A DNA stretch of 64,000 nt from Alphaproteobacteria bacterium (GTDB taxonomy: Bacteria > Pseudomonadota > Alphaproteobacteria > UBA828), in assembly GCA_022826665.1 (NCBI GenBank), contig JAJDUK010000063.1, positions 1 through 64,000 on the forward strand. The letters are read 5' to 3'. Made by a program: the position numbers and the translations under genes. Shown one piece after another: positions 1-64,000 of this stretch; positions within the stretch are counted from its first letter, which is position 1; the number at the start of each line of letters is the position of its first letter. The notes beneath the pieces are model-generated. The model made no database searches. It had not been told where the DNA came from and saw only the letters and a program-made list of their open reading frames with translations.

Positions 1-114
1 GGCGGCATGCGCTGGACCGTCAACGGCGCCAACGCCATCATCGCCCTGCGCTGCGCCGTCGAGAGCAATCGCTTCGACGATTTCTGGGAACGGCGCGCCG
101 GCGCAGCAGCATGA
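1..114 (+). CDS. ISKra4-like transposase, C-terminal end (partial)
   Basis: An open frame enters from the left edge and stops with TGA at 112-114. Its tail reads RWTVNGANAIIALRC followed by SNRFDDFWERR, which matches the C-terminus I know from ISKra4-family transposases. In those proteins this block sits at the very end of the DDE domain, so only the last 37 residues of a much longer protein are visible. A stem-loop follows 50 bases downstream. Whether the element is complete cannot be judged from this window. The family call rests on this short motif only. Confidence 0.7.
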   Translation, partial: GGMRWTVNGANAIIALRCAVESNRFDDFWERRAGAAA

Positions 115-163
115 ATCTCACAAATCAGACGTACACCCCAATCGATCGTTCTCTAATATCTTA

Positions 164-185
164 AAGGACAATCTCGATTGTCCTT
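164..185. terminator. Perfect 9-bp stem-loop after the ISKra4-like tail
   Basis: AAGGACAAT (164-172) and ATTGTCCTT (177-185) form a perfect inverted repeat around a CTCG loop. It lies about 50 bases after the transposase stop and just before the left end of the IS4 element. It has no clear run of T, so it could be a weak terminator or a hairpin belonging to either element. Confidence 0.45.
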
Positions 186-195
186 AGGGACAGGA

Positions 196-1670
196 GTTAG
201 CCCCAATACTGTTCACTTGATGACTTTGATGCTGTTGACGGGATTGACGGCAGGACGAGGAGGGGTGTCGGGCCGGCGCAGTGGGAACTTGCTCAGTTTT
301 GCGTTTGACGGCGCGCGGGTTTTGCCGGTTTCGACTGGAGACAACACGTTCCTGAAGGATTTCGTCGAGGACGGCGTCATGGAAGGCCTTGCTCTTCCGA
401 GGGGGGGATGGCTATGGCGGCGGGCAGCTTTCGCCGCACCACGCGCACGGCGTGAAGGAAGGAGAGCCGGTCCGGGTCTTCGTCGGCTCTCAGCGCCGCC
501 TCGTGGATCAGGCTTCGGATGGCGAAGTGCGCCATCATGAGGCCATAGAACTCCTGGCGGACGAGGTCCGGCGTCTTGCTGCGCAGGACGATCCTGGCGC
601 CCCGCAGATGGGTCTTGAGTTCGTCGAGGGCGGTCTCGATTTCCCAGCGCTCATGATAGAGGGCCGCCAGCTCATGCGCTGGCGCCACGTCGTGGTCGAG
701 GATCGTGGTGAGCAGCCGATAGAACGGTTCGGCGCCGCCGACACCCTCCAACCGGTAGTCGATCGCCCGCACCGTGAGCCCGCCGCTCCGGTGGCGGCGA
801 TCCCGTTCCGAGGGATAGATCGTGCTCAGGTAAGAGCCGTCGGGCAATCGCCGGTCGGGGACCAGGCGCATGTTCTTCCTGACGCGCCAGAGCAGGTCGG
901 CCCCGCTGCCGCACGCCAGGGACCACAGCGCGAAGCCGAAGAACTGGCGGTCCGCCAAGCACAGCATGCCGGCCTCCAGACGGCCGAGCACGGCTTTGGC
1001 GAGCGCGATCTCGCTCGTCCCATAGCCCGCCATCTCGCTGGCAAACAGCACATGCGTACCGTTCTCCACCAGCGAAACGAAGCGCAACTGCGGGAAGGCG
1101 CTGCGGCCCCGGCTGGCGCCGGGCCGGCCGAACGCTGCGGCGTTCGACGCCTCGTCGGCAACGTCGAGGGTGCTGCCGTCCAGGCTCACCAGACGCCAGC
1201 GCCCATACCACGCCCCCCAGGTCACCCGATCCGCAATCGGCTTCACAACCGCGCCATGCAGACGGTGCAGCGGCTCCCAGCCAAGACGCGTGCGCGCCTG
1301 CGAGATCCCCGACTTGCCGGCCACCTCAAGCGCCTGCGACGGACCGGCCAGCCACTGAACCCCCTCCAGCAAGCAGCGCAGAACCTCGCGGTAGGACGAG
1401 TGCATGTAGAGCGCAAGCGCGATGACGTAGTACACCACCACAGGCGACGGAAGCGCGCGCCGGCGCTGGCTCGACCGCCCGGTATCCCGTAGAACAGACT
1501 GCACCGTATCCAGCGGAAACGTCTTCGCGATCACACCCAGACTGATGTAGTCGGTGACGCGAGAACCCGCCGGGAGAGCCCCAACAGTGCGTGACATCGC
1601 CCTGACCCCTGCTGCGTTCACAGGCCCGCGACCATAGCATCAATCCCTAAGTGATCAGTATTGGGCTAGC
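196..1670 (-). mobile_element. IS4-family insertion sequence, apparently complete (about 1.47 kb)
   Basis: Imperfect terminal inverted repeats flank a single intact transposase gene. The left copy (196-218) and the reverse complement of the right copy (1649-1670) share CCCAATACTG followed by TCACTT, with one substitution and one inserted base upstream. The element is about 1.47 kb, which is normal for the IS4 family. I could not identify a convincing target-site duplication, so the exact outer bases are uncertain by a few positions. The element sits between the ISKra4-like tail and the integrase gene. Confidence 0.75.
377..1621 (-). CDS. IS4-family transposase
   Basis: This 414-residue protein catalyses transposition of the element around it. 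The N-terminal third resembles the IS4-type N-terminal domain. The DDE residues fit the IS4 pattern: D in SLDGSTLDV, D in CLADRQFF, and the late Y-R-E-K signature in YHERWEIETALDELK. Length and residue order are normal for the family, with no internal stop or frameshift, so the gene is probably functional. The ATG at 1609 (MSRTVG) lies 12 bases upstream of the alternative at 1621 and cannot be ranked against it by sequence alone. Confidence 0.9.
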   Translation of the reverse strand: MNAAGVRAMSRTVGALPAGSRVTDYISLGVIAKTFPLDTVQSVLRDTGRSSQRRRALPSPVVVYYVIALALYMHSSYREVLRCLLEGVQWLAGPSQALEVAGKSGISQARTRLGWEPLHRLHGAVVKPIADRVTWGAWYGRWRLVSLDGSTLDVADEASNAAAFGRPGASRGRSAFPQLRFVSLVENGTHVLFASEMAGYGTSEIALAKAVLGRLEAGMLCLADRQFFGFALWSLACGSGADLLWRVRKNMRLVPDRRLPDGSYLSTIYPSERDRRHRSGGLTVRAIDYRLEGVGGAEPFYRLLTTILDHDVAPAHELAALYHERWEIETALDELKTHLRGARIVLRSKTPDLVRQEFYGLMMAHFAIRSLIHEAALRADEDPDRLSFLHAVRVVRRKLPAAIAIPPSEEQGLP

Positions 1671-1902
1671 CCGCCTTTCCCACCATAGTCATGACCGTGA
1701 CCCTGGTGAGAAACTACAGTTATATGTCTTGCCTCCTGATAGACTGACGTGGCTGGAGTTGTCTAAACGTCGAAATAATAATGGGTTATTTGACATTGAT
1801 CCCATCAAGAGCAATCTGGAGGTATCAGGAATGGGGCCAAATTGACTCTACCGTGTTGTGGGAGGTGTTGATTTTGATCGCGCGCCATGCCATCATGTCT
1901 CC

Positions 1903-3168
1903 ATGGCAAATCCCGGAAAACGCGTCGCCCGCGTCAAGCTCACCATCGCAAGGCGCGCCATCGACAACCTTGAGCCCGCAGAGAAGCCCTGGATCGCCTG
2001 GGACGACAGGCTCACCGGCTTCGGCGTCCTGGTGCATCCCTCGGGCGTCAAGTCCTTCATCGTCAACTATCGCCTCGGCTCAGGTGGCAGGTCGGCGCCC
2101 AACAAGCGGCTCGTCATTGGACGCTGCGACAGGTTAGCGCCCGAGCACGCACGGCGCGAGGCGCACAGGCTGCTCGGCATGGTCGCCATGGGCGAGGACC
2201 CAGCGGCCGAGCGCGCCAGGAGCCGCCGCATGCCGCCTCTCAAGCAGGCCTTCGAGGACTACATGAAGGCCAATCCCAAGCGGAAGTCGAGCACGAACGA
2301 GAACTACCGCGATCGCTTCGAGCGGCCTCTCGCCGACTGGCTTGCCCGTCCGCTCGACTCCATCACCCGCAGCGACGTGGAGGACCGCTTCAACCGCATC
2401 ACTGAGCAGCGCGGCTGGGCGACCGCCAACCAGTGCATCTCTCTGCTGCGCTCGGTGTATCGTCGGCCCTGCGTTGATTTTGAGGGGTTGGCCAATCCCG
2501 TCGATCTTTGGCTCGCGGGGGGCGGCAGGTTCCACCACAAGCCGCGCCGCAAGATCCCGCCGCCTGCCGAGATTCTGCCTTGCTGGCGGAGGGGCATCGA
2601 GGCGGTGGTGAGCAACCCCGCCATTCGGGACGTGTTCTGGTTCGGGATGTACACCGGCATGCGGCGCGGCGAGGTGCTGCCGCTTCGGTGGGATCGTGTA
2701 GACAGGGAGGCAGGGGTCTTCCGTGTGGACGAGACCAAGACCGGGGCGCCGCTGGAGCTGCCCATCACCCGGCAGCTGGCAGCCATTCTCGATCGCCGGT
2801 GGGCCGAGAGCGGCCATCTGGAAGGGGGCTGGGTGTTTCCCTCGGCCACCAGCCGCACGGGCTATTTCGTGAAGCTGACCTATTTCCATCGCCGCATCAG
2901 TGAGGCCGGCGGCGCGAAGTTCTGGTTCCACGGGATGCGCAACTGCTTCATCACGGTGGCGGAGCGCGAGTTGATGCTGCCGCACGCGCTGACCAAGCGT
3001 CTGGTCAATCATGCGCCACCCAACGACGTCACAGAGGGATATGCTGCCGACTGGACGATCGGGCAGCTGCGCGAGCCCGCTCAGCGCATCGCAGATTGCA
3101 TCGAAGGGTTGATGAAGGGAGATTCGGGGCACGTCAACGGCAAGATGGAGGCGCAGGCGGCGTCATAA
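1903..3168 (+). CDS. P4-type tyrosine recombinase (integrase)
   Basis: A site-specific integrase of about 421 residues that would insert and excise an accessory island. It has an N-terminal DUF4102-like arm (MANPGKRVARVKLT), a central core-binding region and a C-terminal catalytic domain. Catalytic residues are visible: R in TGMRRGE, K in DETKTG, H-x-x-R in FHGMRN, a second H in LVNHAPP and the nucleophile in EGYAAD. The start at 1903 was chosen because the family N-terminus begins there; the frame stays open upstream to 1858. No tRNA gene is visible beside it, so the attachment site is unclear. It lies just upstream of the three-gene candidate defence operon and may have delivered it. Confidence 0.92.
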   Translation: MANPGKRVARVKLTIARRAIDNLEPAEKPWIAWDDRLTGFGVLVHPSGVKSFIVNYRLGSGGRSAPNKRLVIGRCDRLAPEHARREAHRLLGMVAMGEDPAAERARSRRMPPLKQAFEDYMKANPKRKSSTNENYRDRFERPLADWLARPLDSITRSDVEDRFNRITEQRGWATANQCISLLRSVYRRPCVDFEGLANPVDLWLAGGGRFHHKPRRKIPPPAEILPCWRRGIEAVVSNPAIRDVFWFGMYTGMRRGEVLPLRWDRVDREAGVFRVDETKTGAPLELPITRQLAAILDRRWAESGHLEGGWVFPSATSRTGYFVKLTYFHRRISEAGGAKFWFHGMRNCFITVAERELMLPHALTKRLVNHAPPNDVTEGYAADWTIGQLREPAQRIADCIEGLMKGDSGHVNGKMEAQAAS

Positions 3169-3464
3169 CCTGGAGGTCGCAAGTTAAAGTTTTTGGGCCC
3201 GCAGCCGCCGAGACGGACACTCCTGAGACGAGGGTGTCGGTCCCGCAAGACCCGGAGAGACGTGTCCGTTCAGAATGTCTCTTACCGACCAAGCAGTGGA
3301 TGCGCGGCTAGATCAGCTAGCAAGATTACGGGCGGTGCGGTCGGCAAGGTGCTTTGTGAGCGCGCGAGGTCCGAGACTTTGCTTTGCCTGTTTCGTTTGC
3401 GCATGAGTTGAGGCCATGGGTCGCCATGGCGCGTGGAACCGGCGAGCGCGGGGGATAAGCGTCG

Positions 3465-4691
3465 ATGGTTGTGCCTCTAATGATCAGTAGCAAGGACGAC
3501 GACCTGGTCGGCGTCGCCCGCCGCTCCGACCCGCTGGGGTTGCTCGCGGTGTGGTCCGCCCGCGCCCGTGAGGCGGTGCCCCATCTGACGGAACAAACGA
3601 CGGAAGTACGCGGATTCCAGATTCTGGTTGAGGCGTTCCGGCTTTGGACCATCTTTGTGAACAGGGAGCCGCACCCCCCCGAGCGGCTCATGCAGTTCTT
3701 CATGCTCGTCGAGCAGGCGTTCGCCCGCACGGTCGGCTGCCGAGATGGCGACTGGCCGCTGCCGGGCGCACGACGCGTGAGGTCCCGCTTGGGCGAAATC
3801 CCTTGCGTCTCGGTGGCGGATGACAGGTGGCACCTTCTTGGAGGTCAGTTGGTCAACGGGATCTGGGGGCTCTACCGAGGCGCGGCCCGACGGGCGGGGC
3901 TGTTGGACGCCAATATGGCCTGGCTATCCGACGACACATTGGCGGCGGCGTCCGCCACCTCTTGTCTGCGCGACGCCGCTCTTGAACGGTTCCTCGGACT
4001 GATTGGGCGAGCAATGGACCGTGAAACCGTCGTCTTGCCCACCGACGGAAGGAATGCGCTCCCGAGCGTGCTGCGCAGGACGTTCGACGAGGTTCCGCTC
4101 AGAAGTCATCTCCGGGAAAGGCTCATCGACGGCCACGCTCTGAACCAGGCGCTCGCGAACAGGCTGGTTCCTTTGGAGCAGCTGAACCACCGGGAGTTTT
4201 TCAAACTGGCGGCGCTGGAACTCGGGGAACACAGCCCGGTACTGAATCGGATGATCGACTGCGAAAACCTGCTCGTAGTCCTGGAGGGTATCTTCTACCG
4301 ATTGTGTTGCGCCAAGGGCGAGTCGATCGAGGCGCTAGCGGAGTCTTTACCCGTGCATATGGGGGAGATTCAGAATGCCGGGGAGGCGTTTGCGGGTTCC
4401 GGCACGTACACGGGAGAGGCGGCAGGGAAAAGAGAGGCCCGGTTGTACGAGACAGTTGACACATCCAGCCGCGTAAGGCTCGCACGCTCCGTGTTGTCGC
4501 TACACCAAGCGGTAAGCGAAGAACGCCAACGCGCTGCCTGGGTGTGGGAAGATCAAGGGAAATTGCGGAGCGACGTCGACGTCGCGGAGCCAGATGAAGC
4601 CGATCTGAAAGTCGGACTGGCGTGGCGCAACGACTACTACCTGCGACCGCTGTCCAGCATCGCCCGGCAACTCGAGGAACTCGGGACTTGA
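3465..4691 (+). CDS. Unknown protein, first gene of the helicase/PLD operon
   Basis: A 408-residue soluble protein that I do not recognise with confidence. The N-terminus contains RRSDPLGLL and then a region ending LTEQTTEVRGFQILVEAFRLW. From memory this layout loosely recalls the DUF6361-type accessory proteins that sit beside PLD and helicase genes, but the match is weak. No nuclease, ATPase or membrane motif was found. Its stop codon overlaps the TTG start of the PLD gene (TTGA), so the two are translationally coupled. A GGGGGA purine run lies about 9 bases before the ATG at 3465. Its fixed position before a nuclease and a helicase suggests a recognition, adaptor or effector role. Confidence 0.8.
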   Translation: MVVPLMISSKDDDLVGVARRSDPLGLLAVWSARAREAVPHLTEQTTEVRGFQILVEAFRLWTIFVNREPHPPERLMQFFMLVEQAFARTVGCRDGDWPLPGARRVRSRLGEIPCVSVADDRWHLLGGQLVNGIWGLYRGAARRAGLLDANMAWLSDDTLAAASATSCLRDAALERFLGLIGRAMDRETVVLPTDGRNALPSVLRRTFDEVPLRSHLRERLIDGHALNQALANRLVPLEQLNHREFFKLAALELGEHSPVLNRMIDCENLLVVLEGIFYRLCCAKGESIEALAESLPVHMGEIQNAGEAFAGSGTYTGEAAGKREARLYETVDTSSRVRLARSVLSLHQAVSEERQRAAWVWEDQGKLRSDVDVAEPDEADLKVGLAWRNDYYLRPLSSIARQLEELGT

Positions 4692-6589
4692 GTAGCCTGG
4701 GCACGATCCGTGAGCGCATTGAGCGGGCTACGGGCTACTTCGCACGTCGCGAGGCCACGGTGCTCACTACATTCAACCTCAACGGCCGATTCCTCGAAGA
4801 GCAGGCACTGCCAGCGATTCTCGGCGTCGATGGCGCGCTTGCAGCCGTCCGGCACGCCGACCTGCATGGGCAATTGGCGGAGACGGAATGCACGGTCTTC
4901 TACGACCCCACGGTGGCGCCCGGTGTCTCCGGTAAGTTCCGCTACGTCGCCCGGCCCGTTCCGCTGCGCGCTCGTCTGTTCCATCCGAAACTGGTGATCA
5001 TCGCTGGAATATCCAAGGACGGGACGACCTGGGTGTATCTCGCCGTCTCGTCCGCGAATCTCACGTTGTCCGGCTGGGGACGCAACGCCGAGTCCTTCGG
5101 CGAGACGTGGATCCATACCAGGACTCAACAGACTTGGCATGGCCTTGATGGGTTCCTGGCGTGGCTGCAGGACTACGCAAACCTGGGCGGAGAGCCCGAC
5201 CGCCGGGATGCCGTGGCGGTTGTTCGAGAGGCGCTCGACCGGATGCCCAGCGGTTACCGATTCCGCGACGATGGCACGAAATTTTGGTCTGGCACTTTAG
5301 GCGCGCGTTTCTACTCGTCCGTGGTCGATACGGGGGGCTTGCCGACATTCCTCAAGATGGGTCGTTCACGTAGGCCGGCAGAACTTTGGGTGTACAGCCC
5401 ATATTGGGGCAGCGTCGCGGAGATGGTCGGCGAATTCGGCGCAAAAAGGACGGTCCTCGTTCCCGCCATGCGCGCCGATCGCAAAGCGATTGGGTTGTCG
5501 AAGAGCCAGCACGATACCGTCAAGGACATCGCCGAGGTTTGGCGCAACGAAAGCGAGAAGCAGGACGATCGCTTCTGGCACATGAAGGCATACTGGATTC
5601 GCCATGGGGAGCGCTTTTACACCAGCGTTGGAAGCTGCAACTTCACGGAGGCCGGACTCGCCGGCGCGAACGGCAACGTCGAAGCCATGCTCGTATTCGA
5701 GAACATGGAGCCCGATTGGCCTGAGGAAAGCGACACCGCCCGCCTGGAAGACCTTTCCGATCAATCGGCCGATGAAGAGGACGCGCCGGAGCCCGTTCCC
5801 GTGGTCATCGTCGTGGCATACGACTGGCGGTCGGAAAGCTGGCGTTGGTTCCTGGCCGCGGACGACTCGCAGGATGACTTCCGCCTGTCGCTGCCTACTG
5901 GCCGCGCCGCTTTCCGTATCGACCCGGGTTCTGGCGATCGCCGGGGCGATCCCCCGAGCTTCCCCGCACACTACCGAGTCACCTACACTCAGCACGCGGA
6001 ACGCAGGGAGTGGCAAGGGCAGGTCGTCGAACTCCACCTGGACCATACCCGACGAACCTACGGCAAACCCCTCTCGGCAAATGACATTCTCGAGAGCTGG
6101 CGCGTCCACGCGAAAACTGGGAGTCCCGGACCCCGGGGCGGTGGGGGCAACGGCAATGAGAACGGCGACGACCCGCAAGCCGAGGTACCGGCGGCTTTCG
6201 ATGCGGTGAACCTCTACGACCTATATCGCGCTATGCGAGCCTTGCGAACGCGACTCGGCGAACTCGAGACAGAGCCGCAGGCGCAGCGGGCGTTGCTGGT
6301 GGGACGGTCCGACAGTGTCGTGGCGCTTGCGCGCCTCGCCGATGGCGACGGCGAAGCCCCGGTTGTCCGGTACCTGGTGCTGCGCGAGTTGTCCAGCATC
6401 GTGGCGGACTGCAAGGGATCCTCATTGCACGGCGACCCCTTGCGCCGTGTGCGCGAGATGAAGCGCCGAGCGAAGGCGACAACGCTGAAACAGCTTGCTG
6501 CCGAGTTAAGGGGCGACCGGGAGAAAGCACGGAGGGTGCTGGACTGGTTCGAGAGGCGACTTGCGAAAATGGATCGTGCTGGAAGATGA
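4688..6589 (+). CDS. PLD-family nuclease with two HxK motifs
   Basis: About 633 residues. Two phospholipase-D-type phosphodiesterase motifs are visible: FHPKL near residue 99, followed by SSANLTLSGWG, and WHMKAYW near residue 298, followed by SVGSCNFTEAGL. Paired HxK...N motifs form the active site in PLD-superfamily nucleases such as DISARM DrmC and helicase-associated PLD proteins. An Asp/Glu-rich linker, a glycine-rich stretch and a charged helical C-terminus follow. I chose the TTG at 4688 because it overlaps the upstream stop as TTGA, has a GAGGAA ribosome site, and the residues just after it look like the domain start. The stop overlaps the next start (ATGA). It probably cuts or processes nucleic acid together with the helicase. 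Confidence 0.88.
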   Translation: MSSLGTIRERIERATGYFARREATVLTTFNLNGRFLEEQALPAILGVDGALAAVRHADLHGQLAETECTVFYDPTVAPGVSGKFRYVARPVPLRARLFHPKLVIIAGISKDGTTWVYLAVSSANLTLSGWGRNAESFGETWIHTRTQQTWHGLDGFLAWLQDYANLGGEPDRRDAVAVVREALDRMPSGYRFRDDGTKFWSGTLGARFYSSVVDTGGLPTFLKMGRSRRPAELWVYSPYWGSVAEMVGEFGAKRTVLVPAMRADRKAIGLSKSQHDTVKDIAEVWRNESEKQDDRFWHMKAYWIRHGERFYTSVGSCNFTEAGLAGANGNVEAMLVFENMEPDWPEESDTARLEDLSDQSADEEDAPEPVPVVIVVAYDWRSESWRWFLAADDSQDDFRLSLPTGRAAFRIDPGSGDRRGDPPSFPAHYRVTYTQHAERREWQGQVVELHLDHTRRTYGKPLSANDILESWRVHAKTGSPGPRGGGGNGNENGDDPQAEVPAAFDAVNLYDLYRAMRALRTRLGELETEPQAQRALLVGRSDSVVALARLADGDGEAPVVRYLVLRELSSIVADCKGSSLHGDPLRRVREMKRRAKATTLKQLAAELRGDREKARRVLDWFERRLAKMDRAGR

Positions 6590-9500
6590 CGCCGTTCACC
6601 GACCCCATTACCCCCGATGACGTTGTGGAACTGATCGACTTCACGGTTGCCGATCGGGAAACGGAATCGATGGCCCGGATGCAGCGCGAAGGCGTCGCGG
6701 CGCTCTACAACATCCTGTGCAAGGGTCCGGTCGCCTACCTTGCCGACGAGGTCGGCATGGGCAAGACGTACCAGGCGCTGGGGCTGGCCGCGCTGACGTG
6801 GAATCAGAAGCCGGGCGCACGCATTCTGTTCGTCAGCCCACGCCAGAACCTGCAGGAGAAATGGGTCGACGACTACAAGGGGTTCTTCGCCTCTAACTAC
6901 CGTCGCCAGCAGAAGATGGGCGATGACCGTGTCACCTCCGTGCTGTTCGGCGAGCCGGTCCACCGCCCCGTCGCCTTCGACAACCTGAGGAGCTGGACGC
7001 CGACGATCAGCATGCCGGAACAGATCGCCCCGTTCCTACGCCACACCAGCTTCATGCGACCGGTGTTTGTTGGTTCCGGCGAGCTGACCGGAGACATGGA
7101 TCAGCTATGGCGCCACTGGCGGGACCGATTTGAGAGCTGGACGCTCTTCGAGTCAAGACGACCGAGAGGGCTTTCGCCGGACAACGCATCCCGCGAACTG
7201 AATATCGCGTTTGCCCGAGCACTGAACGCAAAGCTCACCGCAGAGGCGCCATGGGGCGAGCCGTACTTCGACCTTGTCGTCGTGGACGAAGCCCAGTGTC
7301 TTCGCAATCCGGACAACCAAACCAATAGCGTGCTCTACGAGGCACTGAATTGTCAGGTCGCCAAGTGGTTGTTCATGAGTGCGACCCCGGCCCACGGCGG
7401 TCCAGGCGACATCCCGAGGATCGTCAACAAGTACCCGAATTGCGGGGAAATCCTTGATTGTGGGCTTACCAGCGACCTCGGAGAAATGCAGAAGGCGCTG
7501 GGGGACTTCATGGTCCGCCGCCAGCGGCGGTATCTCGCGAAGAATCGGCCGACCATGGTCTGCAAGAGCGAGTACCGGGACCACGACAGAAAGCGCTGGG
7601 CCGTCGAAGGGGCGGACATGTCCGCTTTAGGCACGTTGGCCATGGGCCTGGTCCAGAAAGGTCTGGTCGATGTCCTCGCGAGCCGCAACAACCGCTATCG
7701 AATCGGTTTCCTGTCGTCGTTCGAGAGCCTGCAAAGCTCGATTCGGCCCGTTGAAACAACCGCGGACTTCGAACACGACCACACGCAGGGATCGTTGCCC
7801 CACGCGGCGGACGGCAGCGTCGAGCGAGATGCCCCGGATGCGGGGTTCATCGACGAATTGACGTCGGACTTCCAGAGGCGCTTTGACATGCCGTTGCCTC
7901 ACGCCAAGGTCGACTCGGTCGTTGATCGGATAGCGCCTCTCGCGTTCGGTTCGGACGAGGAGGTGGGCGGCCACAAGTTCCTGGTCTTCGCCCGCCGCGT
8001 GAGCACCGTCCACACGCTGTGCGACCGGCTTGCCCAACGACACCGGCTGGCCGTCGAGGGGAGAATGCGCCGGTGCTGGAACGCCCAAGAGTTCGACTGG
8101 GCCGGGAACGACGTGGGCCACGAGGACGTAATCGACGGTGAAGACGCCGCGGACAGTGAGTCTCACGAAGACGCCCCGGGAGACGATCCTCTCCGGAGGG
8201 CGACGGCGAAGGGGGGCTGGCTCCACCGCTATCGGCAGACCTTCCGGGCAACCGGCCGAAACTCGCTGTTCTTCGAAGACGGCTGGCTGGAACGCCTGTG
8301 CCGGGCGGGTGGCGTGGACCCGATGGACGCCGCAGAGGCAATACCAGACGATATCTGGGCGGAGAGTTGGACCCATGCGGGCAAGGCTGCGGGTAGCGGA
8401 CGCCAGTACCGGGCAAACAGGCTGCGGTATCTTGCGGTACAAAGCCTTCGACGGGTACCCGAGGCATTTGGACTGAGCAAGGCGAGTGCCGAGCCATGGC
8501 GGGTCGCCTACGAGACCTGCCTTCACAATCACCTGGAGGAGGCCAAGCCCAATGCTGAACCGCACCGCGTCCACGATCTTTTCAACTGGCCCACCCTATG
8601 GACAAGGTGGGATTCCACTTTCGCCGGCAAGTGCCTAGCCCTTCCCGCGGACGATCCTGCCTGCGTCCGGGGCGAGGCTGGACGCGACGAGCTTTGCCGC
8701 CGACAGGCAGCGCGGACGATCCTCGGACAGACCTTCCGGCTCACCGACACCCTGCTCGACCTCTACTTCGCGGACGAAGCCGTTGGGAAGTCGAGCCACG
8801 AATTGGCCGAACGGTTTCTGCGTTGGTTGAAGTCCGACGACCCCGGCGCGGCGCAAGTCCGCAACGACTGTGTGCAATGGCTCGAACACCTTCGCCTTAT
8901 CGTGGATGGTTGCCTGGACGGGGCCGGTCGCCCTTGGCACGAGCTGGTCCATGAACAGGAGGAGACGTGGGCGCAGCTCTTCGAATCCGGGCCTGTGCTT
9001 GGCGTGACCGGTGGGTCCGGAGGACATCGCAGGGCGGTCCGCCAGTTCAGGACGCCGTCACTACCCCGCGTGATCGTCTGCACGGACACACTGAAGGAAG
9101 GCGTCGACCTACATCTGTTCTGCGATCACGTCCTGCACTACGGGGTCGCTTGGACGTCGGGCGACATGGAGCAGCGGGTCGGGCGCGTGGATCGCTACTT
9201 CTCGCAGATCGAGCGTCGATTGGCCGGTGAAGGTCCGCCGCCAGACGTGAAGTTGCACGTTGGCTATCCCCATGTCGTCGCGTCCTTGGAGCGCGGACAG
9301 GTCGAGCGTGTCATCCAGCGGCAGAGAGACGTGGAAGCGCTGATGGACTCACCGCTCGCCGGGACAGGAGACGACGAACGTGAGCTAGGGGAAGATGCGA
9401 GTGTTCGTCTGCCGAGTGGCCGACAAGACAGGCAGCCCTTCGGCGAGTTGCGCTTCCCGAACCGGCGGCGGAGCATCGCTGCCGTTTCGAACCGCGCCGC

Positions 9501-10320
9501 CGGGGCCGACAGGGAGCACTATCTGAGTTGGTACGGAGCGCTTCGCCGAAAGCTCGCTGAACGACATTGGCGCATCGGAGGCGACGGAAACATGGTGGGG
9601 GATGTCGCCCAGCCGGCTCGCCGTTCGACGCTCTTGCTTGAACGCGAGGAGCGCCAACACGAAATCGAGTGGAATTTCGACGCAGCGCTGAGACGCTACG
9701 TCATCACGTTGGCGAGCCCGCCGTGGCCCACCGACGCGATGTTCAGCGGCGGGGAACGCCGCCGTATCGTAGGCCGGGAGCGCCTGTGTCAGAGCTTCGT
9801 GCGTCTGCTCGTGCCCACGCCGGATGAAGGAGCGGATGAAACTGTAGTTACGGGCCTGATCGACGTCTTGGAGGGCGTCGCGCCAAGAGCGAACGCTGGC
9901 GCCGACGCGTTCTGGGGCGAAGCGTTCGCGGCACTATCTTCTGAAACCGTCGATTGGGAATCGGATAACAAGGCAAGGCTCACGGTTCGGCGCGGCGAGA
10001 GGGCCCAACGAGTGACGGTCTATGCTTACGAGGGAAGCGTACGTGCCGTGAGCGTGGTCTCAGCAACGCCCGACAGACTCGGACACCGAACCGGATGGGC
10101 GCAACCGCCGTCGCCCGAGGACTTACGGGAGTGGATTCTGGACGCCAACAACGAACTCCCGTTGGGATATCTGGACTTGCATAAGCGCCACGGCCTGGTG
10201 TTCGGAATCCATGTCCTGCACGGCGACTTGTCGAGCGAGGCCCGCCGAAGGCTGCTGGAAGAGGTCGCCTGGCGGGCCGATTCGTGGGAAGCGTCCCTGA
10301 CCGGCTCAGACCGTCAGTGA
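6586..10320 (+). CDS. Large SF2 helicase of the PLD operon
   Basis: A 1244-residue superfamily 2 DNA helicase/translocase. Motif I is DEVGMGKT near residue 54, motif II is DEAQ at about 234, and motif III is MSATPAHG at about 264. The second RecA lobe shows KFLVFARR, then CTDTLKEGVDLH and QRVGRVDR (near 864), the Q/R-finger motif VI. About 350 residues separate the first lobe from motif V, so a long insertion lies between the lobes. The DEVGMGKT and DEAQ forms are typical of SNF2-like and DISARM-like helicases. The start overlaps the PLD stop (ATGA). With the two upstream genes it forms a compact operon next to an integrase, which suggests phage or plasmid restriction; that role is inference. 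Confidence 0.92.
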   Translation: MTPFTDPITPDDVVELIDFTVADRETESMARMQREGVAALYNILCKGPVAYLADEVGMGKTYQALGLAALTWNQKPGARILFVSPRQNLQEKWVDDYKGFFASNYRRQQKMGDDRVTSVLFGEPVHRPVAFDNLRSWTPTISMPEQIAPFLRHTSFMRPVFVGSGELTGDMDQLWRHWRDRFESWTLFESRRPRGLSPDNASRELNIAFARALNAKLTAEAPWGEPYFDLVVVDEAQCLRNPDNQTNSVLYEALNCQVAKWLFMSATPAHGGPGDIPRIVNKYPNCGEILDCGLTSDLGEMQKALGDFMVRRQRRYLAKNRPTMVCKSEYRDHDRKRWAVEGADMSALGTLAMGLVQKGLVDVLASRNNRYRIGFLSSFESLQSSIRPVETTADFEHDHTQGSLPHAADGSVERDAPDAGFIDELTSDFQRRFDMPLPHAKVDSVVDRIAPLAFGSDEEVGGHKFLVFARRVSTVHTLCDRLAQRHRLAVEGRMRRCWNAQEFDWAGNDVGHEDVIDGEDAADSESHEDAPGDDPLRRATAKGGWLHRYRQTFRATGRNSLFFEDGWLERLCRAGGVDPMDAAEAIPDDIWAESWTHAGKAAGSGRQYRANRLRYLAVQSLRRVPEAFGLSKASAEPWRVAYETCLHNHLEEAKPNAEPHRVHDLFNWPTLWTRWDSTFAGKCLALPADDPACVRGEAGRDELCRRQAARTILGQTFRLTDTLLDLYFADEAVGKSSHELAERFLRWLKSDDPGAAQVRNDCVQWLEHLRLIVDGCLDGAGRPWHELVHEQEETWAQLFESGPVLGVTGGSGGHRRAVRQFRTPSLPRVIVCTDTLKEGVDLHLFCDHVLHYGVAWTSGDMEQRVGRVDRYFSQIERRLAGEGPPPDVKLHVGYPHVVASLERGQVERVIQRQRDVEALMDSPLAGTGDDERELGEDASVRLPSGRQDRQPFGELRFPNRRRSIAAVSNRAAGADREHYLSWYGALRRKLAERHWRIGGDGNMVGDVAQPARRSTLLLEREERQHEIEWNFDAALRRYVITLASPPWPTDAMFSGGERRRIVGRERLCQSFVRLLVPTPDEGADETVVTGLIDVLEGVAPRANAGADAFWGEAFAALSSETVDWESDNKARLTVRRGERAQRVTVYAYEGSVRAVSVVSATPDRLGHRTGWAQPPSPEDLREWILDANNELPLGYLDLHKRHGLVFGIHVLHGDLSSEARRRLLEEVAWRADSWEASLTGSDRQ

Positions 10321-10369
10321 TACGTTCTTCGTCGCAGATCTTGCGCATCCGAGGCGGGGCGGCGAGTCA

Positions 10370-10465
10370 TGGCGCAGGCACAGGCGGTGGAGCGACGCTA
10401 CTACTGGTCGGCGTTCCGCCGCCACTGCAGCGCGTCACTGAATCTAGAGGCATCGGGGCAGTGAT
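10370..10465 (+). pseudogene. Truncated 31-residue frame after the helicase
   Basis: An ATG-initiated frame beginning MAQAQAVERRYYWSAF ends after 31 codons. The YWSAF block looks like the start of a larger protein family rather than random sequence, but I cannot name it. It may be the remains of a fourth operon gene. Nothing else is recognisable between 10321 and 10653. Confidence 0.25.
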
Positions 10466-10653
10466 GTGCTGGACGTTTTCGAAACTTGAGGCGCGGCCAC
10501 GTTAGGGATAACTATGAACCCCGCTTTGTGAACGGAGACTTGCGCACTTCAGATTGGCGGCGGTCGACCAGACCCAACCTCTTGGCCAAGGCAAGCAGGG
10601 ACTCCTGTCACGTAGGGTTGTGCCCTTCTGCAAGGCTTGCGCACAGCAATACA

Positions 10654-11264
10654 ATGGACAAGAGCGATGACGTCGCGAGACGGAAGCACTCAATGACAAC
10701 ACGAATGCAACATTATGTGTGGAGAAAACATCTCGAAGGTTGGCAACACGGTTCTGGCCAAATTTGTTGTTCACGGAATGGGAAGGTATTCAAGAGTAAT
10801 CCAGCCAAAGTCATGAGGAAGCGTGATTACTATAGCTTGTCACGGATCACGAGAACGGACATAGCATTCCTTGATGCCATGTTTGAAATGACCAATCCAG
10901 AGCTAAAGAAAGCGCATCGGAACCTCATTGAGGTGTTGGGACACATCGCAAATGCTAATCATGCCATTCAAACATCGGGAAAAGCAACCGAGGAAGAAAA
11001 GAAATACGCAAGAGACTTGATGATAGAGACGGAAGAGAAACTCCAGACCGGCATCGAACAGCGGGCGTTACCAATATTGGAACAGCTGCGTCATGAACAA
11101 ACTGACTTTCTTTCTGATTATGAAATGGCGATGGAGTTTTTTCGGTTTGTCTCTCATCAGTATCTGAGAACGAGAGCGCTCCGGGAGCGAATCGGAGAAG
11201 AACTGAGGCACGGCCCTCTCGGGCGGAATTTTGAACACTTGAAGCACTTGGGAGTTATATACAT
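10654..11264 (+). pseudogene. DUF4238 protein, N-terminal part (split by IS1595 element)
   Basis: Residues early in the frame (MQHYVWRKHLEGW) match the opening QHYVP-type motif of DUF4238 proteins, which often occur in defence islands. The reading frame is intact up to the transposon junction at 11264, then gains a few foreign codons and stops at 11271. Removing the 11265-13739 insertion and one 8-base target copy joins this part in frame to the C-terminal part (GVIY joined to INPKHLV). The start may be 10654 or 10693. Base composition is less GC-rich than the helicase gene. The protein is first in an operon with the HEPN and PLD-like genes. Confidence 0.8.
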
Positions 11265-11334
11265 GGGTTGACTCCGCCGCTCGCGTGTGCTACACTAGTC
11301 CACACGCAAATGAGCGAAAACAAGGAGTCGACTC

Positions 11335-12315
11335 ATGGCAAAAGGTGGACCGGGAAAATATAAACGTGAAGGAATAACAGTGTTAGAATTGGCGACCTTA
11401 TTTCCTAACGAAAAAGCCGCTAAAAAGTGGTTTGAATTTGTTGTCTGGCCGGATGGCAGATTCTGCCCAAAGTGCGGCAGCGTCAACACTTACAAATGCA
11501 AGCACGCAAAGTCTCCCTACAGATGTAGGGACTGCAAGAGATATTTTTCTGTTAAATCTGGCACGGTTCTAGAGGATTCAAAGATACCTCTACAAAAGTG
11601 GGTATACGCTATATATTTAGAGGTCACGAGCCTCAAAGGCATTTCGAGCATGAAGTTGCATAGAGATATAGGCGTGACGCAGAAAACTGCATGGTTCATG
11701 TTGCATCGAATCCGCGAGGCTTGGAAGACCCAAGAATCGGGAATGTTTTATGGTCCGGTAGAAGCTGACGAGACATTTATTGGCGGTAAGAAAAGGAACA
11801 TGTCAAAAGCCAAACGCAAGGAACTAGCCAAGCAGAAAAAGATTAGACCGGACAAGGAAATAGTGGTCGGAATTAGAGGCCGCAAGACCAAAAAAGTAAA
11901 CGTCACCATCGCTAAATACCGCGACGCCAGGACCCTACAGAAGTTCGTTAGAAAGAACATCAAACAGGGATCAATGGTCTATACCGACGGAGCGGCGCAA
12001 TATATAGGTATAAAGGGAGTTGACCATGAATCTGTTAATCACAGTGTCGGCGAGTACGTTAGAGGCATGGCGCATACTAACGGGATAGAATCTTTCTGGT
12101 CCATGCTAAAGCGCTCATACACTGGAACCTATCACAAGATAAGCCCTAAACATTTAAAGCGCTATGTGAAACAGTTTGCGGGCAAGCACAATATGAGAGA
12201 GCTAGACACGATGGAGCAAATGATGCTGGTCGTAGGAATGCTAATCGGTAAAAGATTAATGTATACCAAGCTGACAAGAGATAACGGCAAAAGCTCTCAT
12301 GCTAGAAGTTATTAA
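11335..12315 (+). CDS. IS1595-family (ISXO2-like) transposase
   Basis: A 326-residue transposase. The N-terminal zinc ribbon shows CPKC near residue 44 and CRDC about 20 residues later. The ISXO2-like DDE domain shows VEADETFIGG, VYTDGAAQY and HTNGIESFWSMLKR, in which D, D and the N/E block form the family's catalytic site. It is Lys-rich with AT-leaning codon use, unlike the host genes. An AAGGAG ribosome site lies just upstream of the ATG. No stop or frameshift interrupts it, so the element may still be mobile. Confidence 0.95.
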   Translation: MAKGGPGKYKREGITVLELATLFPNEKAAKKWFEFVVWPDGRFCPKCGSVNTYKCKHAKSPYRCRDCKRYFSVKSGTVLEDSKIPLQKWVYAIYLEVTSLKGISSMKLHRDIGVTQKTAWFMLHRIREAWKTQESGMFYGPVEADETFIGGKKRNMSKAKRKELAKQKKIRPDKEIVVGIRGRKTKKVNVTIAKYRDARTLQKFVRKNIKQGSMVYTDGAAQYIGIKGVDHESVNHSVGEYVRGMAHTNGIESFWSMLKRSYTGTYHKISPKHLKRYVKQFAGKHNMRELDTMEQMMLVVGMLIGKRLMYTKLTRDNGKSSHARSY

Positions 12316-12326
12316 TCGAATAGGGG

Positions 12327-12401
12327 CGACCCCGGTGAGATTCGAACCCACAACCTCGGTCTCCGTCAAAAACCGGCTCTATCCAGTTGAGCTACGGGGC
12401 C
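12327..12401 (-). tRNA. tRNA-like gene with GAC anticodon (Val-type), inside the IS1595 element
   Basis: On the minus strand the sequence folds as a cloverleaf. The acceptor pairs GGCCCCG with CGGGGTC (one G-U pair). The D-stem is GCTC/GAGC with GG in the loop. The anticodon stem is GGTTT/AGACC around TTGACGG, giving anticodon GAC. The variable region has 6 bases. The T-arm is GTGGG-TTCGAAT-CTCAC. No CCA end is encoded. The next five bases on each side (GGGGC and GCCCC) also pair, extending the acceptor helix to 12 bp, which is odd for a normal tRNA. G37 is unusual for a valine tRNA. It may be a functional cargo tRNA or a tRNA-like structural element. Confidence 0.75.
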
Positions 12402-12488
12402 GCCCCTTTCTTTACATCTCTAATTTAGAACATATATATTTTCGGGAATCATAATGAGAAAAAGAACAAAGCTCACAAGACGGATATA

Positions 12489-12516
12489 GGGGAGGATGAA
12501 AATAATCACCCTCCCC
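12489..12516. terminator. Hairpin terminator inside the IS1595 element
   Basis: GGGGAGG (12489-12495) pairs with CCTCCCC (12510-12516) around a 14-base loop and is followed by TTAG. It sits between the rightward transposase and the leftward tRNA and secreted-protein genes and could insulate them. Confidence 0.5.
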
Positions 12517-12607
12517 TTAGTTACATTGGTGGCTTTTGCGTAGGTTTGCTACCGGGCTTGGTAGTATCGTGCAAGCGGCACCACCTCCTTTCGTCAGATA
12601 CTTATCA

Positions 12608-13063
12608 CTAAAAGAATAGGGATACAAAATAGGTATTATCTTCATCATCGAGTCGAATGTCGTACCTAACATCACTCCATTTTCTAATTTTCTTGGTTAT
12701 TCTTTGCTCGGCAAATGTAGTTGCTTTACATATACGAGCGCCGGTTTCCTCAACGTGGACAAGTGTTATGAAGCGTAACTCAAATGTTCCTGCCGAATAA
12801 TTAGCTATGTGAGCATTATCCAGACCAAAGGCCGTGATCGTGGTGAGCACTTCGTCATCTGTAGGTTCTTTTAGTAACCCTAGAGCGACTAAACTTCTAT
12901 TTTCTTCGATGATATCAAACCGAATTTCATCAAGCATTTCCAGCACGGTATCTTTCACGTCAGAACACGATGGATAATCCGCTCGCGCCTGTACAGCTAC
13001 AGTGCTGCCTAGAAAGATAGCACTAGAAAGCAGTCCATATTTTACTAGGAGAGATATTTGCAT
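12608..13063 (-). CDS. Cargo gene: small secreted hypothetical protein
   Basis: A 151-residue protein starting MQISLLVKYGLLSSAIF. It has a clear signal peptide that probably ends after AVQARA, and two cysteines in the mature part (one in PSCSDV, one in ICKATT). I chose the ATG at 13063 because it begins the signal peptide and is preceded by a hydrophilic, low-quality extension. The mature protein is acidic and ends in the aromatic tail YFVSLFF. No family was recognised. Its AT-rich codon use matches the transposase rather than the host. It may be a passenger with an envelope role. Confidence 0.7.
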   Translation of the reverse strand: MQISLLVKYGLLSSAIFLGSTVAVQARADYPSCSDVKDTVLEMLDEIRFDIIEENRSLVALGLLKEPTDDEVLTTITAFGLDNAHIANYSAGTFELRFITLVHVEETGARICKATTFAEQRITKKIRKWSDVRYDIRLDDEDNTYFVSLFF

Positions 13064-13340
13064 GACCGTTCTCCACCCCGTTAGAAGCTGGCAACGGCCC
13101 ATACCCTGGTGCCGGGCCGTTGCAAACTTCTCTTGGGATAGAGAGAGTCCCACCTATTCACCAAAGATCAGGGAGCTACCCCGATCTCGAAGCAAGGTTA
13201 TTATATTCAGTGGGCGACCCGACCAGCGGGTTTCCCAAGTAGAAGTTTGCAGGGAGTATGGTTTCAGAGAACCTTGCAATTTGCAAGGGGCAGGATTATG
13301 CTAGCGATGGCGCTAGTAAAACATTTAGAGGATGTTGGAA

Positions 13341-13502
13341 ATGAATAGAAAACCCCGCCCGATTACTGACGCAACACCAGAAGAAGTTGTAAGGTCTCTT
13401 ATAAAGCCAAACTATCCCAAAAGGCGGGAGGTAGAAGCAGACTGTAAAGAGAAGGATGAATATTTGAGTGACGAGGATTCTAATTTAGAGGATAAAGAAT
13501 AA
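13341..13502 (+). CDS. Cargo gene: 53-residue charged protein
   Basis: The frame begins MNRKPRPITDATPEEVVRSL and ends in an acidic tail; a GAGG motif precedes the ATG. The T-P-E-E-V-V-R-S-L pattern followed by a Lys/Pro-rich stretch resembles, from memory, short passenger proteins found in other IS1595 elements. A GGGGCA/TGCCCC hairpin follows the stop immediately, which supports a real transcription unit. Function is unknown; a small antitoxin or regulator is one possibility. Confidence 0.6.
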   Translation: MNRKPRPITDATPEEVVRSLIKPNYPKRREVEADCKEKDEYLSDEDSNLEDKE

Positions 13503-13503
13503 A

Positions 13504-13526
13504 GGGGCAACCACTAGGACTGCCCC
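13504..13526 (+). terminator. Hairpin after the 53-residue cargo gene
   Basis: GGGGCA (13504-13509) pairs with TGCCCC (13521-13526), two bases after the stop codon. No T run follows. Confidence 0.5.
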
Positions 13527-13647
13527 GATATAGAACTAGACTCTATCAAGTAAATAATCAACGATCCGTGGAACGATTACCAGTAACAGTTGCCAGATCA
13601 ACTTCTTGACCATTTTTTGTTTCCTTTCTTTGGTCTAGAGGTTTCTT

Positions 13648-13687
13648 GTCCCGTGGTCCCTGTCCGGCTGACTTGGGACCACGGGAC
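13648..13687. repeat. 13-bp perfect inverted repeat near the IS1595 right end
   Basis: GTCCCGTGGTCCC (13648-13660) and GGGACCACGGGAC (13675-13687) are perfect reverse complements around a 14-base loop, about 50 bases inside the right terminal repeat. It may stop transcription entering or leaving the element. Confidence 0.6.
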
Positions 13688-13739
13688 CACTTTAGCGCGG
13701 TAGTCCCGAGTTTCAAGCGGTATGTGGGGGAGTCAACCC

Positions 13740-14234
13740 ATGTATATAAATCCCAAGCACTTGGTGTGTCATTGCACAGCCGAAAATCTTGGAGCCAGCC
13801 TATTCGTGGACCGGAGTGAGTTTGAGATTCTTTTTCTGCGGAGCGGTCCAGACCACGAATTCCTAACCGGGGACCAGCCAATAGTGAACTTGTATGGCGC
13901 CATTAGCATGGATAGCCCACCCACTGAAACGGCACTATATTACCCCTTGAAGCCACATCTATCCATGATTCTACTGCCAAAGATGTGTGGACTGACTTCC
14001 ATGAAGGTTCCTCCCATCATTGTCGATCAGTTGAATATTCTCATCGCGCGGAAGGCGAGAGAATTTTTGGTAGCAAGGCGAATGGAATCACTCGAGAGAA
14101 TGAACTCCGGTTTGCAGGAAAGGCAACTGGACGATGGGCATGTATTGCTTGGGAGAATAAAGAATGTAGCGACGCGTGGAGACGAATACGAAGAAGAGAC
14201 AGCGAGCTTAGACGAGAAACTCAATACTACATAA
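13740..14234 (+). pseudogene. DUF4238 protein, C-terminal part (split by IS1595 element)
   Basis: This continues the split gene from the right target copy at 13740. It contains FLTGDQPIVNL and then PPTETALYYPL, the conserved C-terminal block of DUF4238 proteins. Joined to 10654-11264 it would give a protein of about 360 residues, normal for the family. The HEPN gene starts 20 bases after its stop. A downstream promoter, or read-through from the element, would be needed to express the following genes. Confidence 0.8.
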
Positions 14235-14254
14235 GCAAGAGCTGGGCTTACCGA

Positions 14255-14770
14255 ATGGACACGATCAAGTGGTTGGAGGCATATGCCCCCGGATTTCAGG
14301 CGTTGTCTGAAGCCAAGCGACGGGAAATCACAGAATTCTTGTTTCTATGGAGTCTGTTTGAAGCTAAAGTGCTAAATGAACGTGGCAGTGCGAATGTGAT
14401 TGCCACATGTTCGGAACGATGGGCCAGGAACGATCATTTGACCGAGGAGACGTTTGGTGAAGAGCTCGTCTATTTTCGCAACCGGTACGTTGTAAATGGC
14501 CAATTCAGTCATCACTTTGATCAGCTACACCTTCGTGTGAACGATGAAGCGGGACTTGTGCGAAGAGTGATCATTGGCGAGGATAGGACGCCGGCGAACA
14601 TCGCAGCCGCTGTGTTGATCATCGTGTACTGGTTTCGGAACAACCTCTTTCACGGTCTGAAATGGTCTTACGAGCTACAGGGGCAGCTTGAGAACTTCGA
14701 ACATGCCAACAAAGCCCTAAAGCGGGCGATCGAGCTCTGGGTTGAAGAGAGGTCTGGCGTACAGACATGA
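14255..14770 (+). CDS. HEPN-domain protein
   Basis: A 171-residue helical protein. Near its end, FRNNLFHG carries the HEPN ribonuclease motif R-x4-H (R128, H133), preceded by a hydrophobic helix (IAAAVLIIVYW). In HEPN toxins and RNases this R/H pair cuts RNA, often tRNA or mRNA after phage infection. I chose the ATG at 14255, 20 bases after the DUF4238 stop, over the longer frame opening at 13985, which only shadows the previous gene. The stop overlaps the next start (ATGA). Its place between DUF4238 and a PLD-like gene suggests an abortive-infection-type module; the exact function is inferred. Confidence 0.82.
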   Translation: MDTIKWLEAYAPGFQALSEAKRREITEFLFLWSLFEAKVLNERGSANVIATCSERWARNDHLTEETFGEELVYFRNRYVVNGQFSHHFDQLHLRVNDEAGLVRRVIIGEDRTPANIAAAVLIIVYWFRNNLFHGLKWSYELQGQLENFEHANKALKRAIELWVEERSGVQT

Positions 14771-15561
14771 ACTTTACCCGTGATGACGATAGCTCCAGAA
14801 GTGAACTTGATCCGTGGCGGATTATTCTGGTCTGTCTCTTCGAGATTGACAGCCATGAGATACCGGGGGTCGTCGATGCGTCAGGCTTAGCAGTCGATTG
14901 GTGGCTCAGCGAACGTGAAGATTACTCAAACAAGTATCGCAAGGCGGCTTACCGGCCACGGATCAACAGGGCTTACGAAGCCCTGAGAGGTGACGACCGG
15001 CTCCGCGTCGCCTTCATCGTTTGCGAGGAACTGGCCCGCAGAGGGATGGCCGATCAGCTCGACGCGGGCTTGCAACGGATCGGCTGGCGCATTGACGGAG
15101 GCGCGCTTGTCACGGCGAATGAAACGGTCCGCGAACTGTTCTTCCCGCAGGGCTCGCAGCATGACGCCTACGTGCACATCAGGAAAATCATTCTCCACGC
15201 CCGCAGGTCACTTCGTATCATCGACCCATACTTGGACGGAACCGTGTTCACAATTCTCGGCGATGTTCAGAGACCACTGACGGTTGAACTGCTCAGCGCG
15301 AAGCTACCGGCGGATTTTGAGCTCGAAACTGAACGGTTCCATCAACAGCACCCGCAAATGCAGGTCGAGACGCGGCGCTCGCGGGACTTCCATGACCGTT
15401 TCATCATCATGGATGACACGGCGTGCTGGCACATCGGTTGTTCGATAAAGGACGTGGGCAATAGGGCGTTCATGGTGAGCGCGATCGAGGACTCCCGGAA
15501 TGCCGAAGCGCTACTAGAAACGCTGCACAGCACATGGGCAGGTGCGGCACCACTTACGTGA
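14767..15561 (+). CDS. PLD-like effector protein of the HEPN module
   Basis: A 264-residue protein coupled to the HEPN gene by an ATGA overlap. The N-terminal half is helical and unrecognised. The C-terminal half contains RIIDPYLDG, then DFHDRFIIMDD (H209, D217) and HIGCSIKDVG, and ends in a short SAIED block. This is the single-motif PLD-like arrangement H-D-R-F...D...G-x-S-x-K-D-x-G that I associate with abortive-infection or toxin-type proteins. Because only one catalytic motif is visible, it may dimerise, as single-HKD PLD nucleases do. A nuclease or nucleotide-modifying role is inferred. Confidence 0.8.
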   Translation: MNFTRDDDSSRSELDPWRIILVCLFEIDSHEIPGVVDASGLAVDWWLSEREDYSNKYRKAAYRPRINRAYEALRGDDRLRVAFIVCEELARRGMADQLDAGLQRIGWRIDGGALVTANETVRELFFPQGSQHDAYVHIRKIILHARRSLRIIDPYLDGTVFTILGDVQRPLTVELLSAKLPADFELETERFHQQHPQMQVETRRSRDFHDRFIIMDDTACWHIGCSIKDVGNRAFMVSAIEDSRNAEALLETLHSTWAGAAPLT

Positions 15562-16945
15562 TCCGCATCGTCATTCCTTGGATCCTTACGATCATAGGTG
15601 GTTCCTATCCATCACGGCGAGCGTGTCAGGCCACACATTCGCAACGGTCTAGCCAAGAATCGGCGCGCGGCAAGACTCGAAGAGCGTGCTGTTGGGAATC
15701 CTGGGGGATCGACTGCATTCAATCCCCAGCACACTCAGTGCAGCTGAGCTCTGCCAACCCGCGGGGGCGACGATCCGAGCGTCGTCGCCATAGCAATCGT
15801 CCAAGTACATTTCGAATACGCCGTTCAACCGATAAAGAACACCTCGTCCTCCCTCCTGTCGCGTACGATGGTCGCAGACCCGCACCGCGGGCATGTCCGG
15901 TTTTCCTGCGGGGGCTGAGGGTATGGCGGCGGACGGACGGGTTGGTACATGTCGGCTGCGCAAGAGGTACACACACGGCTGTCGGGCAGCGCGTCAAGGC
16001 GAGGTTTCGGGATCGGTCTGCCGCAGTTCTCACAGGGAGTAATGTCGGCATGATGATCAGCACCTGCCCTTCATCGCCGAAGAAGCGCACCTTGCGACGT
16101 CCGAACTTGCCGCACTTGAGTAGTTCGAATAGCTCTGGAACCGCTTCGAGCGTCAACTCCATGCAGAGCCGTCTCTCGAATTCGGACCGGTCCAACTGCG
16201 CCGCGTGGTCGCAGTGGCTACTGCTGATCGGTAGCTTGAGGAATCTGCGCCTTCGTCACTCCAGAGCGCGATGAAGAGGAGTATAACGGGCCGCTCCTTG
16301 TGGTAGCGCACGATACGCCGCGACCAATACTCAGCGCGGCCGTGCGATCGGCGTCAAGACATTCCAATGCAGCAGAACCTTCAGTCGTCCAACCTGTGAT
16401 CGAGAGGTTGCGTCGGAGCGAGCACGACGTTGTTGGGCCAGAGTATTTGCGCGATTGGATGCGTTTGAGGTCTGGGCCCTACCCTGCTGCCGTTCAACTG
16501 GGAATCGCATGGGAATCGTCCGCAATCGACTTCCAGGGTGCTTGAGACCGCTCGTGAGCTGAGTGGCGTTCGAGAAGCGCTGGACGGTAGAGACGCTGCC
16601 GCACGCGGTCCAAGTGTGGAAGTATGGGAATCATGCGGAATCGATGTCGTACACACTGGAGGCAACGCCTGATCGAGACGGTCCGCTGCTCTCCCTCTCC
16701 CTTGCGCTGAGCGAATCGGTGATGTGTCCTGATATCGTGGATCGTTCACGGTCCTGCGACGCCTGTACGGCGGCCCGCGGCTTCGTCAGGAATAAACCGT
16801 CGCCGAGAAAATGCCGTTGCTGGGATGTGAGCGCATGGCGGTATGTGTCGGCGGTGGCGTAGGTCTCGAAACCCTCAGACCCAGAACCTGCCCACCGTGA
16901 GATGCGGTTCAAGTCCTGGTCCGGACGGGGTCCGCTGCCTCGCCA
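15562..16945. other. Decayed region, no intact gene
   Basis: All frames in this 1.4-kb stretch are short or of low quality. The only recognisable element is the zinc-finger fragment listed separately at 15825-16195. The rest, including 16300-16890, shows no family I can name and is probably remnant DNA. Confidence 0.6.
15825..16195 (-). pseudogene. Frameshifted protein with DksA/TraR-type zinc finger
   Basis: The minus strand encodes CENCGRPIPKPRL and then VCTSC, the C4 zinc-finger pattern of DksA/TraR proteins. A second pair, TCPRCG, follows before the stop at 15825-15827. The upstream part (RSEFERRLCMELTLEAVPEL) lies in a different frame, and the shift falls close to 16050-16065. No single frame joins them, so the gene appears broken, unless the zinc finger alone is translated. 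The product would have been a small regulator. The call rests on motifs in a short fragment. Confidence 0.5.
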
Positions 16946-17524
16946 TCATGCTCCGCGCGGCCGCGAGGGCGGAACTCCCGTCTCGCGCAAGACAATCGGC
17001 TCCAGGCTCTTGAGGCGGGCCCAGCGGCCACGCGCAGGTTCGGCCTGCCGCATCTTGACCTCGAGACTGCTTTGCGCCGGGTCGAAGGCGGTGCCGTCGA
17101 TCACCACGATCTGCCCCGTCTCGCGGCCGCGCGACACCTTCAGCACCAGCGTGCCGTCGAGCAGCCGCAGGCCCGAATACCGCGCTCCCGCCCGGCGCAG
17201 GAGGCGGCGCCAGGAATGCCTGCTGGATGGTCCCGGCTCCGCGACCCGCGCCTCGACCATCGGGACATCGGCCCAGAATGGTGCGGCCCACTGCGGATGG
17301 AGGGGGTCCTCCCAGGCCAGCAGGTTCCACCGCGCTGCCTTCAGGTCGACCTCGGTCTGCCTGCGAAAGACATGAGGCGGCGCCTCGCGGACCGTCGGCC
17401 CGGCATGGAGCCGCCAATCCGCGACATAGTCTGGGTTCTCCATCAGCCGCCGCCAGGCCCGTCCCGGGTTGCGGCCCTCGGCACCCGCCGTCATCCCCGG
17501 CTCCCCGTGCCGCGCTGCCGCCAT
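16946..17524 (-). CDS. DUF2285-type protein from an integrative element (possibly truncated)
   Basis: A 192-residue frame with NPDYVADWRLHAGPT near the N-terminus and HPQWAAPFW further on, both typical of the DUF6499/DUF2285 'transcriptional regulator domain' proteins carried by alphaproteobacterial integrative conjugative elements. Family members are usually longer, and this one ends in a Pro/Arg-rich tail (PSRPRGA), so the 3' end may be cut. Xis, ssb and integrase fragments of similar origin lie near 31.4-32.4 kb. Together they suggest a dismantled ICE. Confidence 0.6.
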   Translation of the reverse strand: MAAARHGEPGMTAGAEGRNPGRAWRRLMENPDYVADWRLHAGPTVREAPPHVFRRQTEVDLKAARWNLLAWEDPLHPQWAAPFWADVPMVEARVAEPGPSSRHSWRRLLRRAGARYSGLRLLDGTLVLKVSRGRETGQIVVIDGTAFDPAQSSLEVKMRQAEPARGRWARLKSLEPIVLRETGVPPSRPRGA

Positions 17525-17889
17525 TATGAGCCCTTGGCGCCCGAGCGGTCCTTGATTTTGCTCAATCTCCGGACCGCCCGCGCTGCCGGTCTATACCGTA
17601 CATGGCGTGCATGCCCCGGAGTTGTCGGTTGTGCGATCGCCGCTGCGAGCCCATGCGCGGCTTCCAGGAGCGGCACCGCGCCCGAAGGCGGACCAGGCGG
17701 CCGGCCGGCGCATACCGCGCGGACATGGATTATCTCTCGGTCGGCATTTTTCTTTTCCGTTCCGCAGCGTTAGGCAATCGGGGAGCGGCACGGCGCCCGA
17801 GACGGCTCGGCCCGTGCCGCCCCAACACGGGTACCCGGAGAACGGCCCTGCTGGCGAGCGTCAATCGTCGGGGCGGTTCAAAGGAGACA
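17525..17889. other. Unassigned spacer between DUF2285 and intron RT fragment
   Basis: Short GC-rich frames on both strands overlap each other and none shows a family motif. The stretch abuts the broken edge of the group II intron RT at about 17890, so it may include one end of the insertion or rearrangement that split the intron. Confidence 0.4.
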
Positions 17890-18087
17890 CGGCTCTGTAA
17901 GTAACCCGACGACCACATCATCGGCGTAGCGCACGATGATGGCGGCGCCTTCTACCCTTTCGTGCCGCCACTTGCGATGGAACCAGAGGTCGAGGACGTA
18001 GTGCAGATACACGTTCGCCAATGTGGGCGAGACTATCGCGCCCTGAGGCGTGCCCTGCGGAGTGTCCTGCCACCGTAGAACGGTTTC
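17890..18087 (-). pseudogene. Group II intron reverse transcriptase, central fragment ending at YADD
   Basis: The minus strand reads [23 protein letters not shown] and then [12 protein letters not shown]. These are the RT4 (TPQG...SP.LAN) and RT5 (YADD) blocks of group II intron maturases. Coding similarity stops right after YADDVVVG, and the frame then runs into unrelated sequence. The upstream side is also cut near 18090. The complementary 3' portion, starting FQHWQDAKCF, lies at 33318-33878 on the opposite strand, so the two may be halves of one original gene. Confidence 0.8.
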
Positions 18088-18186
18088 CAAAGGTAGCTGG
18101 GTTCGTGCGGTCCGCCGTCCTTCTTATTGAATCCGCAATTGAGTTCCAATTCTGCCTCCCACTCGCCCCACGCACGCAGATTATCG

Positions 18187-19140
18187 GTATGCGTGTTGCC
18201 GGCGCTGCTCGATCTCTTCTACCGTTCCTTCCCAGCCCCTCCCGCCGCCATCACGCTGGATATCGACGACACCTGCGATCCCGTGCACGGCCACCAGCAG
18301 CTGTCGCTCTTCCACGCCCACTAGGACACGCGCTGCTTCCTGCCCGTCCACGTCTATCACGTGGAAAGCGGCAAGCCGGTGGCGGTTCTCCTGCGCCCGG
18401 GAAAGACGCCGTCGGGTCCTGAGGTCCGCACCGTCATCAAGCATCTGGTCCACCGCATCCGCCGCCACTGGCCGCACACCCGGATCGTCTTGCGGGGAGA
18501 TGCGCACTACGGCTGCCCGCAAGCCATGGCCTGGTGCGAGGACAACGGCGTCGACTACATCTTCGGCCTCGCCGGCAATCGCGTGCTCCACGCCCTGGCC
18601 TACGAGGTTGCCGACGACCTCAAGGTTCGCCGCGCCAAGGCCGACGCAGACAGGATGCGCAGCTTCGCGGACTTCGCCTATGCCGCCGGCTCCTGGGGGT
18701 GCGAACGCCGGGTCGTGGCTCGGCTGGAGGCGAGCACGCGCGGCTTCGATGCCCGCTATATCGTCACCTCGCCCGGAGGCGAGCTCCGCCATCTCTACGA
18801 AGACATCTACTGTGCCCGCGGCCAAGCCGAGAACCTGGTCACGATGCACAAGGGCCAGCTCGCCTCGGATCGAACCTCGTGCCAGAGCCCGATCGCCAAC
18901 CAGCTCAGGCTGGTCCTGCACACCGCAGCCTACTGGATGATGCTCACCCTGCACGACGCCATTCCCCGCGCCGCGCCGCTCGCCCGTGCAGAATTCCCAA
19001 CCCTCAGGCTGCGCCTCCTCAAGATCGGCGCCCGCGTCATCGAGAAGGCCACCCGCGTCCGCATCCACTTCACCTCGGCCTGCCCGGACGCCGCTCTCTT
19101 CCGCCTGCTCGCTGTCCGCCTCGCCGCAGCAGGCCCCTGA
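18187..19140 (+). pseudogene. IS1380-family transposase remnant
   Basis: One frame runs from VCVLPALLDLFYRS through DIDDTCDPVHGHQQLSLFHAH, meets TAG at 18322-18324, then resumes in the same frame as DTRCFLPVHVY and VLRGDAHYGCPQAM to the stop at 19138. The D of IDDT and the D of RGDAHYG are IS1380 catalytic positions. Family members are about 450 residues, so the N-terminal third is missing and one Tyr codon has become a stop. No start codon or terminal repeat was identified. A GC-rich stretch with GGCGCC repeats follows near 19213-19232. Confidence 0.85.
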
Positions 19141-19276
19141 GCCCCGGGGCGGCGTGCCCCGAAAAACCAAATCCCTTCCACCCCAACCCCGCAACGACAA
19201 AGTTCAAATCCCGGCGCCACACGGCGCCGCTGATAAAGGCGCGCAATCAATCTGCACCTCTATCGCCAAGACCCCC

Positions 19277-19606
19277 ATGAATAGATGCCGTCAACAACAC
19301 AATGTCGAAATCTACAAGCGCCGGCAACACAGCGACCGCTATGACGACTTCGCTATGCTGCCGAAGACTGCGGCCGAGCCGATCGTGTTTCTGGGTGGAA
19401 ACGACTACGTTCCATTGTGCTGTTCTCTGTCTGCGCACTCAGACAAGGAACGGATCGTGCTTCATAACGCCGGTCGCCCACCATATGGTCCGAATTGCAG
19501 ATTGCTCCGTTTTCATTTCCCGACCAGAATGAAATGGCACTACGAGTGCGCCGAATCGCTGATTCGTGGCAATGGATGGAAGCCCCTTATTCCGGGTCAT
19601 CGTTGA
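19277..19606 (+). CDS. Doubtful hypothetical frame
   Basis: A 109-codon ATG frame starting MNRCRQQHNVEIYKRR. It shows no recognisable domain, and no ribosome site was identified. Its 3' end overlaps the HEPN gene on the opposite strand. It is the longest frame in the 19141-19586 gap and is listed only for completeness. Confidence 0.2.
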   Translation: MNRCRQQHNVEIYKRRQHSDRYDDFAMLPKTAAEPIVFLGGNDYVPLCCSLSAHSDKERIVLHNAGRPPYGPNCRLLRFHFPTRMKWHYECAESLIRGNGWKPLIPGHR

Positions 19607-20258
19607 TGCGTGGATAGTGAACCTTTCCCCACACATCGGACTCCGGTGCGTTTTCGATGTCCCTTTGCATCACTTTGAGTATCACCGGCACGAGGGATGC
19701 CATGATCTGGCTGCCGTCCCTTACCTGATCTCTCCTCCATCCCGTCCCGAACGTCGCGCCACCATGAAAAATCTGATTGCGCAACGTGTAAAGACGTAGG
19801 AACACGATCCTGAGGATCGTGGGAAGGTTCCCGCTCTCCAGCGCACGCACAGCCTCCCTGTTCTCTCCTTTGAAGCGCCTGCTCCAGTCGGTTCGGCCCG
19901 ACGATCCCTGCACGGCACTCCAGAACGGCTGAAAAACGTACTGGTTTTCGAGAAGGGAGCGAATCAACCCGGGAAACCGGTACAAGACTATCTTCTCCAG
20001 CTCCCTTTCATGATCCCGCTTCGCTATCTCTTGCAGGAAGCGCTCGAATTTTTCTCTTTCCCGGAGGCGGGCAGCCGGATCCGATGTCATCACCTCCGAG
20101 CCGTAGGCCGCATTGAACGCGATCCACAAGAAGATGAACTTTTCCGCAGGAGATGTGGCTTTCTCGCTCCGCCCGTGCCACGTCTCGGCACGGCGCATGC
20201 GGTCGCTGTTGTGCTGGTGCTGAGGAACTTCGTCCGCCGACCGTGTAAATGACGCCAT
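19587..20258 (-). CDS. Stand-alone HEPN-domain protein
   Basis: A 223-residue protein. KFIFLWIAFNAAYG near residue 40 and LRNQIFHGG near 160 (R160, H165; R-x4-H) are characteristic of the Apea-like group of HEPN proteins, in which an N-terminal FLxWIAFNAxY helix packs on the catalytic helix. The predicted activity is RNA cleavage, or binding by a HEPN partner. The ATG at 20258 (MASFTRS) was chosen because the residues upstream of it are low quality. No partner gene is adjacent on the same strand. It is a second, different HEPN protein in the region. Confidence 0.75.
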   Translation of the reverse strand: MASFTRSADEVPQHQHNSDRMRRAETWHGRSEKATSPAEKFIFLWIAFNAAYGSEVMTSDPAARLREREKFERFLQEIAKRDHERELEKIVLYRFPGLIRSLLENQYVFQPFWSAVQGSSGRTDWSRRFKGENREAVRALESGNLPTILRIVFLRLYTLRNQIFHGGATFGTGWRRDQVRDGSQIMASLVPVILKVMQRDIENAPESDVWGKVHYPRINDDPE

Positions 20259-20584
20259 ATTGGCTCTCTGCGATTGACTGCCACACCAGGATGCTCGCCA
20301 AAGAACCCTTGATGCAAGGATCGGAGTCAGACAGCCCGAATAAAGCCAGCTCGCCGACCGAGGCAGTGCGCAAGTCGGATGTACGCGTGACGACCGCGCA
20401 TCCAACAGGAGAGCGTGACGACCGAGAAACCTATAGCGCTTGATTCGGTCCGACAAGATTACACGGCCGTTAATTCTCGCCAGCACCGCCGCTAGTTTTG
20501 TGGAAGGGCAAACCAAAAATACAGCGACTCTGGCCAAGCTGCTATAATCCTCGCTAACATCAACCATCGGAGAGGACAGGCTCC
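20259..20584. promoter_or_regulatory. Intergenic region upstream of the sigma operon
   Basis: This 326-base stretch separates the leftward HEPN gene from the rightward sigma operon and contains no supported gene. TTGTGGAAGG and TATAATCC (about 20545) lie close to the start of the 91-residue gene; TATAAT is a good match to a -10 box. An exact promoter assignment would need transcript data. Confidence 0.4.
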
Positions 20585-20860
20585 GTGTCTGACATCCAGA
20601 TCGACGAATCTAATTTGACCAAGGGGCAACGCCGGAAGCTGAATGCGTTGCGCAACTCCGTCGGCGACGAGATCGCCGCGCGCGCATTCACCGAGTGGCT
20701 TTCTTCGCAGTCCACGAAGGATGGCGTGGACGCGAATGCGGCCCTGATCGTTGACACTCTCTGGCCCCTGGTGCAACAGGGCACGCTGGCGATCCCGCGC
20801 GGCGGCTATCTGCTCAGGCGCGGACGGGGACGCATTATCGTCGAACCGGCCAAACGGTGA
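20585..20860 (+). CDS. Small hypothetical protein preceding the sigma factor gene
   Basis: A 91-residue protein starting [15 protein letters not shown] and ending [19 protein letters not shown]. It is mostly helical and charged, with no recognised domain. Its stop is 4 bases before the sigma gene ATG, so the two should be co-transcribed. GAGAGGACAGG precedes the start. A related tail ([12 protein letters not shown]) can be read just after the sigma gene near 22955-22996, which suggests a duplicated and decayed copy. A role as a partner or regulator of the sigma factor is possible but unproven. Confidence 0.65.
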
Positions 20861-20864
20861 GACC

Positions 20865-22889
<2,025 letters not shown>

Positions 22890-23201
22890 ACGCACTCGCC
22901 GGTGCTTTCTCGGACCGGGCTCGGAAGAAGCACGGCAGCAGGGCCTCGCCTCCGAACGCGGCGATGGCCGCATCATTGTCGAGCCCGCGCGGCGAAGAAG
23001 CCGCGACGAAACCGGGCAGAGTGACGATGCCCGTCGTCCGGTGACACGCTCCCGCATCCGGGCCTGACAGCTTCAGCGCGCGTGGCGCGTCGGTTTGCCG
23101 ACGAACCAATCCTCCAGTGCGCGAGATACTTGGAACTGCCGGGCGTCCTTCGCCTGCCAGTTGCCGTGCCGGCCTGTGGTGAGCGCATCGAGGCGGCCCA
23201 A
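22890..23201. other. Spacer containing a decayed copy of the small-gene tail
   Basis: Around 22955-22996 the plus strand can be read [12 protein letters not shown], resembling the last residues of the 91-residue gene at 20585. No intact start or full copy exists. The rest shows no gene. Confidence 0.45.
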
Positions 23202-24026
23202 TCAATAGTCCAGCGTTCCCGTCAGCACCGGGCGCACCTTGCCGCCTACGCGGATCCGCTCGCCAACCTCCAAATAGAGCCGCGACGGACGATCCACCTC
23301 GAAGCCCTGCTCCACCACAACCGGACCGCTCCTGCCCAGCGAGCGCAGGTGCGCCGCGAACGCCGTGTTCGCGCTCCCCGTCGCCGGGTCCTCGTGCAGC
23401 GTCTGGTGGAACGTCAGCATGCGCGCGGCGAAGTCCGCATCGTCGCCATAAGCCTCTTCGGTGAAGACGAACAGGCAGAGCCAGCCTCCCGCAGAGACGT
23501 CTTCGTAGACCGCCGAGTCGACGACCGTCCGCCGCAGGGCATCGAGCGTACGCACACCGGCCAGCAGGAACCATGGCCCCACCGTTGCAAAGCGGCACGG
23601 GTAACGGTCATCCATATCGGACTCGTCCAAACCGAGCAGTGCAGCCGCCCGCAACCGGTCAACCACGTCGCCCATCGCCACGGGCGGAGGCTGCATCCAG
23701 ACGATGCCATCTTCGAAGGTCACCGGCACGCGCCCGCCGGCGAGATCGAGCACGTACGAGTCTCTGTCGCGGCCCAGCATCCACGCGGTGCCCAGCGTCG
23801 GATGTCCGGCGAACGGCAGCTCCCGGTCCGTGGTGAAGATACGCACGCTCGCTTCGCCCGGGCGCTCCTCCACGACGAACGCCGTCTCCGAAAAATTCAT
23901 CTCTCTGGCGATGGCCTGCATCTCGGCGGCGTCGAGGTGGGCACAGCGGCGTATCACCGCCAGCTGATTGCCCGCGAGCGGCCGCTCGGCGAACACGTCC
24001 ACGATCGAGCAGTCCATCGTCGCCAT
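23202..24026 (-). CDS. PhzF-family isomerase/epimerase
   Basis: A 274-residue protein starting MATMDCSIVDVFAERPLAGNQLAV, the standard PhzF opening with the GNQ motif. EMNFSETAFV contains the catalytic Glu found in PhzF enzymes. ELPFAGHPTLGTAW and EDPATGSANTAFAAHL supply the conserved GHPT and DPATGSA substrate-binding loops. The family catalyses proton transfers on small acids; the true substrate here is unknown and phenazine synthesis is not implied. The start at 24026 was chosen because the upstream residues are the shadow of ihfA. It lies 14 bases downstream of ihfA on the same strand, so the two probably form a unit. Confidence 0.88.
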   Translation of the reverse strand: MATMDCSIVDVFAERPLAGNQLAVIRRCAHLDAAEMQAIAREMNFSETAFVVEERPGEASVRIFTTDRELPFAGHPTLGTAWMLGRDRDSYVLDLAGGRVPVTFEDGIVWMQPPPVAMGDVVDRLRAAALLGLDESDMDDRYPCRFATVGPWFLLAGVRTLDALRRTVVDSAVYEDVSAGGWLCLFVFTEEAYGDDADFAARMLTFHQTLHEDPATGSANTAFAAHLRSLGRSGPVVVEQGFEVDRPSRLYLEVGERIRVGGKVRPVLTGTLDY

Positions 24027-24040
24027 CCGATCGTCTTTGC

Positions 24041-24343
24041 CTACCTGTTTCCCGACATCCTCTGATCGATTTTCGCCTTCAGCACTCCAGACGCCCGGAA
24101 GGTCACGACCCGGCGCGGCGGGATCGGCACCGCCTCCAGGGTCTTGGGGTTGCGGCCCATCCGCTCCCGCTTGTCGCGCACCCGGAAGGCGCCGAGGGAC
24201 GAGATCTTCACGACTTCCCCGGCCTCCAGGCGCTCCGCAATCAGCTCGATCAGCGTGTCCACCAGCACGGCCGCCTCGCGGCGCGGCAACTCCACCTCGT
24301 TGTAGACGGCCTCCGCCAAATGTGCGCGCGTCACCGTCGCCAT
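24041..24343 (-). CDS. ihfA: Integration host factor alpha-like protein
   Basis: A 100-residue HU/IHF-family DNA-bending protein. MATVTRAHLAEAVYNEV matches the IhfA N-terminus, and GEVVKISSLGAFRVRDKRERMGRNP carries the beta-arm block with RxGRNPKT. PIPPRRVVTFRAS completes the conserved C-terminal half. Vxx(L/I)SSxGxF in this position is typical of alphaproteobacterial alpha subunits. IHF bends DNA in site-specific recombination, replication and transcription. The gene precedes phzF on the same strand. IhfA versus HU is judged from the sequence style only. Confidence 0.85.
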   Translation of the reverse strand: MATVTRAHLAEAVYNEVELPRREAAVLVDTLIELIAERLEAGEVVKISSLGAFRVRDKRERMGRNPKTLEAVPIPPRRVVTFRASGVLKAKIDQRMSGNR

Positions 24344-24549
24344 CGCGGATCGCTCCTCCGGGTTTCAATCAGCGTAGCCCGGCTACAACCGCGGTCAAAC
24401 CTCGAGCCAGCGAACCGGCTGCGAGCCCCAATCGACCAGTACGGTGATGCGCTTTGCCATTCATTAGCGTGTTCTGAGACGGTAATCGCCTACTCTCCCA
24501 ATTGGGCTCATCTTAGAAACGGTGTTCCTAGGGTTGCCCACGGCCAAGG

Positions 24550-25075
24550 AAGGGCCGACTTCAACTTTGCCGCCTCGCCGGTCAATGAACCCCTGATCCA
24601 GGAGCTCGCTACAGACGACTTCCTCGAAGGACAGGACAACCTCGCCCTGGCCGGCGCCACCGGCACTAGGCAAGCCCTATCTCCCTGTCGCCAACGCACG
24701 ACCCTGCATCAGAATGGCAGTCCGGGGCTGGTGCTACGACGTCGTCAACCTGATCAACCAACTCAAGATCGAGCTTCGTGCCGGACGCCAGAGCCACACT
24801 GCACAGCAGCTCGTCTGCCGTGACTTCGTCATCTTCGACGAGCTCGACTGACTGCCCTTCGGTCAAGCCGGCGGGCACCTACTGTTCCACTTCATGAGCC
24901 GGCTCTGCGAGCGCACCTCCACACAATCACTACAAACCCTCGCCTTCGGTGAGTAATCGTCCGTCTTCAGCCACCCCAAGATGACCACGGCCCTGTTCCA
25001 CCGCCTGGTCCATCTCTGCGATACAATCAAGATCGGCAACGAGAGCTGGCTCTCCAAGAACCGCTCCCGATCCGG
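24550..25075 (+). pseudogene. IS21-family IstB ATPase remnant
   Basis: The plus strand can be read as ADFNFAASPVNEPLIQELA, GATGTRQAL (a ruined Walker A), YDVVNLINQLKIEL, VIFDELD, GHLLFHFMSRLCERTS, LAFGE and SHPKMTTALFHRLVHLCD. These are the successive blocks of IstB, the ATPase helper of IS21 transposition. Several stop codons interrupt it (after FDELD and after LAFGE) and at least one frameshift is needed near the Walker motif. An IstA N-terminal relic lies separately at 38.5 kb. Confidence 0.8.
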
Positions 25076-25239
25076 CGCCAATCGCGCTGCGGCCCGATTG
25101 CTCCGGTTGGCTAATATGGACCACCTCCGCCGTGCTTCTCCGGGGTGTCGTTACGCGTCGCACTCTGACCTCTTGACAGTATCTCCCCTTCAATAGGCCA
25201 GTGTGCCCATCGACGTCGTTCCCCGGGCCGAACTGCGAT

Positions 25240-25857
25240 CTACGATGCCGAAAGAAGGCGGTCGAGATGCTTTGCGAAGGCCTCAAAGCTCATCTTCCCC
25301 TCATACCTTTGGCCATTGACGATCACCGTCGGCGTCCCGTTCACGCCATATTCGGCGCGCGCATCCGCGATTGACTGGAGAATTCTCTCTTCCAACGCCT
25401 TGTCGGCCAAACACGCCTGGAAACGGTCCCGGGTCACTCCACCCAGCTCGCCAAGCCGGGCGAGTGCATCCGGATAATTGTAGGCGGTCGTCCAATCGTC
25501 GAAGGTCTCGAAGAGCACGTGAATGAAGGTGAAGTAACGGCCGTCGCCGGCGCAGTGGGCCAGCATGGCCGCATGCAGGGCGGGAGCGTTGAGCGGGAAG
25601 TCGCGGGCCACGAACCGCACCTTGCCGGTATCCACGTAATCCGCCTTCAGCCGGGCGAATATGTTCCTGTGGAACCAGCGGCAATGAGGGCAGGTGAGCG
25701 AAAAGTACTCGATCACGGTGACACGCGCATTCGGATCTCCGAGCGCCCTGTCCCCGGGTTTCTCGCCAATGCCGGCGACAGCACGCTGCCTCCATCCCAA
25801 CATCGCAGCGGCTGAACCGGCGGCAATGGCGCCCACGAGAAAGCGGCGTGTCATCAT
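25240..25857 (-). CDS. DsbA-family thioredoxin-fold protein, exported
   Basis: A protein of about 205 residues with an N-terminal signal starting MMTRRFLVGAIAAG, whose RR-F-L-V core could serve as a Tat signal. The thioredoxin-fold motif is TCPHC in EYFSLTCPHCRWFH, and the cis-Pro loop is GVNGTPTVIVNGQRY. This matches the Com1/ScsC-like branch of DsbA proteins that act on periplasmic thiols. The start at 25857 or 25854 was chosen because it begins the signal; upstream residues are unlike coding sequence. It follows the ECF sigma/anti-sigma pair on the same strand and may belong to its regulon. Confidence 0.88.
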   Translation of the reverse strand: MMTRRFLVGAIAAGSAAAMLGWRQRAVAGIGEKPGDRALGDPNARVTVIEYFSLTCPHCRWFHRNIFARLKADYVDTGKVRFVARDFPLNAPALHAAMLAHCAGDGRYFTFIHVLFETFDDWTTAYNYPDALARLGELGGVTRDRFQACLADKALEERILQSIADARAEYGVNGTPTVIVNGQRYEGKMSFEAFAKHLDRLLSAS

Positions 25858-26008
25858 GATCGTGTCCTCGTCATTTGGTGTCATGTCTGGAGAAAGCGCG
25901 TCACGTGTCCCGTGCTCGTTCAGGGCGGAGAACCAACCCGCGCCTGACTCCCTCTTCAAGCCCGCCGCCCAGCCGTCTCTCAGGGCAGCCGAGGTGGCCA
26001 GAGCATGC

Positions 26009-26821
26009 CTACAGGTCGGGAACCGCGCCTTTTCGAAACTCTTCGGCAACCACGGTCAGATCGCCGATCGGCAGGTCCGACACGGCCACGTAGGCCAAGC
26101 CTTCGCTATACCAGCTCACGGCGGACAAACCGTTATTCCGAGCGATCGCCGCAAGCCCTCCGTCATGGGGAACATCCAGGCCGTCCGCCTGCGTGATGTA
26201 GAGCCCGACGTCCTCGCTCCCTGCGCTGTAAGAGAAGAAGGCCAGTTTGCGATTCAGGAACGAGCACAACCGCCCGCCCGCGATCTGGAGCCCGGAGGGC
26301 GCGGCAATTCCTTTGGGCAATTCGAAATCGATCCTCGCCGTCATCCAGCGCGTGATGGCATCCGGATGAGACCCCGCCACGTCCAGCACATCCCCGGTGT
26401 TTCGGAATTCGCCGAAGTCCTCCACCGTCGCTGCCAGGATCGAACGATCCGTGTCGCCCGGCCACAGCGTGTACCAGCCGCCTAACGCCAGACAGCAAAC
26501 AAGAGCCGCAGCAGCAGCCCAGCGCCAGAAGGGATAGCCAATGCGCCGACGAGCCGCAGTAGCTGGCACGACCCCGTCGTCACCGTAGGTGTCTATTCGC
26601 GCCAGCACCCGTGTCCAGATTCTTTCCTCGTCGCACTGCTCGTTGAGGTGACCGCGGATCTGCGCCTCCAGCTCGTGCAAGCTTCGCTCGTAAGCTGCGC
26701 AACGGAGGCAACTGTCCACGTGGCGACGCAGCGACGCTTCCTCGGCGACGCCGACCGCGCCATCAAGCATGGCAGAAATGCCTTCCTGCGCTTCAGCGCA
26801 CTGTCGCTCTGTGAACTTCAT
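26009..26821 (-). CDS. Membrane anti-sigma factor with zinc-finger motif
   Basis: A 270-residue protein. The N-terminal cytoplasmic domain has HVDSCLRCAAYE near residue 34, the H-x3-C-x2-C motif of ZAS-type anti-sigma factors. A single transmembrane helix (WAAAAALVCCLALGGWYTLW) follows near residues 105-125, then a periplasmic domain of about 145 residues. It probably binds the ECF sigma factor encoded just upstream and releases it on an envelope signal. Its ATG overlaps the sigma gene's stop (ATGA), so the pair is translationally coupled. The periplasmic part has no recognised domain. Confidence 0.88.
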   Translation of the reverse strand: MKFTERQCAEAQEGISAMLDGAVGVAEEASLRRHVDSCLRCAAYERSLHELEAQIRGHLNEQCDEERIWTRVLARIDTYGDDGVVPATAARRRIGYPFWRWAAAAALVCCLALGGWYTLWPGDTDRSILAATVEDFGEFRNTGDVLDVAGSHPDAITRWMTARIDFELPKGIAAPSGLQIAGGRLCSFLNRKLAFFSYSAGSEDVGLYITQADGLDVPHDGGLAAIARNNGLSAVSWYSEGLAYVAVSDLPIGDLTVVAEEFRKGAVPDL

Positions 26822-27498
26822 TGTTCTCCGTCATGACAATTTCGGCGTTCGTGCCCACACGCATGGTGATCGCGGCGTGCCCCGTTCCGGACCGGGGCGC
26901 TGGCGACCAGCCTCAGTGTCGGCGCGGACCTGGGCATGTAGTCCTTCAGGTCTCGTTGAAGCTGTTGTCGCCCGCGGCTGAGGCGTGAGCGGATGGTTCC
27001 GACCGGACATCCCGCGATTTGCGCTATTTCCTGATAGGAAAGCCCTTCCAGGACTGCGAGGGAAACAACCAGCCTGATGTCCGGCGGTAAATTCTGTATC
27101 GCGCACACCAGCTCTTCGCGAAATCGCTTGCGGATAAGCTGCGCGTCCGGCCTCTCGGCCTCCGGCGCAAGGCCGAGCGCAGGGTCGCCTGCTTCGCCGA
27201 TTGCCACGAGCGGCGAGCGGGCCCGCCGGCGCAGAAGGTCCAGACAAAGGTTCGTCATGATTCGAAACAACCAGGCCCTGTAGTTCGTACCTTCTTGGAA
27301 GCGGTCGAAGCCGCGATAAGCACGCAGGCAGGTTTCTTGAGTCAGGTCGTCCGCCGCATCCTCATCCCCCGTCATTCGCAGTGCGACACGCCAGAGCGCG
27401 GCGACGTGAGGGCGGGTGAGCGTTTCAAACGTGGCCTTGCCCTCGCTACGCGCCCGTGTGGAGCGATCATTTGCCCGGCTTCTTCTTCTCCTACCCAT
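26818..27498 (-). CDS. ECF sigma factor
   Basis: Region 2 is seen in HVAALWRVALRMTGDEDAADDLTQETCLRAYRGF and region 4 in LSYQEIAQIAGCPVGTIRSRLSRGRQQL, the standard ECF arrangement that follows an RpoE-like pattern. The last 30 residues (from RSAPTLRLV) are an unusual Arg/His-rich tail beyond region 4. The start is uncertain: MGRRRRSR at 27498 precedes region 2 by a plausible distance, although the frame stays open to 27768 and no clear ribosome site was found. The gene is coupled to its anti-sigma partner. Neighbouring thiol and copper proteins suggest a redox or envelope-stress regulon. Confidence 0.85.
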   Translation of the reverse strand: MGRRRRSRANDRSTRARSEGKATFETLTRPHVAALWRVALRMTGDEDAADDLTQETCLRAYRGFDRFQEGTNYRAWLFRIMTNLCLDLLRRRARSPLVAIGEAGDPALGLAPEAERPDAQLIRKRFREELVCAIQNLPPDIRLVVSLAVLEGLSYQEIAQIAGCPVGTIRSRLSRGRQQLQRDLKDYMPRSAPTLRLVASAPVRNGARRDHHACGHERRNCHDGEQ

Positions 27499-28237
27499 CG
27501 GGGGCGCTTCAGTCCTCGTCCGTTCAACGATTTTGACTGTATCGGCTCGCTCGTGCGGATCGCTCTTATCCGCCTGTGACTTAAACGCATCATTCTGGAG
27601 AAAGTTCCAATAAGGTCTTGCGTTCGCGGACGTGCTCCCTCCTTCGTGTCTGAACAGTGAATTGTGATAACGGTCTCGTGATCGCCATGAACTTTTCGCG
27701 GCCTCGGGCGTTTCTCTGAGTATGCGGGCCACCAATCCCATCGTCCCGGCGGCACGGCGGACCATCAAATCGGCTGCACCCGCGTCGCCGACAATCGCTG
27801 CGTCACGGCGCCCATCGCTGGATTAACAAAAGGCAGCGAGATGTACCGATTCCGTGTCGCCGTTAATCGGGACAGCATTTTGGCTCTCTTGGTGACGTCC
27901 GCCCTCTCGCGTCAATCCGCTGCCCACTGTCGTGAGGTTCAAGTCAGGATGGGCCTCGTCTTTAGCATCAGATTCCGCGTACCCATCCGTCCATTGCGGA
28001 GAGCCGCATGAGGATCCTGCTTCAGAGAGCGGCCTCCGACAGACCCACTGCCGTACGACACCGCTCGACCCTCGAGTTGTTGAAAAGACGGTCGTGGTGA
28101 TGAGCAGCAGATCGATCGAATCCGTGCACCCAGCGTCGAAGGTGGCGCTGATTCCGTGTCTCCTGGCGAGAGTCTTTCCGTCGGTTGTTCGCTATCACAA
28201 TCTCGGTGCTGGACAACGCCGTCGAAACTCACGCCCC
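27499..28237. promoter_or_regulatory. Divergent intergenic region of the redox cluster
   Basis: About 740 bases lie between the leftward sigma gene and the rightward thioredoxin-like gene. No supported gene is present. GTGAGGTTCAAGTCAGG near 27930 resembles a phrase at 16890-16915, but I cannot assign it a role. Part of the left side may encode an N-terminal extension of the sigma factor. Confidence 0.4.
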
Positions 28238-28777
28238 ATGAGGAATCGAGTGATGAAGAAACATAAGCGCAAGACCTCCCGCAGCAAGAAAGACCGAGCA
28301 GCGCCATTCGCACAATCGGTAAGGCAAACGACGCCGCGCAGAGCGGCCCGCAGCCGACGCGAATTCCTCAAGAAAATCGCATTTTATGCGTTTGGTGCCG
28401 GCTTGGCAGGCGGTGGTGGTTGGTACATCGTGAACGACGTCCAGGCCGGCATCGCCGAACAGGATCTCTCGCTTCTCGGAAACGGCATCCCCACAGTCGT
28501 ACAGATCCACGATCCTCAGTGTCCTCGTTGCCGCGCACTACAAAGAGAGACCCGCAAGGCGATCTCCCAATTCGAAGACGGTACGATCCAGTATCTCGTG
28601 GCCAACATCCGTCAGAGCAAGGGCCAGCAGTTGGCCGCGGAGCACGGCGTTGGCCACATCACTCTCCTGCTCTTCGATGGGAGTGGGCGTCAGCACAGTA
28701 TTCTTGCAGGAGAAAGACGAAGCGATGTTTTGGTTCGTGAGTTTCGTAAACTGATACGAACCTCCGGCAAGCAATAG
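28238..28777 (+). CDS. Tat-signal thioredoxin-like protein
   Basis: About 179 residues from MRNRVMKKHKRK (28238), or 174 from the ATG at 28253. A long basic N-terminus leads to RSRREFLKKIAFYAFGAGLAGG, a twin-arginine-type signal. The mature part has DPQCPRCRALQRE with a CxxC redox motif, and HGVGHITLLLFDGSGR near the C-terminus, where a cis-Pro would be expected but is not seen. It is therefore thioredoxin-like but divergent, probably periplasmic, and might receive electrons or act in thiol sensing. It is the first rightward gene of the redox cluster. Confidence 0.75.
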   Translation: MRNRVMKKHKRKTSRSKKDRAAPFAQSVRQTTPRRAARSRREFLKKIAFYAFGAGLAGGGGWYIVNDVQAGIAEQDLSLLGNGIPTVVQIHDPQCPRCRALQRETRKAISQFEDGTIQYLVANIRQSKGQQLAAEHGVGHITLLLFDGSGRQHSILAGERRSDVLVREFRKLIRTSGKQ

Positions 28778-28910
28778 ACGGGCAGATCAGTGTGCCATTT
28801 GTCACGCCACGTCAGGTGCCACTTACTTACCAGATAGCTCAAAGAAGTGCCCGCTTCCGCTCGGCCTGAATGGCCCTGGTAAGCGACCAATAAGGGAAGC
28901 TCACTCGAGA

Positions 28911-29531
28911 ATGTTGGCTCCACACGCCAACCTGACCGTCGAGGCAATGCACGTGCCACACGAAGTGCGCAAGACCGAGCAACGTCGCCGAACCCGGACC
29001 GCAATCGCAAGGAATGCGGAGGCACTGTGGGTCCACCCCCTCTCTCCAGTCTCCGGTAACCCGGCGGGCGACGTCACCGTCATCAAGTTCCTCGACTACC
29101 GGTGCCTCCACTGCAAACGCGCATTCGAGGCAGTCGCGGACTTGCTGGAGGCGGACGAAAAAGTGCGCCTGGTCTGGAAGGGGATTTCCATCCTTGGCCC
29201 GCTCTCGGCACTCGCCGCCCGTGCGGCACTGGCGGCAGACAGGCAGGGCCGGTACCACGAATTTCACGCCGGCCTCATGAGCTTACCCACCAAACTAAGC
29301 CAGGAGAGGATCTTCGGTATCGCTGAGGATGTCGGCCTGAACGCGAACCTCCTGCGCCAGGACATGGAGCTCGCGGCTACCCATGCCTATCTGTACGAGA
29401 CCGCGTGGCTCGCCCTGAAAATTGGCATTTGGACAACACCGGCGTTTGTGATCGGCAACGCCTTCGTTCCCACCAAGGTGAACGCAGGCCAACTGAAGGC
29501 TCTCGTCGCCCGTGCACGAAACGACAAGTGA
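28911..29531 (+). CDS. DsbA/Com1-like thiol oxidoreductase
   Basis: About 206 residues. The core motif FLDYRCLHCKRAFE carries a C-L-H-C active site where family members typically have CGYCK. NPAGDVTVIKFLDY and TTPAFVIGNAF (cis-Pro loop) complete the fold. Relatives usually start with a signal peptide and then HPLSPVSGNP; that block is present, but the residues before it (MLAPHANLTVEAMHV) show no hydrophobic signal. Either the true start lies elsewhere or the export signal has been lost. It lies between the Tat-type thioredoxin-like gene and the SCO gene. Confidence 0.8.
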   Translation: MLAPHANLTVEAMHVPHEVRKTEQRRRTRTAIARNAEALWVHPLSPVSGNPAGDVTVIKFLDYRCLHCKRAFEAVADLLEADEKVRLVWKGISILGPLSALAARAALAADRQGRYHEFHAGLMSLPTKLSQERIFGIAEDVGLNANLLRQDMELAATHAYLYETAWLALKIGIWTTPAFVIGNAFVPTKVNAGQLKALVARARNDK

Positions 29532-29756
29532 AGTTGATGGCAGGTTCCCGGCATCTTCATGGCGGCACTTGCCGCCACTGCTCGAAGGCAGTCCGGAGAT
29601 GCAGATGCATCTGGCGGTTGGAACGGTTCTTGAGCAACGCGCGAGCGGAGTCATCAACTGCAAGGCCGACTGGCTCGACTTCACCTCTCGAGGAGCCTGC
29701 CAACGCCCCCCGCCCCGCGGCGCACGACAGCCCGGGAAACCAGGGAGATCAGTCCC

Positions 29757-30329
29757 ATGCACCGTCTGTTCCACAAAGTGATCGCCGTCGCAGCAGTCGG
29801 CGTAACACTCACCGCTCTCTTGGGAGGCCAGGCATCAGCGGTAGCCGCAGCCATCGGTGGCCCTTTCGAACTCGTCGACCATACCGGACAAACGGTCACC
29901 GAAGACAGCTTCGACGACCGCTATCTGCTGGTCTTTTTCGGCTACGCCTGGTGCCCGGACGTCTGCCCCACGGAACTTCTCATCATCGGCCAGGCCGTGG
30001 ACGAGCTCGGCGAGCTCGGCGACGAGGTCCAGCCGCTCTTCATCACTGTGGATCCGGCTCGGGATACCGTGCAGGCGCTCGCCGAGTACGTGCCGTCTTT
30101 CCACCCTCGCTTGGTCGGACTCACCGGCAGCGAGGAGCAGATTCGGGACGCCGCCCAGGCGTATCGCGTCTACTACCGGCTCAACGAACCGGACGAAGAC
30201 GGCAACTATCTGGTCGATCACACGTCCTATGTCTATTTCATGGACCCCGACGGCGACTATGTGACCCACTTCGTCTTCGGCCAGGGGCCGGAGAAAATGG
30301 CTGAGATCATGCGCAGGCACCTGGACTGA
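29757..30329 (+). CDS. SCO1/SenC-family copper/thiol protein
   Basis: A 190-residue exported protein with signal peptide MHRLFHKVIAVAAVGVTLTALLGG. The CuA-assembly motif CPDVCPTEL is complete, and the distal copper-binding His is present in VDHTSYVYFMDPDG. SCO proteins deliver copper to cytochrome oxidase CuA or act as periplasmic thiol reductases. No oxidase gene is in the window, so the thiol role fits the neighbouring DsbA-like genes. GGGAGATCAG lies before the ATG. It is the last rightward gene of the redox cluster. Confidence 0.92.
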   Translation: MHRLFHKVIAVAAVGVTLTALLGGQASAVAAAIGGPFELVDHTGQTVTEDSFDDRYLLVFFGYAWCPDVCPTELLIIGQAVDELGELGDEVQPLFITVDPARDTVQALAEYVPSFHPRLVGLTGSEEQIRDAAQAYRVYYRLNEPDEDGNYLVDHTSYVYFMDPDGDYVTHFVFGQGPEKMAEIMRRHLD

Positions 30330-30546
30330 TCAGTCTGTCGCGATCCCGTCTCGGCAGATCGCACGGCCGGCTGAGGCCTATCTTTACGCCGAGCATCAAG
30401 GCTGTTCGCGATAGGCTCTTGACCCCTCATATGCCAACAGCGGTGCGAGCGCGCAACCTCCCGAAGTGACTGCCAGCAAGCAGCGTCAGTACCCTTCTTA
30501 CTGCTCCAGTTCGCGTCTGAAACAATGTCGAGCGCCGATCGACAGG

Positions 30547-30993
30547 TCAGTCCATCCCGCTCACGCTCAGCTTGACCGGCGTGGGGTTGGCAATGTTGTC
30601 GCTCACCGGGCAGCGCGCTTGAACTTCGTCCAGCAACGCGGCCAGCTGCTCGGAGTTGGCGTTGCTTCTCACCCGGATTTGGGCATCGATTGACTGATAT
30701 CCCGCTCGCACGTCGCGGTTCTTCCCAGCAAACTTGGCTGGGTCCAGCGAGCCGCCCAGTGTGATCTCCGTGCCTTCGATCTCGATCCCCATCTCGTTGG
30801 CGATGAAGTGGGTCATGTAGTTCAAGCACCCGGCATGTGCCGCGAGAATGAAATCGAGCGGCGAGGGCGCTGCGTTCTTGCCACCAAGCGATTCCGGCTC
30901 GTCCATGAAGATCTTGAACGCATGCACGTCGGTCATGCTGCGCGCCATGCTCTCGCCCACGGTCCGCACTTCAGCGCTGTACATTGCAGTCAT
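30547..30993 (-). CDS. OsmC-family protein
   Basis: A 148-residue protein starting MTAMYSAEVRTVGESM. APSPLDFILAAHAGCLNYMTHF contains the conserved first cysteine of OsmC/Ohr proteins. CPVSDNIANPTPVKL near the C-terminus supplies the second. Such proteins reduce organic hydroperoxides or bind thiols. The longer frame upstream of 30993 is low-quality sequence and was excluded. It faces the SCO gene convergently and fits the redox theme. Confidence 0.88.
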   Translation of the reverse strand: MTAMYSAEVRTVGESMARSMTDVHAFKIFMDEPESLGGKNAAPSPLDFILAAHAGCLNYMTHFIANEMGIEIEGTEITLGGSLDPAKFAGKNRDVRAGYQSIDAQIRVRSNANSEQLAALLDEVQARCPVSDNIANPTPVKLSVSGMD

Positions 30994-31417
30994 ATCTCTC
31001 ACCCTTCCGGTTTGATCATTCGGCGCCCAATTTTGCTCCCTCTGACTCTCAGGGCTTCCACAGGTTAGCACGCCTATCAGCCTCGAATTCCCGCGCCCGA
31101 CAACCGGCTCAGCGATGACGCCCGCGATCGTCACAGTTCCGGCTCCGGGTCCATCTCGATGCGCTTCCCGCGCGCGGCCTCGCCAGCCGGCCTTCCCCAA
31201 CCAGATGCTACAGCACGTCGACGATCTTCTCCGCGTTCCCGTCCGTATTGCCCGCGGCTTCTCTCCGTCCTGTCCTTCCGTGGCGTCGTTTGGCGCCGTT
31301 TGGAAGGCCGTTTTCTGAATCTCAAGAACGGCCACTCCCAAGGACCATCCACGGTGCTTCCATGCAAGCCCACACACCCCGAGACATCGGGGCGACCGAC
31401 CGGACGGAGGCACCGAC
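30994..31417. other. Spacer without recognisable gene
   Basis: Frames on both strands are short and show no family motif. The right part precedes the fragmentary xis gene. Nothing further can be supported. Confidence 0.4.
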
Positions 31418-31545
31418 ATGGAAGGACACCCTTTGCAGGCGGACGGGGCTGCCGGGGGCGCCGGGCGGCGCTACCTGAACACGAGCCAAGCCGCCGACTA
31501 CCTGGGCATGAGCCCGACCACGCTCAACAGGATGCGCGTCACGGT
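31418..31545 (+). pseudogene. Excisionase-type HTH protein, truncated
   Basis: The frame begins at the ATG at 31418. RYLNTSQAADYLGMSPTTLNRMRV is a MerR/xis-type helix-turn-helix as in integrative-element excisionases. Family similarity stops at RMRVT, where sequence belonging to an ssb-like gene on the other strand begins. The remainder of this frame is therefore foreign. This is a recombination scar between two ICE genes. Confidence 0.6.
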
Positions 31546-31599
31546 CACATCGGCGCCGAGGCGGCCGATGACTTCTGCCCTGTTCAATCCGAAGCTCAT
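31534..31599 (-). pseudogene. Single-stranded DNA-binding protein, first 22 codons
   Basis: An ATG at 31599 (minus strand), preceded by an ATAGGAGA ribosome site, starts MSFGLNRAEVIGRLGADVTV. This is the SSB N-terminus (N-x-x-x-(L/I)-I-G-R-L-G) in the style of mobile-element SSBs. The frame then enters the reversed xis gene. Only the 5' end of the gene remains. Confidence 0.6.
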
Positions 31600-31714
31600 G
31601 ATCGTCTCCTATCCATCCAGGTTGATGACGAAGGTTGCCGAACGGGTCGGGAACCTCTCTCGATCCCTTCCCCGTTCACCTCCTCCAGCGGGCCACGGGC
31701 CGGGAGAAGACGCT

Positions 31715-32387
31715 CAAGAGCCCAGTCGTGCGGCTCGCGCTGCAGCGCATGCACCGCAACAAGGGCCGGCGTCAGGAGCAGGCAACGGGGCTGACCTGGC
31801 CGCTACGACGGCGCCTGCTGGAAGCTGCGGGAGACCGGCCGATCGACGACCGCAACCGGGCGCTGCTCGCCGTCGCCTACGACGCGATGCTGCGCCGGGC
31901 GGAACTCGTTTCCCTGCAAGTCTCTGATCTTCTTGAGGAAATGCGCGGCGACGCAACCCTTCTGGTGCGCCGTTCCAAGACCGACGGGGAGGGAAAGGGA
32001 GAGGTCGTCTACCTCGCCTGCGACACCGTCAGGCTGGTGCGCGCCTGGCTGGAGACGAGCGGGATTATCGAGGGGCGGCTGTTCCGCTCGGTCGGCAAGG
32101 GCGGACGGATCGGCGAGCGGCTCCACCCCGGCCAGGTGCCGCGCATCTTCAAGACAATGGCGCGCGAGGCCGGCCTGCCGCCGGCGGTGGTCGACGGCCT
32201 GTCGGGGCACAGCGCCCGGGTCGGCGCGGCGCAGGACATGATCGCGGCCGGCATCGAGCTGCCGGCGATCCTGCAGGCCGGGCGCTGGAAGTCGACCGCG
32301 ATGGTCAACCGCTACGGCGAGCGGCTGCTGGCCCGGCGCAGCGGCGTCGCCCAGCTCGCTGAGCTACAGCATCGAGAAAAATATTGA
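31715..32387 (+). pseudogene. Tyrosine recombinase, N-terminally truncated
   Basis: The catalytic domain is well preserved: R in MLRRAELVSL, K in VRRSKTDGEG, H-x-x-R in LSGHSARVGAAQD, W in GRWKST (in place of the second His, as in many relatives) and the nucleophile in VNRYGERLL. The core-binding domain is incomplete at its N-terminal side, and recognisable coding begins about 31715 with VVRLALQRMHRNKG. The frame extends up to 31635, but the residues there are unrelated. It was probably an ICE or phage integrase. Possible crossover sites lie 100-300 bases downstream. Confidence 0.75.
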
Positions 32388-32490
32388 CGAACTGCTTCAG
32401 CATTTTCCATATTGATATGGACTTCCCGCAGGAGGCGCTGTCTGGCCTCCGGCGGCGCTACCTGTCAGGACGTACGGAACCGCGAAATTG

Positions 32491-32500
32491 TTATCGCGCG
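32491..32500 (+). repeat. TTATCGCGCG copy 1
   Basis: The first of two TTATCGCGCG copies, 188 bases apart, just downstream of the truncated integrase. See the possible core site at 32667-32688. Confidence 0.35.
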
Positions 32501-32666
32501 CAAAAATGGTGACCCGGGCGTGGCCGGCGGCGGGACGGCGGTCCCCTGCGGGGTCTCGGAAAAATACTCACTTTCAAAGAGTTATCGACTGCAGAGCGCG
32601 AACCCGCGTGGGTAGCAGTTGGCGCGCTGGGCGGCGTGTGCAATAGAGGAATGGCAAGATTGGTGT

Positions 32667-32688
32667 CGATAACGACAGTTATCGCGCG
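32667..32688 (+). repeat. CGATAAC-GACA-GTTATCG inverted repeat, possible recombination core
   Basis: A perfect 7-bp inverted repeat around a 4-base spacer (32667-32684), running into the second TTATCGCGCG copy (32679-32688). Inverted arms around a short spacer are typical of tyrosine recombinase core sites, and the truncated integrase ends 280 bases upstream. This is a suggestion from symmetry only. Confidence 0.35.
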
Positions 32689-33317
32689 TAATCGCACGCC
32701 GTCGGATGCAGCTCCGAGCTGCCGGATTGCCGGCGTAAGGCATTGATCCCAAACACTTTCATCGGGAACTTCGGACGCTTCGTCCCGGCCGGTCGCCGCA
32801 CCGGCCCGCCATGCCGTCCGCGAGCAACCGCGCAGGGTGGGGGACCGGCCCCGAAGCGAAGACGGGCTTACGACTGAAGACCGTGCCGGCGGAGGATGCC
32901 GGCGCCGGATGCCGGACCACCGGCCGCCCGGCCCTCTCCGTTCCGGCGACGTCCACTGGGCATATCACTCTCTTCTGGAACATACCGCCGTTCTCTTGCA
33001 GGTCGCGGCCGGCCACATATTCCCTGCACTTCCGTATAGGCCGGCCGTACGTGAGCGCCCGGTTGTGCGCGAAGACGCGGATGGTACGGGTGAGGTCCTT
33101 GCGCGGCGCGCCATCCGCGAATGGGAACCAGTCGCCGTCCTGGTCGGTCCAGCGCAGCCTGCCGGCACTTCTTGCCGTGAAGCTCCAGGAAAGCGCCGAC
33201 GTGACGCCGCGCTGAACCCAGCGCCACGAATTCCGTCAGCTGTCCCATGGCATGTCCGTGCATGCATCGACGAGCATACGGTCCAGGCGGAGAAACCCAT
33301 ATGGACAGCTGTGCTTT

Positions 33318-33878
33318 CTCTTCCAGCACTGGCAGGACGCGAAATGCTTCCTGCATGCGCTTGGGGAGCGGTTTGGCCAGTTCGAGCTGGCCTTGCATCC
33401 GGCCAAGACCCGGCTCATCGAGTTCGGCAGGTTCGCAGAAGTGGACCGCCGGGCACGGGGGCTGGGCCGCCCGGAGACGTTCGACTTCCTGGGCTTCACG
33501 CACTACTGCAGGACGACCAGGAGGGGGCGGTTCGGGCTCGGACGCAAGACCACTGCAAAGCGGATGAGGCGCACGCTGAAGCGCATCGCGGAGGTTCTGC
33601 GGCGGCGCAGGTACCACGACCTCCACGAGGTCGCCCGGTGGTTGGGGCGGGTCGTCAATGGGTGGCTGAACTACTATGCCGTCTCGACGAGCGCTCGCTT
33701 CCTGCGAAGCTTCACGTACGTCCTGAAACGGATATAGCTGAAGGCTCCGCGCCGACGGTCGCAACGGGATCGTTTCAGCTGGCAACGGCTGCAAGCCCTG
33801 GTGGACCGATACTGGCCCAAGCCGTGGATCCGACACCCGTGGCGGGGACAGCGGTTAGACGTCAAGTACCCGAGGTAG
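33318..33878 (+). pseudogene. Group II intron reverse transcriptase, C-terminal half with internal stop
   Basis: The frame starts FQHWQDAKCFLHALGER, the residues that normally follow YADDxVxG in group II maturases. It continues with LHPAKTRLIEFGRFA, RPETFDFLGFTHYC and the maturase block GRVVNGWLNYYAV. At 33735-33737 a TAG replaces what is usually a Trp codon; the same frame then continues LKAPRRRSQRDRFSWQRLQAL through WIRHPWRG to the stop at 33876-33878. The missing 5' half matches the fragment at 17890-18087. Confidence 0.88.
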
Positions 33879-33950
33879 GAGCCGGATGGTTTAGCGACCA
33901 CGTCCGGGTTTGCGCGGGGGGCGCCGGGAAACCGGCGTCCCTACCGCGAC
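33879..33950 (+). ncRNA. Group II intron 3' end (domains V and VI)
   Basis: Directly after the RT stop, GAGCCGGATG and CGTCCGGGTTT can pair as the domain V stem seen in bacterial group II introns. GGGCGCCGG-GAAA-CCGGCGTCCC then forms a domain VI-like hairpin, ending CTACC near 33948. The expected strict domain V consensus is imperfect, which fits a decayed intron. The 3' splice boundary probably lies close to 33950, inside the end of the lacI-type gene on the other strand. Confidence 0.65.
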
Positions 33951-35069
33951 TCCTCTCGGGCTGGCTACGGAGTTGCGCTCAACAAGCTCGCACTCGAGCT
34001 TCGTCACCGCGAAGGAGTCGTCTTGTCGCGCCGGCGGGTGAACGTGCTGCTCGACCACCCAGAATCCCATGGCCCGATGAGGCAGGATCAGTGTGGTCAG
34101 AGGCGGGAAGAGATGGCGGGAAATCTCCTCGTCGTCATAGCCCACGACCGACACGTCGTCGGGAATTTTGTATCCGTTTTCCTTGAGCGCCTCGTAGCAA
34201 CCGATCGCCATGCGATCGTTCTGGCAAAATATTGCGGTTGGCGCCCGATCAAGCTCCAGCAGTTTCGCGGTGCCGTTGAACCCGGCGCTGGCGGACCAGT
34301 CTCCTTCGACGACAAGACTGGGATCGAAGGGAATGTCTGCCGTTGCTAGAGCTCTCCGATAGCCCTTCAGGCGGTCCCCGGTCGCGGTCATGTAAGGCTC
34401 GCCCGTTATGGTGGCGATTCGTGTGTGACCCGCTTCGATAAGGACGTTCGTTGCTCGCTGTCCCCCTGCAATTTCACTGGGCACGACCGCGGGACGGGCA
34501 TTGTCCTTGGTATAGCAATTGAGGAGATAGACTGGGATATCGGTCGACTTCAGCGCATCGGGCAGCACGACCTCCCTTGTGTGATTACATGCGTAGATGA
34601 TCGCCCAAATCTGTTGCTCGATCAGGAGGGAAAGTGTTTGCGGCTCGATCCGGGGGTCGTTCTGGGTCTCTGAGGCTAGGACCAGAGCACCGGCGCTGCA
34701 GGCCGCCCGCCGGACGCCCGCGAGCGCGGCTGGAGCCTCCCAACTCGTCGACAGGCTGTCCACGACGAAGGCGATAACGCGAGCGGCCGTCGAATTGGCT
34801 TCTGCCCTGGGCAGGGCCGGCACACCCTCATAACCGAGATCGTCGGCGACGCGCTTGACCCGTTGCCGCATCGCCTCGGAGATCTGGACGGCCGTATTGT
34901 TGTTGAGAACAAAGGAGACGGTTGATTGGGAGCAGCCGGCCACGCGCGCAACGTCGGTCATGGTAACACGGCGCCGGCCCCGTATCCGGCCTACGCCGAT
35001 TGTCGGCGGCTTTAGTGTCTCCACCTCCCCCGTCCCTCTGTTCGACCGCACTCGTGCCCGCTCACGCAA
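33891..35069 (-). CDS. LacI-family transcriptional regulator
   Basis: About 392 residues. The HTH is clear: TMTDVARVAGCSQSTVSFVLNNN near residue 37, followed by the hinge helix and a periplasmic-binding-protein-like sensor domain (RVIAFVVDSL to FPPLTTLILPH). It divergently faces the sugar ABC operon and is its likely repressor. The final residues after VASPRG are encoded by the group II intron end, so about 18 native residues are replaced by VGTPVSRR and a basic tail. The start may lie downstream of 35069, because the first 30 residues are atypical for the family. Confidence 0.88.
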   Translation of the reverse strand: MRERARVRSNRGTGEVETLKPPTIGVGRIRGRRRVTMTDVARVAGCSQSTVSFVLNNNTAVQISEAMRQRVKRVADDLGYEGVPALPRAEANSTAARVIAFVVDSLSTSWEAPAALAGVRRAACSAGALVLASETQNDPRIEPQTLSLLIEQQIWAIIYACNHTREVVLPDALKSTDIPVYLLNCYTKDNARPAVVPSEIAGGQRATNVLIEAGHTRIATITGEPYMTATGDRLKGYRRALATADIPFDPSLVVEGDWSASAGFNGTAKLLELDRAPTAIFCQNDRMAIGCYEALKENGYKIPDDVSVVGYDDEEISRHLFPPLTTLILPHRAMGFWVVEQHVHPPARQDDSFAVTKLECELVERNSVASPRGVAVGTPVSRRPPRKPGRGR

Positions 35070-35211
35070 CGAGCTGATTTGGATGCAATTTTAGCATGTC
35101 CAGGGCGTCTCGCAGGCATCCTCGGGATAATAAATATTTATTGCCGTAGCGCAACCGTCATGATCTACTCGCGTTAAGGCGGCATGCACCGTTGCAGCAC
35201 AGGAGAGGATC
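35070..35211. promoter_or_regulatory. Divergent control region of the LacI regulator and ABC operon
   Basis: A perfect 14-bp palindrome AATAAATATTTATT lies at 35129-35142 between the divergent genes and is a plausible LacI-family operator, although these sites more often carry a central CG. It is the only AT-rich island in the region. -35 and -10 boxes were not assigned. Confidence 0.5.
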
Positions 35212-35310
35212 ATGATGACCCGACTCACCAGATTGATCGCGACGGGCGTCGGCGCGGTTCTCTCCCATCGCCGGGCGTGGTCTACCTACGGGGCCACGCG
35301 CCCAGCCTGA
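35212..35310 (+). CDS. Short leader-like frame before the ABC operon
   Basis: A 32-codon frame beginning MMTRLTRLIATGVGAVLS, preceded by a good ribosome site (AGGAGAGG). It looks like the start of an exported protein that was cut short. It may be a remnant of another substrate-binding gene or a small leader peptide. It ends 15 bases before the ATPase gene. Confidence 0.35.
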   Translation: MMTRLTRLIATGVGAVLSHRRAWSTYGATRPA

Positions 35311-35325
35311 CCGGCATCATCCGAG

Positions 35326-36120
35326 GTGCCGATGGATAAAGGCGGTCAAGACTACGAAAACGCCCTCCGCGCCGAAGGCATCGAGATGTGGTTCGGCAAT
35401 GTCGGTGCCCTGACAGGCGTGGACCTGAGCGTTGGCCGCAACGAGATCGTCGGCCTCGTCGGCGACAACGGCGCCGGCAAGTCGACCCTCATCAAGATCA
35501 TCACCGGCGTGCTGAGACCGACGGCGGGCAGCCTCTACGTCCGCGACCGGGAGGTCGACCTCCGCAACTACTCGGTTCTCAGAGCGCATCAACACGGGAT
35601 CGAGACCGTCCACCAGGAGCGCTCGCTCTGCGAGAAGCAGCCGCTCTGGCGCAACTTCTTCGTCGGCCGCCAGATCACCAATCGCCTGGGCTTCATCAAC
35701 GTCCGCAAGCAGAAGGAGCTTGCCCAGGAGATCCTGCTCAAGTCGATCGGCTTCCGCGGCGCCGGCATCACGGTCGACACCATCGTCGAAGACCTCTCGG
35801 GCGGCGAGCGCCAGGGCATCGCCATCGGCCGCGCCATGCACTTCAACGCCGACCTCATTCTTCTCGACGAGCCGACGGCGGCGCTCGGCGTGAAGGAGGT
35901 AAGCAAGGTCCTGGAGTTCGTCGACGACATCAAGACGTCGGGCCGCGCCTGCCTCTACATCGAGCACAACCTCGCCCACGTGCACGCGGTCGCCGACCGT
36001 ATCGTCATCATCGACCGCGGCACCATCGTCAACGAGGTTCAGCGGGGGGAGATGACGGTCGCCGAGCTGACCTCCTTCCTTATCGAGTTGCAGACCGAAC
36101 GTCAGCATGCCGAAGCCTGA
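35326..36120 (+). CDS. Sugar ABC transporter ATP-binding protein (CUT2, single NBD)
   Basis: A 264-residue ATPase. Walker A is GDNGAGKSTL, the signature is LSGGERQGIAIGRAM, Walker B is LILLDEPTAAL, and a switch His is in YIEHNLAHV. It has a single nucleotide-binding domain, as in FrcA, rather than the fused pair of RbsA/XylG. It would energise import through the permease encoded next. The stop overlaps the permease start by 14 bases, so they are coupled. The sugar cannot be told from the ATPase. Confidence 0.93.
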   Translation: MPMDKGGQDYENALRAEGIEMWFGNVGALTGVDLSVGRNEIVGLVGDNGAGKSTLIKIITGVLRPTAGSLYVRDREVDLRNYSVLRAHQHGIETVHQERSLCEKQPLWRNFFVGRQITNRLGFINVRKQKELAQEILLKSIGFRGAGITVDTIVEDLSGGERQGIAIGRAMHFNADLILLDEPTAALGVKEVSKVLEFVDDIKTSGRACLYIEHNLAHVHAVADRIVIIDRGTIVNEVQRGEMTVAELTSFLIELQTERQHAEA

Positions 36121-37204
36121 GCTCAAGACCCATCAGACGCTGTGGACGCGGGTCGAAGGCCTGCCGATCGTCCTCGCGTTCCTCGTCGTGATCGGCGCCT
36201 TCATGATCACGGCGCCCGAGAGCTTCCTCGGCTATCGCATGTACACGACGCTGGGCAGCACGGTCGTGCCCCCGCTCATTCTCGGCCTGGGCCTCACGCT
36301 GGTCATCGCCGCAGGCGAGATCGACCTCTCCTTCCCCTCCGTGCTCAAGGTGTCCAGCCTGGTCTTCGTGATGATCACCAAGTTCGGCGTCTTCCCTCTC
36401 GACGAGGACATGGCCGACAAGCACGACCTGCTGGTGTGGGGCGCTTTCGTCCTGGCGCTTCTCGTCGGCGGCCTGATCGGTTTCCTCAACGGCCTCCTCG
36501 TGGTGCGGATCGGCATTCCCTCCATCATCGCGACCCTTGCGACTCTATTCGTCTGGGAGGGGGCGACGGTCATCTCCTCGGGCGGGTTGAGCCACAACAT
36601 CCGCGACATCAAGGAGTACGTCATCTTCGACGTGCTCACGGGCCGGATCGGTCCGGTGCCGGTCCAGTTCTTCTGGGCCATCGCGCTGGCGGCGCTGATG
36701 TGGTTCATCCTGAACCGGCACCGCTTCGGCGAGCACCTGCTCTTCATCGGCGACAATGCGAACGTGGCCCGCGTGGTGGGCGTCAGGGTCGACCGGGAAA
36801 AGATCAAGCTGTTCACGCTGATGGGCGTGCTCGGAGCCTTGTCCGGCGTCATGCTGACGCTCGAGAACAAGAACTTCTTCACCACCCAGGGCACGGGCTT
36901 CCTGCTGGTGGCGCTCGCCGCCGTTTTCATCGGCGGCACCTCGATCACCGGCGGCAAGGGCAGCATCGTCGGCACGGTCTTCGGCTCGTTCATAGTCGGC
37001 ACGGTCGAGGCCGGGGTCGTCGGCAGCGGCATCAGCGGCTTCTGGACACGCCTGGTTGTCGGCCTCGTGTTCATCGCAGCCGTCACGTTCCACCTGACCG
37101 TGGAGAAGCCAAAGGGATTCGCCGGAGTCAGGCGGATCGCCGGAATGGGCGGCCGGGGGCCTGAGGAGGGCCCCGAACGGCCTCGAGATACGAGGCCGCC
37201 CTGA
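36107..37204 (+). CDS. Sugar ABC transporter permease (FrcC/RbsC-like)
   Basis: A 365-residue integral membrane protein with multiple hydrophobic helices. GLGLTLVIAAGEIDLSFPS and AAVFIGGTSITGGKGSIVGT are the conserved CUT2 permease segments. The C-terminus ends in a charged Gly/Arg-rich tail. It forms the membrane channel of the importer with the ATPase upstream. The substrate-binding protein starts 99 bases after its stop. Confidence 0.92.
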   Translation: MPKPELKTHQTLWTRVEGLPIVLAFLVVIGAFMITAPESFLGYRMYTTLGSTVVPPLILGLGLTLVIAAGEIDLSFPSVLKVSSLVFVMITKFGVFPLDEDMADKHDLLVWGAFVLALLVGGLIGFLNGLLVVRIGIPSIIATLATLFVWEGATVISSGGLSHNIRDIKEYVIFDVLTGRIGPVPVQFFWAIALAALMWFILNRHRFGEHLLFIGDNANVARVVGVRVDREKIKLFTLMGVLGALSGVMLTLENKNFFTTQGTGFLLVALAAVFIGGTSITGGKGSIVGTVFGSFIVGTVEAGVVGSGISGFWTRLVVGLVFIAAVTFHLTVEKPKGFAGVRRIAGMGGRGPEEGPERPRDTRPP

Positions 37205-37303
37205 GCGGCCTCAAGGGCGCGATGCGCCAGTACCACCCCGCGCCAAGGGTATTGACCCCCCGGTGCGGTCCTATCGTTCAACTTGCAACCAGGGAGAGTG
37301 AGA

Positions 37304-38311
37304 ATGACCAGATCACGCAAGTACCTCAGCGCTGTAGCCGTCGCGGCAGGCGTGTTGATCGCTGCCGGTTTTTCAGCGCCAGCGGCGAGCCAGGACGGTG
37401 CCATCGGCGAAGGCCTGGTGATGTACTTCCAGATGGGCGGGAATCCCGGCGGCGGCGCCACGCTGGCGCGGACCAACGGCGCCCGCGCCGCGGCCGAGGC
37501 GTTCGGCGTCGACCTGCGCGAGCAGTATTCCGCGTGGCAGCCCGACAAGATGATCGACCAGTTCAAGGAGGCCGTGGCCGCCGGTCCGGACTGCATCGAG
37601 ATCATGGGGCACCCGGGCAACGATGCCTTCTGGGATATGGCCGCCGAGGCCCGCGAGCGCGGCATCGTGCTGACCAGCGGCAACTCCCAGCTCAGCGATC
37701 TCTTCGACGAGTACCGCCAGTCCGGTTTCGGCTTCGTCGGGATGGACAACTACCGCTCCGGCCGGCTGGTCGCGGGGGCGACGATCAAGAACGGGGGCCT
37801 CCAGGAAGGCGACCGCGTCATGGTCTACGGCCTGCTCTCGCAGGACGAGCGCGGCAAGCTCGAGCGCGGCGCTCTCGATGTCTACGAAGAGAACAACATG
37901 ACCATCGACTACATCGAGATCAGCCCCGAGGTGAACGGCGACCCCTCGCTCGCCGTGCCGATCCTCGTCGCCTACATTGAGCGCAACCCGGACGTGAAGG
38001 CGATCATCACCTCGCACGGCACGGTCACCGGATTCCTCGGCAAGGCGCTGCAGGAGGCCGGCAAGGAGCCCGGCGAGATCTTCGGTGCGGGCTACGACAT
38101 CGTGCCCGCCGCCGTCGAGGCCGTGCAGGACGGCTACGTCCACGTGCTGTTCGACCAGAACCTCTTCCTGCAGGGCTTCCTGCCGGTGGTCCAGTGCGTG
38201 CTGTCGGCGACCTACGCCATTCCGGGTCTCGACATCGACACGGGCATCGGGCTGGTAACGCCGGGCAATATCGACCAGCTAATTCCGGAGATCGAGGCGG
38301 GCATCCGCTAA
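37304..38311 (+). CDS. Periplasmic sugar-binding protein of the ABC transporter
   Basis: A 335-residue exported protein. The signal peptide is MTRSRKYLSAVAVAAGVLIAAGFSAPAASQ and the fold is RbsB-like (GLVMYFQMGGNPGG at the mature start, KMIDQFKEAVAAGPDCIEI, KAIITSHGTVTGFLGKAL). It would deliver a sugar to the permease. The start at 37304 follows AGGGAGAGTGAG. It is the last gene of the operon; most CUT2 operons place it first. A strong hairpin follows at 38344. Confidence 0.9.
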   Translation: MTRSRKYLSAVAVAAGVLIAAGFSAPAASQDGAIGEGLVMYFQMGGNPGGGATLARTNGARAAAEAFGVDLREQYSAWQPDKMIDQFKEAVAAGPDCIEIMGHPGNDAFWDMAAEARERGIVLTSGNSQLSDLFDEYRQSGFGFVGMDNYRSGRLVAGATIKNGGLQEGDRVMVYGLLSQDERGKLERGALDVYEENNMTIDYIEISPEVNGDPSLAVPILVAYIERNPDVKAIITSHGTVTGFLGKALQEAGKEPGEIFGAGYDIVPAAVEAVQDGYVHVLFDQNLFLQGFLPVVQCVLSATYAIPGLDIDTGIGLVTPGNIDQLIPEIEAGIR

Positions 38312-38343
38312 ACGGAGCCGGCACAAGAGTATGAGTTGATCGC

Positions 38344-38376
38344 GGGAGCGCGTCCGGAGTCATCGGGCGCGCTCCC
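38344..38376 (+). terminator. Strong terminator after the ABC operon
   Basis: GGGAGCGCG (38344-38352) and CGCGCTCCC (38368-38376) form a perfect 9-bp stem with a 15-base loop, followed by AAATGTTT. It lies 33 bases after the substrate-binding gene stop. Confidence 0.75.
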
Positions 38377-38459
38377 AAATGTTTGCGAGCGCCGTTGCGC
38401 GGTGTCTCCCGCTATCGTTCGCAGGGGTGAGCGACTGCCAAGCTGTGCAACTGGAACCA

Positions 38460-38740
38460 ACCTGTTAACAGCGGCGGAATAATGGTCCACGCGGAGCGGC
38501 CGGGCGGTCCGGTCGCGGCGGCGCAGATTTGCGCCACCTATGGCCCTTTGTCTGTTGCGGCGAGGGGCGGGGGGTGTACGGCGCGGAGTTCTATGCGGCG
38601 GTTCGTCTGGCGGTTGTCGAGGAGGGTCTGAGCCACTGGGAAGCGGCACGGGGGTTCGGTAACAGGAAGAGAAATTCAAGGGGATTCTGGCGGCCTGAAC
38701 TTCAACCGGAATACACCTTGGTGACCCGTCCGATTTTCCG
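38460..38740 (+). mobile_element. IS21-family remnant with IstA N-terminus
   Basis: TGTTAACAGCGGCGGAATAATGGTCCACG near 38465 resembles the left end of IS21-type elements. VYGAEFYAAVRLAVVEEGLSHWEAARGFG (38575-38660) is the N-terminal HTH of an IstA transposase. The frame then deteriorates, and only about 100 bases of istA remain. It abuts the 3' end of hutU, where a hutH gene would be plausible. The IstB relic at 24.5 kb is probably from a related element. Confidence 0.7.
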
Positions 38741-38760
38741 GGGCCGCCTCACTCAGAGGC

Positions 38761-40449
38761 TTACTCGCCAAGGAAGGGCAGTTTGAGCTCGTGCGCGCGG
38801 GCGCAGTCGATGGCCTCTTCGTAGCCGGCGTCGGCGTGGCGCATGACGCCACTTGCCGGGTCGTTCCACAGCACCCGCCCGATACGCGCTGCTGCTTCGC
38901 CGGTGCCGTCGCAGACGAGCACCATCCCGGCATGCTGGGAAAAGCCGATGCCGACGCCGCCGCCATGGTGCAGGCTGACCCAGGTCGCGCCCGACGCCGT
39001 GTTGAGCATCGCGTTGAGCATTGGCCAGTCGGAGACCGCGTCGGAGCCGTCGATCATGCCTTCGGTCTCGCGGTTCGGGCTGGCGACCGATCCGCTGTCC
39101 AGATGGTCCCGGCCGATCACCACCGGTGCCCTCAGCTCGCCCCTTGCGACCATCTCGTTGAAGGCGAGGCCGAGGCGGTGCCGATCGCCGAGCCCGACCC
39201 AGCAAATGCGCGCCGGCAAGCCCTGGAAGCGGATACGGCGGCGCGCCATGTCCAGCCAGTTGTGCAGGTGCGGGTTGTCCGGCATCAGCTCCTTGACCTT
39301 CTCGTCGGTCCGGTAGATGTCCTCCGGATCGCCGGATAGCGCCGCCCAGCGGAACGGCCCGACGCCGCGGCAGAAGAGCGGGCGGATATAGGCGGGCACG
39401 AAGCCCGGAAAGTCGAAGGCGGTGTGGACGCCCATCTCCTGCGCCATCTGGCGGATATTGTTGCCGTAGTCGAGGGTCGGCACGCCCCGCTCCCAGAAAT
39501 CGAGCATGGCGCGGACCTGCACGGCCATGGACTGCTTGGCGGCCAGCATCGTGCCGTCGGGGTCGCGCTCGCGCCGCTCCTCCCATTCGGCGAGCGACCA
39601 GCCGGCCGGCAGATAGCCGTTCAGCGGATCATGGGCGCTGGTCTGGTCGGTCACGACATCGGGCCGCACGCCGCGCCGCACCAGTTCCGGATAGATTTCG
39701 GCGGCATTGCCGAGCAGGCCGACCGACACGGCCTGCTTCTGCCTGGAGGCGTCCTCGATCATCGCCAGCGCCTCGTCCAGATCGGTCGACTGCCGATCGA
39801 GGTAGCCGGTCTTCAGCCGCATCTCGATCCGGCTCGGCTGGCACTCCACCGAGAGCAGGGAGGCGCCGGCCATGGTCGCCGCCATCGGCTGGGCGCCGCC
39901 CATGCCGCCCAGGCCGCCGGTCAGGATCCAGCGGCCCGAAAGATCGCCGCCGTAATGCTGCCGGCCGACCTCGACGAAGGTCTCGTAAGTGCCCTGAACG
40001 ATGCCCTGGCTGCCGATATAGATCCATGAGCCGGCCGTCATCTGGCCGAACATCATCAAGCCGGCGCGGTCGAGCGCGTTGAATGTCTCAAGCGTTGCCC
40101 AATGGGGCACGATGTTGGAATTGGCGATCAGCACGCGGGGCGCATCGGCGTGGGTGCGAAAGACACCGACCGGCTTGCCCGATTGCACCAGCAGCGTTTC
40201 GTCGGCTTCGAGCTCCCGCAACGCCGCGACGATCCCGTCGTAACTCTCCCAATTGCGCGCCGCCCGGCCGATGCCGCCGTAGACCACCAGCTCCTGCGGT
40301 TTCTCGGCGACCTCGGCGTCCAGATTGTTCATCAGCATGCGCATCGGCGCTTCGGTCAGCCAGCTCTTGCAGCTCAACTCGTCGCCGTGGGGCGCGCGGA
40401 TCTCGCGCGTGTTGTCGAGGCGGATGTTCCCGGCCGGCCGCTTGGTCAC
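38761..40449 (-). CDS. hutU: Urocanate hydratase
   Basis: A 562-residue cytoplasmic enzyme converting urocanate to imidazolone propionate, the second step of histidine degradation. [32 protein letters not shown] (NAD-binding loop) and [12 protein letters not shown] are conserved blocks, and [16 protein letters not shown] contains the catalytic-region Cys. Length is normal. The start is GTG at 40449, overlapping the hutC stop as GTGA. It is therefore read from the hutC promoter. Confidence 0.97.
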
Positions 40450-41225
40450 GGCATATCCTCCGGTTTGGGGGATCGCGGCAGACCGGCATCGTGGGCGAAG
40501 CGGGTCGCCAGGTAGAAGCGATCGCCGGGATGCGTCAGCCAGGCGCGCGAGGCGACCCGGCCGCCGGACCAGGTGCGCCGGTGCAGAAGCAGGCAGGGCT
40601 GATGCCGGTCGATGCCGAGCAATTCCTGTTCCACCGGGCCGGGCAGCACGGCTTCGAGCCGGTGTTCGACCTCGCTCAAGGGTGCGGCGCGCATCAGGTA
40701 TTCGTTCGGAGTCTGCCGCGTGAGATCGACACCGAGATAGTCCGGCGCCGCTGCCGGATTGACCCAGCGATCCTCCAGCTGGAACGGCGCGCCGTCCAAA
40801 CGGTGGACCAGCCGGCTATGGAATTGGTGGGCGCCCGGCTCCGTCTCCAGTTCTTGGGCGATGTCTGCCGTCGGCAGGCTGCGCTCGTGCAAGACGACCT
40901 CGCAGCCATAGGTGCCGCGGTCGCGGATGACGTCGGCGATATTGCGGATTTCCAGCAGGTCGAGGCGGGTGCGGCGGTCGGCCACGAAGGTTCCCTGCCC
41001 CTGGACCCGGCGCAGCCAACCATCGTCCTTCAATTCGCGCAGGGCGCGGTGCACGGTCATCCGGCTGGCGCCGGACAGCCGGACCAGTTCGCTCTCCGAT
41101 GGAATGCGATGATCGACCGGCCAGTCCCCGGTCAGGATCGAGCGGCGGACATAGTCCTTTACCTGCTGGTAGAGCGGCGTCGAGCCGGCATCTTCAGAGG
41201 GCAGCGTGGGAGCGGAGTCGCTCAT
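40446..41225 (-). CDS. hutC: Histidine utilisation repressor, GntR family
   Basis: A 259-residue repressor. The winged HTH ([26 protein letters not shown]) lies near residue 42, and the UTRA ligand domain follows, ending in [17 protein letters not shown]. HutC binds urocanate and releases hut operators. The gene is first in a two-gene unit with hutU and divergent from hutG, and two operator-like sites lie between them. The N-terminus fits the family. Confidence 0.94.
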
Positions 41226-41403
41226 CGCGCCAACTCCGGGCAGGCATCGGCCGGGGCCGGGTCCGCACGCCCGGACTCGCCGCCGCCGCCGCCGCGCATC
41301 GAGACGTCGGTCATGGAGAGCACCAGATGCATCGCGACGGCCCTACCCCGCCTCTCCGTTGCCGAAAGCCCGCCGCCCGAGCGTCTTGTCAGTGGACGGT
41401 AAG

Positions 41404-41439
41404 TTATATATACAAGTTTAAGGCAAGTTGTACATACAA
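41404..41439. promoter_or_regulatory. Two HutC-operator-like sites
   Basis: TTATATATACAA (41404-41415) and TTGTACATACAA (41428-41439) resemble the TTGT-ATACAA type of site known for HutC-family repressors. They lie 24 bases apart, centre to centre, between divergent hutC and hutG, and could control both directions. The match is by eye. The rest of 41226-41523 has no gene. Confidence 0.65.
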
Positions 41440-41523
41440 ATTCGAGACTCCGTCGCTTGGCATTGGCCGGACCGCGATGTCGCCGGCTCGTGCCGCCGGA
41501 GCAGGGGTGAGCAGGATTCCGCA

Positions 41524-42339
41524 ATGGCCGCCGAGCGCTTCACGCCATATCGGTTCGCTCCGGGCGATGCGCCGCTGCTGATGAGCATTCCCCATGTGGG
41601 GACCGCCATCCCGGCCGCAGTGGAAGCGCGCATGACCGAGCGGGCGATGATGCGGCCGGATACCGACTGGCATCTCGACCGGCTCTACGATTTCGCCAAC
41701 GAGCTCGGCATCCCGACCCTGCAGGCGGTCTGGTCGCGCTATGTCGTGGACCTGAACCGGCCGCCCGACGACGCGCCGCTCTATCCCGGCCGGCCATCGA
41801 CCGGCCTGCTTCCGCTACAGGATTTCGCCGGAAATCCGCTCTATCGTCCGGGTGCCGAACCGGACGACGAAGAGCGCGCGGACCGCGTGCGGACCTGCTG
41901 GCTGCCTTACCATCGGCGGCTGGAACGGGAATTGGCATCGATCCGCCGCAAGCACGGCATCGCCGTCCTGTTCGACTGCCATTCGATCCTGTCGGAGGTG
42001 CCGCGGCTGTTCGAGGGCAAGCTGCCGGACTTCAACCTGGGCACCGCGCACGGCAGCGCGTGCCATCCCGGCCTGCGGCTGCAACTGGCCGAGGCTCTCG
42101 GCAACCACGGCGAAGAGCGGCTGGCCGTCGACGGCCGCTTCACGGGCGGCCACATCACGCGCCACCACGGCGACCCCGATGGCGGCATCCATGCCTTTCA
42201 GCTCGAACTCTCCATGGCGACCTATTGCGGGGAGCTGCCGCCGTGGAATTATGAGCCGGAGAAGGCCGCCGAGGTGCGGCCCGTCCTTCGCGCGATGTTG
42301 GGGGCGGCGCTCGCCTGGGCGCGGGAGCAGGTCCCGTGA
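41524..42339 (+). CDS. hutG: N-formylglutamate deformylase
   Basis: A 271-residue hydrolase of the final histidine-degradation step, releasing glutamate and formate. MSIPHVGTAIP, DLNRPPDD, LFDCHSIL and FTGGHITRHHGDPDGGIHAFQLELS are family blocks with the conserved His and acidic metal ligands. The frame opens upstream at 41428, but MAAERFTPYRFAPGD at 41524 is the usual family start. It works after HutF, which forms formylglutamate. Its stop is 5 bases from the convergent hutI stop. Confidence 0.96.
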   Translation: MAAERFTPYRFAPGDAPLLMSIPHVGTAIPAAVEARMTERAMMRPDTDWHLDRLYDFANELGIPTLQAVWSRYVVDLNRPPDDAPLYPGRPSTGLLPLQDFAGNPLYRPGAEPDDEERADRVRTCWLPYHRRLERELASIRRKHGIAVLFDCHSILSEVPRLFEGKLPDFNLGTAHGSACHPGLRLQLAEALGNHGEERLAVDGRFTGGHITRHHGDPDGGIHAFQLELSMATYCGELPPWNYEPEKAAEVRPVLRAMLGAALAWAREQVP

Positions 42340-42344
42340 GGCGG

Positions 42345-43595
42345 CTATGCGGTGCTGGAGAGGCCGCGGCCTTCCACGAGCACGCCGCCCTTCACGACCG
42401 CCCGGCACGGGTTGAAGCCGGCAGGATAGGCCAGCTCGCCGGGGCTGCCGATGTTCCAAAGGGCAAAGTCGGCCGCCTTGCCCGCTTCCAGCGTGCCGAT
42501 CCGGTCCTCAAGGCCGAGCGCGCGCGCAGCATCCCGAGTCACCCCGGCCAGCGCCTCCGCCGGGGTCATGCGGAACAGGGTGCAGGCCATGTTCATCGAC
42601 AGAAGCAGGGAGGTGACGGGCGAGCTGCCCGGATTGCAGTCGGTCGCCAGTGCGATGGGCACGCCGTGCCGGCGGAACAGGTCGATCGGCGGCACCTGCG
42701 TCTCGCGGAGGAAGTAGAAGGCGCCCGGCAGCACGACCGCCACCGTCCCGGCACGCGCCAGGGCGCGCACGCCGTGTTCCCCGACATACTCCAGGTGATC
42801 GGCCGAGAGGCCGTCGTATTCCGCAACCAGCGCCGCGCCGCCGAGGTCGCTCAGTTGTTCGGCATGCAGCTTCACCGGCAGGCGATGATCGTGTGCAGCC
42901 CGGAAGACCCGCTCCGTCTGTGCGCGCGTGAAGCCGATCGATTCGCAGAAGGCGTCCACCGCGTCGGCTTCGCCGGCTTCGGCAACCGCCGGGATCATCT
43001 CGCCGCAGACCAGATCGATATAGCCGTCGGCGTTGCCGGCGTATTCCGGCGGCAAGGCATGGGCGCCGAGGAAGGTCGTCGCGACATCGACCGGCAGACG
43101 GTCCGGGATGCGCCGGGCAGCCTGCAGCATGCGGCGCTCGGTCGCCGTGTCGAGGCCATAGCCCGACTTGATCTCGATGGTCGTCACGCCTTCGCGGAGG
43201 AGGGAGCGGACGCGCGGCACGGCGCTCTCGACCAGCGCGTCGACCGAAGCCTGCCGGGTCGCCCGCACGGTGGACACGATGCCGCCGCCGGCCCGGGCAA
43301 TCTCCTCGTAGGTCGCGCCGTTCAACCGTTGCTCGAACTCGGCCGCCCGGTTGCCGCCATAGACGACATGGGTGTGACAGTCGATCAGCCCCGGCGTGAT
43401 CCACCCGCCATCGGCGTCGTGAACCGGCACACCCTCCGCCCGCGACCGCTCCAGTTCGGCCGCCGGACCGACCCAGGCAATGGCCCCGCCGGCCACGGCG
43501 ATCGCGCCGTCTGCCACGGCGCCGTATGGGTCTTCGCCGGCCGGCGCCATCGTGGCGATCCGGGCATTGGTCCACAGGCTGTCCCAGGCGCTCAT
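42345..43595 (-). CDS. hutI: Imidazolonepropionase
   Basis: A 416-residue amidohydrolase that opens the imidazolone ring to formiminoglutamate. [15 protein letters not shown] (metal-binding HxH), [27 protein letters not shown] and [10 protein letters not shown] are the diagnostic blocks. Length and all ligands look normal. It is divergent from hutF and convergent with hutG. Confidence 0.96.
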
Positions 43596-43699
43596 GATCG
43601 GGCCTCGCTATCCCTCGCGGTACGGCATTCTTCGGGAGTGTATTGCCGAGCCATGGAAAGTGCTGCCCCATTCGTCGGGCGCACGGTGACGCCGCCGCC

Positions 43700-45115
43700 G
43701 TGAGCGGCACGGCAGATCGCCTCTGGTGCCCGCTCTGCCTGCTGCCGAACGGCTGGGCAGAGCGGGTTCTGCTGCATCTGGACGATGCGGGAACGATCCG
43801 GCGGATCGAAACCGGCGTGCCCGCTGGCGGCCATGCGCGGCTTCCGGGCGTGGTGATCCCCGGCATGCCGAACCTGCACAGCCACGCCTTCCAGCGCGCG
43901 ATGGCCGGGCTCGCCGAGCGGGGCGGAGGCTCCGTGAAGGCCGACTTCTGGTCGTGGCGCCAGACCATGTACAGCTTCGTGAGCCGCCTGACGCCGGAGC
44001 AGGTCGAGGCGATTTCCGCGCATCTCTATGTCGAGATGGTGAAGGCCGGCTACACCGGCGTGGCGGAGTTCCACTATCTTCACAACCCGCCGGGCGGCGG
44101 ACGCTACGGCGATGTTGCGGAGCTGGCCCGGCGCGTCGCGGCGGGCGCGGCTGCAGCCGGCATCCGCCTGACGCTGCTGCCGGTGCTCTACCGGGAAGGT
44201 GGTTTCGGCGGGGCCCCGCTCGGCAACGCCCAGCAGCGATTCAAGCTGGAGACGGTCGAGTGGGCCGGAACGATCGCCGCACTGGCCGGGGCATCGCCGA
44301 CGCAAACCACGGGCGCGGCTATCCACAGTCTGCGCGCAGTCTCACCGGCAGACATGACGGACGCGCTCGCGGCCTATGACACCATATGCCCCGAAGGGCC
44401 GGTTCACATCCACATTGCCGAGCAGGAACGGGAGGTCGCCGAGTGCCTTGCCTGGTCCAGCCGGCGGCCGGTCGAATGGCTGCTCGATGGCGCCCCGATC
44501 GACCGGCGCTGGACGCTGGTCCACGCCACACACATGACTGCCGAAGAGAGCAAGCGCGCCGCGGCAACCGGCGCGATTGCCGGCCTGTGCCCGACCACCG
44601 AAGCCAACCTCGGCGATGGTGTCTTTGCCCTGCCGGACTGGCTGGCGGAAGGGGGATGTTTCGGCATCGGCAGCGATAGCAATGTTTCCCTCGATCCGCG
44701 GGAAGAGCTGCGCTGGCTGGAATATGCCCAGCGGCTGGTCCTGAGACGCCGGCTGGTGGCGAACGGCGCAGCGCCGGCCAGCTCCGGTGATGCGTCGTCG
44801 TCGCCTCCGTCCCTGGGCGCGGTACTCTGGCTCGGCGCCGCCGCCGGCGGAAGCCGGGCGATGGGCCAGCCCTGCGGCGCGCTCGCCGAAGGGCGGGCGG
44901 CCGACTTCCTCGTCCTCGATCCGGAACATCCCACGCTGGCAGCCCACCGCCCCGACACGCTGCTCGACGCCTGGGTCTTCACGAATGCCGGCTCGGCGCT
45001 CAGAGAGGTCTGGATCGCCGGGCAGAGAGTCGTTGCGGACGGCCACCATCCGGGCGAGGACGCGATCCGCGCGCGCTTCCGAACCGTGATGTCCCAATTG
45101 ATGCAGAGCCTGTGA
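43700..45115 (+). CDS. hutF: Formimidoylglutamate deiminase
   Basis: A 471-residue amidohydrolase that converts formiminoglutamate to formylglutamate and ammonia. NLHSHAFQRAMAGL carries the metal HxH, GYTGVAEFHYLH, VHIHIAEQ, LVHATHM and GIGSDSNVSLDPREELR follow in order. GTG at 43700 was chosen because the upstream residues of the longer frame (from 43643) are unlike the family. With hutG it defines the five-step pathway; the first enzyme, HutH, is not encoded in the window. Confidence 0.95.
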   Translation: MSGTADRLWCPLCLLPNGWAERVLLHLDDAGTIRRIETGVPAGGHARLPGVVIPGMPNLHSHAFQRAMAGLAERGGGSVKADFWSWRQTMYSFVSRLTPEQVEAISAHLYVEMVKAGYTGVAEFHYLHNPPGGGRYGDVAELARRVAAGAAAAGIRLTLLPVLYREGGFGGAPLGNAQQRFKLETVEWAGTIAALAGASPTQTTGAAIHSLRAVSPADMTDALAAYDTICPEGPVHIHIAEQEREVAECLAWSSRRPVEWLLDGAPIDRRWTLVHATHMTAEESKRAAATGAIAGLCPTTEANLGDGVFALPDWLAEGGCFGIGSDSNVSLDPREELRWLEYAQRLVLRRRLVANGAAPASSGDASSSPPSLGAVLWLGAAAGGSRAMGQPCGALAEGRAADFLVLDPEHPTLAAHRPDTLLDAWVFTNAGSALREVWIAGQRVVADGHHPGEDAIRARFRTVMSQLMQSL

Positions 45116-45179
45116 TGTCCGAAGCAGTTCCGGTGCGCATACCGGACAGACCGCCAGACGGAAATGGCAGCGCTGTAAG

Positions 45180-45425
45180 AAAAAGTCTTGGATTCTGCAC
45201 CGGAGTGCCGTGCCGCACCGACGACCATGCTGCCGGCCTCCGGCGGCGTCTTCCGCCAGCCTGTTCCCGTACGCCGCGATGCGCCCGGTCGATGGCCGCT
45301 GCGCTCATGCTCAGCAAGCCAAATCGTACGTCCTCGGCAACGTCAAGATGGCCATGCCGCTCCATGGAGTCCGCCAGCGTGGGAAGCAGCGGCTTGAGTT
45401 GTTTGCCTTGGATCCGGTTCGACAC
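45180..45425 (-). pseudogene. Rve-type integrase/transposase fragment
   Basis: GKQLKPLLPTLADSMERHGHLD and MSAAAIDRAHRGVREQAGGRRRRR match a conserved block (GKRLKPLLP...ATIDR.L...R) of certain rve-core transposases. About 80 residues survive, with no catalytic core, so the gene is a relic. The remaining sequence between hutF and the GntR gene (45116-45641) shows no other gene. Confidence 0.5.
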
Positions 45426-45641
45426 CCTTCGGCACGATCGCCCGTGCTATCCGGCGCTCAGAGCGCAGCCTCGAGACCGGGGGCCAGAGCTCGGCTGCAA
45501 TGCAAAGCCGTTGGAATGAAGACCCATCACACTGACACAATGGCTCTGGTCCTTCTGCTGTGCTATGGCTCTACGAGGCGCTCGACTAATAGAGTCGACG
45601 CAATCGATGCGGCAGTCCGGGTATGAGGTACGGGAGATGAG

Positions 45642-46364
45642 ATGAAACCGTTGAACGTAAGAATCAAGGATTTCATACAATCCAATATCGCAGACGGCAC
45701 ATGGGCGGAAGGAGACAAGATCCCCTCCGAAGCCGAACTGGCTCGACAATTCGAAGCGTCTCGAATGACGGTGAACCGAGCGGTAAAGGAGCTGGCCGAG
45801 CGGGGCTGCCTGCGTCGACTTCAGGGATTGGGTACGTTCGTTACTGGCCGTGCCACAGAAGCACCGCTTTTCGAGGTGCAGAGTATCCGTCAGATCATTC
45901 AAGGCCGGGGAGAGAAACACCAGTGCAAGTTGATCAATCTGAAAAGGGATAGGTTAAACAGCAGTACTGCTGGTTACCTTGGATTAAGCCCCGGTATTGA
46001 AGCGTATTACCTAGTGGCAGTTCATACCGCTGGGGGGCAGCCTCTTCAGTTGGAACGGCGCTTTGTCAATCCAGGATTAGCTCCCGACTTTATGAATCAG
46101 GATTTCACGGAGCTTACGGCCTCGGAGTATCTCTTGAAGCATGTTCCGTTCACTGAAGTCGAGCACACCGTTGACGCAATTGCCGCGGATTCCAACATCT
46201 GTCGCCTTCTCAGTCTTGATATCGGAACTCCTTGTCTCAGACTAACGCGCAGAACATTGCTCGATAAGGCGATCATCACCCGCGTTGAACTGATTCATCC
46301 CGGCGATCAATTTACGTTAACCGGTCGGTTTCCGGGAATCGCAATGGCTGTGGCGGTAGCCTGA
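45642..46364 (+). CDS. GntR/HutC-family regulator
   Basis: A 240-residue regulator with HTH KIPSEAELARQFEASRMTVNRAV near residue 26 and a UTRA ligand domain ending in RVELIHPGDQFTLTGRF. It closely resembles HutC in layout, and the HPGDQF/RFY-type ending is shared. Its stop overlaps the next ATG (TGATG). It is a likely controller of the PhnD-like gene and of the TRAP operon, whose promoter carries CTGTATAC repeats. The ligand is unknown. Confidence 0.88.
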   Translation: MKPLNVRIKDFIQSNIADGTWAEGDKIPSEAELARQFEASRMTVNRAVKELAERGCLRRLQGLGTFVTGRATEAPLFEVQSIRQIIQGRGEKHQCKLINLKRDRLNSSTAGYLGLSPGIEAYYLVAVHTAGGQPLQLERRFVNPGLAPDFMNQDFTELTASEYLLKHVPFTEVEHTVDAIAADSNICRLLSLDIGTPCLRLTRRTLLDKAIITRVELIHPGDQFTLTGRFPGIAMAVAVA

Positions 46365-47176
46365 TGCAATTGGTCGCCAATACTAGGATGTACGGGGCGG
46401 GAGATCAATGTCGGCGGCTCTGGAACGGCTTGCTAACGTATATTTCCGACAGTTCAGGGGTGCCTTTGGAAATTGTCGAACATGCTGCACCAGCGCCTAT
46501 AGAGGACTTGTGGAATCGACCCGACTTGGGACTGGTACAGATGTGCGGTTGGCCGTTCTGGCGATCGAGTCCGCGCCTCAATTTGGTCGCAGCCCCTATT
46601 CTCGATCATCCGTATTGCAAGGATCAGCCATTTTACTGGACCAACATGGTGGTGCGGCGCGACGAAATGGCCAAGCGTTTAGAGGGTGTATTCGGGCGTC
46701 GATTTGGTTGGACAATTGAGCATTCCCATTCGGGTTACAATGCACCGAGATGGATGTTACTTCCTCACTTCTTGAAATTGAGAAAACGCCTGTTCTCTCA
46801 GAGCCTTGGTCCATACAAGTCACCGATTGGAATAATTAGAGCGCTTCTTGACAATGAAATAGATGTTGGTCCTGTCGATGGATACTTCTATCTGCTACTC
46901 GAACGTCATCGTCCGGAGCTTGTGGCGAACTTGCGCACAATTGCAGTATCCGATCCAGCCCCCATACCGCCCTTTGTTGCATCGAGCGAGATTTCTGCTG
47001 GTGACCTTGAGAAGTTACGAAATTCGGTTGCTCGAGCTCACCTAGTGCCTGCCGCCAAGGAGAACATGGTCGATTTGGCGATAAGTAGGTTTGTCTTGCC
47101 GGAGGTGAGCTTCTACGAAGTGGCAGAGATATGGAGCCGGAAAGCGATCGAAAGTGGCTACGAGAAGCCAGCGTGA
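46364..47176 (+). CDS. PhnD-like substrate-binding protein without signal peptide
   Basis: A 270-residue protein. LGLVQMCGWPFWR, LDHPYCKDQPFYWTNMVV, FGWTIEHSHSGYNAPR and DNEIDVGPVDGYFYLLL fit the PF12974-type phosphate/phosphonate/transferrin-like binding fold. No N-terminal signal is present (MQLVANTRMYGAGD), so it may be cytoplasmic. Codon use is AT-leaning relative to its neighbours. It is translationally coupled to the GntR gene, suggesting a ligand-sensing partner for the regulator rather than a transport role. Confidence 0.75.
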   Translation: MQLVANTRMYGAGDQCRRLWNGLLTYISDSSGVPLEIVEHAAPAPIEDLWNRPDLGLVQMCGWPFWRSSPRLNLVAAPILDHPYCKDQPFYWTNMVVRRDEMAKRLEGVFGRRFGWTIEHSHSGYNAPRWMLLPHFLKLRKRLFSQSLGPYKSPIGIIRALLDNEIDVGPVDGYFYLLLERHRPELVANLRTIAVSDPAPIPPFVASSEISAGDLEKLRNSVARAHLVPAAKENMVDLAISRFVLPEVSFYEVAEIWSRKAIESGYEKPA

Positions 47177-47770
47177 GCGTTGACACGCGGTGACGTGGCC
47201 CGCTTTCAACGGCGGGCGTGCCTATGTGAGGCTCATCGTTTCGCGATAGCTTCGGAGCTGGAGCGTCAGCCGTGGGGTTCGGTCGCTGTGCCACTGCGTT
47301 GACGCCCTGCCTCTTGCCTCGCCAGCACACGACTGGCGGCAAGCCGAGAATTGGCAAGATGTCGAGCATGGTCCAGCGCGATCTCAGACAGCTCCCGATC
47401 GCGGGCACGGTGGCGGAGATCGGGTGAGCCATTGTAAGGGGAGGAATGCCAGAAGGGTCTTGGCTGGCAAAGATGCTCGCGCATCAGCCGCGCAAAGTGC
47501 CCGGATCGGCTTGTACGTTGCTGCTGCACGGTCATCATTGGCAGCAAACGTATGGTTCCGGATGGGAGCAATGCCTGAAGAAGGGCTCCGGTCGCGCCCC
47601 AAGGGTGCCAGGCTCCCTCTGATGCCTTCGCTAAGCAATCGACTTAGCCGTAAGCACTTAAGGTCAATCCCACGCCGAGAGCCAGAATGGCGTATAGACG
47701 CCAACTTGCCACCGTACCAGACCGCTGACGGCAGCTCTCGCCCCGACATCTTGCCAGCGACGATTCTCGC
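47177..47770. other. Spacer between PhnD-like gene and TRAP operon
   Basis: No supported gene. A 101-codon minus-strand frame (47266-47571) and its overlapping neighbours show no recognisable domain. Confidence 0.4.
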
Positions 47771-47835
47771 TTGACATCGTTGAGCACACTGGCCAAGCTT
47801 ATATATACCTGTATACTAGTACAGCTGTATACATA
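47771..47835 (+). promoter_or_regulatory. TRAP operon promoter region with paired CTGTATAC repeats
   Basis: TTGACA at 47771-47776 is a good -35 box. Two CTGTATAC copies (47809-47816 and 47825-47832) lie 16 bases apart and resemble GntR/HutC-type half sites. They sit 86-109 bases before the DctP ATG. A -10 at ideal spacing was not found, so the promoter assignment is tentative. Confidence 0.5.
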
Positions 47836-47917
47836 TCGCACATTGAACAACAGGGCGGCTCTTGCGGCAGGGTCACCGCTCGATGGGAGTGCCTGTCCAA
47901 CGAAATGGGAGGAACAA

Positions 47918-48952
47918 ATGAAAAGAGCAACTTTCGCTGCATTGACCTTGGGCGCTGCTCTGATCGCCAGCGCCACGATGCCATCGGCTGTTCTCGCCCA
48001 GGACGAGGTGATTTCATTGAGATGGGCGAGCTTCGTTTCGCCGAAGAGCACGAACAATGCGGTGGCTGTCCCGGCGTTTGCCGAGGCGATCGAGAAGGCC
48101 TCTGAGGGTACGCTCAAGATCGAACTCTACGCCGGTGGCACATTGGGCAAGGGTCCTGTTCAGCAACTTTCGATGGTCGAGAACGGCGTCGCTGACGTTG
48201 CCGAAGTCGTGGTCGCCTATTCGCCGGGCCGCTTTCCCGAGCTGTCGATCTTCGAACTTCCATTTCTTGTGAAGAACAATGTCGAGGCCGGCCTGGCGGC
48301 CTGGAAGCTCTACGAAAAGGGCCTGCTTTCGGATTTCGACGAATTGATGCTCGTCGGCATCATCATTTCCGGACCCTACGGCGTCTCAACCACCAAACCC
48401 ATCGCTTCGATCGAGGACTTGAGTGGACTCCGATTGCGAGCGGCGGGGCCGATTCAGAATGACATCGTGTCGCGGCTCGGTGCCGTCCCCGTAGGGAACA
48501 TTCCTGCTCCTTCGATTGCTCCAAATATCAGTCGCGGAGTGATCGATGGAACATTGATGTCTGCAAGCAACGTTTACACGTTTCGCATTGCCGATGCCGC
48601 ACAGCATCACAACTTCGACATGAAGCTCGGGTCGGTTGCCGTAATTTACCCGATGCGCCGCGATACCTACATGAATTTGCCACCTAAGGCGAAAGCCGCA
48701 TTCGACCGTTATTCCGGTGAATGGCTAACGCGCATACTCGGCGAGGGTCTCGATAGACAGCGCGACGGTGCGCTGGAGAAACTTGGGTCGGACGGTAGCC
48801 ATACAATTTACGAATGGAATGCGGAGGCCATCGCCGAGGCCCGGGAGTTGCTGGCGCCTATTGTCCAGGATTACGACAAGGCCAATGAGAAGGGCGTCAA
48901 CCTTTACAGGGAGGCTCTGGCCGCGATCGAGGAGGTGCGGGGCGCCCAGTGA
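47918..48952 (+). CDS. TRAP transporter substrate-binding protein (DctP family)
   Basis: About 344 residues. The signal peptide is MKRATFAALTLGAALIASATMPSAVLAQ. ISLRWASF, GTLKIELYAGGTLGKGPVQQLSMVENGVADVAEVV and IEDLSGLRLRAAGP are DctP-type blocks, although this protein has IQNDIV where many have an Arg-based carboxylate site. It captures a periplasmic, probably acidic, substrate. GGGAGGAAC precedes the ATG. It is the first gene of the operon. Confidence 0.9.
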   Translation: MKRATFAALTLGAALIASATMPSAVLAQDEVISLRWASFVSPKSTNNAVAVPAFAEAIEKASEGTLKIELYAGGTLGKGPVQQLSMVENGVADVAEVVVAYSPGRFPELSIFELPFLVKNNVEAGLAAWKLYEKGLLSDFDELMLVGIIISGPYGVSTTKPIASIEDLSGLRLRAAGPIQNDIVSRLGAVPVGNIPAPSIAPNISRGVIDGTLMSASNVYTFRIADAAQHHNFDMKLGSVAVIYPMRRDTYMNLPPKAKAAFDRYSGEWLTRILGEGLDRQRDGALEKLGSDGSHTIYEWNAEAIAEARELLAPIVQDYDKANEKGVNLYREALAAIEEVRGAQ

Positions 48953-49011
48953 TCCCTGCTTTTCGCAGCCCGGCGCCCTGACATAGATTGTGTGAGTCGG
49001 GGAATCGACGA

Positions 49012-49554
49012 GTGCGAATAAGTCGACTGATCGGGACCGCCGGAAGATACTCGGCGATCCTCGGGTTGATCTGCCTGCTCTCGATGTCCACCGCCATTCT
49101 TGCCGACGCGCTGACGCGAACGGTATTCAACGCGCCCATATATGGCCTGAGCGATCTTCTGGAAGTACTTACTCCAGTCATCGTCGCGTCCTGCATTCCG
49201 ATGACGCTCGCCACTAGCAAGAACATATCTATTCGCTTCGTGGGGCGCTCGCTGACGCTCAGGGCCGGGCAGCTGGTGGAACTATTCGGCCAGTCTATTG
49301 CCTTGCTTGTCATGGCCGGGATCGTCTGGGAAGTCGGGCGCTATACCTGGAAACTGGTCGAGCACGAGCAGTTTACCTGGCTCCTGCAAATTCCGGTATG
49401 GCCAAGCTGGATAGTTTCGACCGCGCTGCTGGCACTCTGCTTACCGGCCCAGGCTTTTGTTGTGGCCGGCGTGTTCAGCAACGTCAGGCATGGTAGACCC
49501 GTTGCGGGCTCCGTAGACTCAGACAAGTATGTCTTCGAGGAGAATCAACAATAG
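49012..49554 (+). CDS. TRAP transporter small permease (DctQ family)
   Basis: About 180 residues with four hydrophobic segments, the usual DctQ size. IYGLSDLLEVLTPVIVASCIP and LVMAGIVWEVGRYTWKL are typical. GTG at 49012, with GGGGA 8 bases upstream, was preferred over TTG at 48988. Its stop TAG overlaps the inferred ATA start of the large permease. Confidence 0.82.
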   Translation: MRISRLIGTAGRYSAILGLICLLSMSTAILADALTRTVFNAPIYGLSDLLEVLTPVIVASCIPMTLATSKNISIRFVGRSLTLRAGQLVELFGQSIALLVMAGIVWEVGRYTWKLVEHEQFTWLLQIPVWPSWIVSTALLALCLPAQAFVVAGVFSNVRHGRPVAGSVDSDKYVFEENQQ

Positions 49555-50858
49555 CGGACCCAATCACTATCGGTGTTTTGTCATTCCTGGGAATGCTCAC
49601 GCTGATCGCGGTTCATGTTCCCGTCGGGATAGCGATGGCGATAGCCGGCGTCGTCGGTTTCGGGATCATGACAGGAAACCCGCTCGCCGCAATTTCAATG
49701 TTCGGATCGGAAACGGCGAGCGCAATATCTAGTCCGCAGCTGATCGTCATTCCGATGTTCCTTCTCATGGGCTCTTTCGCAGGGGTATCGGGCCTAGCCA
49801 GCGACTTGTACCATCTTGCCAATTCACTGTTCGGGCATCGCCGTGGCGGCTTGGCGATGGCGACCGTCGCCGGTTGCGGCGGCTTCGGCGCCGCGTGCGG
49901 ATCGTCTATTGCGACGACGGCAACTATGGCGCGTATTGCGCTCCCGGAGATGGAGCGGCGGGGGTATGCGCAAAGCCTGGGGGCAGGCTCAATCGCCGCC
50001 GGCGGCACCCTGGGATCATTGATCCCGCCCTCGTCGATCATGCTGATCTATGCGTTCCTGACTGAGCAATTCGTCGTCACTCTATTCATTGCCGGGGTCA
50101 TGCCCGGTCTTCTAACGATAGCGATCTACTTCGTTGCCATTCGACTCGTCGTGGCGCGTAACCCGTCACTAGCACCGGCTGGCCCCAGGCAGACATGGGC
50201 GCAGACCATCAGAACCGCGGCAAAGAGTTGGGGCATCGTCTCGATCATTCTCATCATGACTGTCGGGCTCTATGGCGGAGTATTCACGGTTATCGAAGCG
50301 GCGGCTGCGGGAACGCTCATTTCCTTCATGTTTGCCGTCGCCCGGGGAAAACTGAACCGAGACTCATTCTTTGGAGCGATCGGCGAGACGGCAGGAAATG
50401 TTGGGCTTCTGTACACGATTATCATCGGGGCCCACATCTTTTCCAACCTCATCACTATCACCAGAATGCCCGCAGCACTGGTGGATTGGGTTGTCGGTCT
50501 CGGCCTGCCGGCCCTTGCGATAATATTCGTGCTCGCTGTGATCTACATCGTCCTTGGCGCCATTTTCGATTCTGTTGCCGCCATGGTCATAACGCTCCCC
50601 TTCGTGTTTCCGCTGGTGACCGACGGGCTGGGCTACGATCCGATCTGGTGGGGCATCGTGATGATCATGGTGATCGAGATTGGCATGATTACACCCCCGA
50701 TCGGCATCAATGTCTTCGTCATGCACGGTGTCAGACGCGACATCCCGCTCGGTACGATATTTCGCGGGATCGTCTCGTTCCTGTGTGCCGACTTTGTCAG
50801 GCTCACGCTCGTCATCCTGTTCCCGGCCATCGCACTCTGGTTGCCGCGGACCATGTGA
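49551..50858 (+). CDS. TRAP transporter large permease (DctM family)
   Basis: About 435 residues with many transmembrane helices. The family N-terminus DPITIGVLSFLGMLTLI is encoded from 49557. GSSIATTATMARIALPEMERRGY, GSLIPPSSIMLIYAFLTEQ and MITPPIGINVFV are DctM hallmarks. No ATG, GTG or TTG precedes the conserved N-terminus in this frame, but ATA at 49551 does, overlapping the DctQ stop (ATAG) with GAGGAG upstream. TTG at 49578 would delete about nine conserved residues. Confidence 0.85.
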   Translation: MADPITIGVLSFLGMLTLIAVHVPVGIAMAIAGVVGFGIMTGNPLAAISMFGSETASAISSPQLIVIPMFLLMGSFAGVSGLASDLYHLANSLFGHRRGGLAMATVAGCGGFGAACGSSIATTATMARIALPEMERRGYAQSLGAGSIAAGGTLGSLIPPSSIMLIYAFLTEQFVVTLFIAGVMPGLLTIAIYFVAIRLVVARNPSLAPAGPRQTWAQTIRTAAKSWGIVSIILIMTVGLYGGVFTVIEAAAAGTLISFMFAVARGKLNRDSFFGAIGETAGNVGLLYTIIIGAHIFSNLITITRMPAALVDWVVGLGLPALAIIFVLAVIYIVLGAIFDSVAAMVITLPFVFPLVTDGLGYDPIWWGIVMIMVIEIGMITPPIGINVFVMHGVRRDIPLGTIFRGIVSFLCADFVRLTLVILFPAIALWLPRTM

Positions 50859-50870
50859 GGAGCGCAACAT

Positions 50871-51770
50871 ATGGACTATAGGACATTCCTGAGATCCATG
50901 TCCGGGGCCGACCGCAAGGCGTTAGGCAAGAAAGAAAACGGCCCGGGTTTGCGCCACCTTGCTCTATACACGCTGCTGCTGCTCCTATTTGCAGTCCCAA
51001 TTGCCCTTGGAGTTCCGGGATGGCCATTGCTGATGATCCCCCTTGGGATCTTGCTGGCCTTTCTTTTCAATCTTGAGCATGAGTGCACGCACACGACAGC
51101 ATTCAAGACGAAATGGGTCAACGAATGGAGTGGCCGCATCGCCGGCCTCCTTATTTTACAACCTTTTTATTGGTTCAGATACTTCCACTTTGCCCATCAC
51201 CGGTTCACGAACGATCCGGAGCGCGATCCGGAACTGATCGGTAAACCCAAACCGAAGACCGCGATGCAATACATTGTTTTCGTGCTAGGTCCTTTCTACT
51301 GGAAAAATAAGTTGTTGCTCTTGTTCTCGAATGCGCGTGCTAAGGTCTTTGACGATTTTGTTCCCGAGAATGCGCGGCATCGGCTGCGAACCGAAGCGCG
51401 GGTCTCAATTGCAATTTATGCGGCGGTCCTGATATTCTCTGTTACGGTGTCACCTGTGCTGGTGTGGGTCTGGTTGGTTCCGCTGGTTATCGGATTCCCG
51501 TTTCTTCGGCTCTATCACTTGGCCGAACACGGTCTGTGCCCGTCCGTAAGTGACATGTTCGAGAACTCGCGTACGGTCTTCACTAATCTTATCATTCGTT
51601 TTGTCACTTGGAATATGCCGTATCACATCGAGCACCATACGCTCCCGATGGTGCCGTTTTTCCGGCTGCCCGTTCTGCATCGATTAGTGAAAGATCATCT
51701 CAAACAAACCAGCGATGGCTATGCAAGATTTACCGTCCATTATGCAAGTCAGCTGACGCTCGGAAGATGA
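50871..51770 (+). CDS. Membrane fatty-acid desaturase
   Basis: A 299-residue integral membrane enzyme. Three histidine boxes are complete: HECTH near residue 69, HFAHH near 104 and HIEHH near 252, which bind the di-iron centre of desaturases. Hydrophobic helices precede and separate them. It would insert a double bond into a lipid acyl chain, or hydroxylate one. It lies 12 bases after the large TRAP permease gene, so it is probably co-transcribed, which is an unusual partner for a TRAP transporter. Confidence 0.9.
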   Translation: MDYRTFLRSMSGADRKALGKKENGPGLRHLALYTLLLLLFAVPIALGVPGWPLLMIPLGILLAFLFNLEHECTHTTAFKTKWVNEWSGRIAGLLILQPFYWFRYFHFAHHRFTNDPERDPELIGKPKPKTAMQYIVFVLGPFYWKNKLLLLFSNARAKVFDDFVPENARHRLRTEARVSIAIYAAVLIFSVTVSPVLVWVWLVPLVIGFPFLRLYHLAEHGLCPSVSDMFENSRTVFTNLIIRFVTWNMPYHIEHHTLPMVPFFRLPVLHRLVKDHLKQTSDGYARFTVHYASQLTLGR

Positions 51771-51920
51771 CGGATTGCGGCGGCAAATTCATTTCTATGG
51801 ATTCGATGCTGCGGCGGTTGAATTCCGCATCGCAAATTCTATCGTCGCTCATTCGTTGAAGAATATGTGTCATAGAACTATCATTAGTGTGCGAAGCGCC
51901 AATGCGACGAGAATAGATCG

Positions 51921-53666
51921 GTGAGCGAGAAGCTTTCGAAAACGAGGATTCCGAAAGTCTCACGGAAGTACGATTTTGCACTCGGGGCCCGGAAGAGAGA
52001 GGTCGCGACCACATCAGTCGAGGCCCAGGCTTGGTTCGATTACGGCCTGAACTGGATTTACGCATACAACCATGAAGAGGCTGTGCCCTGTTTTCGTGCG
52101 GCCCTCGAACACGACCCGGATTGCGCGATGGCCTGGTGGGGCATCGCCTACGCAGCAGGGCCCTTCTACAACCGGCCCTGGATCCGCTATAGCGAACGGG
52201 AAATTGCCGAGACGCTGTCCCTGTGCCATGACGCAGCCAGGGAGGCGCGCCGGGCATTCGACCGGGCGGGTAACGGCAGGCCCGAGGAACGCGCGATCAT
52301 CGAGGCGATTTCGGCTCGCTACCGATCGCGGAACGAGACCAGCCATCCTGTTCTCGACCGATGGCACCGAGAGTTCACGGCCGAGATGCGGAAAGTGTAC
52401 GCCGCTTTCCCGCACGATCCGGATATCGCCGCGCTGTTTGCGGAAGCGGCCATAACGTGCACGCCACGGCAATTGTGGGATCTCAAGACCGGTAAACCGA
52501 ATCCGGACTCCCTGACGAAGGAAGTAACTCACGTTCTGGAAAAAGCAATCGAAGAAATCGAAGAAACCGGAACCCGTCATCCGGGTATCCTTCATATGTA
52601 TATCCATCTAATGGAGATGTCTCCATTTCCGGAGCGGGCCCTGCGCGCCGCAGATATGCTGCGTGGGCTCATGCCGGATGCAGGCCATATCGAGCATATG
52701 TCGGCGCATATTGACATTCTGTGCGGCGACTATGCACGGGCTGTCGAGCAGAATCAGCGCGCCGTCCGGGCCGACGACAAGTACCTGGCCTATGCAGGCC
52801 CGGCCAATTTCTATACGACGGCGCGGTGCCACGACCTTCATCTTCTCATGTACGCCGCCATGTTCCTCGGCCGATACGAAACGGCAATCGCCGCCGCCGA
52901 CCGGATAATCGCAACGGCAACACCGGAGATTGTCGCCTCCAGCTATCCGTTCATGGCCGGCATCCTGGACGGTTACTCCGCCATGCGTACCCATGTTTAT
53001 GTCCGCTTCGGAAAGTGGCATGAACTGATCGAAGACCGGGTTCCGGAAACCGCCGACCGAACGCCGATGCGGGTCGCGATGCACCGCTACGGCAAGGGCG
53101 TGGCTCATGCGGCTCTCGGTGAGATCGAAAGTGCGGAAGCTGAGAGAGAGAAATTCGAACAAAGTTTCGAGACCATTCCCGAAGACACCATTTTCCTGAG
53201 CAATACCGTTCGAGACATCCTGTTGGTCGGCAAAGCGATGCTGGAAGGAGAGCTGAAATACCGCAAGAAGAACTACGAGGCGGCGTTCGATGCATTGCGC
53301 TTGGCGGTGGAGCGCGACGACAACCTAAATTTCACGGAACCCTGGGCCTGGATGCATCCGCCGCGGCACGCACTGGGCGCACTGCTGGTCCAGCAGGGTC
53401 GCTTCGGAGAGGCCGAGGCGGTCTACAGAACGGACCTTGGACACACCGGCGAAATTGCCCGATGCAGCCAGCATCCGGATAATGTGTGGGCCCTTCGCGG
53501 GCTATTGGAGTGCGTGAATAGAAGGGGTGCCTCAAATGAGGCTCGGCTGCTCGATCAGAAGCTGAAGGTCGCCTTGGCACGAACGGATCTTCCAATACTG
53601 GCGTCCTGCTTCTGCCGAACGCAGCTCGGCACGGGCGAAACAGACTCCATCGGTAGCACAAACTGA
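51921..53666 (+). CDS. TPR-repeat protein
   Basis: A 581-residue soluble protein starting with GTG at 51921. AQAWFDYGLNWIYAYNHEEAVPCFRAALEHDPDCAMAWWGIAYA is a tetratricopeptide block, and further helical repeats run to the C-terminus (RFGEAEAVYRTDL). No signal peptide or membrane helix is seen. Such proteins scaffold other proteins. It lies 150 bases after the desaturase gene and may assist it. The function is unknown. Confidence 0.8.
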   Translation: MSEKLSKTRIPKVSRKYDFALGARKREVATTSVEAQAWFDYGLNWIYAYNHEEAVPCFRAALEHDPDCAMAWWGIAYAAGPFYNRPWIRYSEREIAETLSLCHDAAREARRAFDRAGNGRPEERAIIEAISARYRSRNETSHPVLDRWHREFTAEMRKVYAAFPHDPDIAALFAEAAITCTPRQLWDLKTGKPNPDSLTKEVTHVLEKAIEEIEETGTRHPGILHMYIHLMEMSPFPERALRAADMLRGLMPDAGHIEHMSAHIDILCGDYARAVEQNQRAVRADDKYLAYAGPANFYTTARCHDLHLLMYAAMFLGRYETAIAAADRIIATATPEIVASSYPFMAGILDGYSAMRTHVYVRFGKWHELIEDRVPETADRTPMRVAMHRYGKGVAHAALGEIESAEAEREKFEQSFETIPEDTIFLSNTVRDILLVGKAMLEGELKYRKKNYEAAFDALRLAVERDDNLNFTEPWAWMHPPRHALGALLVQQGRFGEAEAVYRTDLGHTGEIARCSQHPDNVWALRGLLECVNRRGASNEARLLDQKLKVALARTDLPILASCFCRTQLGTGETDSIGSTN

Positions 53667-54530
53667 GACCGGAAAAGATGAGAGGCAATTGCCACTTCGC
53701 CACTAAATGCGGCGAACTCGCCATGCATCATCGAACACCGTAGGAGCGCCATGAAGATCGCCTCTTGTCGCTCGTTCCGGGCAATCGCCAAGTGCCTCAA
53801 CCGGTACACATTTGGAAGGATACAAGCCATGGCCTTCGACCTCCCCTCGGCACCGCCTATCCCCCACCTAGCTTGGCCGAGAGGTTGTCAATCCACCAAC
53901 ATTCCAACTGGACCAGTGTGATTTTACTTGACCGAATTTCTGGCGACATCTGTCCGTGATTTAAACGAAGGTGTTGCTAAGCCTCCACCTGTGCGTCGCG
54001 CCGGCTCGGTCACGGGAGTAACGGGGGCTTGTGTCTGCGACGGCTCGGGCGTGAACTGACTCCAGGTGGGGTGAAGAAGCGGTTTACGCACTGACGTGCT
54101 GTAGCGGCACACGCTGTTAAGCTTGGCCCGAACCATTTTGTCGGCTCCGGTCACTGATGGCGCGGGTTTCCTGTGACCTCGTTCAAGAGAATGGGACTTC
54201 GAACATGGTTCCTCCCCGCTCGCGACGGAGAGGAAAGGCGGGAGGCTGTTCCATGGCGCGCAAGTCTCGAAGAAACCTGCGCCTCTTGGCCAGCCCCGAG
54301 GCGAGCCCTGCGCGCAGGATGGTCTTGCCGGAGCCGCAAGCGGAGCTTTCGGCCGTGGACACCAGCATGATCGTCGCTGGCATTGTCTCTGCTCGGGCTA
54401 TCGGGCTTCGGTGGCGCGCTTCCGGACGTGTTCCTGGCTCTTGATGAAACCCGGCGCGAGACCCCGAATGCTCGTGCGCCGGGGTGCCGCCTCGCGCTTC
54501 CGGCGAGCGCCTGCCGCCGGACGCATCCTG
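53667..54530. other. Decayed region between TPR gene and haem-protein operon
   Basis: Frames here are short. A minus-strand stretch at 54183-54383 (ATIMLVSTAE, GSGKTILRAGLASGLAKRRR) recalls a P-loop protein but is too short to name. Nothing else is supported. Confidence 0.4.
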
Positions 54531-55103
54531 TCAGTCTATCAGAATGCGGATGACGACGCCGCCCATCACATCGCCGACCTCGATGTCGCGGCGCGGGGAA
54601 TCCTTGTGATCGTTGTGGCAGAGCGCGCAGGCTTCGGCGACGGCGTAATCGGGATAGACAGCGGTGAAGTACTCTTCCCCGCCAAGCTCCTCTTCGCCGT
54701 AGAAATTCTCCCCTGGGTTGTCCACGACGAATTCCAGGCCTTCCCTCTCCAAGTCCGTGCCAGGACCGTTCTTCTTGTTGATCGGATCGAGCGAGAGCAG
54801 CGCGTAGGAGAAGTCCTCGGTCTCATCCATCGCCGCCTCGGCACCGAAGCGGAACATCTGAGCCGGCAGCGGCAATGCCAGGTCGTCCCGGAAGTGTTCG
54901 GACGCAGTGATAACCTTGTCGTCGACCGTGAGGCGTTGGATCACCATCTTCGTGTAGACTTCACGGTCTGCGGACATCACCGTGTACAGCATATCCGCGA
55001 CCTGCTCGTAAGAAACGTCGTCCGCTGCTGCGGTTGCCGCCGTCACCGTTGTCGCCGCGCCAACCGCCAGCGCCGCGGCGACCAGGCTTGATTTTCTCGT
55101 CAT
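54531..55103 (-). CDS. Exported single-haem protein (DUF3365/Tll0287-like)
   Basis: A 190-residue exported protein with signal MTRKSSLVAAALAVGAATTVTA. EACALCHNDHKDSPRRDIEVGD carries one CxxCH haem site near the C-terminus, and GDVMGGVVIRI follows as in DUF3365 haem-sensor domains. It is the third gene after the GPP34 fusion and the 11-haem cytochrome. It could relay electrons or sense redox state in the periplasm. Confidence 0.85.
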   Translation of the reverse strand: MTRKSSLVAAALAVGAATTVTAATAAADDVSYEQVADMLYTVMSADREVYTKMVIQRLTVDDKVITASEHFRDDLALPLPAQMFRFGAEAAMDETEDFSYALLSLDPINKKNGPGTDLEREGLEFVVDNPGENFYGEEELGGEEYFTAVYPDYAVAEACALCHNDHKDSPRRDIEVGDVMGGVVIRILID

Positions 55104-55151
55104 GACGCTTCTCCTGTCCTCTCAGGTTTCAGTCGGCACGCGGCTGGGCGC

Positions 55152-56630
55152 TCAACGCTCATCGTCCTGCGCGCCCGCCTCCGCATGCCGCACTGCCCAC
55201 TCGATACTCTCGACATGGACCGCGGGCTGTCCCTGGAAGTTTCCGGCCACGAGGTCCTCGTCCGCGAGTGCGTTGATGGCGAAGCCGAGACTGTGGCAAT
55301 CGAGGCAGACGGGCCGGATCATCTTCTCGTTCGGCCGTAGGCCGTCGCTCTGGTTGTGGCTGGTGAAGATCGTGTCGCGGCGCTCCACCTTGAACATGTG
55401 GCAGGTGGCGCAGCTCACGCCGGAGCCGGGCTCTGCGTCGCCGGCAACCTCCGCCTGCCAGAGCACATGATGCGGACTGCCAAGGTAGGCCACGGTGTGG
55501 GAGTCGTCGTGGCAGGACATGCAGGCCTCCACCGCGGCGCGCTCGACATCGACCGGGTGCGGCCGGTGACAGGAACCGCAATCGAGCGAGAGATGAGCCG
55601 CATCGTCGCGCATGGGCACGCGTGCCTCGGCCACCGTCATCAGCGAGGGATGAGGCTCGTCCGAAAGCCAGTCTGCAACTGAGCCGGGCAGCACGGTATC
55701 GAGGACGGTGTCCGACGCATCGCGCGGCCGCGCGACTTCGGGGTGTTGGCGCATGCCGTGGCGACCGAGCGCGAAGGTCTTCGCTTCCTGTTTATGACAG
55801 TGCCTGCATACCGTGAGCCGCGCCTCGTCGGTCCAGCCGGCTTCGATCTCGGCAAGCGAAGCGCCTGACGCGACCTCCGGCGCGTGGCAGGCGGCGCAGT
55901 TCACGTCCGCTGCCGCATGTCCCGAGCCGGCCCAGTGATCGAGGGCTTCGGTGTCCGCGAGCGCCGCCGCCGGAGCCACGGCGTCCTCTCGCCCGAGCGC
56001 CTCCTCCCGTGGCGGTTCCCAGGTGCGGTGGCGGGCCGCCAGCGCGTGCACGGGCGTTTCAGCCAGCCAGGGCTGCTCCGCGTGCTTCACCAGGAAGTCC
56101 GCATAGAGCGCGCGATTGTCGTGATAGTTGTGGCAGCCCGAAGACGCACAGGTGTCGAAGGTGAGGTCGGCATGCGTGGGGCGGGCCGTTCGCACGTCCT
56201 GCTCGCCCTCGCCGTGGCACGCCTCGCAGAAATCCATCGCGACAGTAACTGCCCCTTTACGGGTGATCTCGGGGCGATGCTCGACATGGCAGGAAACGCA
56301 GGACCTGCCATCGATGGGTTCCCAGTAGACGGCCATCCTGGGGTTGCGGAACTTCTTGCGCGGGTGGCTGTCCTCGGCGTCGTTCAGCTCGTCCTGGTGG
56401 CAGGCCCGGCAGGCCTTGTGCAGCCCCTTTCTCGCATCCGCCCTGCTGGCGAAGACGGCTGCGGTGTGGCAGCTCTCGCAGGCCAGCTCGAACTGGTGGT
56501 GGGCGTCGGTGGTTGCGCCGATCAGGAGGACTTCGCGATCGCCGCCCACCGTCATCCACACCGTGATCACGCCGACCGCCGCCAGGGTAATCAGCACCCA
56601 GGAGACGTGAAGGACCGTCTTGCGCGACAT
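55152..56630 (-). CDS. Membrane-anchored 11-haem c-type cytochrome
   Basis: A 492-residue protein with one N-terminal membrane anchor (VLITLAAVGVITVWMTVGG). Ten CxxCH motifs are visible (CESCH, CRACH, CVSCH, CEACH, CAACH, CRHCH, CGSCH, CMSCH, CATCH and CLDCH). One C-x4-CH (CASSGCH) brings the predicted haem count to 11. Multihaem cytochromes of this kind conduct electrons between the membrane and periplasmic or extracellular partners. The start is 12 bases after the GPP34-fusion gene, so they are co-transcribed. The electron donor and acceptor are unknown. Confidence 0.9.
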   Translation of the reverse strand: MSRKTVLHVSWVLITLAAVGVITVWMTVGGDREVLLIGATTDAHHQFELACESCHTAAVFASRADARKGLHKACRACHQDELNDAEDSHPRKKFRNPRMAVYWEPIDGRSCVSCHVEHRPEITRKGAVTVAMDFCEACHGEGEQDVRTARPTHADLTFDTCASSGCHNYHDNRALYADFLVKHAEQPWLAETPVHALAARHRTWEPPREEALGREDAVAPAAALADTEALDHWAGSGHAAADVNCAACHAPEVASGASLAEIEAGWTDEARLTVCRHCHKQEAKTFALGRHGMRQHPEVARPRDASDTVLDTVLPGSVADWLSDEPHPSLMTVAEARVPMRDDAAHLSLDCGSCHRPHPVDVERAAVEACMSCHDDSHTVAYLGSPHHVLWQAEVAGDAEPGSGVSCATCHMFKVERRDTIFTSHNQSDGLRPNEKMIRPVCLDCHSLGFAINALADEDLVAGNFQGQPAVHVESIEWAVRHAEAGAQDDER

Positions 56631-56642
56631 GCACGGGCCTCA

Positions 56643-57818
56643 TCAGTACATGTAGACGATGAGGATGTGGATGATCAGGAGAGCCGGCAGGGGAACGAGC
56701 GCAATGATGTGCACCCTCATCGGAATGACGCGTTGTTTTGGCTTGATCCCCCATTTTCTGAGTTGGACCGCCGCGTTGGTGCAGACCCCGGCCAGGCCGC
56801 CCAGGACCAGCACCGCCAGGAAGCAGCCCATCAGCGCCGCGTTTAGACTGGTGCCTAAACGAAAGCCCGTGTGCGCGAACAGGGCGAGCACGCAGGCGAT
56901 GCCGAACCCGACATGAGCCAGTCGCCACCAGTTGAAGCCGCCCAGGCGGGTGATCGCTCGCAGCTTCAGGAGCAGAACCGCGAGCACGCCTGAGCCGCTT
57001 AGTCCGAGAAGCGCAAAGCCGCTCCACAGTTGCCAGCCGCCGTCGAACCAGAGACGCTCTAGGAACAGGGCACTGAACCGATCCGCCACCGGGATTCTTG
57101 GGACCACAAGAGTCGCGAACGCGACCACACCCGCGGCGATGGAGAGGATCAGCAGCAGCTTCTTGAACTGTGCCGCTCGGGCCCGCACGGCCTGAATGAC
57201 CGAGCGCTCGATCTCGGCGACCGCGCCGGCCACCTCGCGCCCGATCAGGTCCATCTTGCGCAACAAAGCGATCCGGGGACGATAATCCTCTATCTCCTGT
57301 CTCGGGAAGATGTCGGGGAGGATCTCGCAGGCGTCCAGCAGGGAGATCAGAGCGACATCCCGAGGGTCGGGAATCTCGTCGGAGCTCAACACGTCCGCGA
57401 CGTGCTGGCGGAGCTCTGTCGCGGCCTTGCCGTCGCCGCTCGGATAGCGTCGGCCGCGTACCCACGGGATCCTGCTCTCCCGCACCGTCAGGACGCCTTG
57501 CTCCACGAGGCCCGCCAGGGTTTGCTCCTGAATGGTGGGCGCCTCCTCGACCGAGAGCACCCCGAGCCAGGTCTTGGTATCGCAAACCTCAGTGCGGGCA
57601 GCGATCCTTGCCAGTATGCGGTCGAGCGCGGGATTGCCGACGGGCGTCGGGTCGTTGACGAAGAGCGCTTCGAGGTCGGTATCGATCCGGTTTGCGAACG
57701 CCAGGTCCATCAGCACAGCGCCCGCGAGTGCGCTCGCCACGATGTCCTGCCGGACCGGCAAGGGCGCGCCGTCCTCGTCGTTCAGCAGAAGGACGAGGTC
57801 TTCGCTGAAGGTCAGCAC
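56643..57818 (-). CDS. GPP34 domain fused to a dihaem cytochrome b-like membrane domain
   Basis: A 391-residue protein. The N-terminal 200 residues match the GPP34 (GOLPH3/Vps74-type) domain, beginning MLTFSEDLVLLLNDEDG, then ALAGAVLMDLAFANRIDTDLE. About five hydrophobic segments follow. H302 and H316 lie in one helix (LAHVGF...FAHTGF) and H370 and H384 in another (VHIIALV...LIIHIL), each pair separated by exactly 13 residues. This H-x13-H pattern is the bis-histidine layout of two b-type haems. The protein probably passes electrons through the membrane to or from the 11-haem cytochrome encoded next. GPP34 domains elsewhere bind membrane lipids. Confidence 0.85.
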   Translation of the reverse strand: MLTFSEDLVLLLNDEDGAPLPVRQDIVASALAGAVLMDLAFANRIDTDLEALFVNDPTPVGNPALDRILARIAARTEVCDTKTWLGVLSVEEAPTIQEQTLAGLVEQGVLTVRESRIPWVRGRRYPSGDGKAATELRQHVADVLSSDEIPDPRDVALISLLDACEILPDIFPRQEIEDYRPRIALLRKMDLIGREVAGAVAEIERSVIQAVRARAAQFKKLLLILSIAAGVVAFATLVVPRIPVADRFSALFLERLWFDGGWQLWSGFALLGLSGSGVLAVLLLKLRAITRLGGFNWWRLAHVGFGIACVLALFAHTGFRLGTSLNAALMGCFLAVLVLGGLAGVCTNAAVQLRKWGIKPKQRVIPMRVHIIALVPLPALLIIHILIVYMY

Positions 57819-58521
57819 GGCGCGGCTCGGTCAGCCGGCCAACAACGGCCGCTGCGGGCACATTGCGGGAGGATCCGCTCCGGCCTGGCGCCGGCTCCCA
57901 CCACCCGCGTGTGGGCCGGTGTTCGACGCAAGAGACCATTGGCGTCGCTCGCGCAAGAGGGCTGCCCCCGTCCTCGCGCCCTCCTGGCTCCGACCACAGA
58001 CCTCATCTGGTCCGCAGTCGATCGAAGGGGATTGCCGATCCTGTATCCGCAAGAAGTCTACAATAGGAAATCGACTGTGCTGAACGGAAAACGTCCGTAC
58101 TATGATTCCCGACGCCTCGTCATCCCACACCGCAAGATCGCCTTCAGCCGCTGGGTCGCCCAGTCCCCCGAAGCCCTTGTCACGTGCTTGAGCGGCAATT
58201 GGGAATACTCGCGAAGACGGGTCCTCCACCAGAATCCTTTTCTGACAGTGGAGGGGGTGGAGTCGCTCTATTCGAGACCAGATCGTCGCTAAAGAACCAT
58301 TGGCCGTCCATCAGGCGTGGGCCTCTGACCCCCAGCACGGCGATTGCTCGATAGCTTATAGTGCCAATCGACGTTGGACCTGAGAGGCGAACAACAGTCC
58401 AAGCTGGGCTCCGATCCACGCCCTGTCTGATTTGTCGGACAATCGATAGCCGTTGCCGTGCACGAAGTGAGTCGCCGCCGCGCGCCGACTTGCGTATCGG
58501 TTACACCGGTAGAGGTGGCTC
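57819..58521. other. Spacer upstream of the GPP34-fusion operon
   Basis: About 700 bases with no supported gene on either strand. It must contain the promoter of the leftward haem operon, but no convincing boxes were assigned. Confidence 0.4.
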
Positions 58522-60567
58522 CTACTCTTCGATCGTTCCCATCGCCGTGCCGTCTGTAATCAGCGCGCGGCCCGCCGCGTTCGAGAGGGTCAGTGTCAAC
58601 GTCTCCTCACCTTCGTCGTGCGTGTCGTCGAGCACGTTGACCGTAACCCACTTCATCCTGTCGCCCGCGGCAAAGACGAGAATACCACTCGTCCGCGTGT
58701 AGTCCCGGCCTGCCGTCGCGTTGCCGTCGGACGTCGCGTAATCCAGCCTGATCGTCCGAGGCGCCGGCCGGCTCAGCTTGACCCGGAAGGCGAGCGACTC
58801 ACCGGTCCTCTCCCTGGCTTGGGCGTTCTCCACCGAAACCAGGACCGGACCCGGAACTGTCGCCGTCAACGTGTTCGACAGCGGACGGCCGTCTCTCGTG
58901 CAGATGGCTCCGGCAGCATCGCAGGCCCGCCCGCCGGGAAGCGCGATGGTTAGGTCGCCCCAGGATGTGGGTTTGATGTCGATTTCTCGGAAGTCGTTGC
59001 GCCCGTCGACGCGCCGCGAGGCCCGAACCGTGCCACCCCTGACCTGGAATGACTTGTCCTTGAGCACCTTGTAGCTCACCGCCGCCGCCTCGCTGAACAG
59101 GACCCGGAAGGAGAAGGCGCCCGGGGCGGGCCCCCGGTGCTCCGACGGCATGCCGACGAAGCGCGCCGTCAGCGGTGGCCGTCCCTCCGGGCTCTCCGCC
59201 CGCCCGATCAGGACGTCCGCCAGCGCTCCGGGATCGATCGTACCGGATTCGCCCCTCTCCACGGATTCCAAAACCGTGGAGAAGGTCTCCAGCAGGTCTC
59301 CCAGCGAGCCCCTCTCCGGCCGCGGCGCACGCGCGGCGTCCGTAGCGGCGAGCAGCGTCCTCGCGGCATCCGCATCGAGATAGCCCGTCGCCTCGCTGCC
59401 GCGCGACCTCTGCCACTGGCCGATTGCGTTTCGTGTGCGCCTGCCGAACAGGCCGTCCGCCGGACCGGGATCGAATCCCAGCACTGCGAGGCCTTGTTGA
59501 ATCCGCAGGCGCTCGGCGCGCTCCAGACCTAGTGCCGCTTCTACCGCTTCAGGTCCGAGCTCGGGACGCGCCGGATCACCTGCACCCGCTGCCGGGCCGT
59601 GGCCGGCTTCCGCCTCTACCGCCGTGCCGGTCAGCCTCTTCAGCCGGTTGCGTGCGAGGGCAGCAAAGGCACCGTTCGGGTAGCTGTCGAGGTAGGCCCG
59701 CAGCTCCCACGGGTTGTCGCTGTCTTTTACGGACTCCCAAAACAGCAGTTCCTGCTCCGATGCCACGCGTTGCGAGGCAACCGGCGCAGGCTCCGGCCGT
59801 GGCGCGAGATAAACCCTGCGGTTCGACAGCGAGCCGTAGACGACCGGCTCCTGTCGACCTCCGGTCGAGGCCAGAACCGCGTCGCGCACCTTGCGGAACA
59901 TCCGGCCAACCCCGAGGCCCGGCTCCTCGAGGTGGCGCAACAATGCCGCGCTGTACGGGCTGTTGCGGCCCCTACCGTCAGACGCGACCGCGCCCGCCTT
60001 CGCCGCATACGCCACCAGCGTCTCGCCCGAGGGCTCCACCGGCGCAAGCCCGCGGCCGATCGAGCGCTTCGCTCCCGCCCGTTGCATCGACGCTGCGAAC
60101 GGGCTCCTGCGGGACGCATCCAGGATCACCAACCGCAGGCCCGGCGCGCGGGCCACCGCCTGCAGGACCAGGGCCAACGGCACCGTCTCGAACTCGACGT
60201 CGGCGTCGCTCAACAGACGCGCGTCGGTCGGAACCAGAAAGTTGCGTCGGTCCACCTGAATGGCGTGACCAGTGTAGAACACCAGTGCGACCTCGGACTC
60301 CGAGGCCGCAGACGCGAACTGCTGAAGGCTGCGTCGCAGTGCTGCGTACCCCGCATTCTCTGTTCGGGTTACCGCGAAGCCGAGATGTTCGAGCACCGCG
60401 CCGATATCTTCTGCATCGTTTTGAGGGGTCGCCAGCGTCGGCGCATGTGCGTAAGCAGCGTTGCCGACCACCAGCGCCACCCGTTGGTCCGCAGCCGCTG
60501 GCGCAGAGAGGACCGACAGCAGCAGGGCCGCCGCCGCAATCAAGGATGTCAATCTGAGCACCGGCAT
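58522..60567 (-). CDS. Caspase-like exported protein with Ser in place of the catalytic Cys
   Basis: A 681-residue exported protein. After the signal (MPVLRLTSLIAAAALLLSVL) comes a C14 peptidase-like domain (VALVVGNAAYAHAPTL). The catalytic His is in FYTGHAIQVD (H101). The catalytic site is LVILDASRRSPF, with Ser152 where family members have Cys in LDACR, so it should be a pseudo-enzyme. A peptidoglycan-binding domain follows (IQQGLAVLGFDPGPADGLFG) and a Calx-beta domain lies at the C-terminus (RDYTRTSGILVFAAGD). It may bind cell wall and partners without proteolysis. Confidence 0.88.
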   Translation of the reverse strand: MPVLRLTSLIAAAALLLSVLSAPAAADQRVALVVGNAAYAHAPTLATPQNDAEDIGAVLEHLGFAVTRTENAGYAALRRSLQQFASAASESEVALVFYTGHAIQVDRRNFLVPTDARLLSDADVEFETVPLALVLQAVARAPGLRLVILDASRRSPFAASMQRAGAKRSIGRGLAPVEPSGETLVAYAAKAGAVASDGRGRNSPYSAALLRHLEEPGLGVGRMFRKVRDAVLASTGGRQEPVVYGSLSNRRVYLAPRPEPAPVASQRVASEQELLFWESVKDSDNPWELRAYLDSYPNGAFAALARNRLKRLTGTAVEAEAGHGPAAGAGDPARPELGPEAVEAALGLERAERLRIQQGLAVLGFDPGPADGLFGRRTRNAIGQWQRSRGSEATGYLDADAARTLLAATDAARAPRPERGSLGDLLETFSTVLESVERGESGTIDPGALADVLIGRAESPEGRPPLTARFVGMPSEHRGPAPGAFSFRVLFSEAAAVSYKVLKDKSFQVRGGTVRASRRVDGRNDFREIDIKPTSWGDLTIALPGGRACDAAGAICTRDGRPLSNTLTATVPGPVLVSVENAQARERTGESLAFRVKLSRPAPRTIRLDYATSDGNATAGRDYTRTSGILVFAAGDRMKWVTVNVLDDTHDEGEETLTLTLSNAAGRALITDGTAMGTIEE

Positions 60568-61249
60568 CGCCTATGCTCTTGTGATCGAAGTCAGGCGCCG
60601 TATTCCCAACCCTCGGGCTCAAGCGAGATGGCAAGTCTAGCATACCAATCGGCATCGAATTCACGCTCGACTGGCGTAAGCAGACACTCATGTGTTCGTC
60701 GGCACGGAGACTCTACGCAGCTCAACACCTCAACATTTGGTCCAGCCGGCATGACTGGATGGGAGCTTGGCGCCAAACAGCAGGTATGGATCGACCCACG
60801 GTGAGGCAGTGCCGAAGCCAGACGCGTTCCAGAGCAGCCAGCTTTATCCGCCTATATTGGCTGTGAGCACCGAACGAGCCGGCAAAACCGCTCGTGCCGT
60901 CGGTACTGCCGAACACCTCGCCGATGGAAGTCGGAAGGTCGCTCAGCGGGCCGCCGTTACCGAAGAAACTACCGCTCCGACGGCGGTACCACTGCTGGCC
61001 ATCGAGGCTCGCTTCGGCCCGACCTTCGATCCAGGCGAATGCATAGGAAGCGGCGGCGCGAAGCTGCCTTCGAGCCCTATGGTCGAACCCGAAAACCTTC
61101 AAACCACCTGGCCCTGGAGACGGGGATAGGTCAACATTCCGAAGTTGATGCTGGTCTTGACGAGCTCCGCCACTTGAACCTCCTTGAGCGCGTGTCCGAC
61201 GATAGCACTGAGGGAGATCGAGAAGTGGCTGCCCCGAGGTGCGGCTGAG
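60568..61249. other. Spacer without recognisable gene
   Basis: Only shadows and short frames occur. A minus-strand stretch at 60790-61100 has a moderately open frame with no recognisable domain. Promoters for the divergent caspase-like and sirtuin genes must lie here. Confidence 0.4.
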
Positions 61250-62008
61250 ATGGAGGGCGCCCGCGCCGATTTCGAGCGCCTCGCCGAGATGATCGCGGAC
61301 GCGCGCCGGGCGGTCGTCTTTACCGGCGCCGGGATATCGACCGAGTCGGGCATCCCGGACTTCCGCAGCCCGACCGGCATCTGGTCGCAGACCACGCCGA
61401 TCTATTACCAGGAGTTTCTTGCCTCCGAAGACGCGCGTATCGAGGCCTGGCGGCGCAAGTTGCTGGTCGACCGGGACATCGTGGACGCCGCGCCCAATCG
61501 CGGGCACCGGGCGGTCGCCAAGCTGGTCCGACTCGGCAAGGTCTCGAGCGTGATCACCCAGAACATTGACAACCTGCACCAGGATTCGGGCGTGCCTGAG
61601 GAGAAGGTGATCGAGCTCCACGGCAACGGCAGCTATGCGAAATGCGTCGCCTGCGAGACCCGCTACGAGCTTGCTCCGATCAAGGAGGCGTTCGAGAGGG
61701 ATTCCGTGCCGCCCGCCTGCACGCTCTGCGGAGCGCCGGTCAAGACGGCGACGATCTCCTTCGGCCAGGCGATGCCGGAGGACGAGATGGAGCGCGCGAA
61801 GCGCGAGACGCTTGCCTGCGACCTCTTCCTCGCCATTGGCTCGTCGCTCGTCGTTTACCCCGCCGCCGGGCTGCCTGTCCTCGCCAAGGAATCTGGCTCC
61901 ACCCTCGTCATCCTCAACCGCGACCCCACCGACCTCGACGGCATCGCCGACCTCGTCATAAACCGCGAAATCGGCCCGACCCTGGGCGCGGCCGCGAATG
62001 TGAACTAA
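61250..62008 (+). CDS. Sir2-family NAD-dependent deacylase
   Basis: A 252-residue enzyme. VVFTGAGISTESGIPDFRSPTG binds NAD, TQNIDNLHQDSG carries the QNID motif, and the catalytic His is in ELHGNGSY. Zinc ligands are KCVAC and ACTLC. It removes acyl groups from lysine using NAD. The residues upstream of MEGARADF do not resemble the family, so the start at 61250 was chosen. All key residues are present. Confidence 0.95.
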   Translation: MEGARADFERLAEMIADARRAVVFTGAGISTESGIPDFRSPTGIWSQTTPIYYQEFLASEDARIEAWRRKLLVDRDIVDAAPNRGHRAVAKLVRLGKVSSVITQNIDNLHQDSGVPEEKVIELHGNGSYAKCVACETRYELAPIKEAFERDSVPPACTLCGAPVKTATISFGQAMPEDEMERAKRETLACDLFLAIGSSLVVYPAAGLPVLAKESGSTLVILNRDPTDLDGIADLVINREIGPTLGAAANVN

Positions 62009-62898
62009 GGGAGGGCGGCTCCTTCTCCCATCCTCTGGTCTCCTCCACCGCGCCGGGCGCTGAGCCTTGCGCCTTCGAGAGGTTCAGCGCCTGTTGCATG
62101 GCGTCGCCTCAGCTCTGCTCTTCGTCGGTGACGTCGGCGGGCGCGTCACCGGCACCGGTCGCGTCGTCGCTGATGCCCGGTGAGTCCATCACCTCCCCGG
62201 TGCGCGATGGGTCGCAGCTCGGCGCACTGCCAAAGTTGTCGTGGGCGTGCGGACGATCTTGGGCTTCGGGCTTGCCGTCATCGGCAGGATCGGCGAACGC
62301 GTTGTCGTCATCGCCGCCACGTCATCGCCCGCGTCGGGCTGCGGAGCGCCGGAGTCACCGTCGCCGCCTGGTACCTCTCGACCACGTAGCGCTGATCGTC
62401 GTGCCCTTGCCCGAACAGGTGGGTGAGGTAAGTTTGGGCGTTGGCATGGGGTGTGCCGTTGATCTGCATAAGCCGACCCCCCGCTGACCGGTGAGTGGAA
62501 ACGGCGGAACGCGCCTCTCGCCGGACGCGCTCCGCTTCAGGTCAGGCTCTTTCTTGTCGGCAGGCGGGCGCCAACGCGGAGCCACGACCGGGACGCGGGC
62601 TGAAGGCGGGAGCTGCGCACCGTCAGGTCGGGCGGCTTTGCGGCGGCGACGAGGCATGGATAGGCAACGCTGCGGCCGGGCCGAGCGCAGCGGCGGAGAA
62701 GGGGCCGCGGTCCTGACTTGGGGTTTCCGCGGGCTCCGGGGGTCTGGAGTGGTCTGGAGTTTTGTTCGCGGTGGTTACTGGGTGATTATTTTGCGCGACC
62801 GGACGTCGGACACTCCCTCGCGCCTTCTCCCAAGGTATTGAGATAAAACGGTTACCCGAGATGACACTCCCAATCATGTCTGTGGTGAGAAATGCGGG
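62009..62898. other. Degenerate region with a frameshifted minus-strand gene
   Basis: On the minus strand an ATG at 62469 starts MQINGTPHANAQTYLTHLF and GQGHDDQRYVVERYQ. A different frame continues as an acidic stretch (DDNAFADPADDGKPEAQ...GAGDAPADVTDEEQS) that ends near 62110. This looks like one gene broken by frameshifts; no family was recognised. The remainder, 62470-62898, shows no gene. Confidence 0.4.
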
Positions 62899-63366
62899 TT
62901 AATGGTCGTGGTCGCCGCCCCGGACCTCGACCGCGACGCCGGTCGTGATGGCGCCTGAGCGCTCGAAGGTGAAGGTGACGGGGATGGTCTCCTCCGCCAT
63001 CAGCATGAACTTGAGGTCGACCAGCATCACGTGAAGGCTGCCGGGCGCGAGCGCCACCGAGCCGCCCGCCGGCACGACGACGCTCTCCACCGCCTCCATG
63101 CGGTGGATGCCTTCCTCCATCGTGCTTTGGTGTAGCTCGACCTTCGTGGCGAGGGGCGTGCTGACGGCGACGAGGCGGTCGTCGGCTGTGCCGTTGTTCA
63201 TAATATCGAGATAGATCACGCCGTTTTGCCCCTGCGCGGCCGGCCGCGACCAGGGGTGCACGATCGTGATGTCGCCGGTCTTCTCCTCGTGCGCCTGCGC
63301 CGGCACCGCTGTGCCGAGAACGGCCAGCACGCCGAGCAAAGCAGCAAGAGCCCTGAGCCGGACCAT
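62899..63366 (-). CDS. Copper chaperone PCu(A)C family protein
   Basis: A 155-residue exported protein (MVRLRALAALLGVLAVLGTAVPAQA). HPWSRPAAQGQNGVIYL and KVELHQSTMEEGIHRMEAVESVVVPAGG supply the PCuAC H...M copper ligands, and GSLHVMLVDLKF supplies the H-x-M. It delivers Cu(I) to periplasmic CuA sites or partners. The start at 63366 was chosen because it begins the signal peptide. It follows the S41 peptidase gene on the same strand by about 50 bases. Confidence 0.9.
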   Translation of the reverse strand: MVRLRALAALLGVLAVLGTAVPAQAHEEKTGDITIVHPWSRPAAQGQNGVIYLDIMNNGTADDRLVAVSTPLATKVELHQSTMEEGIHRMEAVESVVVPAGGSVALAPGSLHVMLVDLKFMLMAEETIPVTFTFERSGAITTGVAVEVRGGDHDH

Positions 63367-63418
63367 CCCGTTTCTCCTCATTCGCCGTGACGCATTAGAC
63401 ACCTGAAGGCAGCGCCGG

Positions 63419-64000
63419 TCACGGCTCGACAACCGGCGGGTCTTCGATGTCGGGCACGAGGCCCTGCGCCAGCGTCTCGCCGGGCACCTCGATCCGTTCG
63501 GCGGGGATCGCGAGGCGCCAGTCGTGATCGACGGGGACTATGCGGGTGAGCCAGTCCTTGCCCAGCGTGGGATTCCCGATGAGCCGGGCACCGGCGTAGC
63601 GGCGCAGGAGCGCCGCCAGCACCTCGGCGCTGCTCGCCGTGCCGGGGCCGATCAGCACGTCGATCTCGAATTCGCCGATGATGCGGAGCGGCGGGGGCAG
63701 CGCCACATCGCTCGCGCCCTCGCGGCCGAGCAGGCGGATAGCGCCCTCCATCGGTCCCGTGAAGAGGCTCGCGACCCGCCGCATCCGATCGAAGTCGCCG
63801 CCGGCATTGGCGCGCAAATCGAGCACCAGTCGCGCCAGTGACGCCGGCCCGACGGCATCGATGGTGTCGGCGATCTCGCGGTCGGCGGTGCGGCCAAAGC
63901 GGTCGAGCACAACAACCAGCGCCCCGTCGCCGCGCCGCTCGACCGCGCTGACCGAGGGGACCGTGTGGGCGCGCCGGATCGTGTCGGTATCCGGGTGGTT
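63419..64000 (-). CDS. S41-family serine peptidase (3' part, runs off the window)
   Basis: The reading frame is open to the right edge, so only the C-terminal 193 residues are visible. LDLRANAGGDFDRM is the conserved S41 block. GPGTASSAEVLAALLRR contains the catalytic Ser, and NPTLGKDWL contains the catalytic Lys region. Tail-specific proteases of this family act in the periplasm. It is upstream of the PCu(A)C gene on the same strand. Confidence 0.85.
   Translation of the reverse strand, partial: NHPDTDTIRRAHTVPSVSAVERRGDGALVVVLDRFGRTADREIADTIDAVGPASLARLVLDLRANAGGDFDRMRRVASLFTGPMEGAIRLLGREGASDVALPPPLRIIGEFEIDVLIGPGTASSAEVLAALLRRYAGARLIGNPTLGKDWLTRIVPVDHDWRLAIPAERIEVPGETLAQGLVPDIEDPPVVEP

Follow-up and report, generated by a model that had tools for sequence, protein, structure and literature searches.

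Azaca is the nearest named system to the operon described here, both in gene order and through all three proteins. Its loci are laid out as ZacA (a DUF6361 protein), ZacB and ZacC, and its mechanism is given as unknown in the available text of a review (PMC12926258). PADLOC, for its part, already lists as a phage-defence candidate a set represented by the models PDC-M27A, PDC-M27B and PDC-M27C. In the literature searched we found neither the name PDC-M27 nor any functional description of the set, and no mention of DUF6361. Two further systems invite comparison. DISARM, as defined in the available text of PMC9142583, resembles the operon in having a helicase and a PLD protein, and SauUSI has a PLD nuclease joined to a helicase, whereas the helicase of the operon is a separate protein.

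Gene layout of the operon

At positions 3465-10320 of the window (the whole 64,000-nucleotide stretch of DNA that was analysed) lies a set of three genes, A, B and C, all on the plus strand and specifying proteins of 408, 633 and 1244 amino acids, respectively. The coordinates agree with the sequence-only reading that these genes overlap at TTGA and ATGA junctions downstream of an integrase: the TTG of B at 4688 overlaps the TGA of A, the ATG of C overlaps the TGA of B, and 296 nt separate the end of the integrase from the start of gene A. The features are:

1858..3168, +, tyrosine integrase (Pfam Arm-DNA-bind_3 7e-13, Phage_integrase 8e-11); mobile-element context, outside the conserved system
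3465..4691, +, gene A, 408 aa, PDC-M27A-like, putative remote relative of DUF6361/ZacA
4688..6589, +, gene B, PDC-M27B-like PLD nuclease carrying two half-sites, distantly related to ZacB; TTG start overlaps the stop of A
4982..5092, +, half-site 1 of B, H99-x-K101 ... S122-x-N124 ... E135; identical in 68/68
5579..5683, +, half-site 2 of B, H298-x-K300 ... S316-x-N318 ... E332; matched in alignment by the PLD sites of 2c1l and 7clg (PDB)
6586..10320, +, gene C, PDC-M27C-like SF2 ATPase of Snf2 type, 1244 aa; a D domain is probably fused at its C terminus
6745..6768, +, Walker A of C, DEVGMGKT, residues 54-61
7285..7296, +, motif II of C, DEAQ, residues 234-237
8068..8985, +, helical insertion in the second RecA lobe of C, approximately residues 495-800; shared across the family
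9172..9195, +, motif VI of C, QRVGRVDR, residues 863-870
9991..10311, +, probable D domain, residues 1136-1242 of C; encoded separately in many relatives, with a weak likeness to YbjN/TY-chaperones
10486..11271, +, neighbouring ORF outside the system, N-terminal part of DUF4238 (Pfam)

The longest open reading frame for B starts at a GTG at 4622 and would give 655 amino acids; we adopted the 633-residue form with the TTG start, whose alignment with two relatives runs from its first residue. The operon is intact and probably mobile. Near the integrase, a search for att-site repeats revealed short imperfect direct repeats only, none of them convincing. As to the neighbouring ORF, a DUF4238 protein confers protection against T7 according to the available text of PMC9122126.

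Relatives and kinship with PDC-M27 and Azaca

Relatives were collected with a helicase query derived from three loci of the A-B-C type, and the best 80 of at least 281 were retained. Among these, genes A, B and C occur in that order on one strand in all 72 loci with at least 3 kb upstream; of the eight on short contigs, seven contain part of B, and on the eighth only 59 nt precede C. Near-duplicates, short proteins and loci L004 and L005 were excluded from the alignments, and L029 and L071, in which C is split over ORFs, were left out of some. The three proteins co-diverge, with Mantel r values of 0.956, 0.959 and 0.967, where permutation gave at most 0.177. Neither A nor B was present in seven unrelated viral helicase loci used as controls (L088-L094, excluded from the family sets), four of which have more than 6 kb upstream. 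In viral contigs the C profile found nine matches, two of them (L086 and L087) with A and B present; B alone as query found no relative there.

The set occurs in one of 21 genomes of the organism's family and in two of 398 in a phylum sample, its own genome included. One relative is on a mobilizable plasmid, and relatives of A are on two conjugative Vibrio plasmids; the plasmid search returned none for window A, one for window B, none for the A protein of L052 and three for that of L004. The neighbours of the relatives include defence-type genes, in a raw tally taken without a matched background. Of the 117 ORFs lying nearest downstream, 2 matched Phage_integrase; among the 114 ORFs on the upstream side, the families with matches in at least two do not include it. 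Since it is this rare beside the relatives, the integrase adjacency is local to the window; of the idea that the three genes co-occur in other genomes beside integrases, the co-occurrence stands and the integrases do not.

All three proteins match the PADLOC candidate models, A at 5e-10, B at 7.5e-26 and C at 1.4e-88, and the window genes have the PDC-M27 order A-B-C, as taken from relatives. The set is therefore already catalogued rather than unknown, contrary to the first impression of it as unnamed. Close matches of all three proteins to a named system were thus found in part: the candidate is catalogued and undescribed, and the match of A is distant. B and C also match the models for ZacB (1.8e-14) and ZacC (1.9e-17), which the PDC-M27 models outscore.

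The window shares with Azaca the order unknown protein, PLD protein, helicase, and the order DUF6361-PLD-helicase was seen in nine of nine annotated plasmid loci. For Azaca, the family HMMs recovered all 13 helicases (E 1.5e-4 to 2e-34) and all 13 PLD proteins (E 2e-7 to 9e-18), and hhalign aligned B with ZacB at 99.2% probability (E 2e-19). The ZacB and ZacC alignments were made without the unannotated L103, and that of ZacA without L108, in which DUF6361 is split. By these profile comparisons, B and C are distantly related to ZacB and ZacC. For A against ZacA, hhalign gave a probability of 78%, an E-value of 1.7e-5 and a score of 49.0, compared with a maximum of 23.4 over 200 permuted controls, 13 and 14 for reversed ones, 18 for A against ZacB and 20 for A against ZacC. 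The match spans 126 columns by default and is mainly N-terminal; with only three ZacA rows the probability was 8%, and the A HMM found one of 13 ZacA proteins (E 0.011). There is moderate support here for A being remotely related to DUF6361/ZacA. No relatives of ZacA were found in viral contigs. Azaca differs from the window in its very low overall identity and in the D domain described below, detected in 0 of 13 Azaca loci at E 0.05. We hold the kinship with PDC-M27 and Azaca with high confidence; the operon is best explained as a deeply divergent member of PDC-M27, a sister of Azaca.

Conserved proteins and a fourth component

Protein A is nearly all-helical. Its match to PDC-M27A is weak and covers residues 238-399 only, but all 64 A proteins, window included, match that model at E 0.01 or better, and none of the 64 matches the PADLOC model of ZacA at that threshold. 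Single-sequence scans of Pfam and PADLOC with A gave no DUF6361 or ZacA match at E 1. Foldseek returned best E-values of 1.3 against PDB and 0.67 against viral models, VIA-align gave a best Z of 4.5 over 83 residues, a range that the tool calls common and that does not imply a new fold, and the A profile reached only E 0.04 against PDB sequences. The view that the first protein has no clear family holds at the level of Pfam, but profile comparison moderately supports a remote tie to DUF6361. In a separate observation, the PADLOC models SspF and LmuA each drew a single weak match from one A protein.

Protein B contains HPK (99-101) and HMK (298-300), both with an S-x-N and then an E further along the chain, so the two HxK motifs first read from the sequence are both present. 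The H, K, S, N and E of both half-sites are identical in all 68 aligned B proteins, window counted, of the 80 top-ranked loci out of 281 or more. Only two PDB sequences matched B at E 0.01 or better, namely 2c1l (5e-9) and 7clg (5e-4), which we take to be BfiI and SauUSI, respectively. Their PLD residues align with the second half-site of B, and the 7clg match spans the shared PLD motif only. In contrast to both enzymes, B carries two half-sites in one chain, and no known recognition domain was seen.

The three helicase motifs of C lie where the sequence-only reading placed them. D54, E55, G57, G59, K60, T61, D234 and E235 are identical in all 71 C proteins, window counted, of the same 80 top-ranked loci; the fourth residue of motif II is Q in 14 and H in 57 of the 71 rows, and Q863, R867 and R870 are kept in 70, the remaining row having a gap. 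A long insertion is indeed present inside lobe 2, but it is family-wide and not special to the window: the segment equivalent to window residues 478-826 (348 residues in the window) measures 243-419 residues in 70 of 71 rows, the other being L007, where C is cut by the contig end. The variable part of C across relatives is the C-terminal tail, and the model of the window tail, its D part included, is mostly of low confidence. By fold the nearest proteins are SWR1/INO80 (Foldseek E 2.5e-8), with low TM-scores of 0.25 or less by query. By sequence, ISW1, INO80 and RapA matched at about 1e-12 to 1e-11; the C profile found no PDB sequences at 1e-15 and 48 at 1e-3.

A previously overlooked fourth component of the family, D, is about 110 amino acids long and has no PADLOC model. 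In a set of 71 loci from the 80 top-ranked of 281 or more, D forms a gene of its own behind C in 27 and the C-terminal end of the helicase in 17. In 25 loci no D was detected; of these, L053, L068 and L081 offer fewer than 500 nt beyond C, and in eight the C tail measures 303-589 residues. On the helicase tree, made from columns occupied in more than 60% of rows, the separate and fused states require at least seven changes. Window C probably ends in a fused D domain: a profile built without the window gave a domain E-value of 2e-4, and one containing it gave 2e-16 over residues 1127-1242. None of 27 D sequences (26 separate proteins and the window domain) matched a PADLOC model at E 0.1, and the D profile reached only E 0.28 against PDB sequences. 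Pfam YbjN was weakly matched by seven of nine separate D proteins scanned, all below the gathering cut-off of 22 bits (best 21.6), and was not matched by the window D. The D family thus weakly resembles YbjN and related chaperones. The TY-chaperones/YbjN of conflict systems are placed in ADP-ribose systems in the available text of PMC9503650, whereas D is tied to a helicase.

Possible functions

The reading that we favour, at a probability of roughly 55%, is a PDC-M27/Azaca-like defence operon whose likeliest function would be defence by a nuclease coupled to a DNA translocase, in which A and D would serve in recognition or as adaptors. C would translocate on double-stranded DNA like Snf2-family ATPases and drive or license B, and B would cut DNA with one complete phosphohistidine-type PLD active site formed from its two half-sites in one chain. 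A may be a recognition or scaffold subunit that decides the release of B, and D a peptide-binding adaptor of chaperone fold that either links the motor with A/B or recognizes a protein trigger. The outcome would be breakdown of invading phage or plasmid DNA with no need for an operon-encoded methylase. Defence against mobile DNA is a probable role, a motor-coupled nuclease of this kind has about even odds, and the parts given to A and D are tentative.

The gene content bears on several alternatives. A scan of 18 window proteins revealed no methylase, and three methylase models matched genome contigs other than that of the operon. The DrmB/DUF1998-type Pfam family MZB, presumably the same as DUF1998, had no match at E 0.01 in the whole genome and was found in 8 of 14 control genomes. 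The sequence-only reading had noted both as lacking from the three-gene set.

Abortive defence, in which C (with A and D) would sense phage DNA or protein and free B as a non-specific nuclease so that the cell dies, is a rather unlikely alternative. Hachiman offers a precedent, its sensor helicase releasing a nuclease upon DNA damage according to the available text of PMC12278908; a protein trigger would fit a peptide-binding D, and the lack of a methylase among the scanned proteins leaves no obvious self-protection within the operon. Against this, B has retained a restriction-enzyme-like H-K-S-N-E set twice, and a large Snf2 motor with a conserved insertion seems beyond a mere switch.

Less likely still is a type IV-like, modification-dependent restriction system in which A would read modified phage DNA while B and C act as do the PLD and helicase domains of SauUSI. 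The missing methylase fits that expectation, and 7clg is one of the two PDB matches to B, but this match is limited to the PLD motif and the Pfam and PDB searches of A yielded no known base-reading domain.

Repair roles are also known for Snf2-type ATPases and PLD nucleases, and the integrase beside the window copy, the mobilizable plasmid and the two Vibrio plasmids would suit a DNA-repair or element-maintenance complex carried by mobile elements; such a role outside phage defence is improbable given the rare, patchy distribution, the defence-type neighbours of the raw tally and the Azaca kinship. A DISARM variant, the resemblance first proposed, is highly improbable and membership was rejected: a helicase and PLD protein are shared and C scores 54 bits to one DrmD model, but Azaca is nearer, the DrmD (64.5 of 610 bits) and DrmC (14.1 of 133) scores are far under the cut-offs and are outscored by the PDC-M27 and Zac models, MZB has no match genome-wide and the methylase matches are all on other contigs.

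The favoured defence reading could be extended, in a doubtful and more speculative form, to one superfamily of PDC-M27 and Azaca, with a sensor of DUF6361 fold, a one-chain nuclease of two half-sites, a Snf2 translocase and, often in PDC-M27, a TY-chaperone-like D adaptor which would license the motor-nuclease on capturing a peptide from a phage or a partner. If true, a protein-sensing switch would have been added to a restriction-type motor. PDC-M27, so far a bare catalogue entry as judged by our searches, now has a defined anatomy, with three core components and a fourth that is frequent, and is connected to the named system Azaca; DUF6361 would gain a much larger remote family. D is a component that the PADLOC models miss; since it is free in some lineages and fused in others, whether it is a physical partner of the motor is directly testable.

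Operon structure and catalogue identity

The operon consists of three intact ORFs, designated A, B and C, arranged head to tail with overlapping ends. The sequence-only reading had placed them at TTGA and ATGA junctions downstream of an integrase, and the coordinates bear this out, the integrase ending 296 nt upstream of A:

3465–4691, + strand: gene A (408 aa), intact ORF
4688–6589, + strand: gene B (two-site PLD nuclease, 633 aa), TTG start inside the TTGA overlap with A
6586–10320, + strand: gene C (Snf2-type helicase, 1244 aa), ATGA overlap with B

An IS4-type transposase gene (377–1621, minus strand) lies next to the integrase.

Pfam analysis revealed a PLDc_2 match in B (2.6e-8) and Helicase_C, ResIII and SNF2-rel_dom matches in C; none of the three proteins reached the cut-off of any NCBIfam model. 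Their best matches in PADLOC-DB were PDC-M27A for A (5e-10), PDC-M27B for B (7.5e-26) and PDC-M27C for C (1.4e-88), which outscored ZacB (1.8e-14) and ZacC (1.9e-17) of the Azaca system, DpdE and DrmD. In PMC11514479, PDC denotes "phage defence candidate"; the name PDC-M27 was not found in the literature searched. The set is not an unknown one, all three members having already been catalogued. A had been described as lacking a clear family: Pfam indeed gave nothing at E 1, but the protein does match PDC-M27A and appears to be remotely related to ZacA. The operon is a real, intact and unusually divergent member of a catalogued candidate system that is undescribed in the literature searched.

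The motifs noted earlier in B and C were all found. Residues H99, K101, S122, N124 and E135, together with H298, K300, S316, N318 and E332, are identical in 68/68 B proteins, and the PLD sites of two PDB entries line up with the second set: 2c1l ("restriction endonuclease", E 5e-9) and 7clg ("putative helicase", E 5e-4), which we take to be BfiI and SauUSI, respectively. The single B chain holds two half-sites; in BfiI one site is built from two chains. In C, residues D54, E55, G57, G59, K60, T61, D234, E235, T267 and P268 are identical in 71/71 proteins. Its top sequence matches were ISW1, INO80 and RapA. In the C model (residues 25–1224, mean pLDDT 76.5) the core is confident and lobe 2 carries an insertion that is all-helical; Foldseek ranked the SWR1 and INO80 Snf2 ATPases first (E 2.5e-8, with low TM-scores) and ZorD of Zorya 29th. 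The very long inter-lobe insertion remarked upon earlier is present, but it is common to the whole family rather than peculiar to this C.

Conservation and kinship with Azaca

B was present in one of 21 genomes of the window's family, namely the window's own, while searches with the PDC-M27B model and with the A profile detected the same two of 398 genomes sampled across the phylum, one being the window's. This rarity fits a mobile, patchy trait. Relatives were fetched from the genome collection with an alignment of three C proteins (the window's, L004 and L005), giving at least 590 candidate stretches, at least 281 of which encode relatives; the best 80 were kept. A and B were not used in this choice, but L004 and L005 had originally been found via B. 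Upstream of C, 72 of the best 80 loci (among at least 281 relatives) have 3 kb or more of sequence, and all 72 carry A-B-C in that order on one strand. Using longest ORFs, the next gene begins before, or no more than 40 nt past, the previous stop at 72/72 A-B and 71/72 B-C junctions. Among the eight short contigs, seven retain at least part of B, two of these also part of A, and the last has 59 nt upstream. Seven unrelated viral helicases used as controls had neither A nor B, upstream sequence being sufficient in only four. Over 62 loci the pairwise distances of the three proteins are closely correlated (r 0.956–0.967; permuted maximum 0.177), and therefore the three travel as a unit. Co-occurrence beside integrases had been proposed as a check: the three genes do recur together, but integrases are not a regular neighbor of the relatives (114 upstream and 117 downstream ORFs).

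Record titles of the relatives include Proteobacteria, Planctomycetota, Acidobacteria, Actinomycetota, clostridia, Treponema and Flavobacteriales. A phylogeny of 71 helicase cores places the window in a long-stemmed clade (SH-aLRT 99) with a Hasllibacter MAG (L006; 61% over C residues 1–901) and Enhygromyxa salina (L007; 47% in A, 49% in B, 55% over C residues 1–511). In the sister group of this clade (97) the C proteins are very long and come from Paraburkholderia, Desulfovibrio, Colwellia, Undibacterium and Victivallis.

The A model is nearly all-helical and of high confidence (pLDDT 89.7); the fold search proposed for this protein gave no convincing match in PDB or among viral structures. 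Azaca has the gene order DUF6361 (ZacA), PLD, helicase, matching A-B-C, and in 9/9 annotated plasmid loci fetched with ZacA a DUF6361 gene is followed by PLD-size and helicase-size genes. The second gene of L107 and the third of L110, annotated as hypothetical, are matched by the family HMMs. In a Caballeronia plasmid Azaca locus (L108) the annotation divides the DUF6361 region, 6001–7239, into three genes and leaves the PLD and helicase genes whole.

Using hhalign, A (64 proteins) matched ZacA (12 proteins) with a probability of 78% (E 1.7e-5, score 49.0); column-permuted controls reached at best 23.4 (n=200), reversed ones 13 and 14, and A scored 18 against ZacB and 20 against ZacC. With only three ZacA rows the probability was 8%, so alignment depth matters, and the A HMM alone detects 1/13 ZacA proteins (E 0.011). 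B matched ZacB at 99.2% (E 2e-19), and the family HMMs detect all 13 PLD proteins of Azaca (E 9e-18 to 2e-7) and all 13 of its helicases (E 2e-34 to 1.5e-4). The helicase alone is insufficient for this kinship, since DpdE and DrmD score nearly as high as ZacC. We conclude that PDC-M27 and Azaca are very probably sister systems.

A fourth component, D

Many loci have a small ORF whose start lies at the 3' end of C; these ORFs encode one family of proteins of about 110 amino acids, D. Two successive profile searches showed D as a gene of its own in 27 of the 71 tree loci and as a C-terminal fusion to C in 17, the window probably among them; D was undetected in 25 loci, and the other two are truncated. 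The window's D scored E 7e-4 (whole protein) in the first round and 2e-16 in the second, whose profile contained its own hit; once the profile was rebuilt without it, the whole protein scored 3.3e-6 and the domain (residues 1136–1242) 2e-4. Support for this fusion is weaker than for the others, and in the nearest kin, L006 and L007, C breaks off ahead of the tail. The tail after motif VI measures 265–304 residues where D is separate, 372–559 where fused (374 in the window) and 90–115 in 17/25 loci without D; the window's tail agrees with a fusion in position and length. Long tails without detectable D occur in L022, L023, L025 and L026 (531–589 residues) and in L046, L061, L064 and L068 (303–404; L068 ends with its contig), where D may have diverged past recognition or another module may stand in its place.

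The state of D changes at least seven times on a quick tree of the 71 loci, so splitting or fusion occurred more than once, which suggests that D and C are working partners. None of the PADLOC models matched, at E 0.1, the 27 D sequences compared (the window's and 26 separate ones). Weak YbjN matches, all under the Pfam cut-off, were obtained for 7/9 separate D proteins scanned (E 2.7e-4 to 0.06), one of which also matched CesT_Tir_1; the window's D gave no YbjN match in the Pfam scan. PMC9503650 places YbjN, together with the chaperones of type III secretion, among the peptide-binding TY-chaperones of conflict systems.

Surroundings and proposed mode of action

Downstream of the operon lie:

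10486–11271: ORF with the N-terminal part of DUF4238 (profile positions 2–111)
11235–13769: low-GC segment (~45%) between the arms of a 44-nt inverted repeat (84%)
11335–12315: IS1595-type transposase, in this segment
12324–12402, minus strand: tRNA-Val(gac), in this segment
12608–13153, minus strand: ORF, in this segment
13722–14234: ORF with a later part of DUF4238 (profile positions 184–279, under cut-off)

The segment, flanked by the two DUF4238-part ORFs, is perhaps an IS1595-family element with the tRNA gene as passenger, with no clear target duplication; a defence-type DUF4238 gene was apparently interrupted here. According to PMC9122126, a single DUF4238 protein protects against T7. 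Elsewhere in the window, 58522–60567 encodes a protein with caspase (Peptidase_C14), peptidoglycan-binding and Calx-beta domains.

Several of the nearest ORFs at 62 loci resemble defence proteins. As raw counts among the matches listed, the 114 upstream ORFs include five that match Gabija-type UvrD, three type I methylase and three WYL; among the 117 downstream, one ORF each matches models for DrmD, DrmA, Zorya II, a type III methylase and a type IV enzyme. UvrD (6/114) and PDDEXK_1 (4/114) are among the commonest upstream Pfam matches, and UvrD-helicase plus PD-(D/E)XK nuclease pairs adjoin Azaca loci L104 and L110; such a pair is a possible recurring companion of both systems.

The data show the architecture, conservation and kinship of the operon, and its mode of action is inferred. 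As a translocating Snf2 motor, C would couple to B, a PLD nuclease of restriction-enzyme type, with A and D providing recognition and assembly; possible triggers are DNA ends, replication structures, modifications and proteins. As the comparison with DISARM had it, the set lacks a DUF1998 protein and a methyltransferase: no DUF1998-type model matched anywhere in the genome, no methylase occurs among 18 window proteins scanned, and the several DNA methylases of the genome all lie on other contigs. No methylase encoded in the operon obviously marks self. We give motor-coupled clearance a probability of about one half; abortive killing appears rather unlikely, and a type IV reading more doubtful still. 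The interest of the operon lies in the link to Azaca and the overlooked component D, rather than in the set being unknown.

Follow-up and report, generated by a model that had tools for sequence, protein, structure and literature searches.

The mobile elements closest to the one analyzed here are the IS1595-family transposons that carry passenger genes, which share with it a DDE_Tnp_IS1595 domain and a zinc ribbon in the transposase, terminal repeats that start with GGG, 8-bp target-site duplications and cargo placed behind the transposase gene. Natural mistranslating or chimeric tRNAs are also known, for example the Pro/Ala-type tRNA systems of Streptomyces, and these resemble the tRNAs described below in joining the body of one identity to the anticodon of another. 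They differ in that the element tRNAs reside on DDE transposons of many phyla, have Arg-, Leu- or Ser-type bodies and are not accompanied by a dedicated synthetase in the cargo. Allo-tRNAs, likewise non-standard tRNAs from metagenomes, have unusual acceptor/T branches (8/4 or 9/3), whereas the branch of the element tRNAs is the normal 7/5, apart from an outward extension in one copy. Phage tRNAs with anticodon-loop mutations are similarly mobile and altered in the anticodon loop, and are thought to resist tRNA nucleases (PMC10264068, PMC11555353); the anticodon of phage tRNAs generally matches the body, whereas in the element tRNAs the two are mismatched. Neither tRNA cargo nor chimeric tRNAs on IS1595 elements were found in the open-access literature searched, where recurrent mismatched tRNA cargo on small DDE transposons appears undescribed, whereas phage tRNAs are known and partly explained.

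The window is a stretch of 64,000 nucleotides of alphaproteobacterial DNA, from a bacterium of the sponge type. The transposon within it and the gene that it interrupts comprise the following features.

10486-11249, plus strand: 5' part of a DUF4238 gene, split by the transposon (PF14022, profile positions 2-111)
11242-11249, no strand: left copy of the target-site duplication AAGCACTT, matching the right one exactly
11250-13754, plus strand: IS1595-family transposon with cargo, 2505 bp, with inverted repeats GGGAGTTATATACATGGGTTGACTCC / GGGATTTATATACATGGGTTGACTCC
11335-12315, plus strand: IS1595-family DDE transposase, 326 aa (PF12762, E = 7e-39; PF12760, E = 5e-8)
13755-13762, no strand: target-site duplication AAGCACTT, right copy, completing a perfect 8-bp duplication
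13763-14234, plus strand: 3' part of the DUF4238 gene (PF14022, profile positions 184-279)

The transposase combines the DDE_Tnp_IS1595 and zinc-ribbon domains of the family, and the element has both the terminal repeats and the 8-bp duplication expected of it: the termini (GGGAGTTATATACATGGGTTGACTCC / GGGATTTATATACATGGGTTGACTCC) begin with GGG and are identical at 23 of 24 inverted-repeat positions. An earlier note on this DNA had assigned a tRNA gene to the cargo of an IS1595 element, an assignment that the transposase domains, the inverted repeats and the perfect duplication bear out. The element most resembles the ISNwi1-like, passenger-gene-carrying subgroup. When the transposon was taken out together with one of the two duplication copies and the flanks were joined, a single open DUF4238 frame of 418 codons was restored; the locus thus represents a clean 2505-bp insertion. 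A perfect 13-bp inverted repeat, GTCCCGTGGTCCC...GGGACCACGGGAC, lies close to the right end of the element (13648-13687). Candidate defence genes surround the interrupted DUF4238 gene, with PDC-M27A/B/C at 3465-10317 and PDC-S05 at 14767-15561 (PADLOC).

The tRNA gene is located directly behind the transposase gene.

12322-12326, minus strand: outward acceptor extension, 3' half, together with G73 at 12327
12327-12401, minus strand: cargo tRNA with an Arg-type body (A20, G73) and a GAC anticodon, without CCA (ARAGORN, Rfam and our own tRNA model)
12402-12407, minus strand: outward acceptor extension, 5' half (6 bp), pairing with 12322-12327

ARAGORN predicted one tRNA in the window (12324-12402, minus strand) and called it Val from the GAC anticodon. 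Rfam RF00005 matched 12327-12401 at 42 bits, above its curated gathering cut-off of 29, and a tRNA model of our own, built from host tRNAs, gave 56.5 bits. The full cloverleaf had a minimum free energy of -46.7 (z = -3.7), which none of 200 shuffled sequences equaled. The complete fold of a GAC-anticodon tRNA reported in the earlier note is therefore upheld by the ARAGORN call, the RF00005 score and the z score, and the low covariance score that the note had named as evidence against the gene was not what was found, since 42 bits exceeds the cut-off. The Rfam score is nevertheless low for the genome, in which host tRNAs reach 77.6 bits and nearly all of the 46 tRNA matches score higher. G1 lies at 12401 and G73 at 12327, and the sequence reads G73-CCC, so that CCA is not encoded, as the note had also stated; 40 of 44 host tRNAs encode it. 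The gene is convergent with the transposase, the paired structure starting 7 bp past the transposase stop on the opposite strand, and a promoter scan found no convincing promoter for it.

This tRNA has only some of the Val and some of the Arg determinants. The determinants listed for bacterial Val tRNAs are A35, C36, A73, G3-C70 and U4-A69 (PMC9976931); the window tRNA has A35 and C36, but G73, C3-G70 and C4-G69. Those listed for bacterial ArgRS are A20 as the main one in E. coli, then C35 and U/G36, with A/G73 also included (PMC9976931); the window tRNA has A20 and G73, but A35 and C36 replace C35 and U/G36. In reading both comparisons it should be considered that identity determinants are known mainly from E. 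coli. An allo-tRNA branch of the 8/4 or 9/3 type is not present either, given that the acceptor has 7 bp, the T stem has 5 bp and the additional pairs are located beyond base 72. What the gene does combine is a position within a delimited element, a conflict between body and anticodon, and intact acceptor, D and T stems, the features that characterize the class of cargo tRNAs described below. The mismatch between body and anticodon had been overlooked in the earlier note.

Related transposases were collected from named genome contigs (mostly sponge-associated bins of many phyla), relatives and viral contigs, from 398 genomes of the phylum and from 50 whole sponge-type genomes. Inverted repeats and duplications delimited 161 distinct elements, 114 of them with a perfect 8-bp duplication. 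Within the 440 kb of these elements, ARAGORN found 16 tRNAs. When cellular genomes only were considered, 15 tRNAs were found in 339 kb of elements and 5, all ordinary, in 476 kb of flanks (p = 0.003); most of the genomes are metagenome bins, and the numbers of tRNA-bearing elements are small. Our own model recovered two more odd element tRNAs (L084 and L344), and relaxed ARAGORN settings (ps90, ps85) added mainly noise. A transposase search across the phylum found the element subgroup in 26 of 398 genomes, so that it is uncommon beyond bins of the sponge type, and the best matches in a plasmid search were about 41% identical. On the transposase tree, 14 of 116 elements (about one in eight) bear a tRNA, and this distribution needs 14 changes; the tRNAs have thus been acquired repeatedly. 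A lack of cloverleaf conservation among sibling elements, which the earlier note had named as refuting, was not what was found: these 14 elements have cloverleaves, but as many sequences at varying positions. Orientation of the tRNA relative to the transposase is mixed, and the idea that the tRNA serves to process the transposase transcript was rejected on this ground.

All 16 element tRNAs are anomalous. Among host tRNAs, A20 following G18G19 is confined to Arg tRNAs, and it is also present in essentially all class-I element tRNAs; long variable arms occur in the host with Leu, Ser and Tyr anticodons only, one odd host gene excepted. When a long arm was accepted only with a Leu, Ser or Tyr anticodon and A20 only with an Arg anticodon, 16 of 16 element tRNAs and 2 of 44 host tRNAs were in conflict (Fisher p = 1e-12). 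Isotype assignment by whole-body nearest neighbor is weak (25 of 37 correct in leave-one-out), and the case for mismatch therefore rests on A20 and the arm class. Twelve class-I element tRNAs (the window copy, L044, L081b, L094a, L094b, L098, L109b, L249, L309, L313a, L313b and L348) have an Arg-type D loop with A20, but none combines it with an Arg anticodon in a loop of normal form. The anticodon is GCT, GAC, ACC, GCC, CGC, AGC or CAC, except in L313a, where TCG stands in a 6-nt loop; the D loop of L313b has GAA in place of GGA, so that its A follows GA, not GG. Long-arm bodies comprise two of the Leu type, with CTC (Glu) in L082 and ACC (Gly) in L109a, and one of the Ser type with GTT (Asn) in L125/L168. 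L081a, the sixteenth, is degenerate, as is L098. A further Arg-type body with GCT, L104, follows an IS1595 transposase at a distance of 1.1 kb, but the ends of that element were not found. Counting bodies of the Arg type both within elements and next to them, GCT recurs in four, and position N36 is C or U with few exceptions. Decoding would be weakened in several copies by one or two anticodon-stem mismatches or by a loop of 6 nt.

Two other odd tRNAs were noted in the same genome as the window. At 74-162 (minus strand) of L162, near position 700 of contig C54, a Ser-type long-arm body has a CCG (Arg) anticodon; in its wider context (L172) it lies outside IS1595, with a fragment of a transposase gene on one side and a gene like those of phage Mu on the other, both recognized by eye. 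At 6277-6348 (plus strand) of L164, on contig C46, a degenerate tRNA of 42.6 bits has a Glu-like body and a GCG anticodon.

The reading that we prefer, and to which we give slightly less than an even chance, is that the window feature is a passenger tRNA of an IS1595 transposon and one of a class with swapped anticodons whose members, judged from their sequences, may be charged according to the body and are candidate mistranslators. SerRS and LeuRS disregard the anticodon, and the bodies found on the elements are those that would be chargeable despite a foreign anticodon, since the main determinants of ArgRS, LeuRS and SerRS lie outside it; for LeuRS, a large variable region is listed (PMC9976931). 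The cargo tRNAs would be transcribed and matured, with the CCA-adding enzyme supplying CCA where it is not encoded, and would then be charged by ArgRS, LeuRS or SerRS. Arg, Leu or Ser would consequently be put in at Ser, Val, Gly, Ala, Glu or Asn codons, and the cargo tRNAs would act as natural missense-suppressor tRNAs, perhaps aiding the element or a host under attack or stress. A mistranslating role is predicted from A20 or long-arm bodies only. Replacement of Ser by Arg is the firmest prediction, given that the GCT copies have the main ArgRS determinants, and charging of the GAC, CGC and AGC members, the window copy included, is uncertain because they are without C35, the second ArgRS determinant. 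The window copy is among the members least likely to be active, because it has no CCA, has a 6-bp extension and has A35; the 6-bp helix may block RNase P. A broader version of the proposal is advanced more guardedly still, as a possibility well short of even: that sponge-associated IS1595-type transposons spread functional missense-suppressor tRNAs as selected cargo, with bodies of the Arg, Leu and Ser types in use because the corresponding synthetases accept a foreign anticodon, and that a simple DNA transposon thereby provides a switch lowering or altering translational fidelity in the host or in invaders. If charged, such tRNAs would mean that altered decoding rules are moved between phyla by mobile DNA, and they would allow what mistranslation costs and what it gains to be examined directly in nature, besides supplying non-cognate tRNAs ready for use.

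The alternative that survives best, although we consider it unlikely, is that flanking host tRNA-Arg genes were captured and are losing function by neutral decay. The degenerate copies L098 and L081a would be explained in this way, as would the low score and absent CCA of the window copy. Decay is, however, expected to affect all stems. Instead, all 16 element tRNAs but one have intact acceptor, D and T stems, and 12 intact Arg-type copies together had no mismatch in these stems and about ten in the anticodon stems (a count that takes in L104 and leaves out the degenerate L098; apparent mismatches of L313a outside the anticodon stem are an artefact of end slicing, and this row was left out). 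When simulated neutral decay of Arg tRNAs was run through the detector used for the real copies, the anticodon stem consistently received about 37% of mismatches, against essentially all of those observed (p about 5e-5), and the detector found 94% of simulated decayed tRNAs at five substitutions. Given these two values, detector bias is not the explanation for the pattern. Copies with a broken body were also few in the covariance-model search, and capture of ordinary tRNAs should have yielded Arg anticodons and other isotypes too, none of which was found.

Nearly as probable, and still unlikely, is a role as non-decoding tRNA-like RNAs, in which the body is needed for ArgRS binding, as a decoy for a nuclease or regulator, or as a substrate of a cargo enzyme, and the anticodon arm drifts. 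Intact bodies with variable anticodon arms are consistent with such a role. It has been proposed that phage tRNAs work against defences directed at tRNAs and that they differ in the anticodon loop (PMC10264068), and one odd tRNA (L401) sits between restriction-like and PDC-M30A-like defence genes. Against this, the anticodons of the element tRNAs are non-random, as seen in the recurrence of GCT and the bias of N36. The cargo, moreover, shows no common enzyme: none acting on tRNA was found by Pfam or PADLOC. Phage decoys, as far as is known, retain the match between anticodon and body. Uncharged element tRNAs of the kind considered here would represent a new kind of tRNA decoy.

Codon supplementation, the classical role proposed for phage tRNAs, would have the element tRNA serve codons poorly read by the host. 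Given that the host already has Val tRNAs with GAC, TAC and CAC as well as Ser GCT, and that the bodies are wrong for the codon, we regard this as improbable.

The extended acceptor helix was the focus of the earlier note, which described a 12-bp helix with five extra pairs and suggested a processing signal or a recombination structure. The extension is real, although the count is six extra pairs (five G-C and one A-T) and 13 bp in all, as compared with 0-3 outward pairs in 44 host tRNAs. The length of the extension, unusual beside host tRNAs, favours some function, be it in processing, in recombination or in terminating transcription of the convergent transposase gene. The position directly past the transposase stop would suit a terminator, and a T-run, TTTCTTT, follows on the plus strand. 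Sibling element tRNAs, however, have 0-3 flanking pairs, and most encode CCA. The extended helix is therefore not central to the feature, and the suggested signal is not borne out. In addition, a terminator scan gave no flag at the helix, and the element terminates in inverted repeats of the usual kind, bordered by 8-bp duplications, which need no tRNA structure. The six pairs are probably more of an obstacle than an aid to maturation of the 5' and 3' ends. We consider that the extended helix of the window copy is incidental, and a signal or terminator function is very improbable. Least credible of all is recoding of the element's own transposase by the tRNA, such that active protein is made in carriers only: it would account for the linkage of tRNA and transposase, but in 11 bearing elements examined the suppressible codon fell in no conserved Arg, Leu or Ser column, and recoding is thus refuted for the transposase.

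The preferred reading, passenger tRNAs with swapped anticodons, was pursued beyond delimited elements with two patterns combining an Arg body with a non-Arg anticodon. In 50-56 whole genomes (185-215 Mb) these gave eight matches, of which six fall within delimited elements and a seventh, L104, is close to an IS1595 transposase. Because element tRNAs served as the template for both patterns, their own matches arise by construction, and what is informative is how nearly absent matches are elsewhere. The Arg body with GCT gave three matches in 50 sponge-type genomes (L044, L109 and L104) and none in 115 relatives scanned. The Arg body with C36, a pattern that excludes all Arg anticodons, gave five across 56 genomes, namely one in the window, two in L094, one in L313 and, outside elements, L401, an Arg-type tRNA (1495-1569, plus strand; ACT by ARAGORN) between type II restriction enzyme-like and PDC-M30A-like genes. 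A search of 2.9 million viral contigs with the GCT pattern, which was independent of IS1595, gave eight matches. One of these, L176, lies 0.1 kb behind an IS1595-like transposase. The viral element L249 has another odd tRNA. On viral contig L177, three odd Arg-type tRNAs are arranged in tandem (12958-13186, minus strand); two have GCT, and for the third an anticodon of 4 nt was called. Small ORFs that appear winged-helix-like by eye adjoin odd GCT tRNAs in L109 (6614-7006), L178 (2551-3144) and L180 (2-298); in L178 an IS1-like transposase is also behind the odd tRNA.

The remaining cargo of the window element contains a second RNA feature and two ORFs.

12608-13063, minus strand: cargo ORF that follows the leader RNA directly and opens with a signal-peptide-like sequence, MQISLLVKYGLLSSAIFLGSTVAVQA; without a match in Pfam or PADLOC
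13095-13244, minus strand: leader RNA of the cargo, structured and conserved, scoring 121.6 bits with model R2 and supported by covariation
13341-13502, plus strand: small cargo ORF, 53 aa, read by eye

The leader RNA is a candidate for a new cis-regulatory RNA family. It comprises ~150 nt and shows strong covariation, with 97% of cells paired and 11 of 24 pairs changed on both sides, and none of 500 shuffles equaled this; the structure was derived from the same alignment as was tested, which favors the covariation result. Other copies were found in L044 (9545-9692, minus strand), L308 (2397-2542, plus strand), L168 (7159-7305, minus strand) and ~35 more loci. Among the elements fetched, the leader lies inside an IS1595 element wherever the ends are known, and it often stands 4-30 nt upstream of otherwise unrelated ORFs with signal peptides or lipoboxes. 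It is present in 7 of 8 genomes of the genus, where some copies are not adjacent to an IS1595 gene, and is nearly absent from 32 other relatives. Rfam 15 gave no convincing match to it; a match of the L044 copy to sRNA-Xcc1 (25.8 bits against a cut-off of 53) was not reproduced on another strong member and was attributed to chance. Alternative hairpins are possible within the leader, CCCGCU..GUCGGG versus GUCGGGUCG/CGGCCCGGC. On the transposase tree, the leader is scattered over 37 of 116 elements and needs 29 changes, and the impression is that elements swap their cargo in the manner of cassettes. Leader RNA and tRNA occur together in nine elements, more than expected (p = 0.01).
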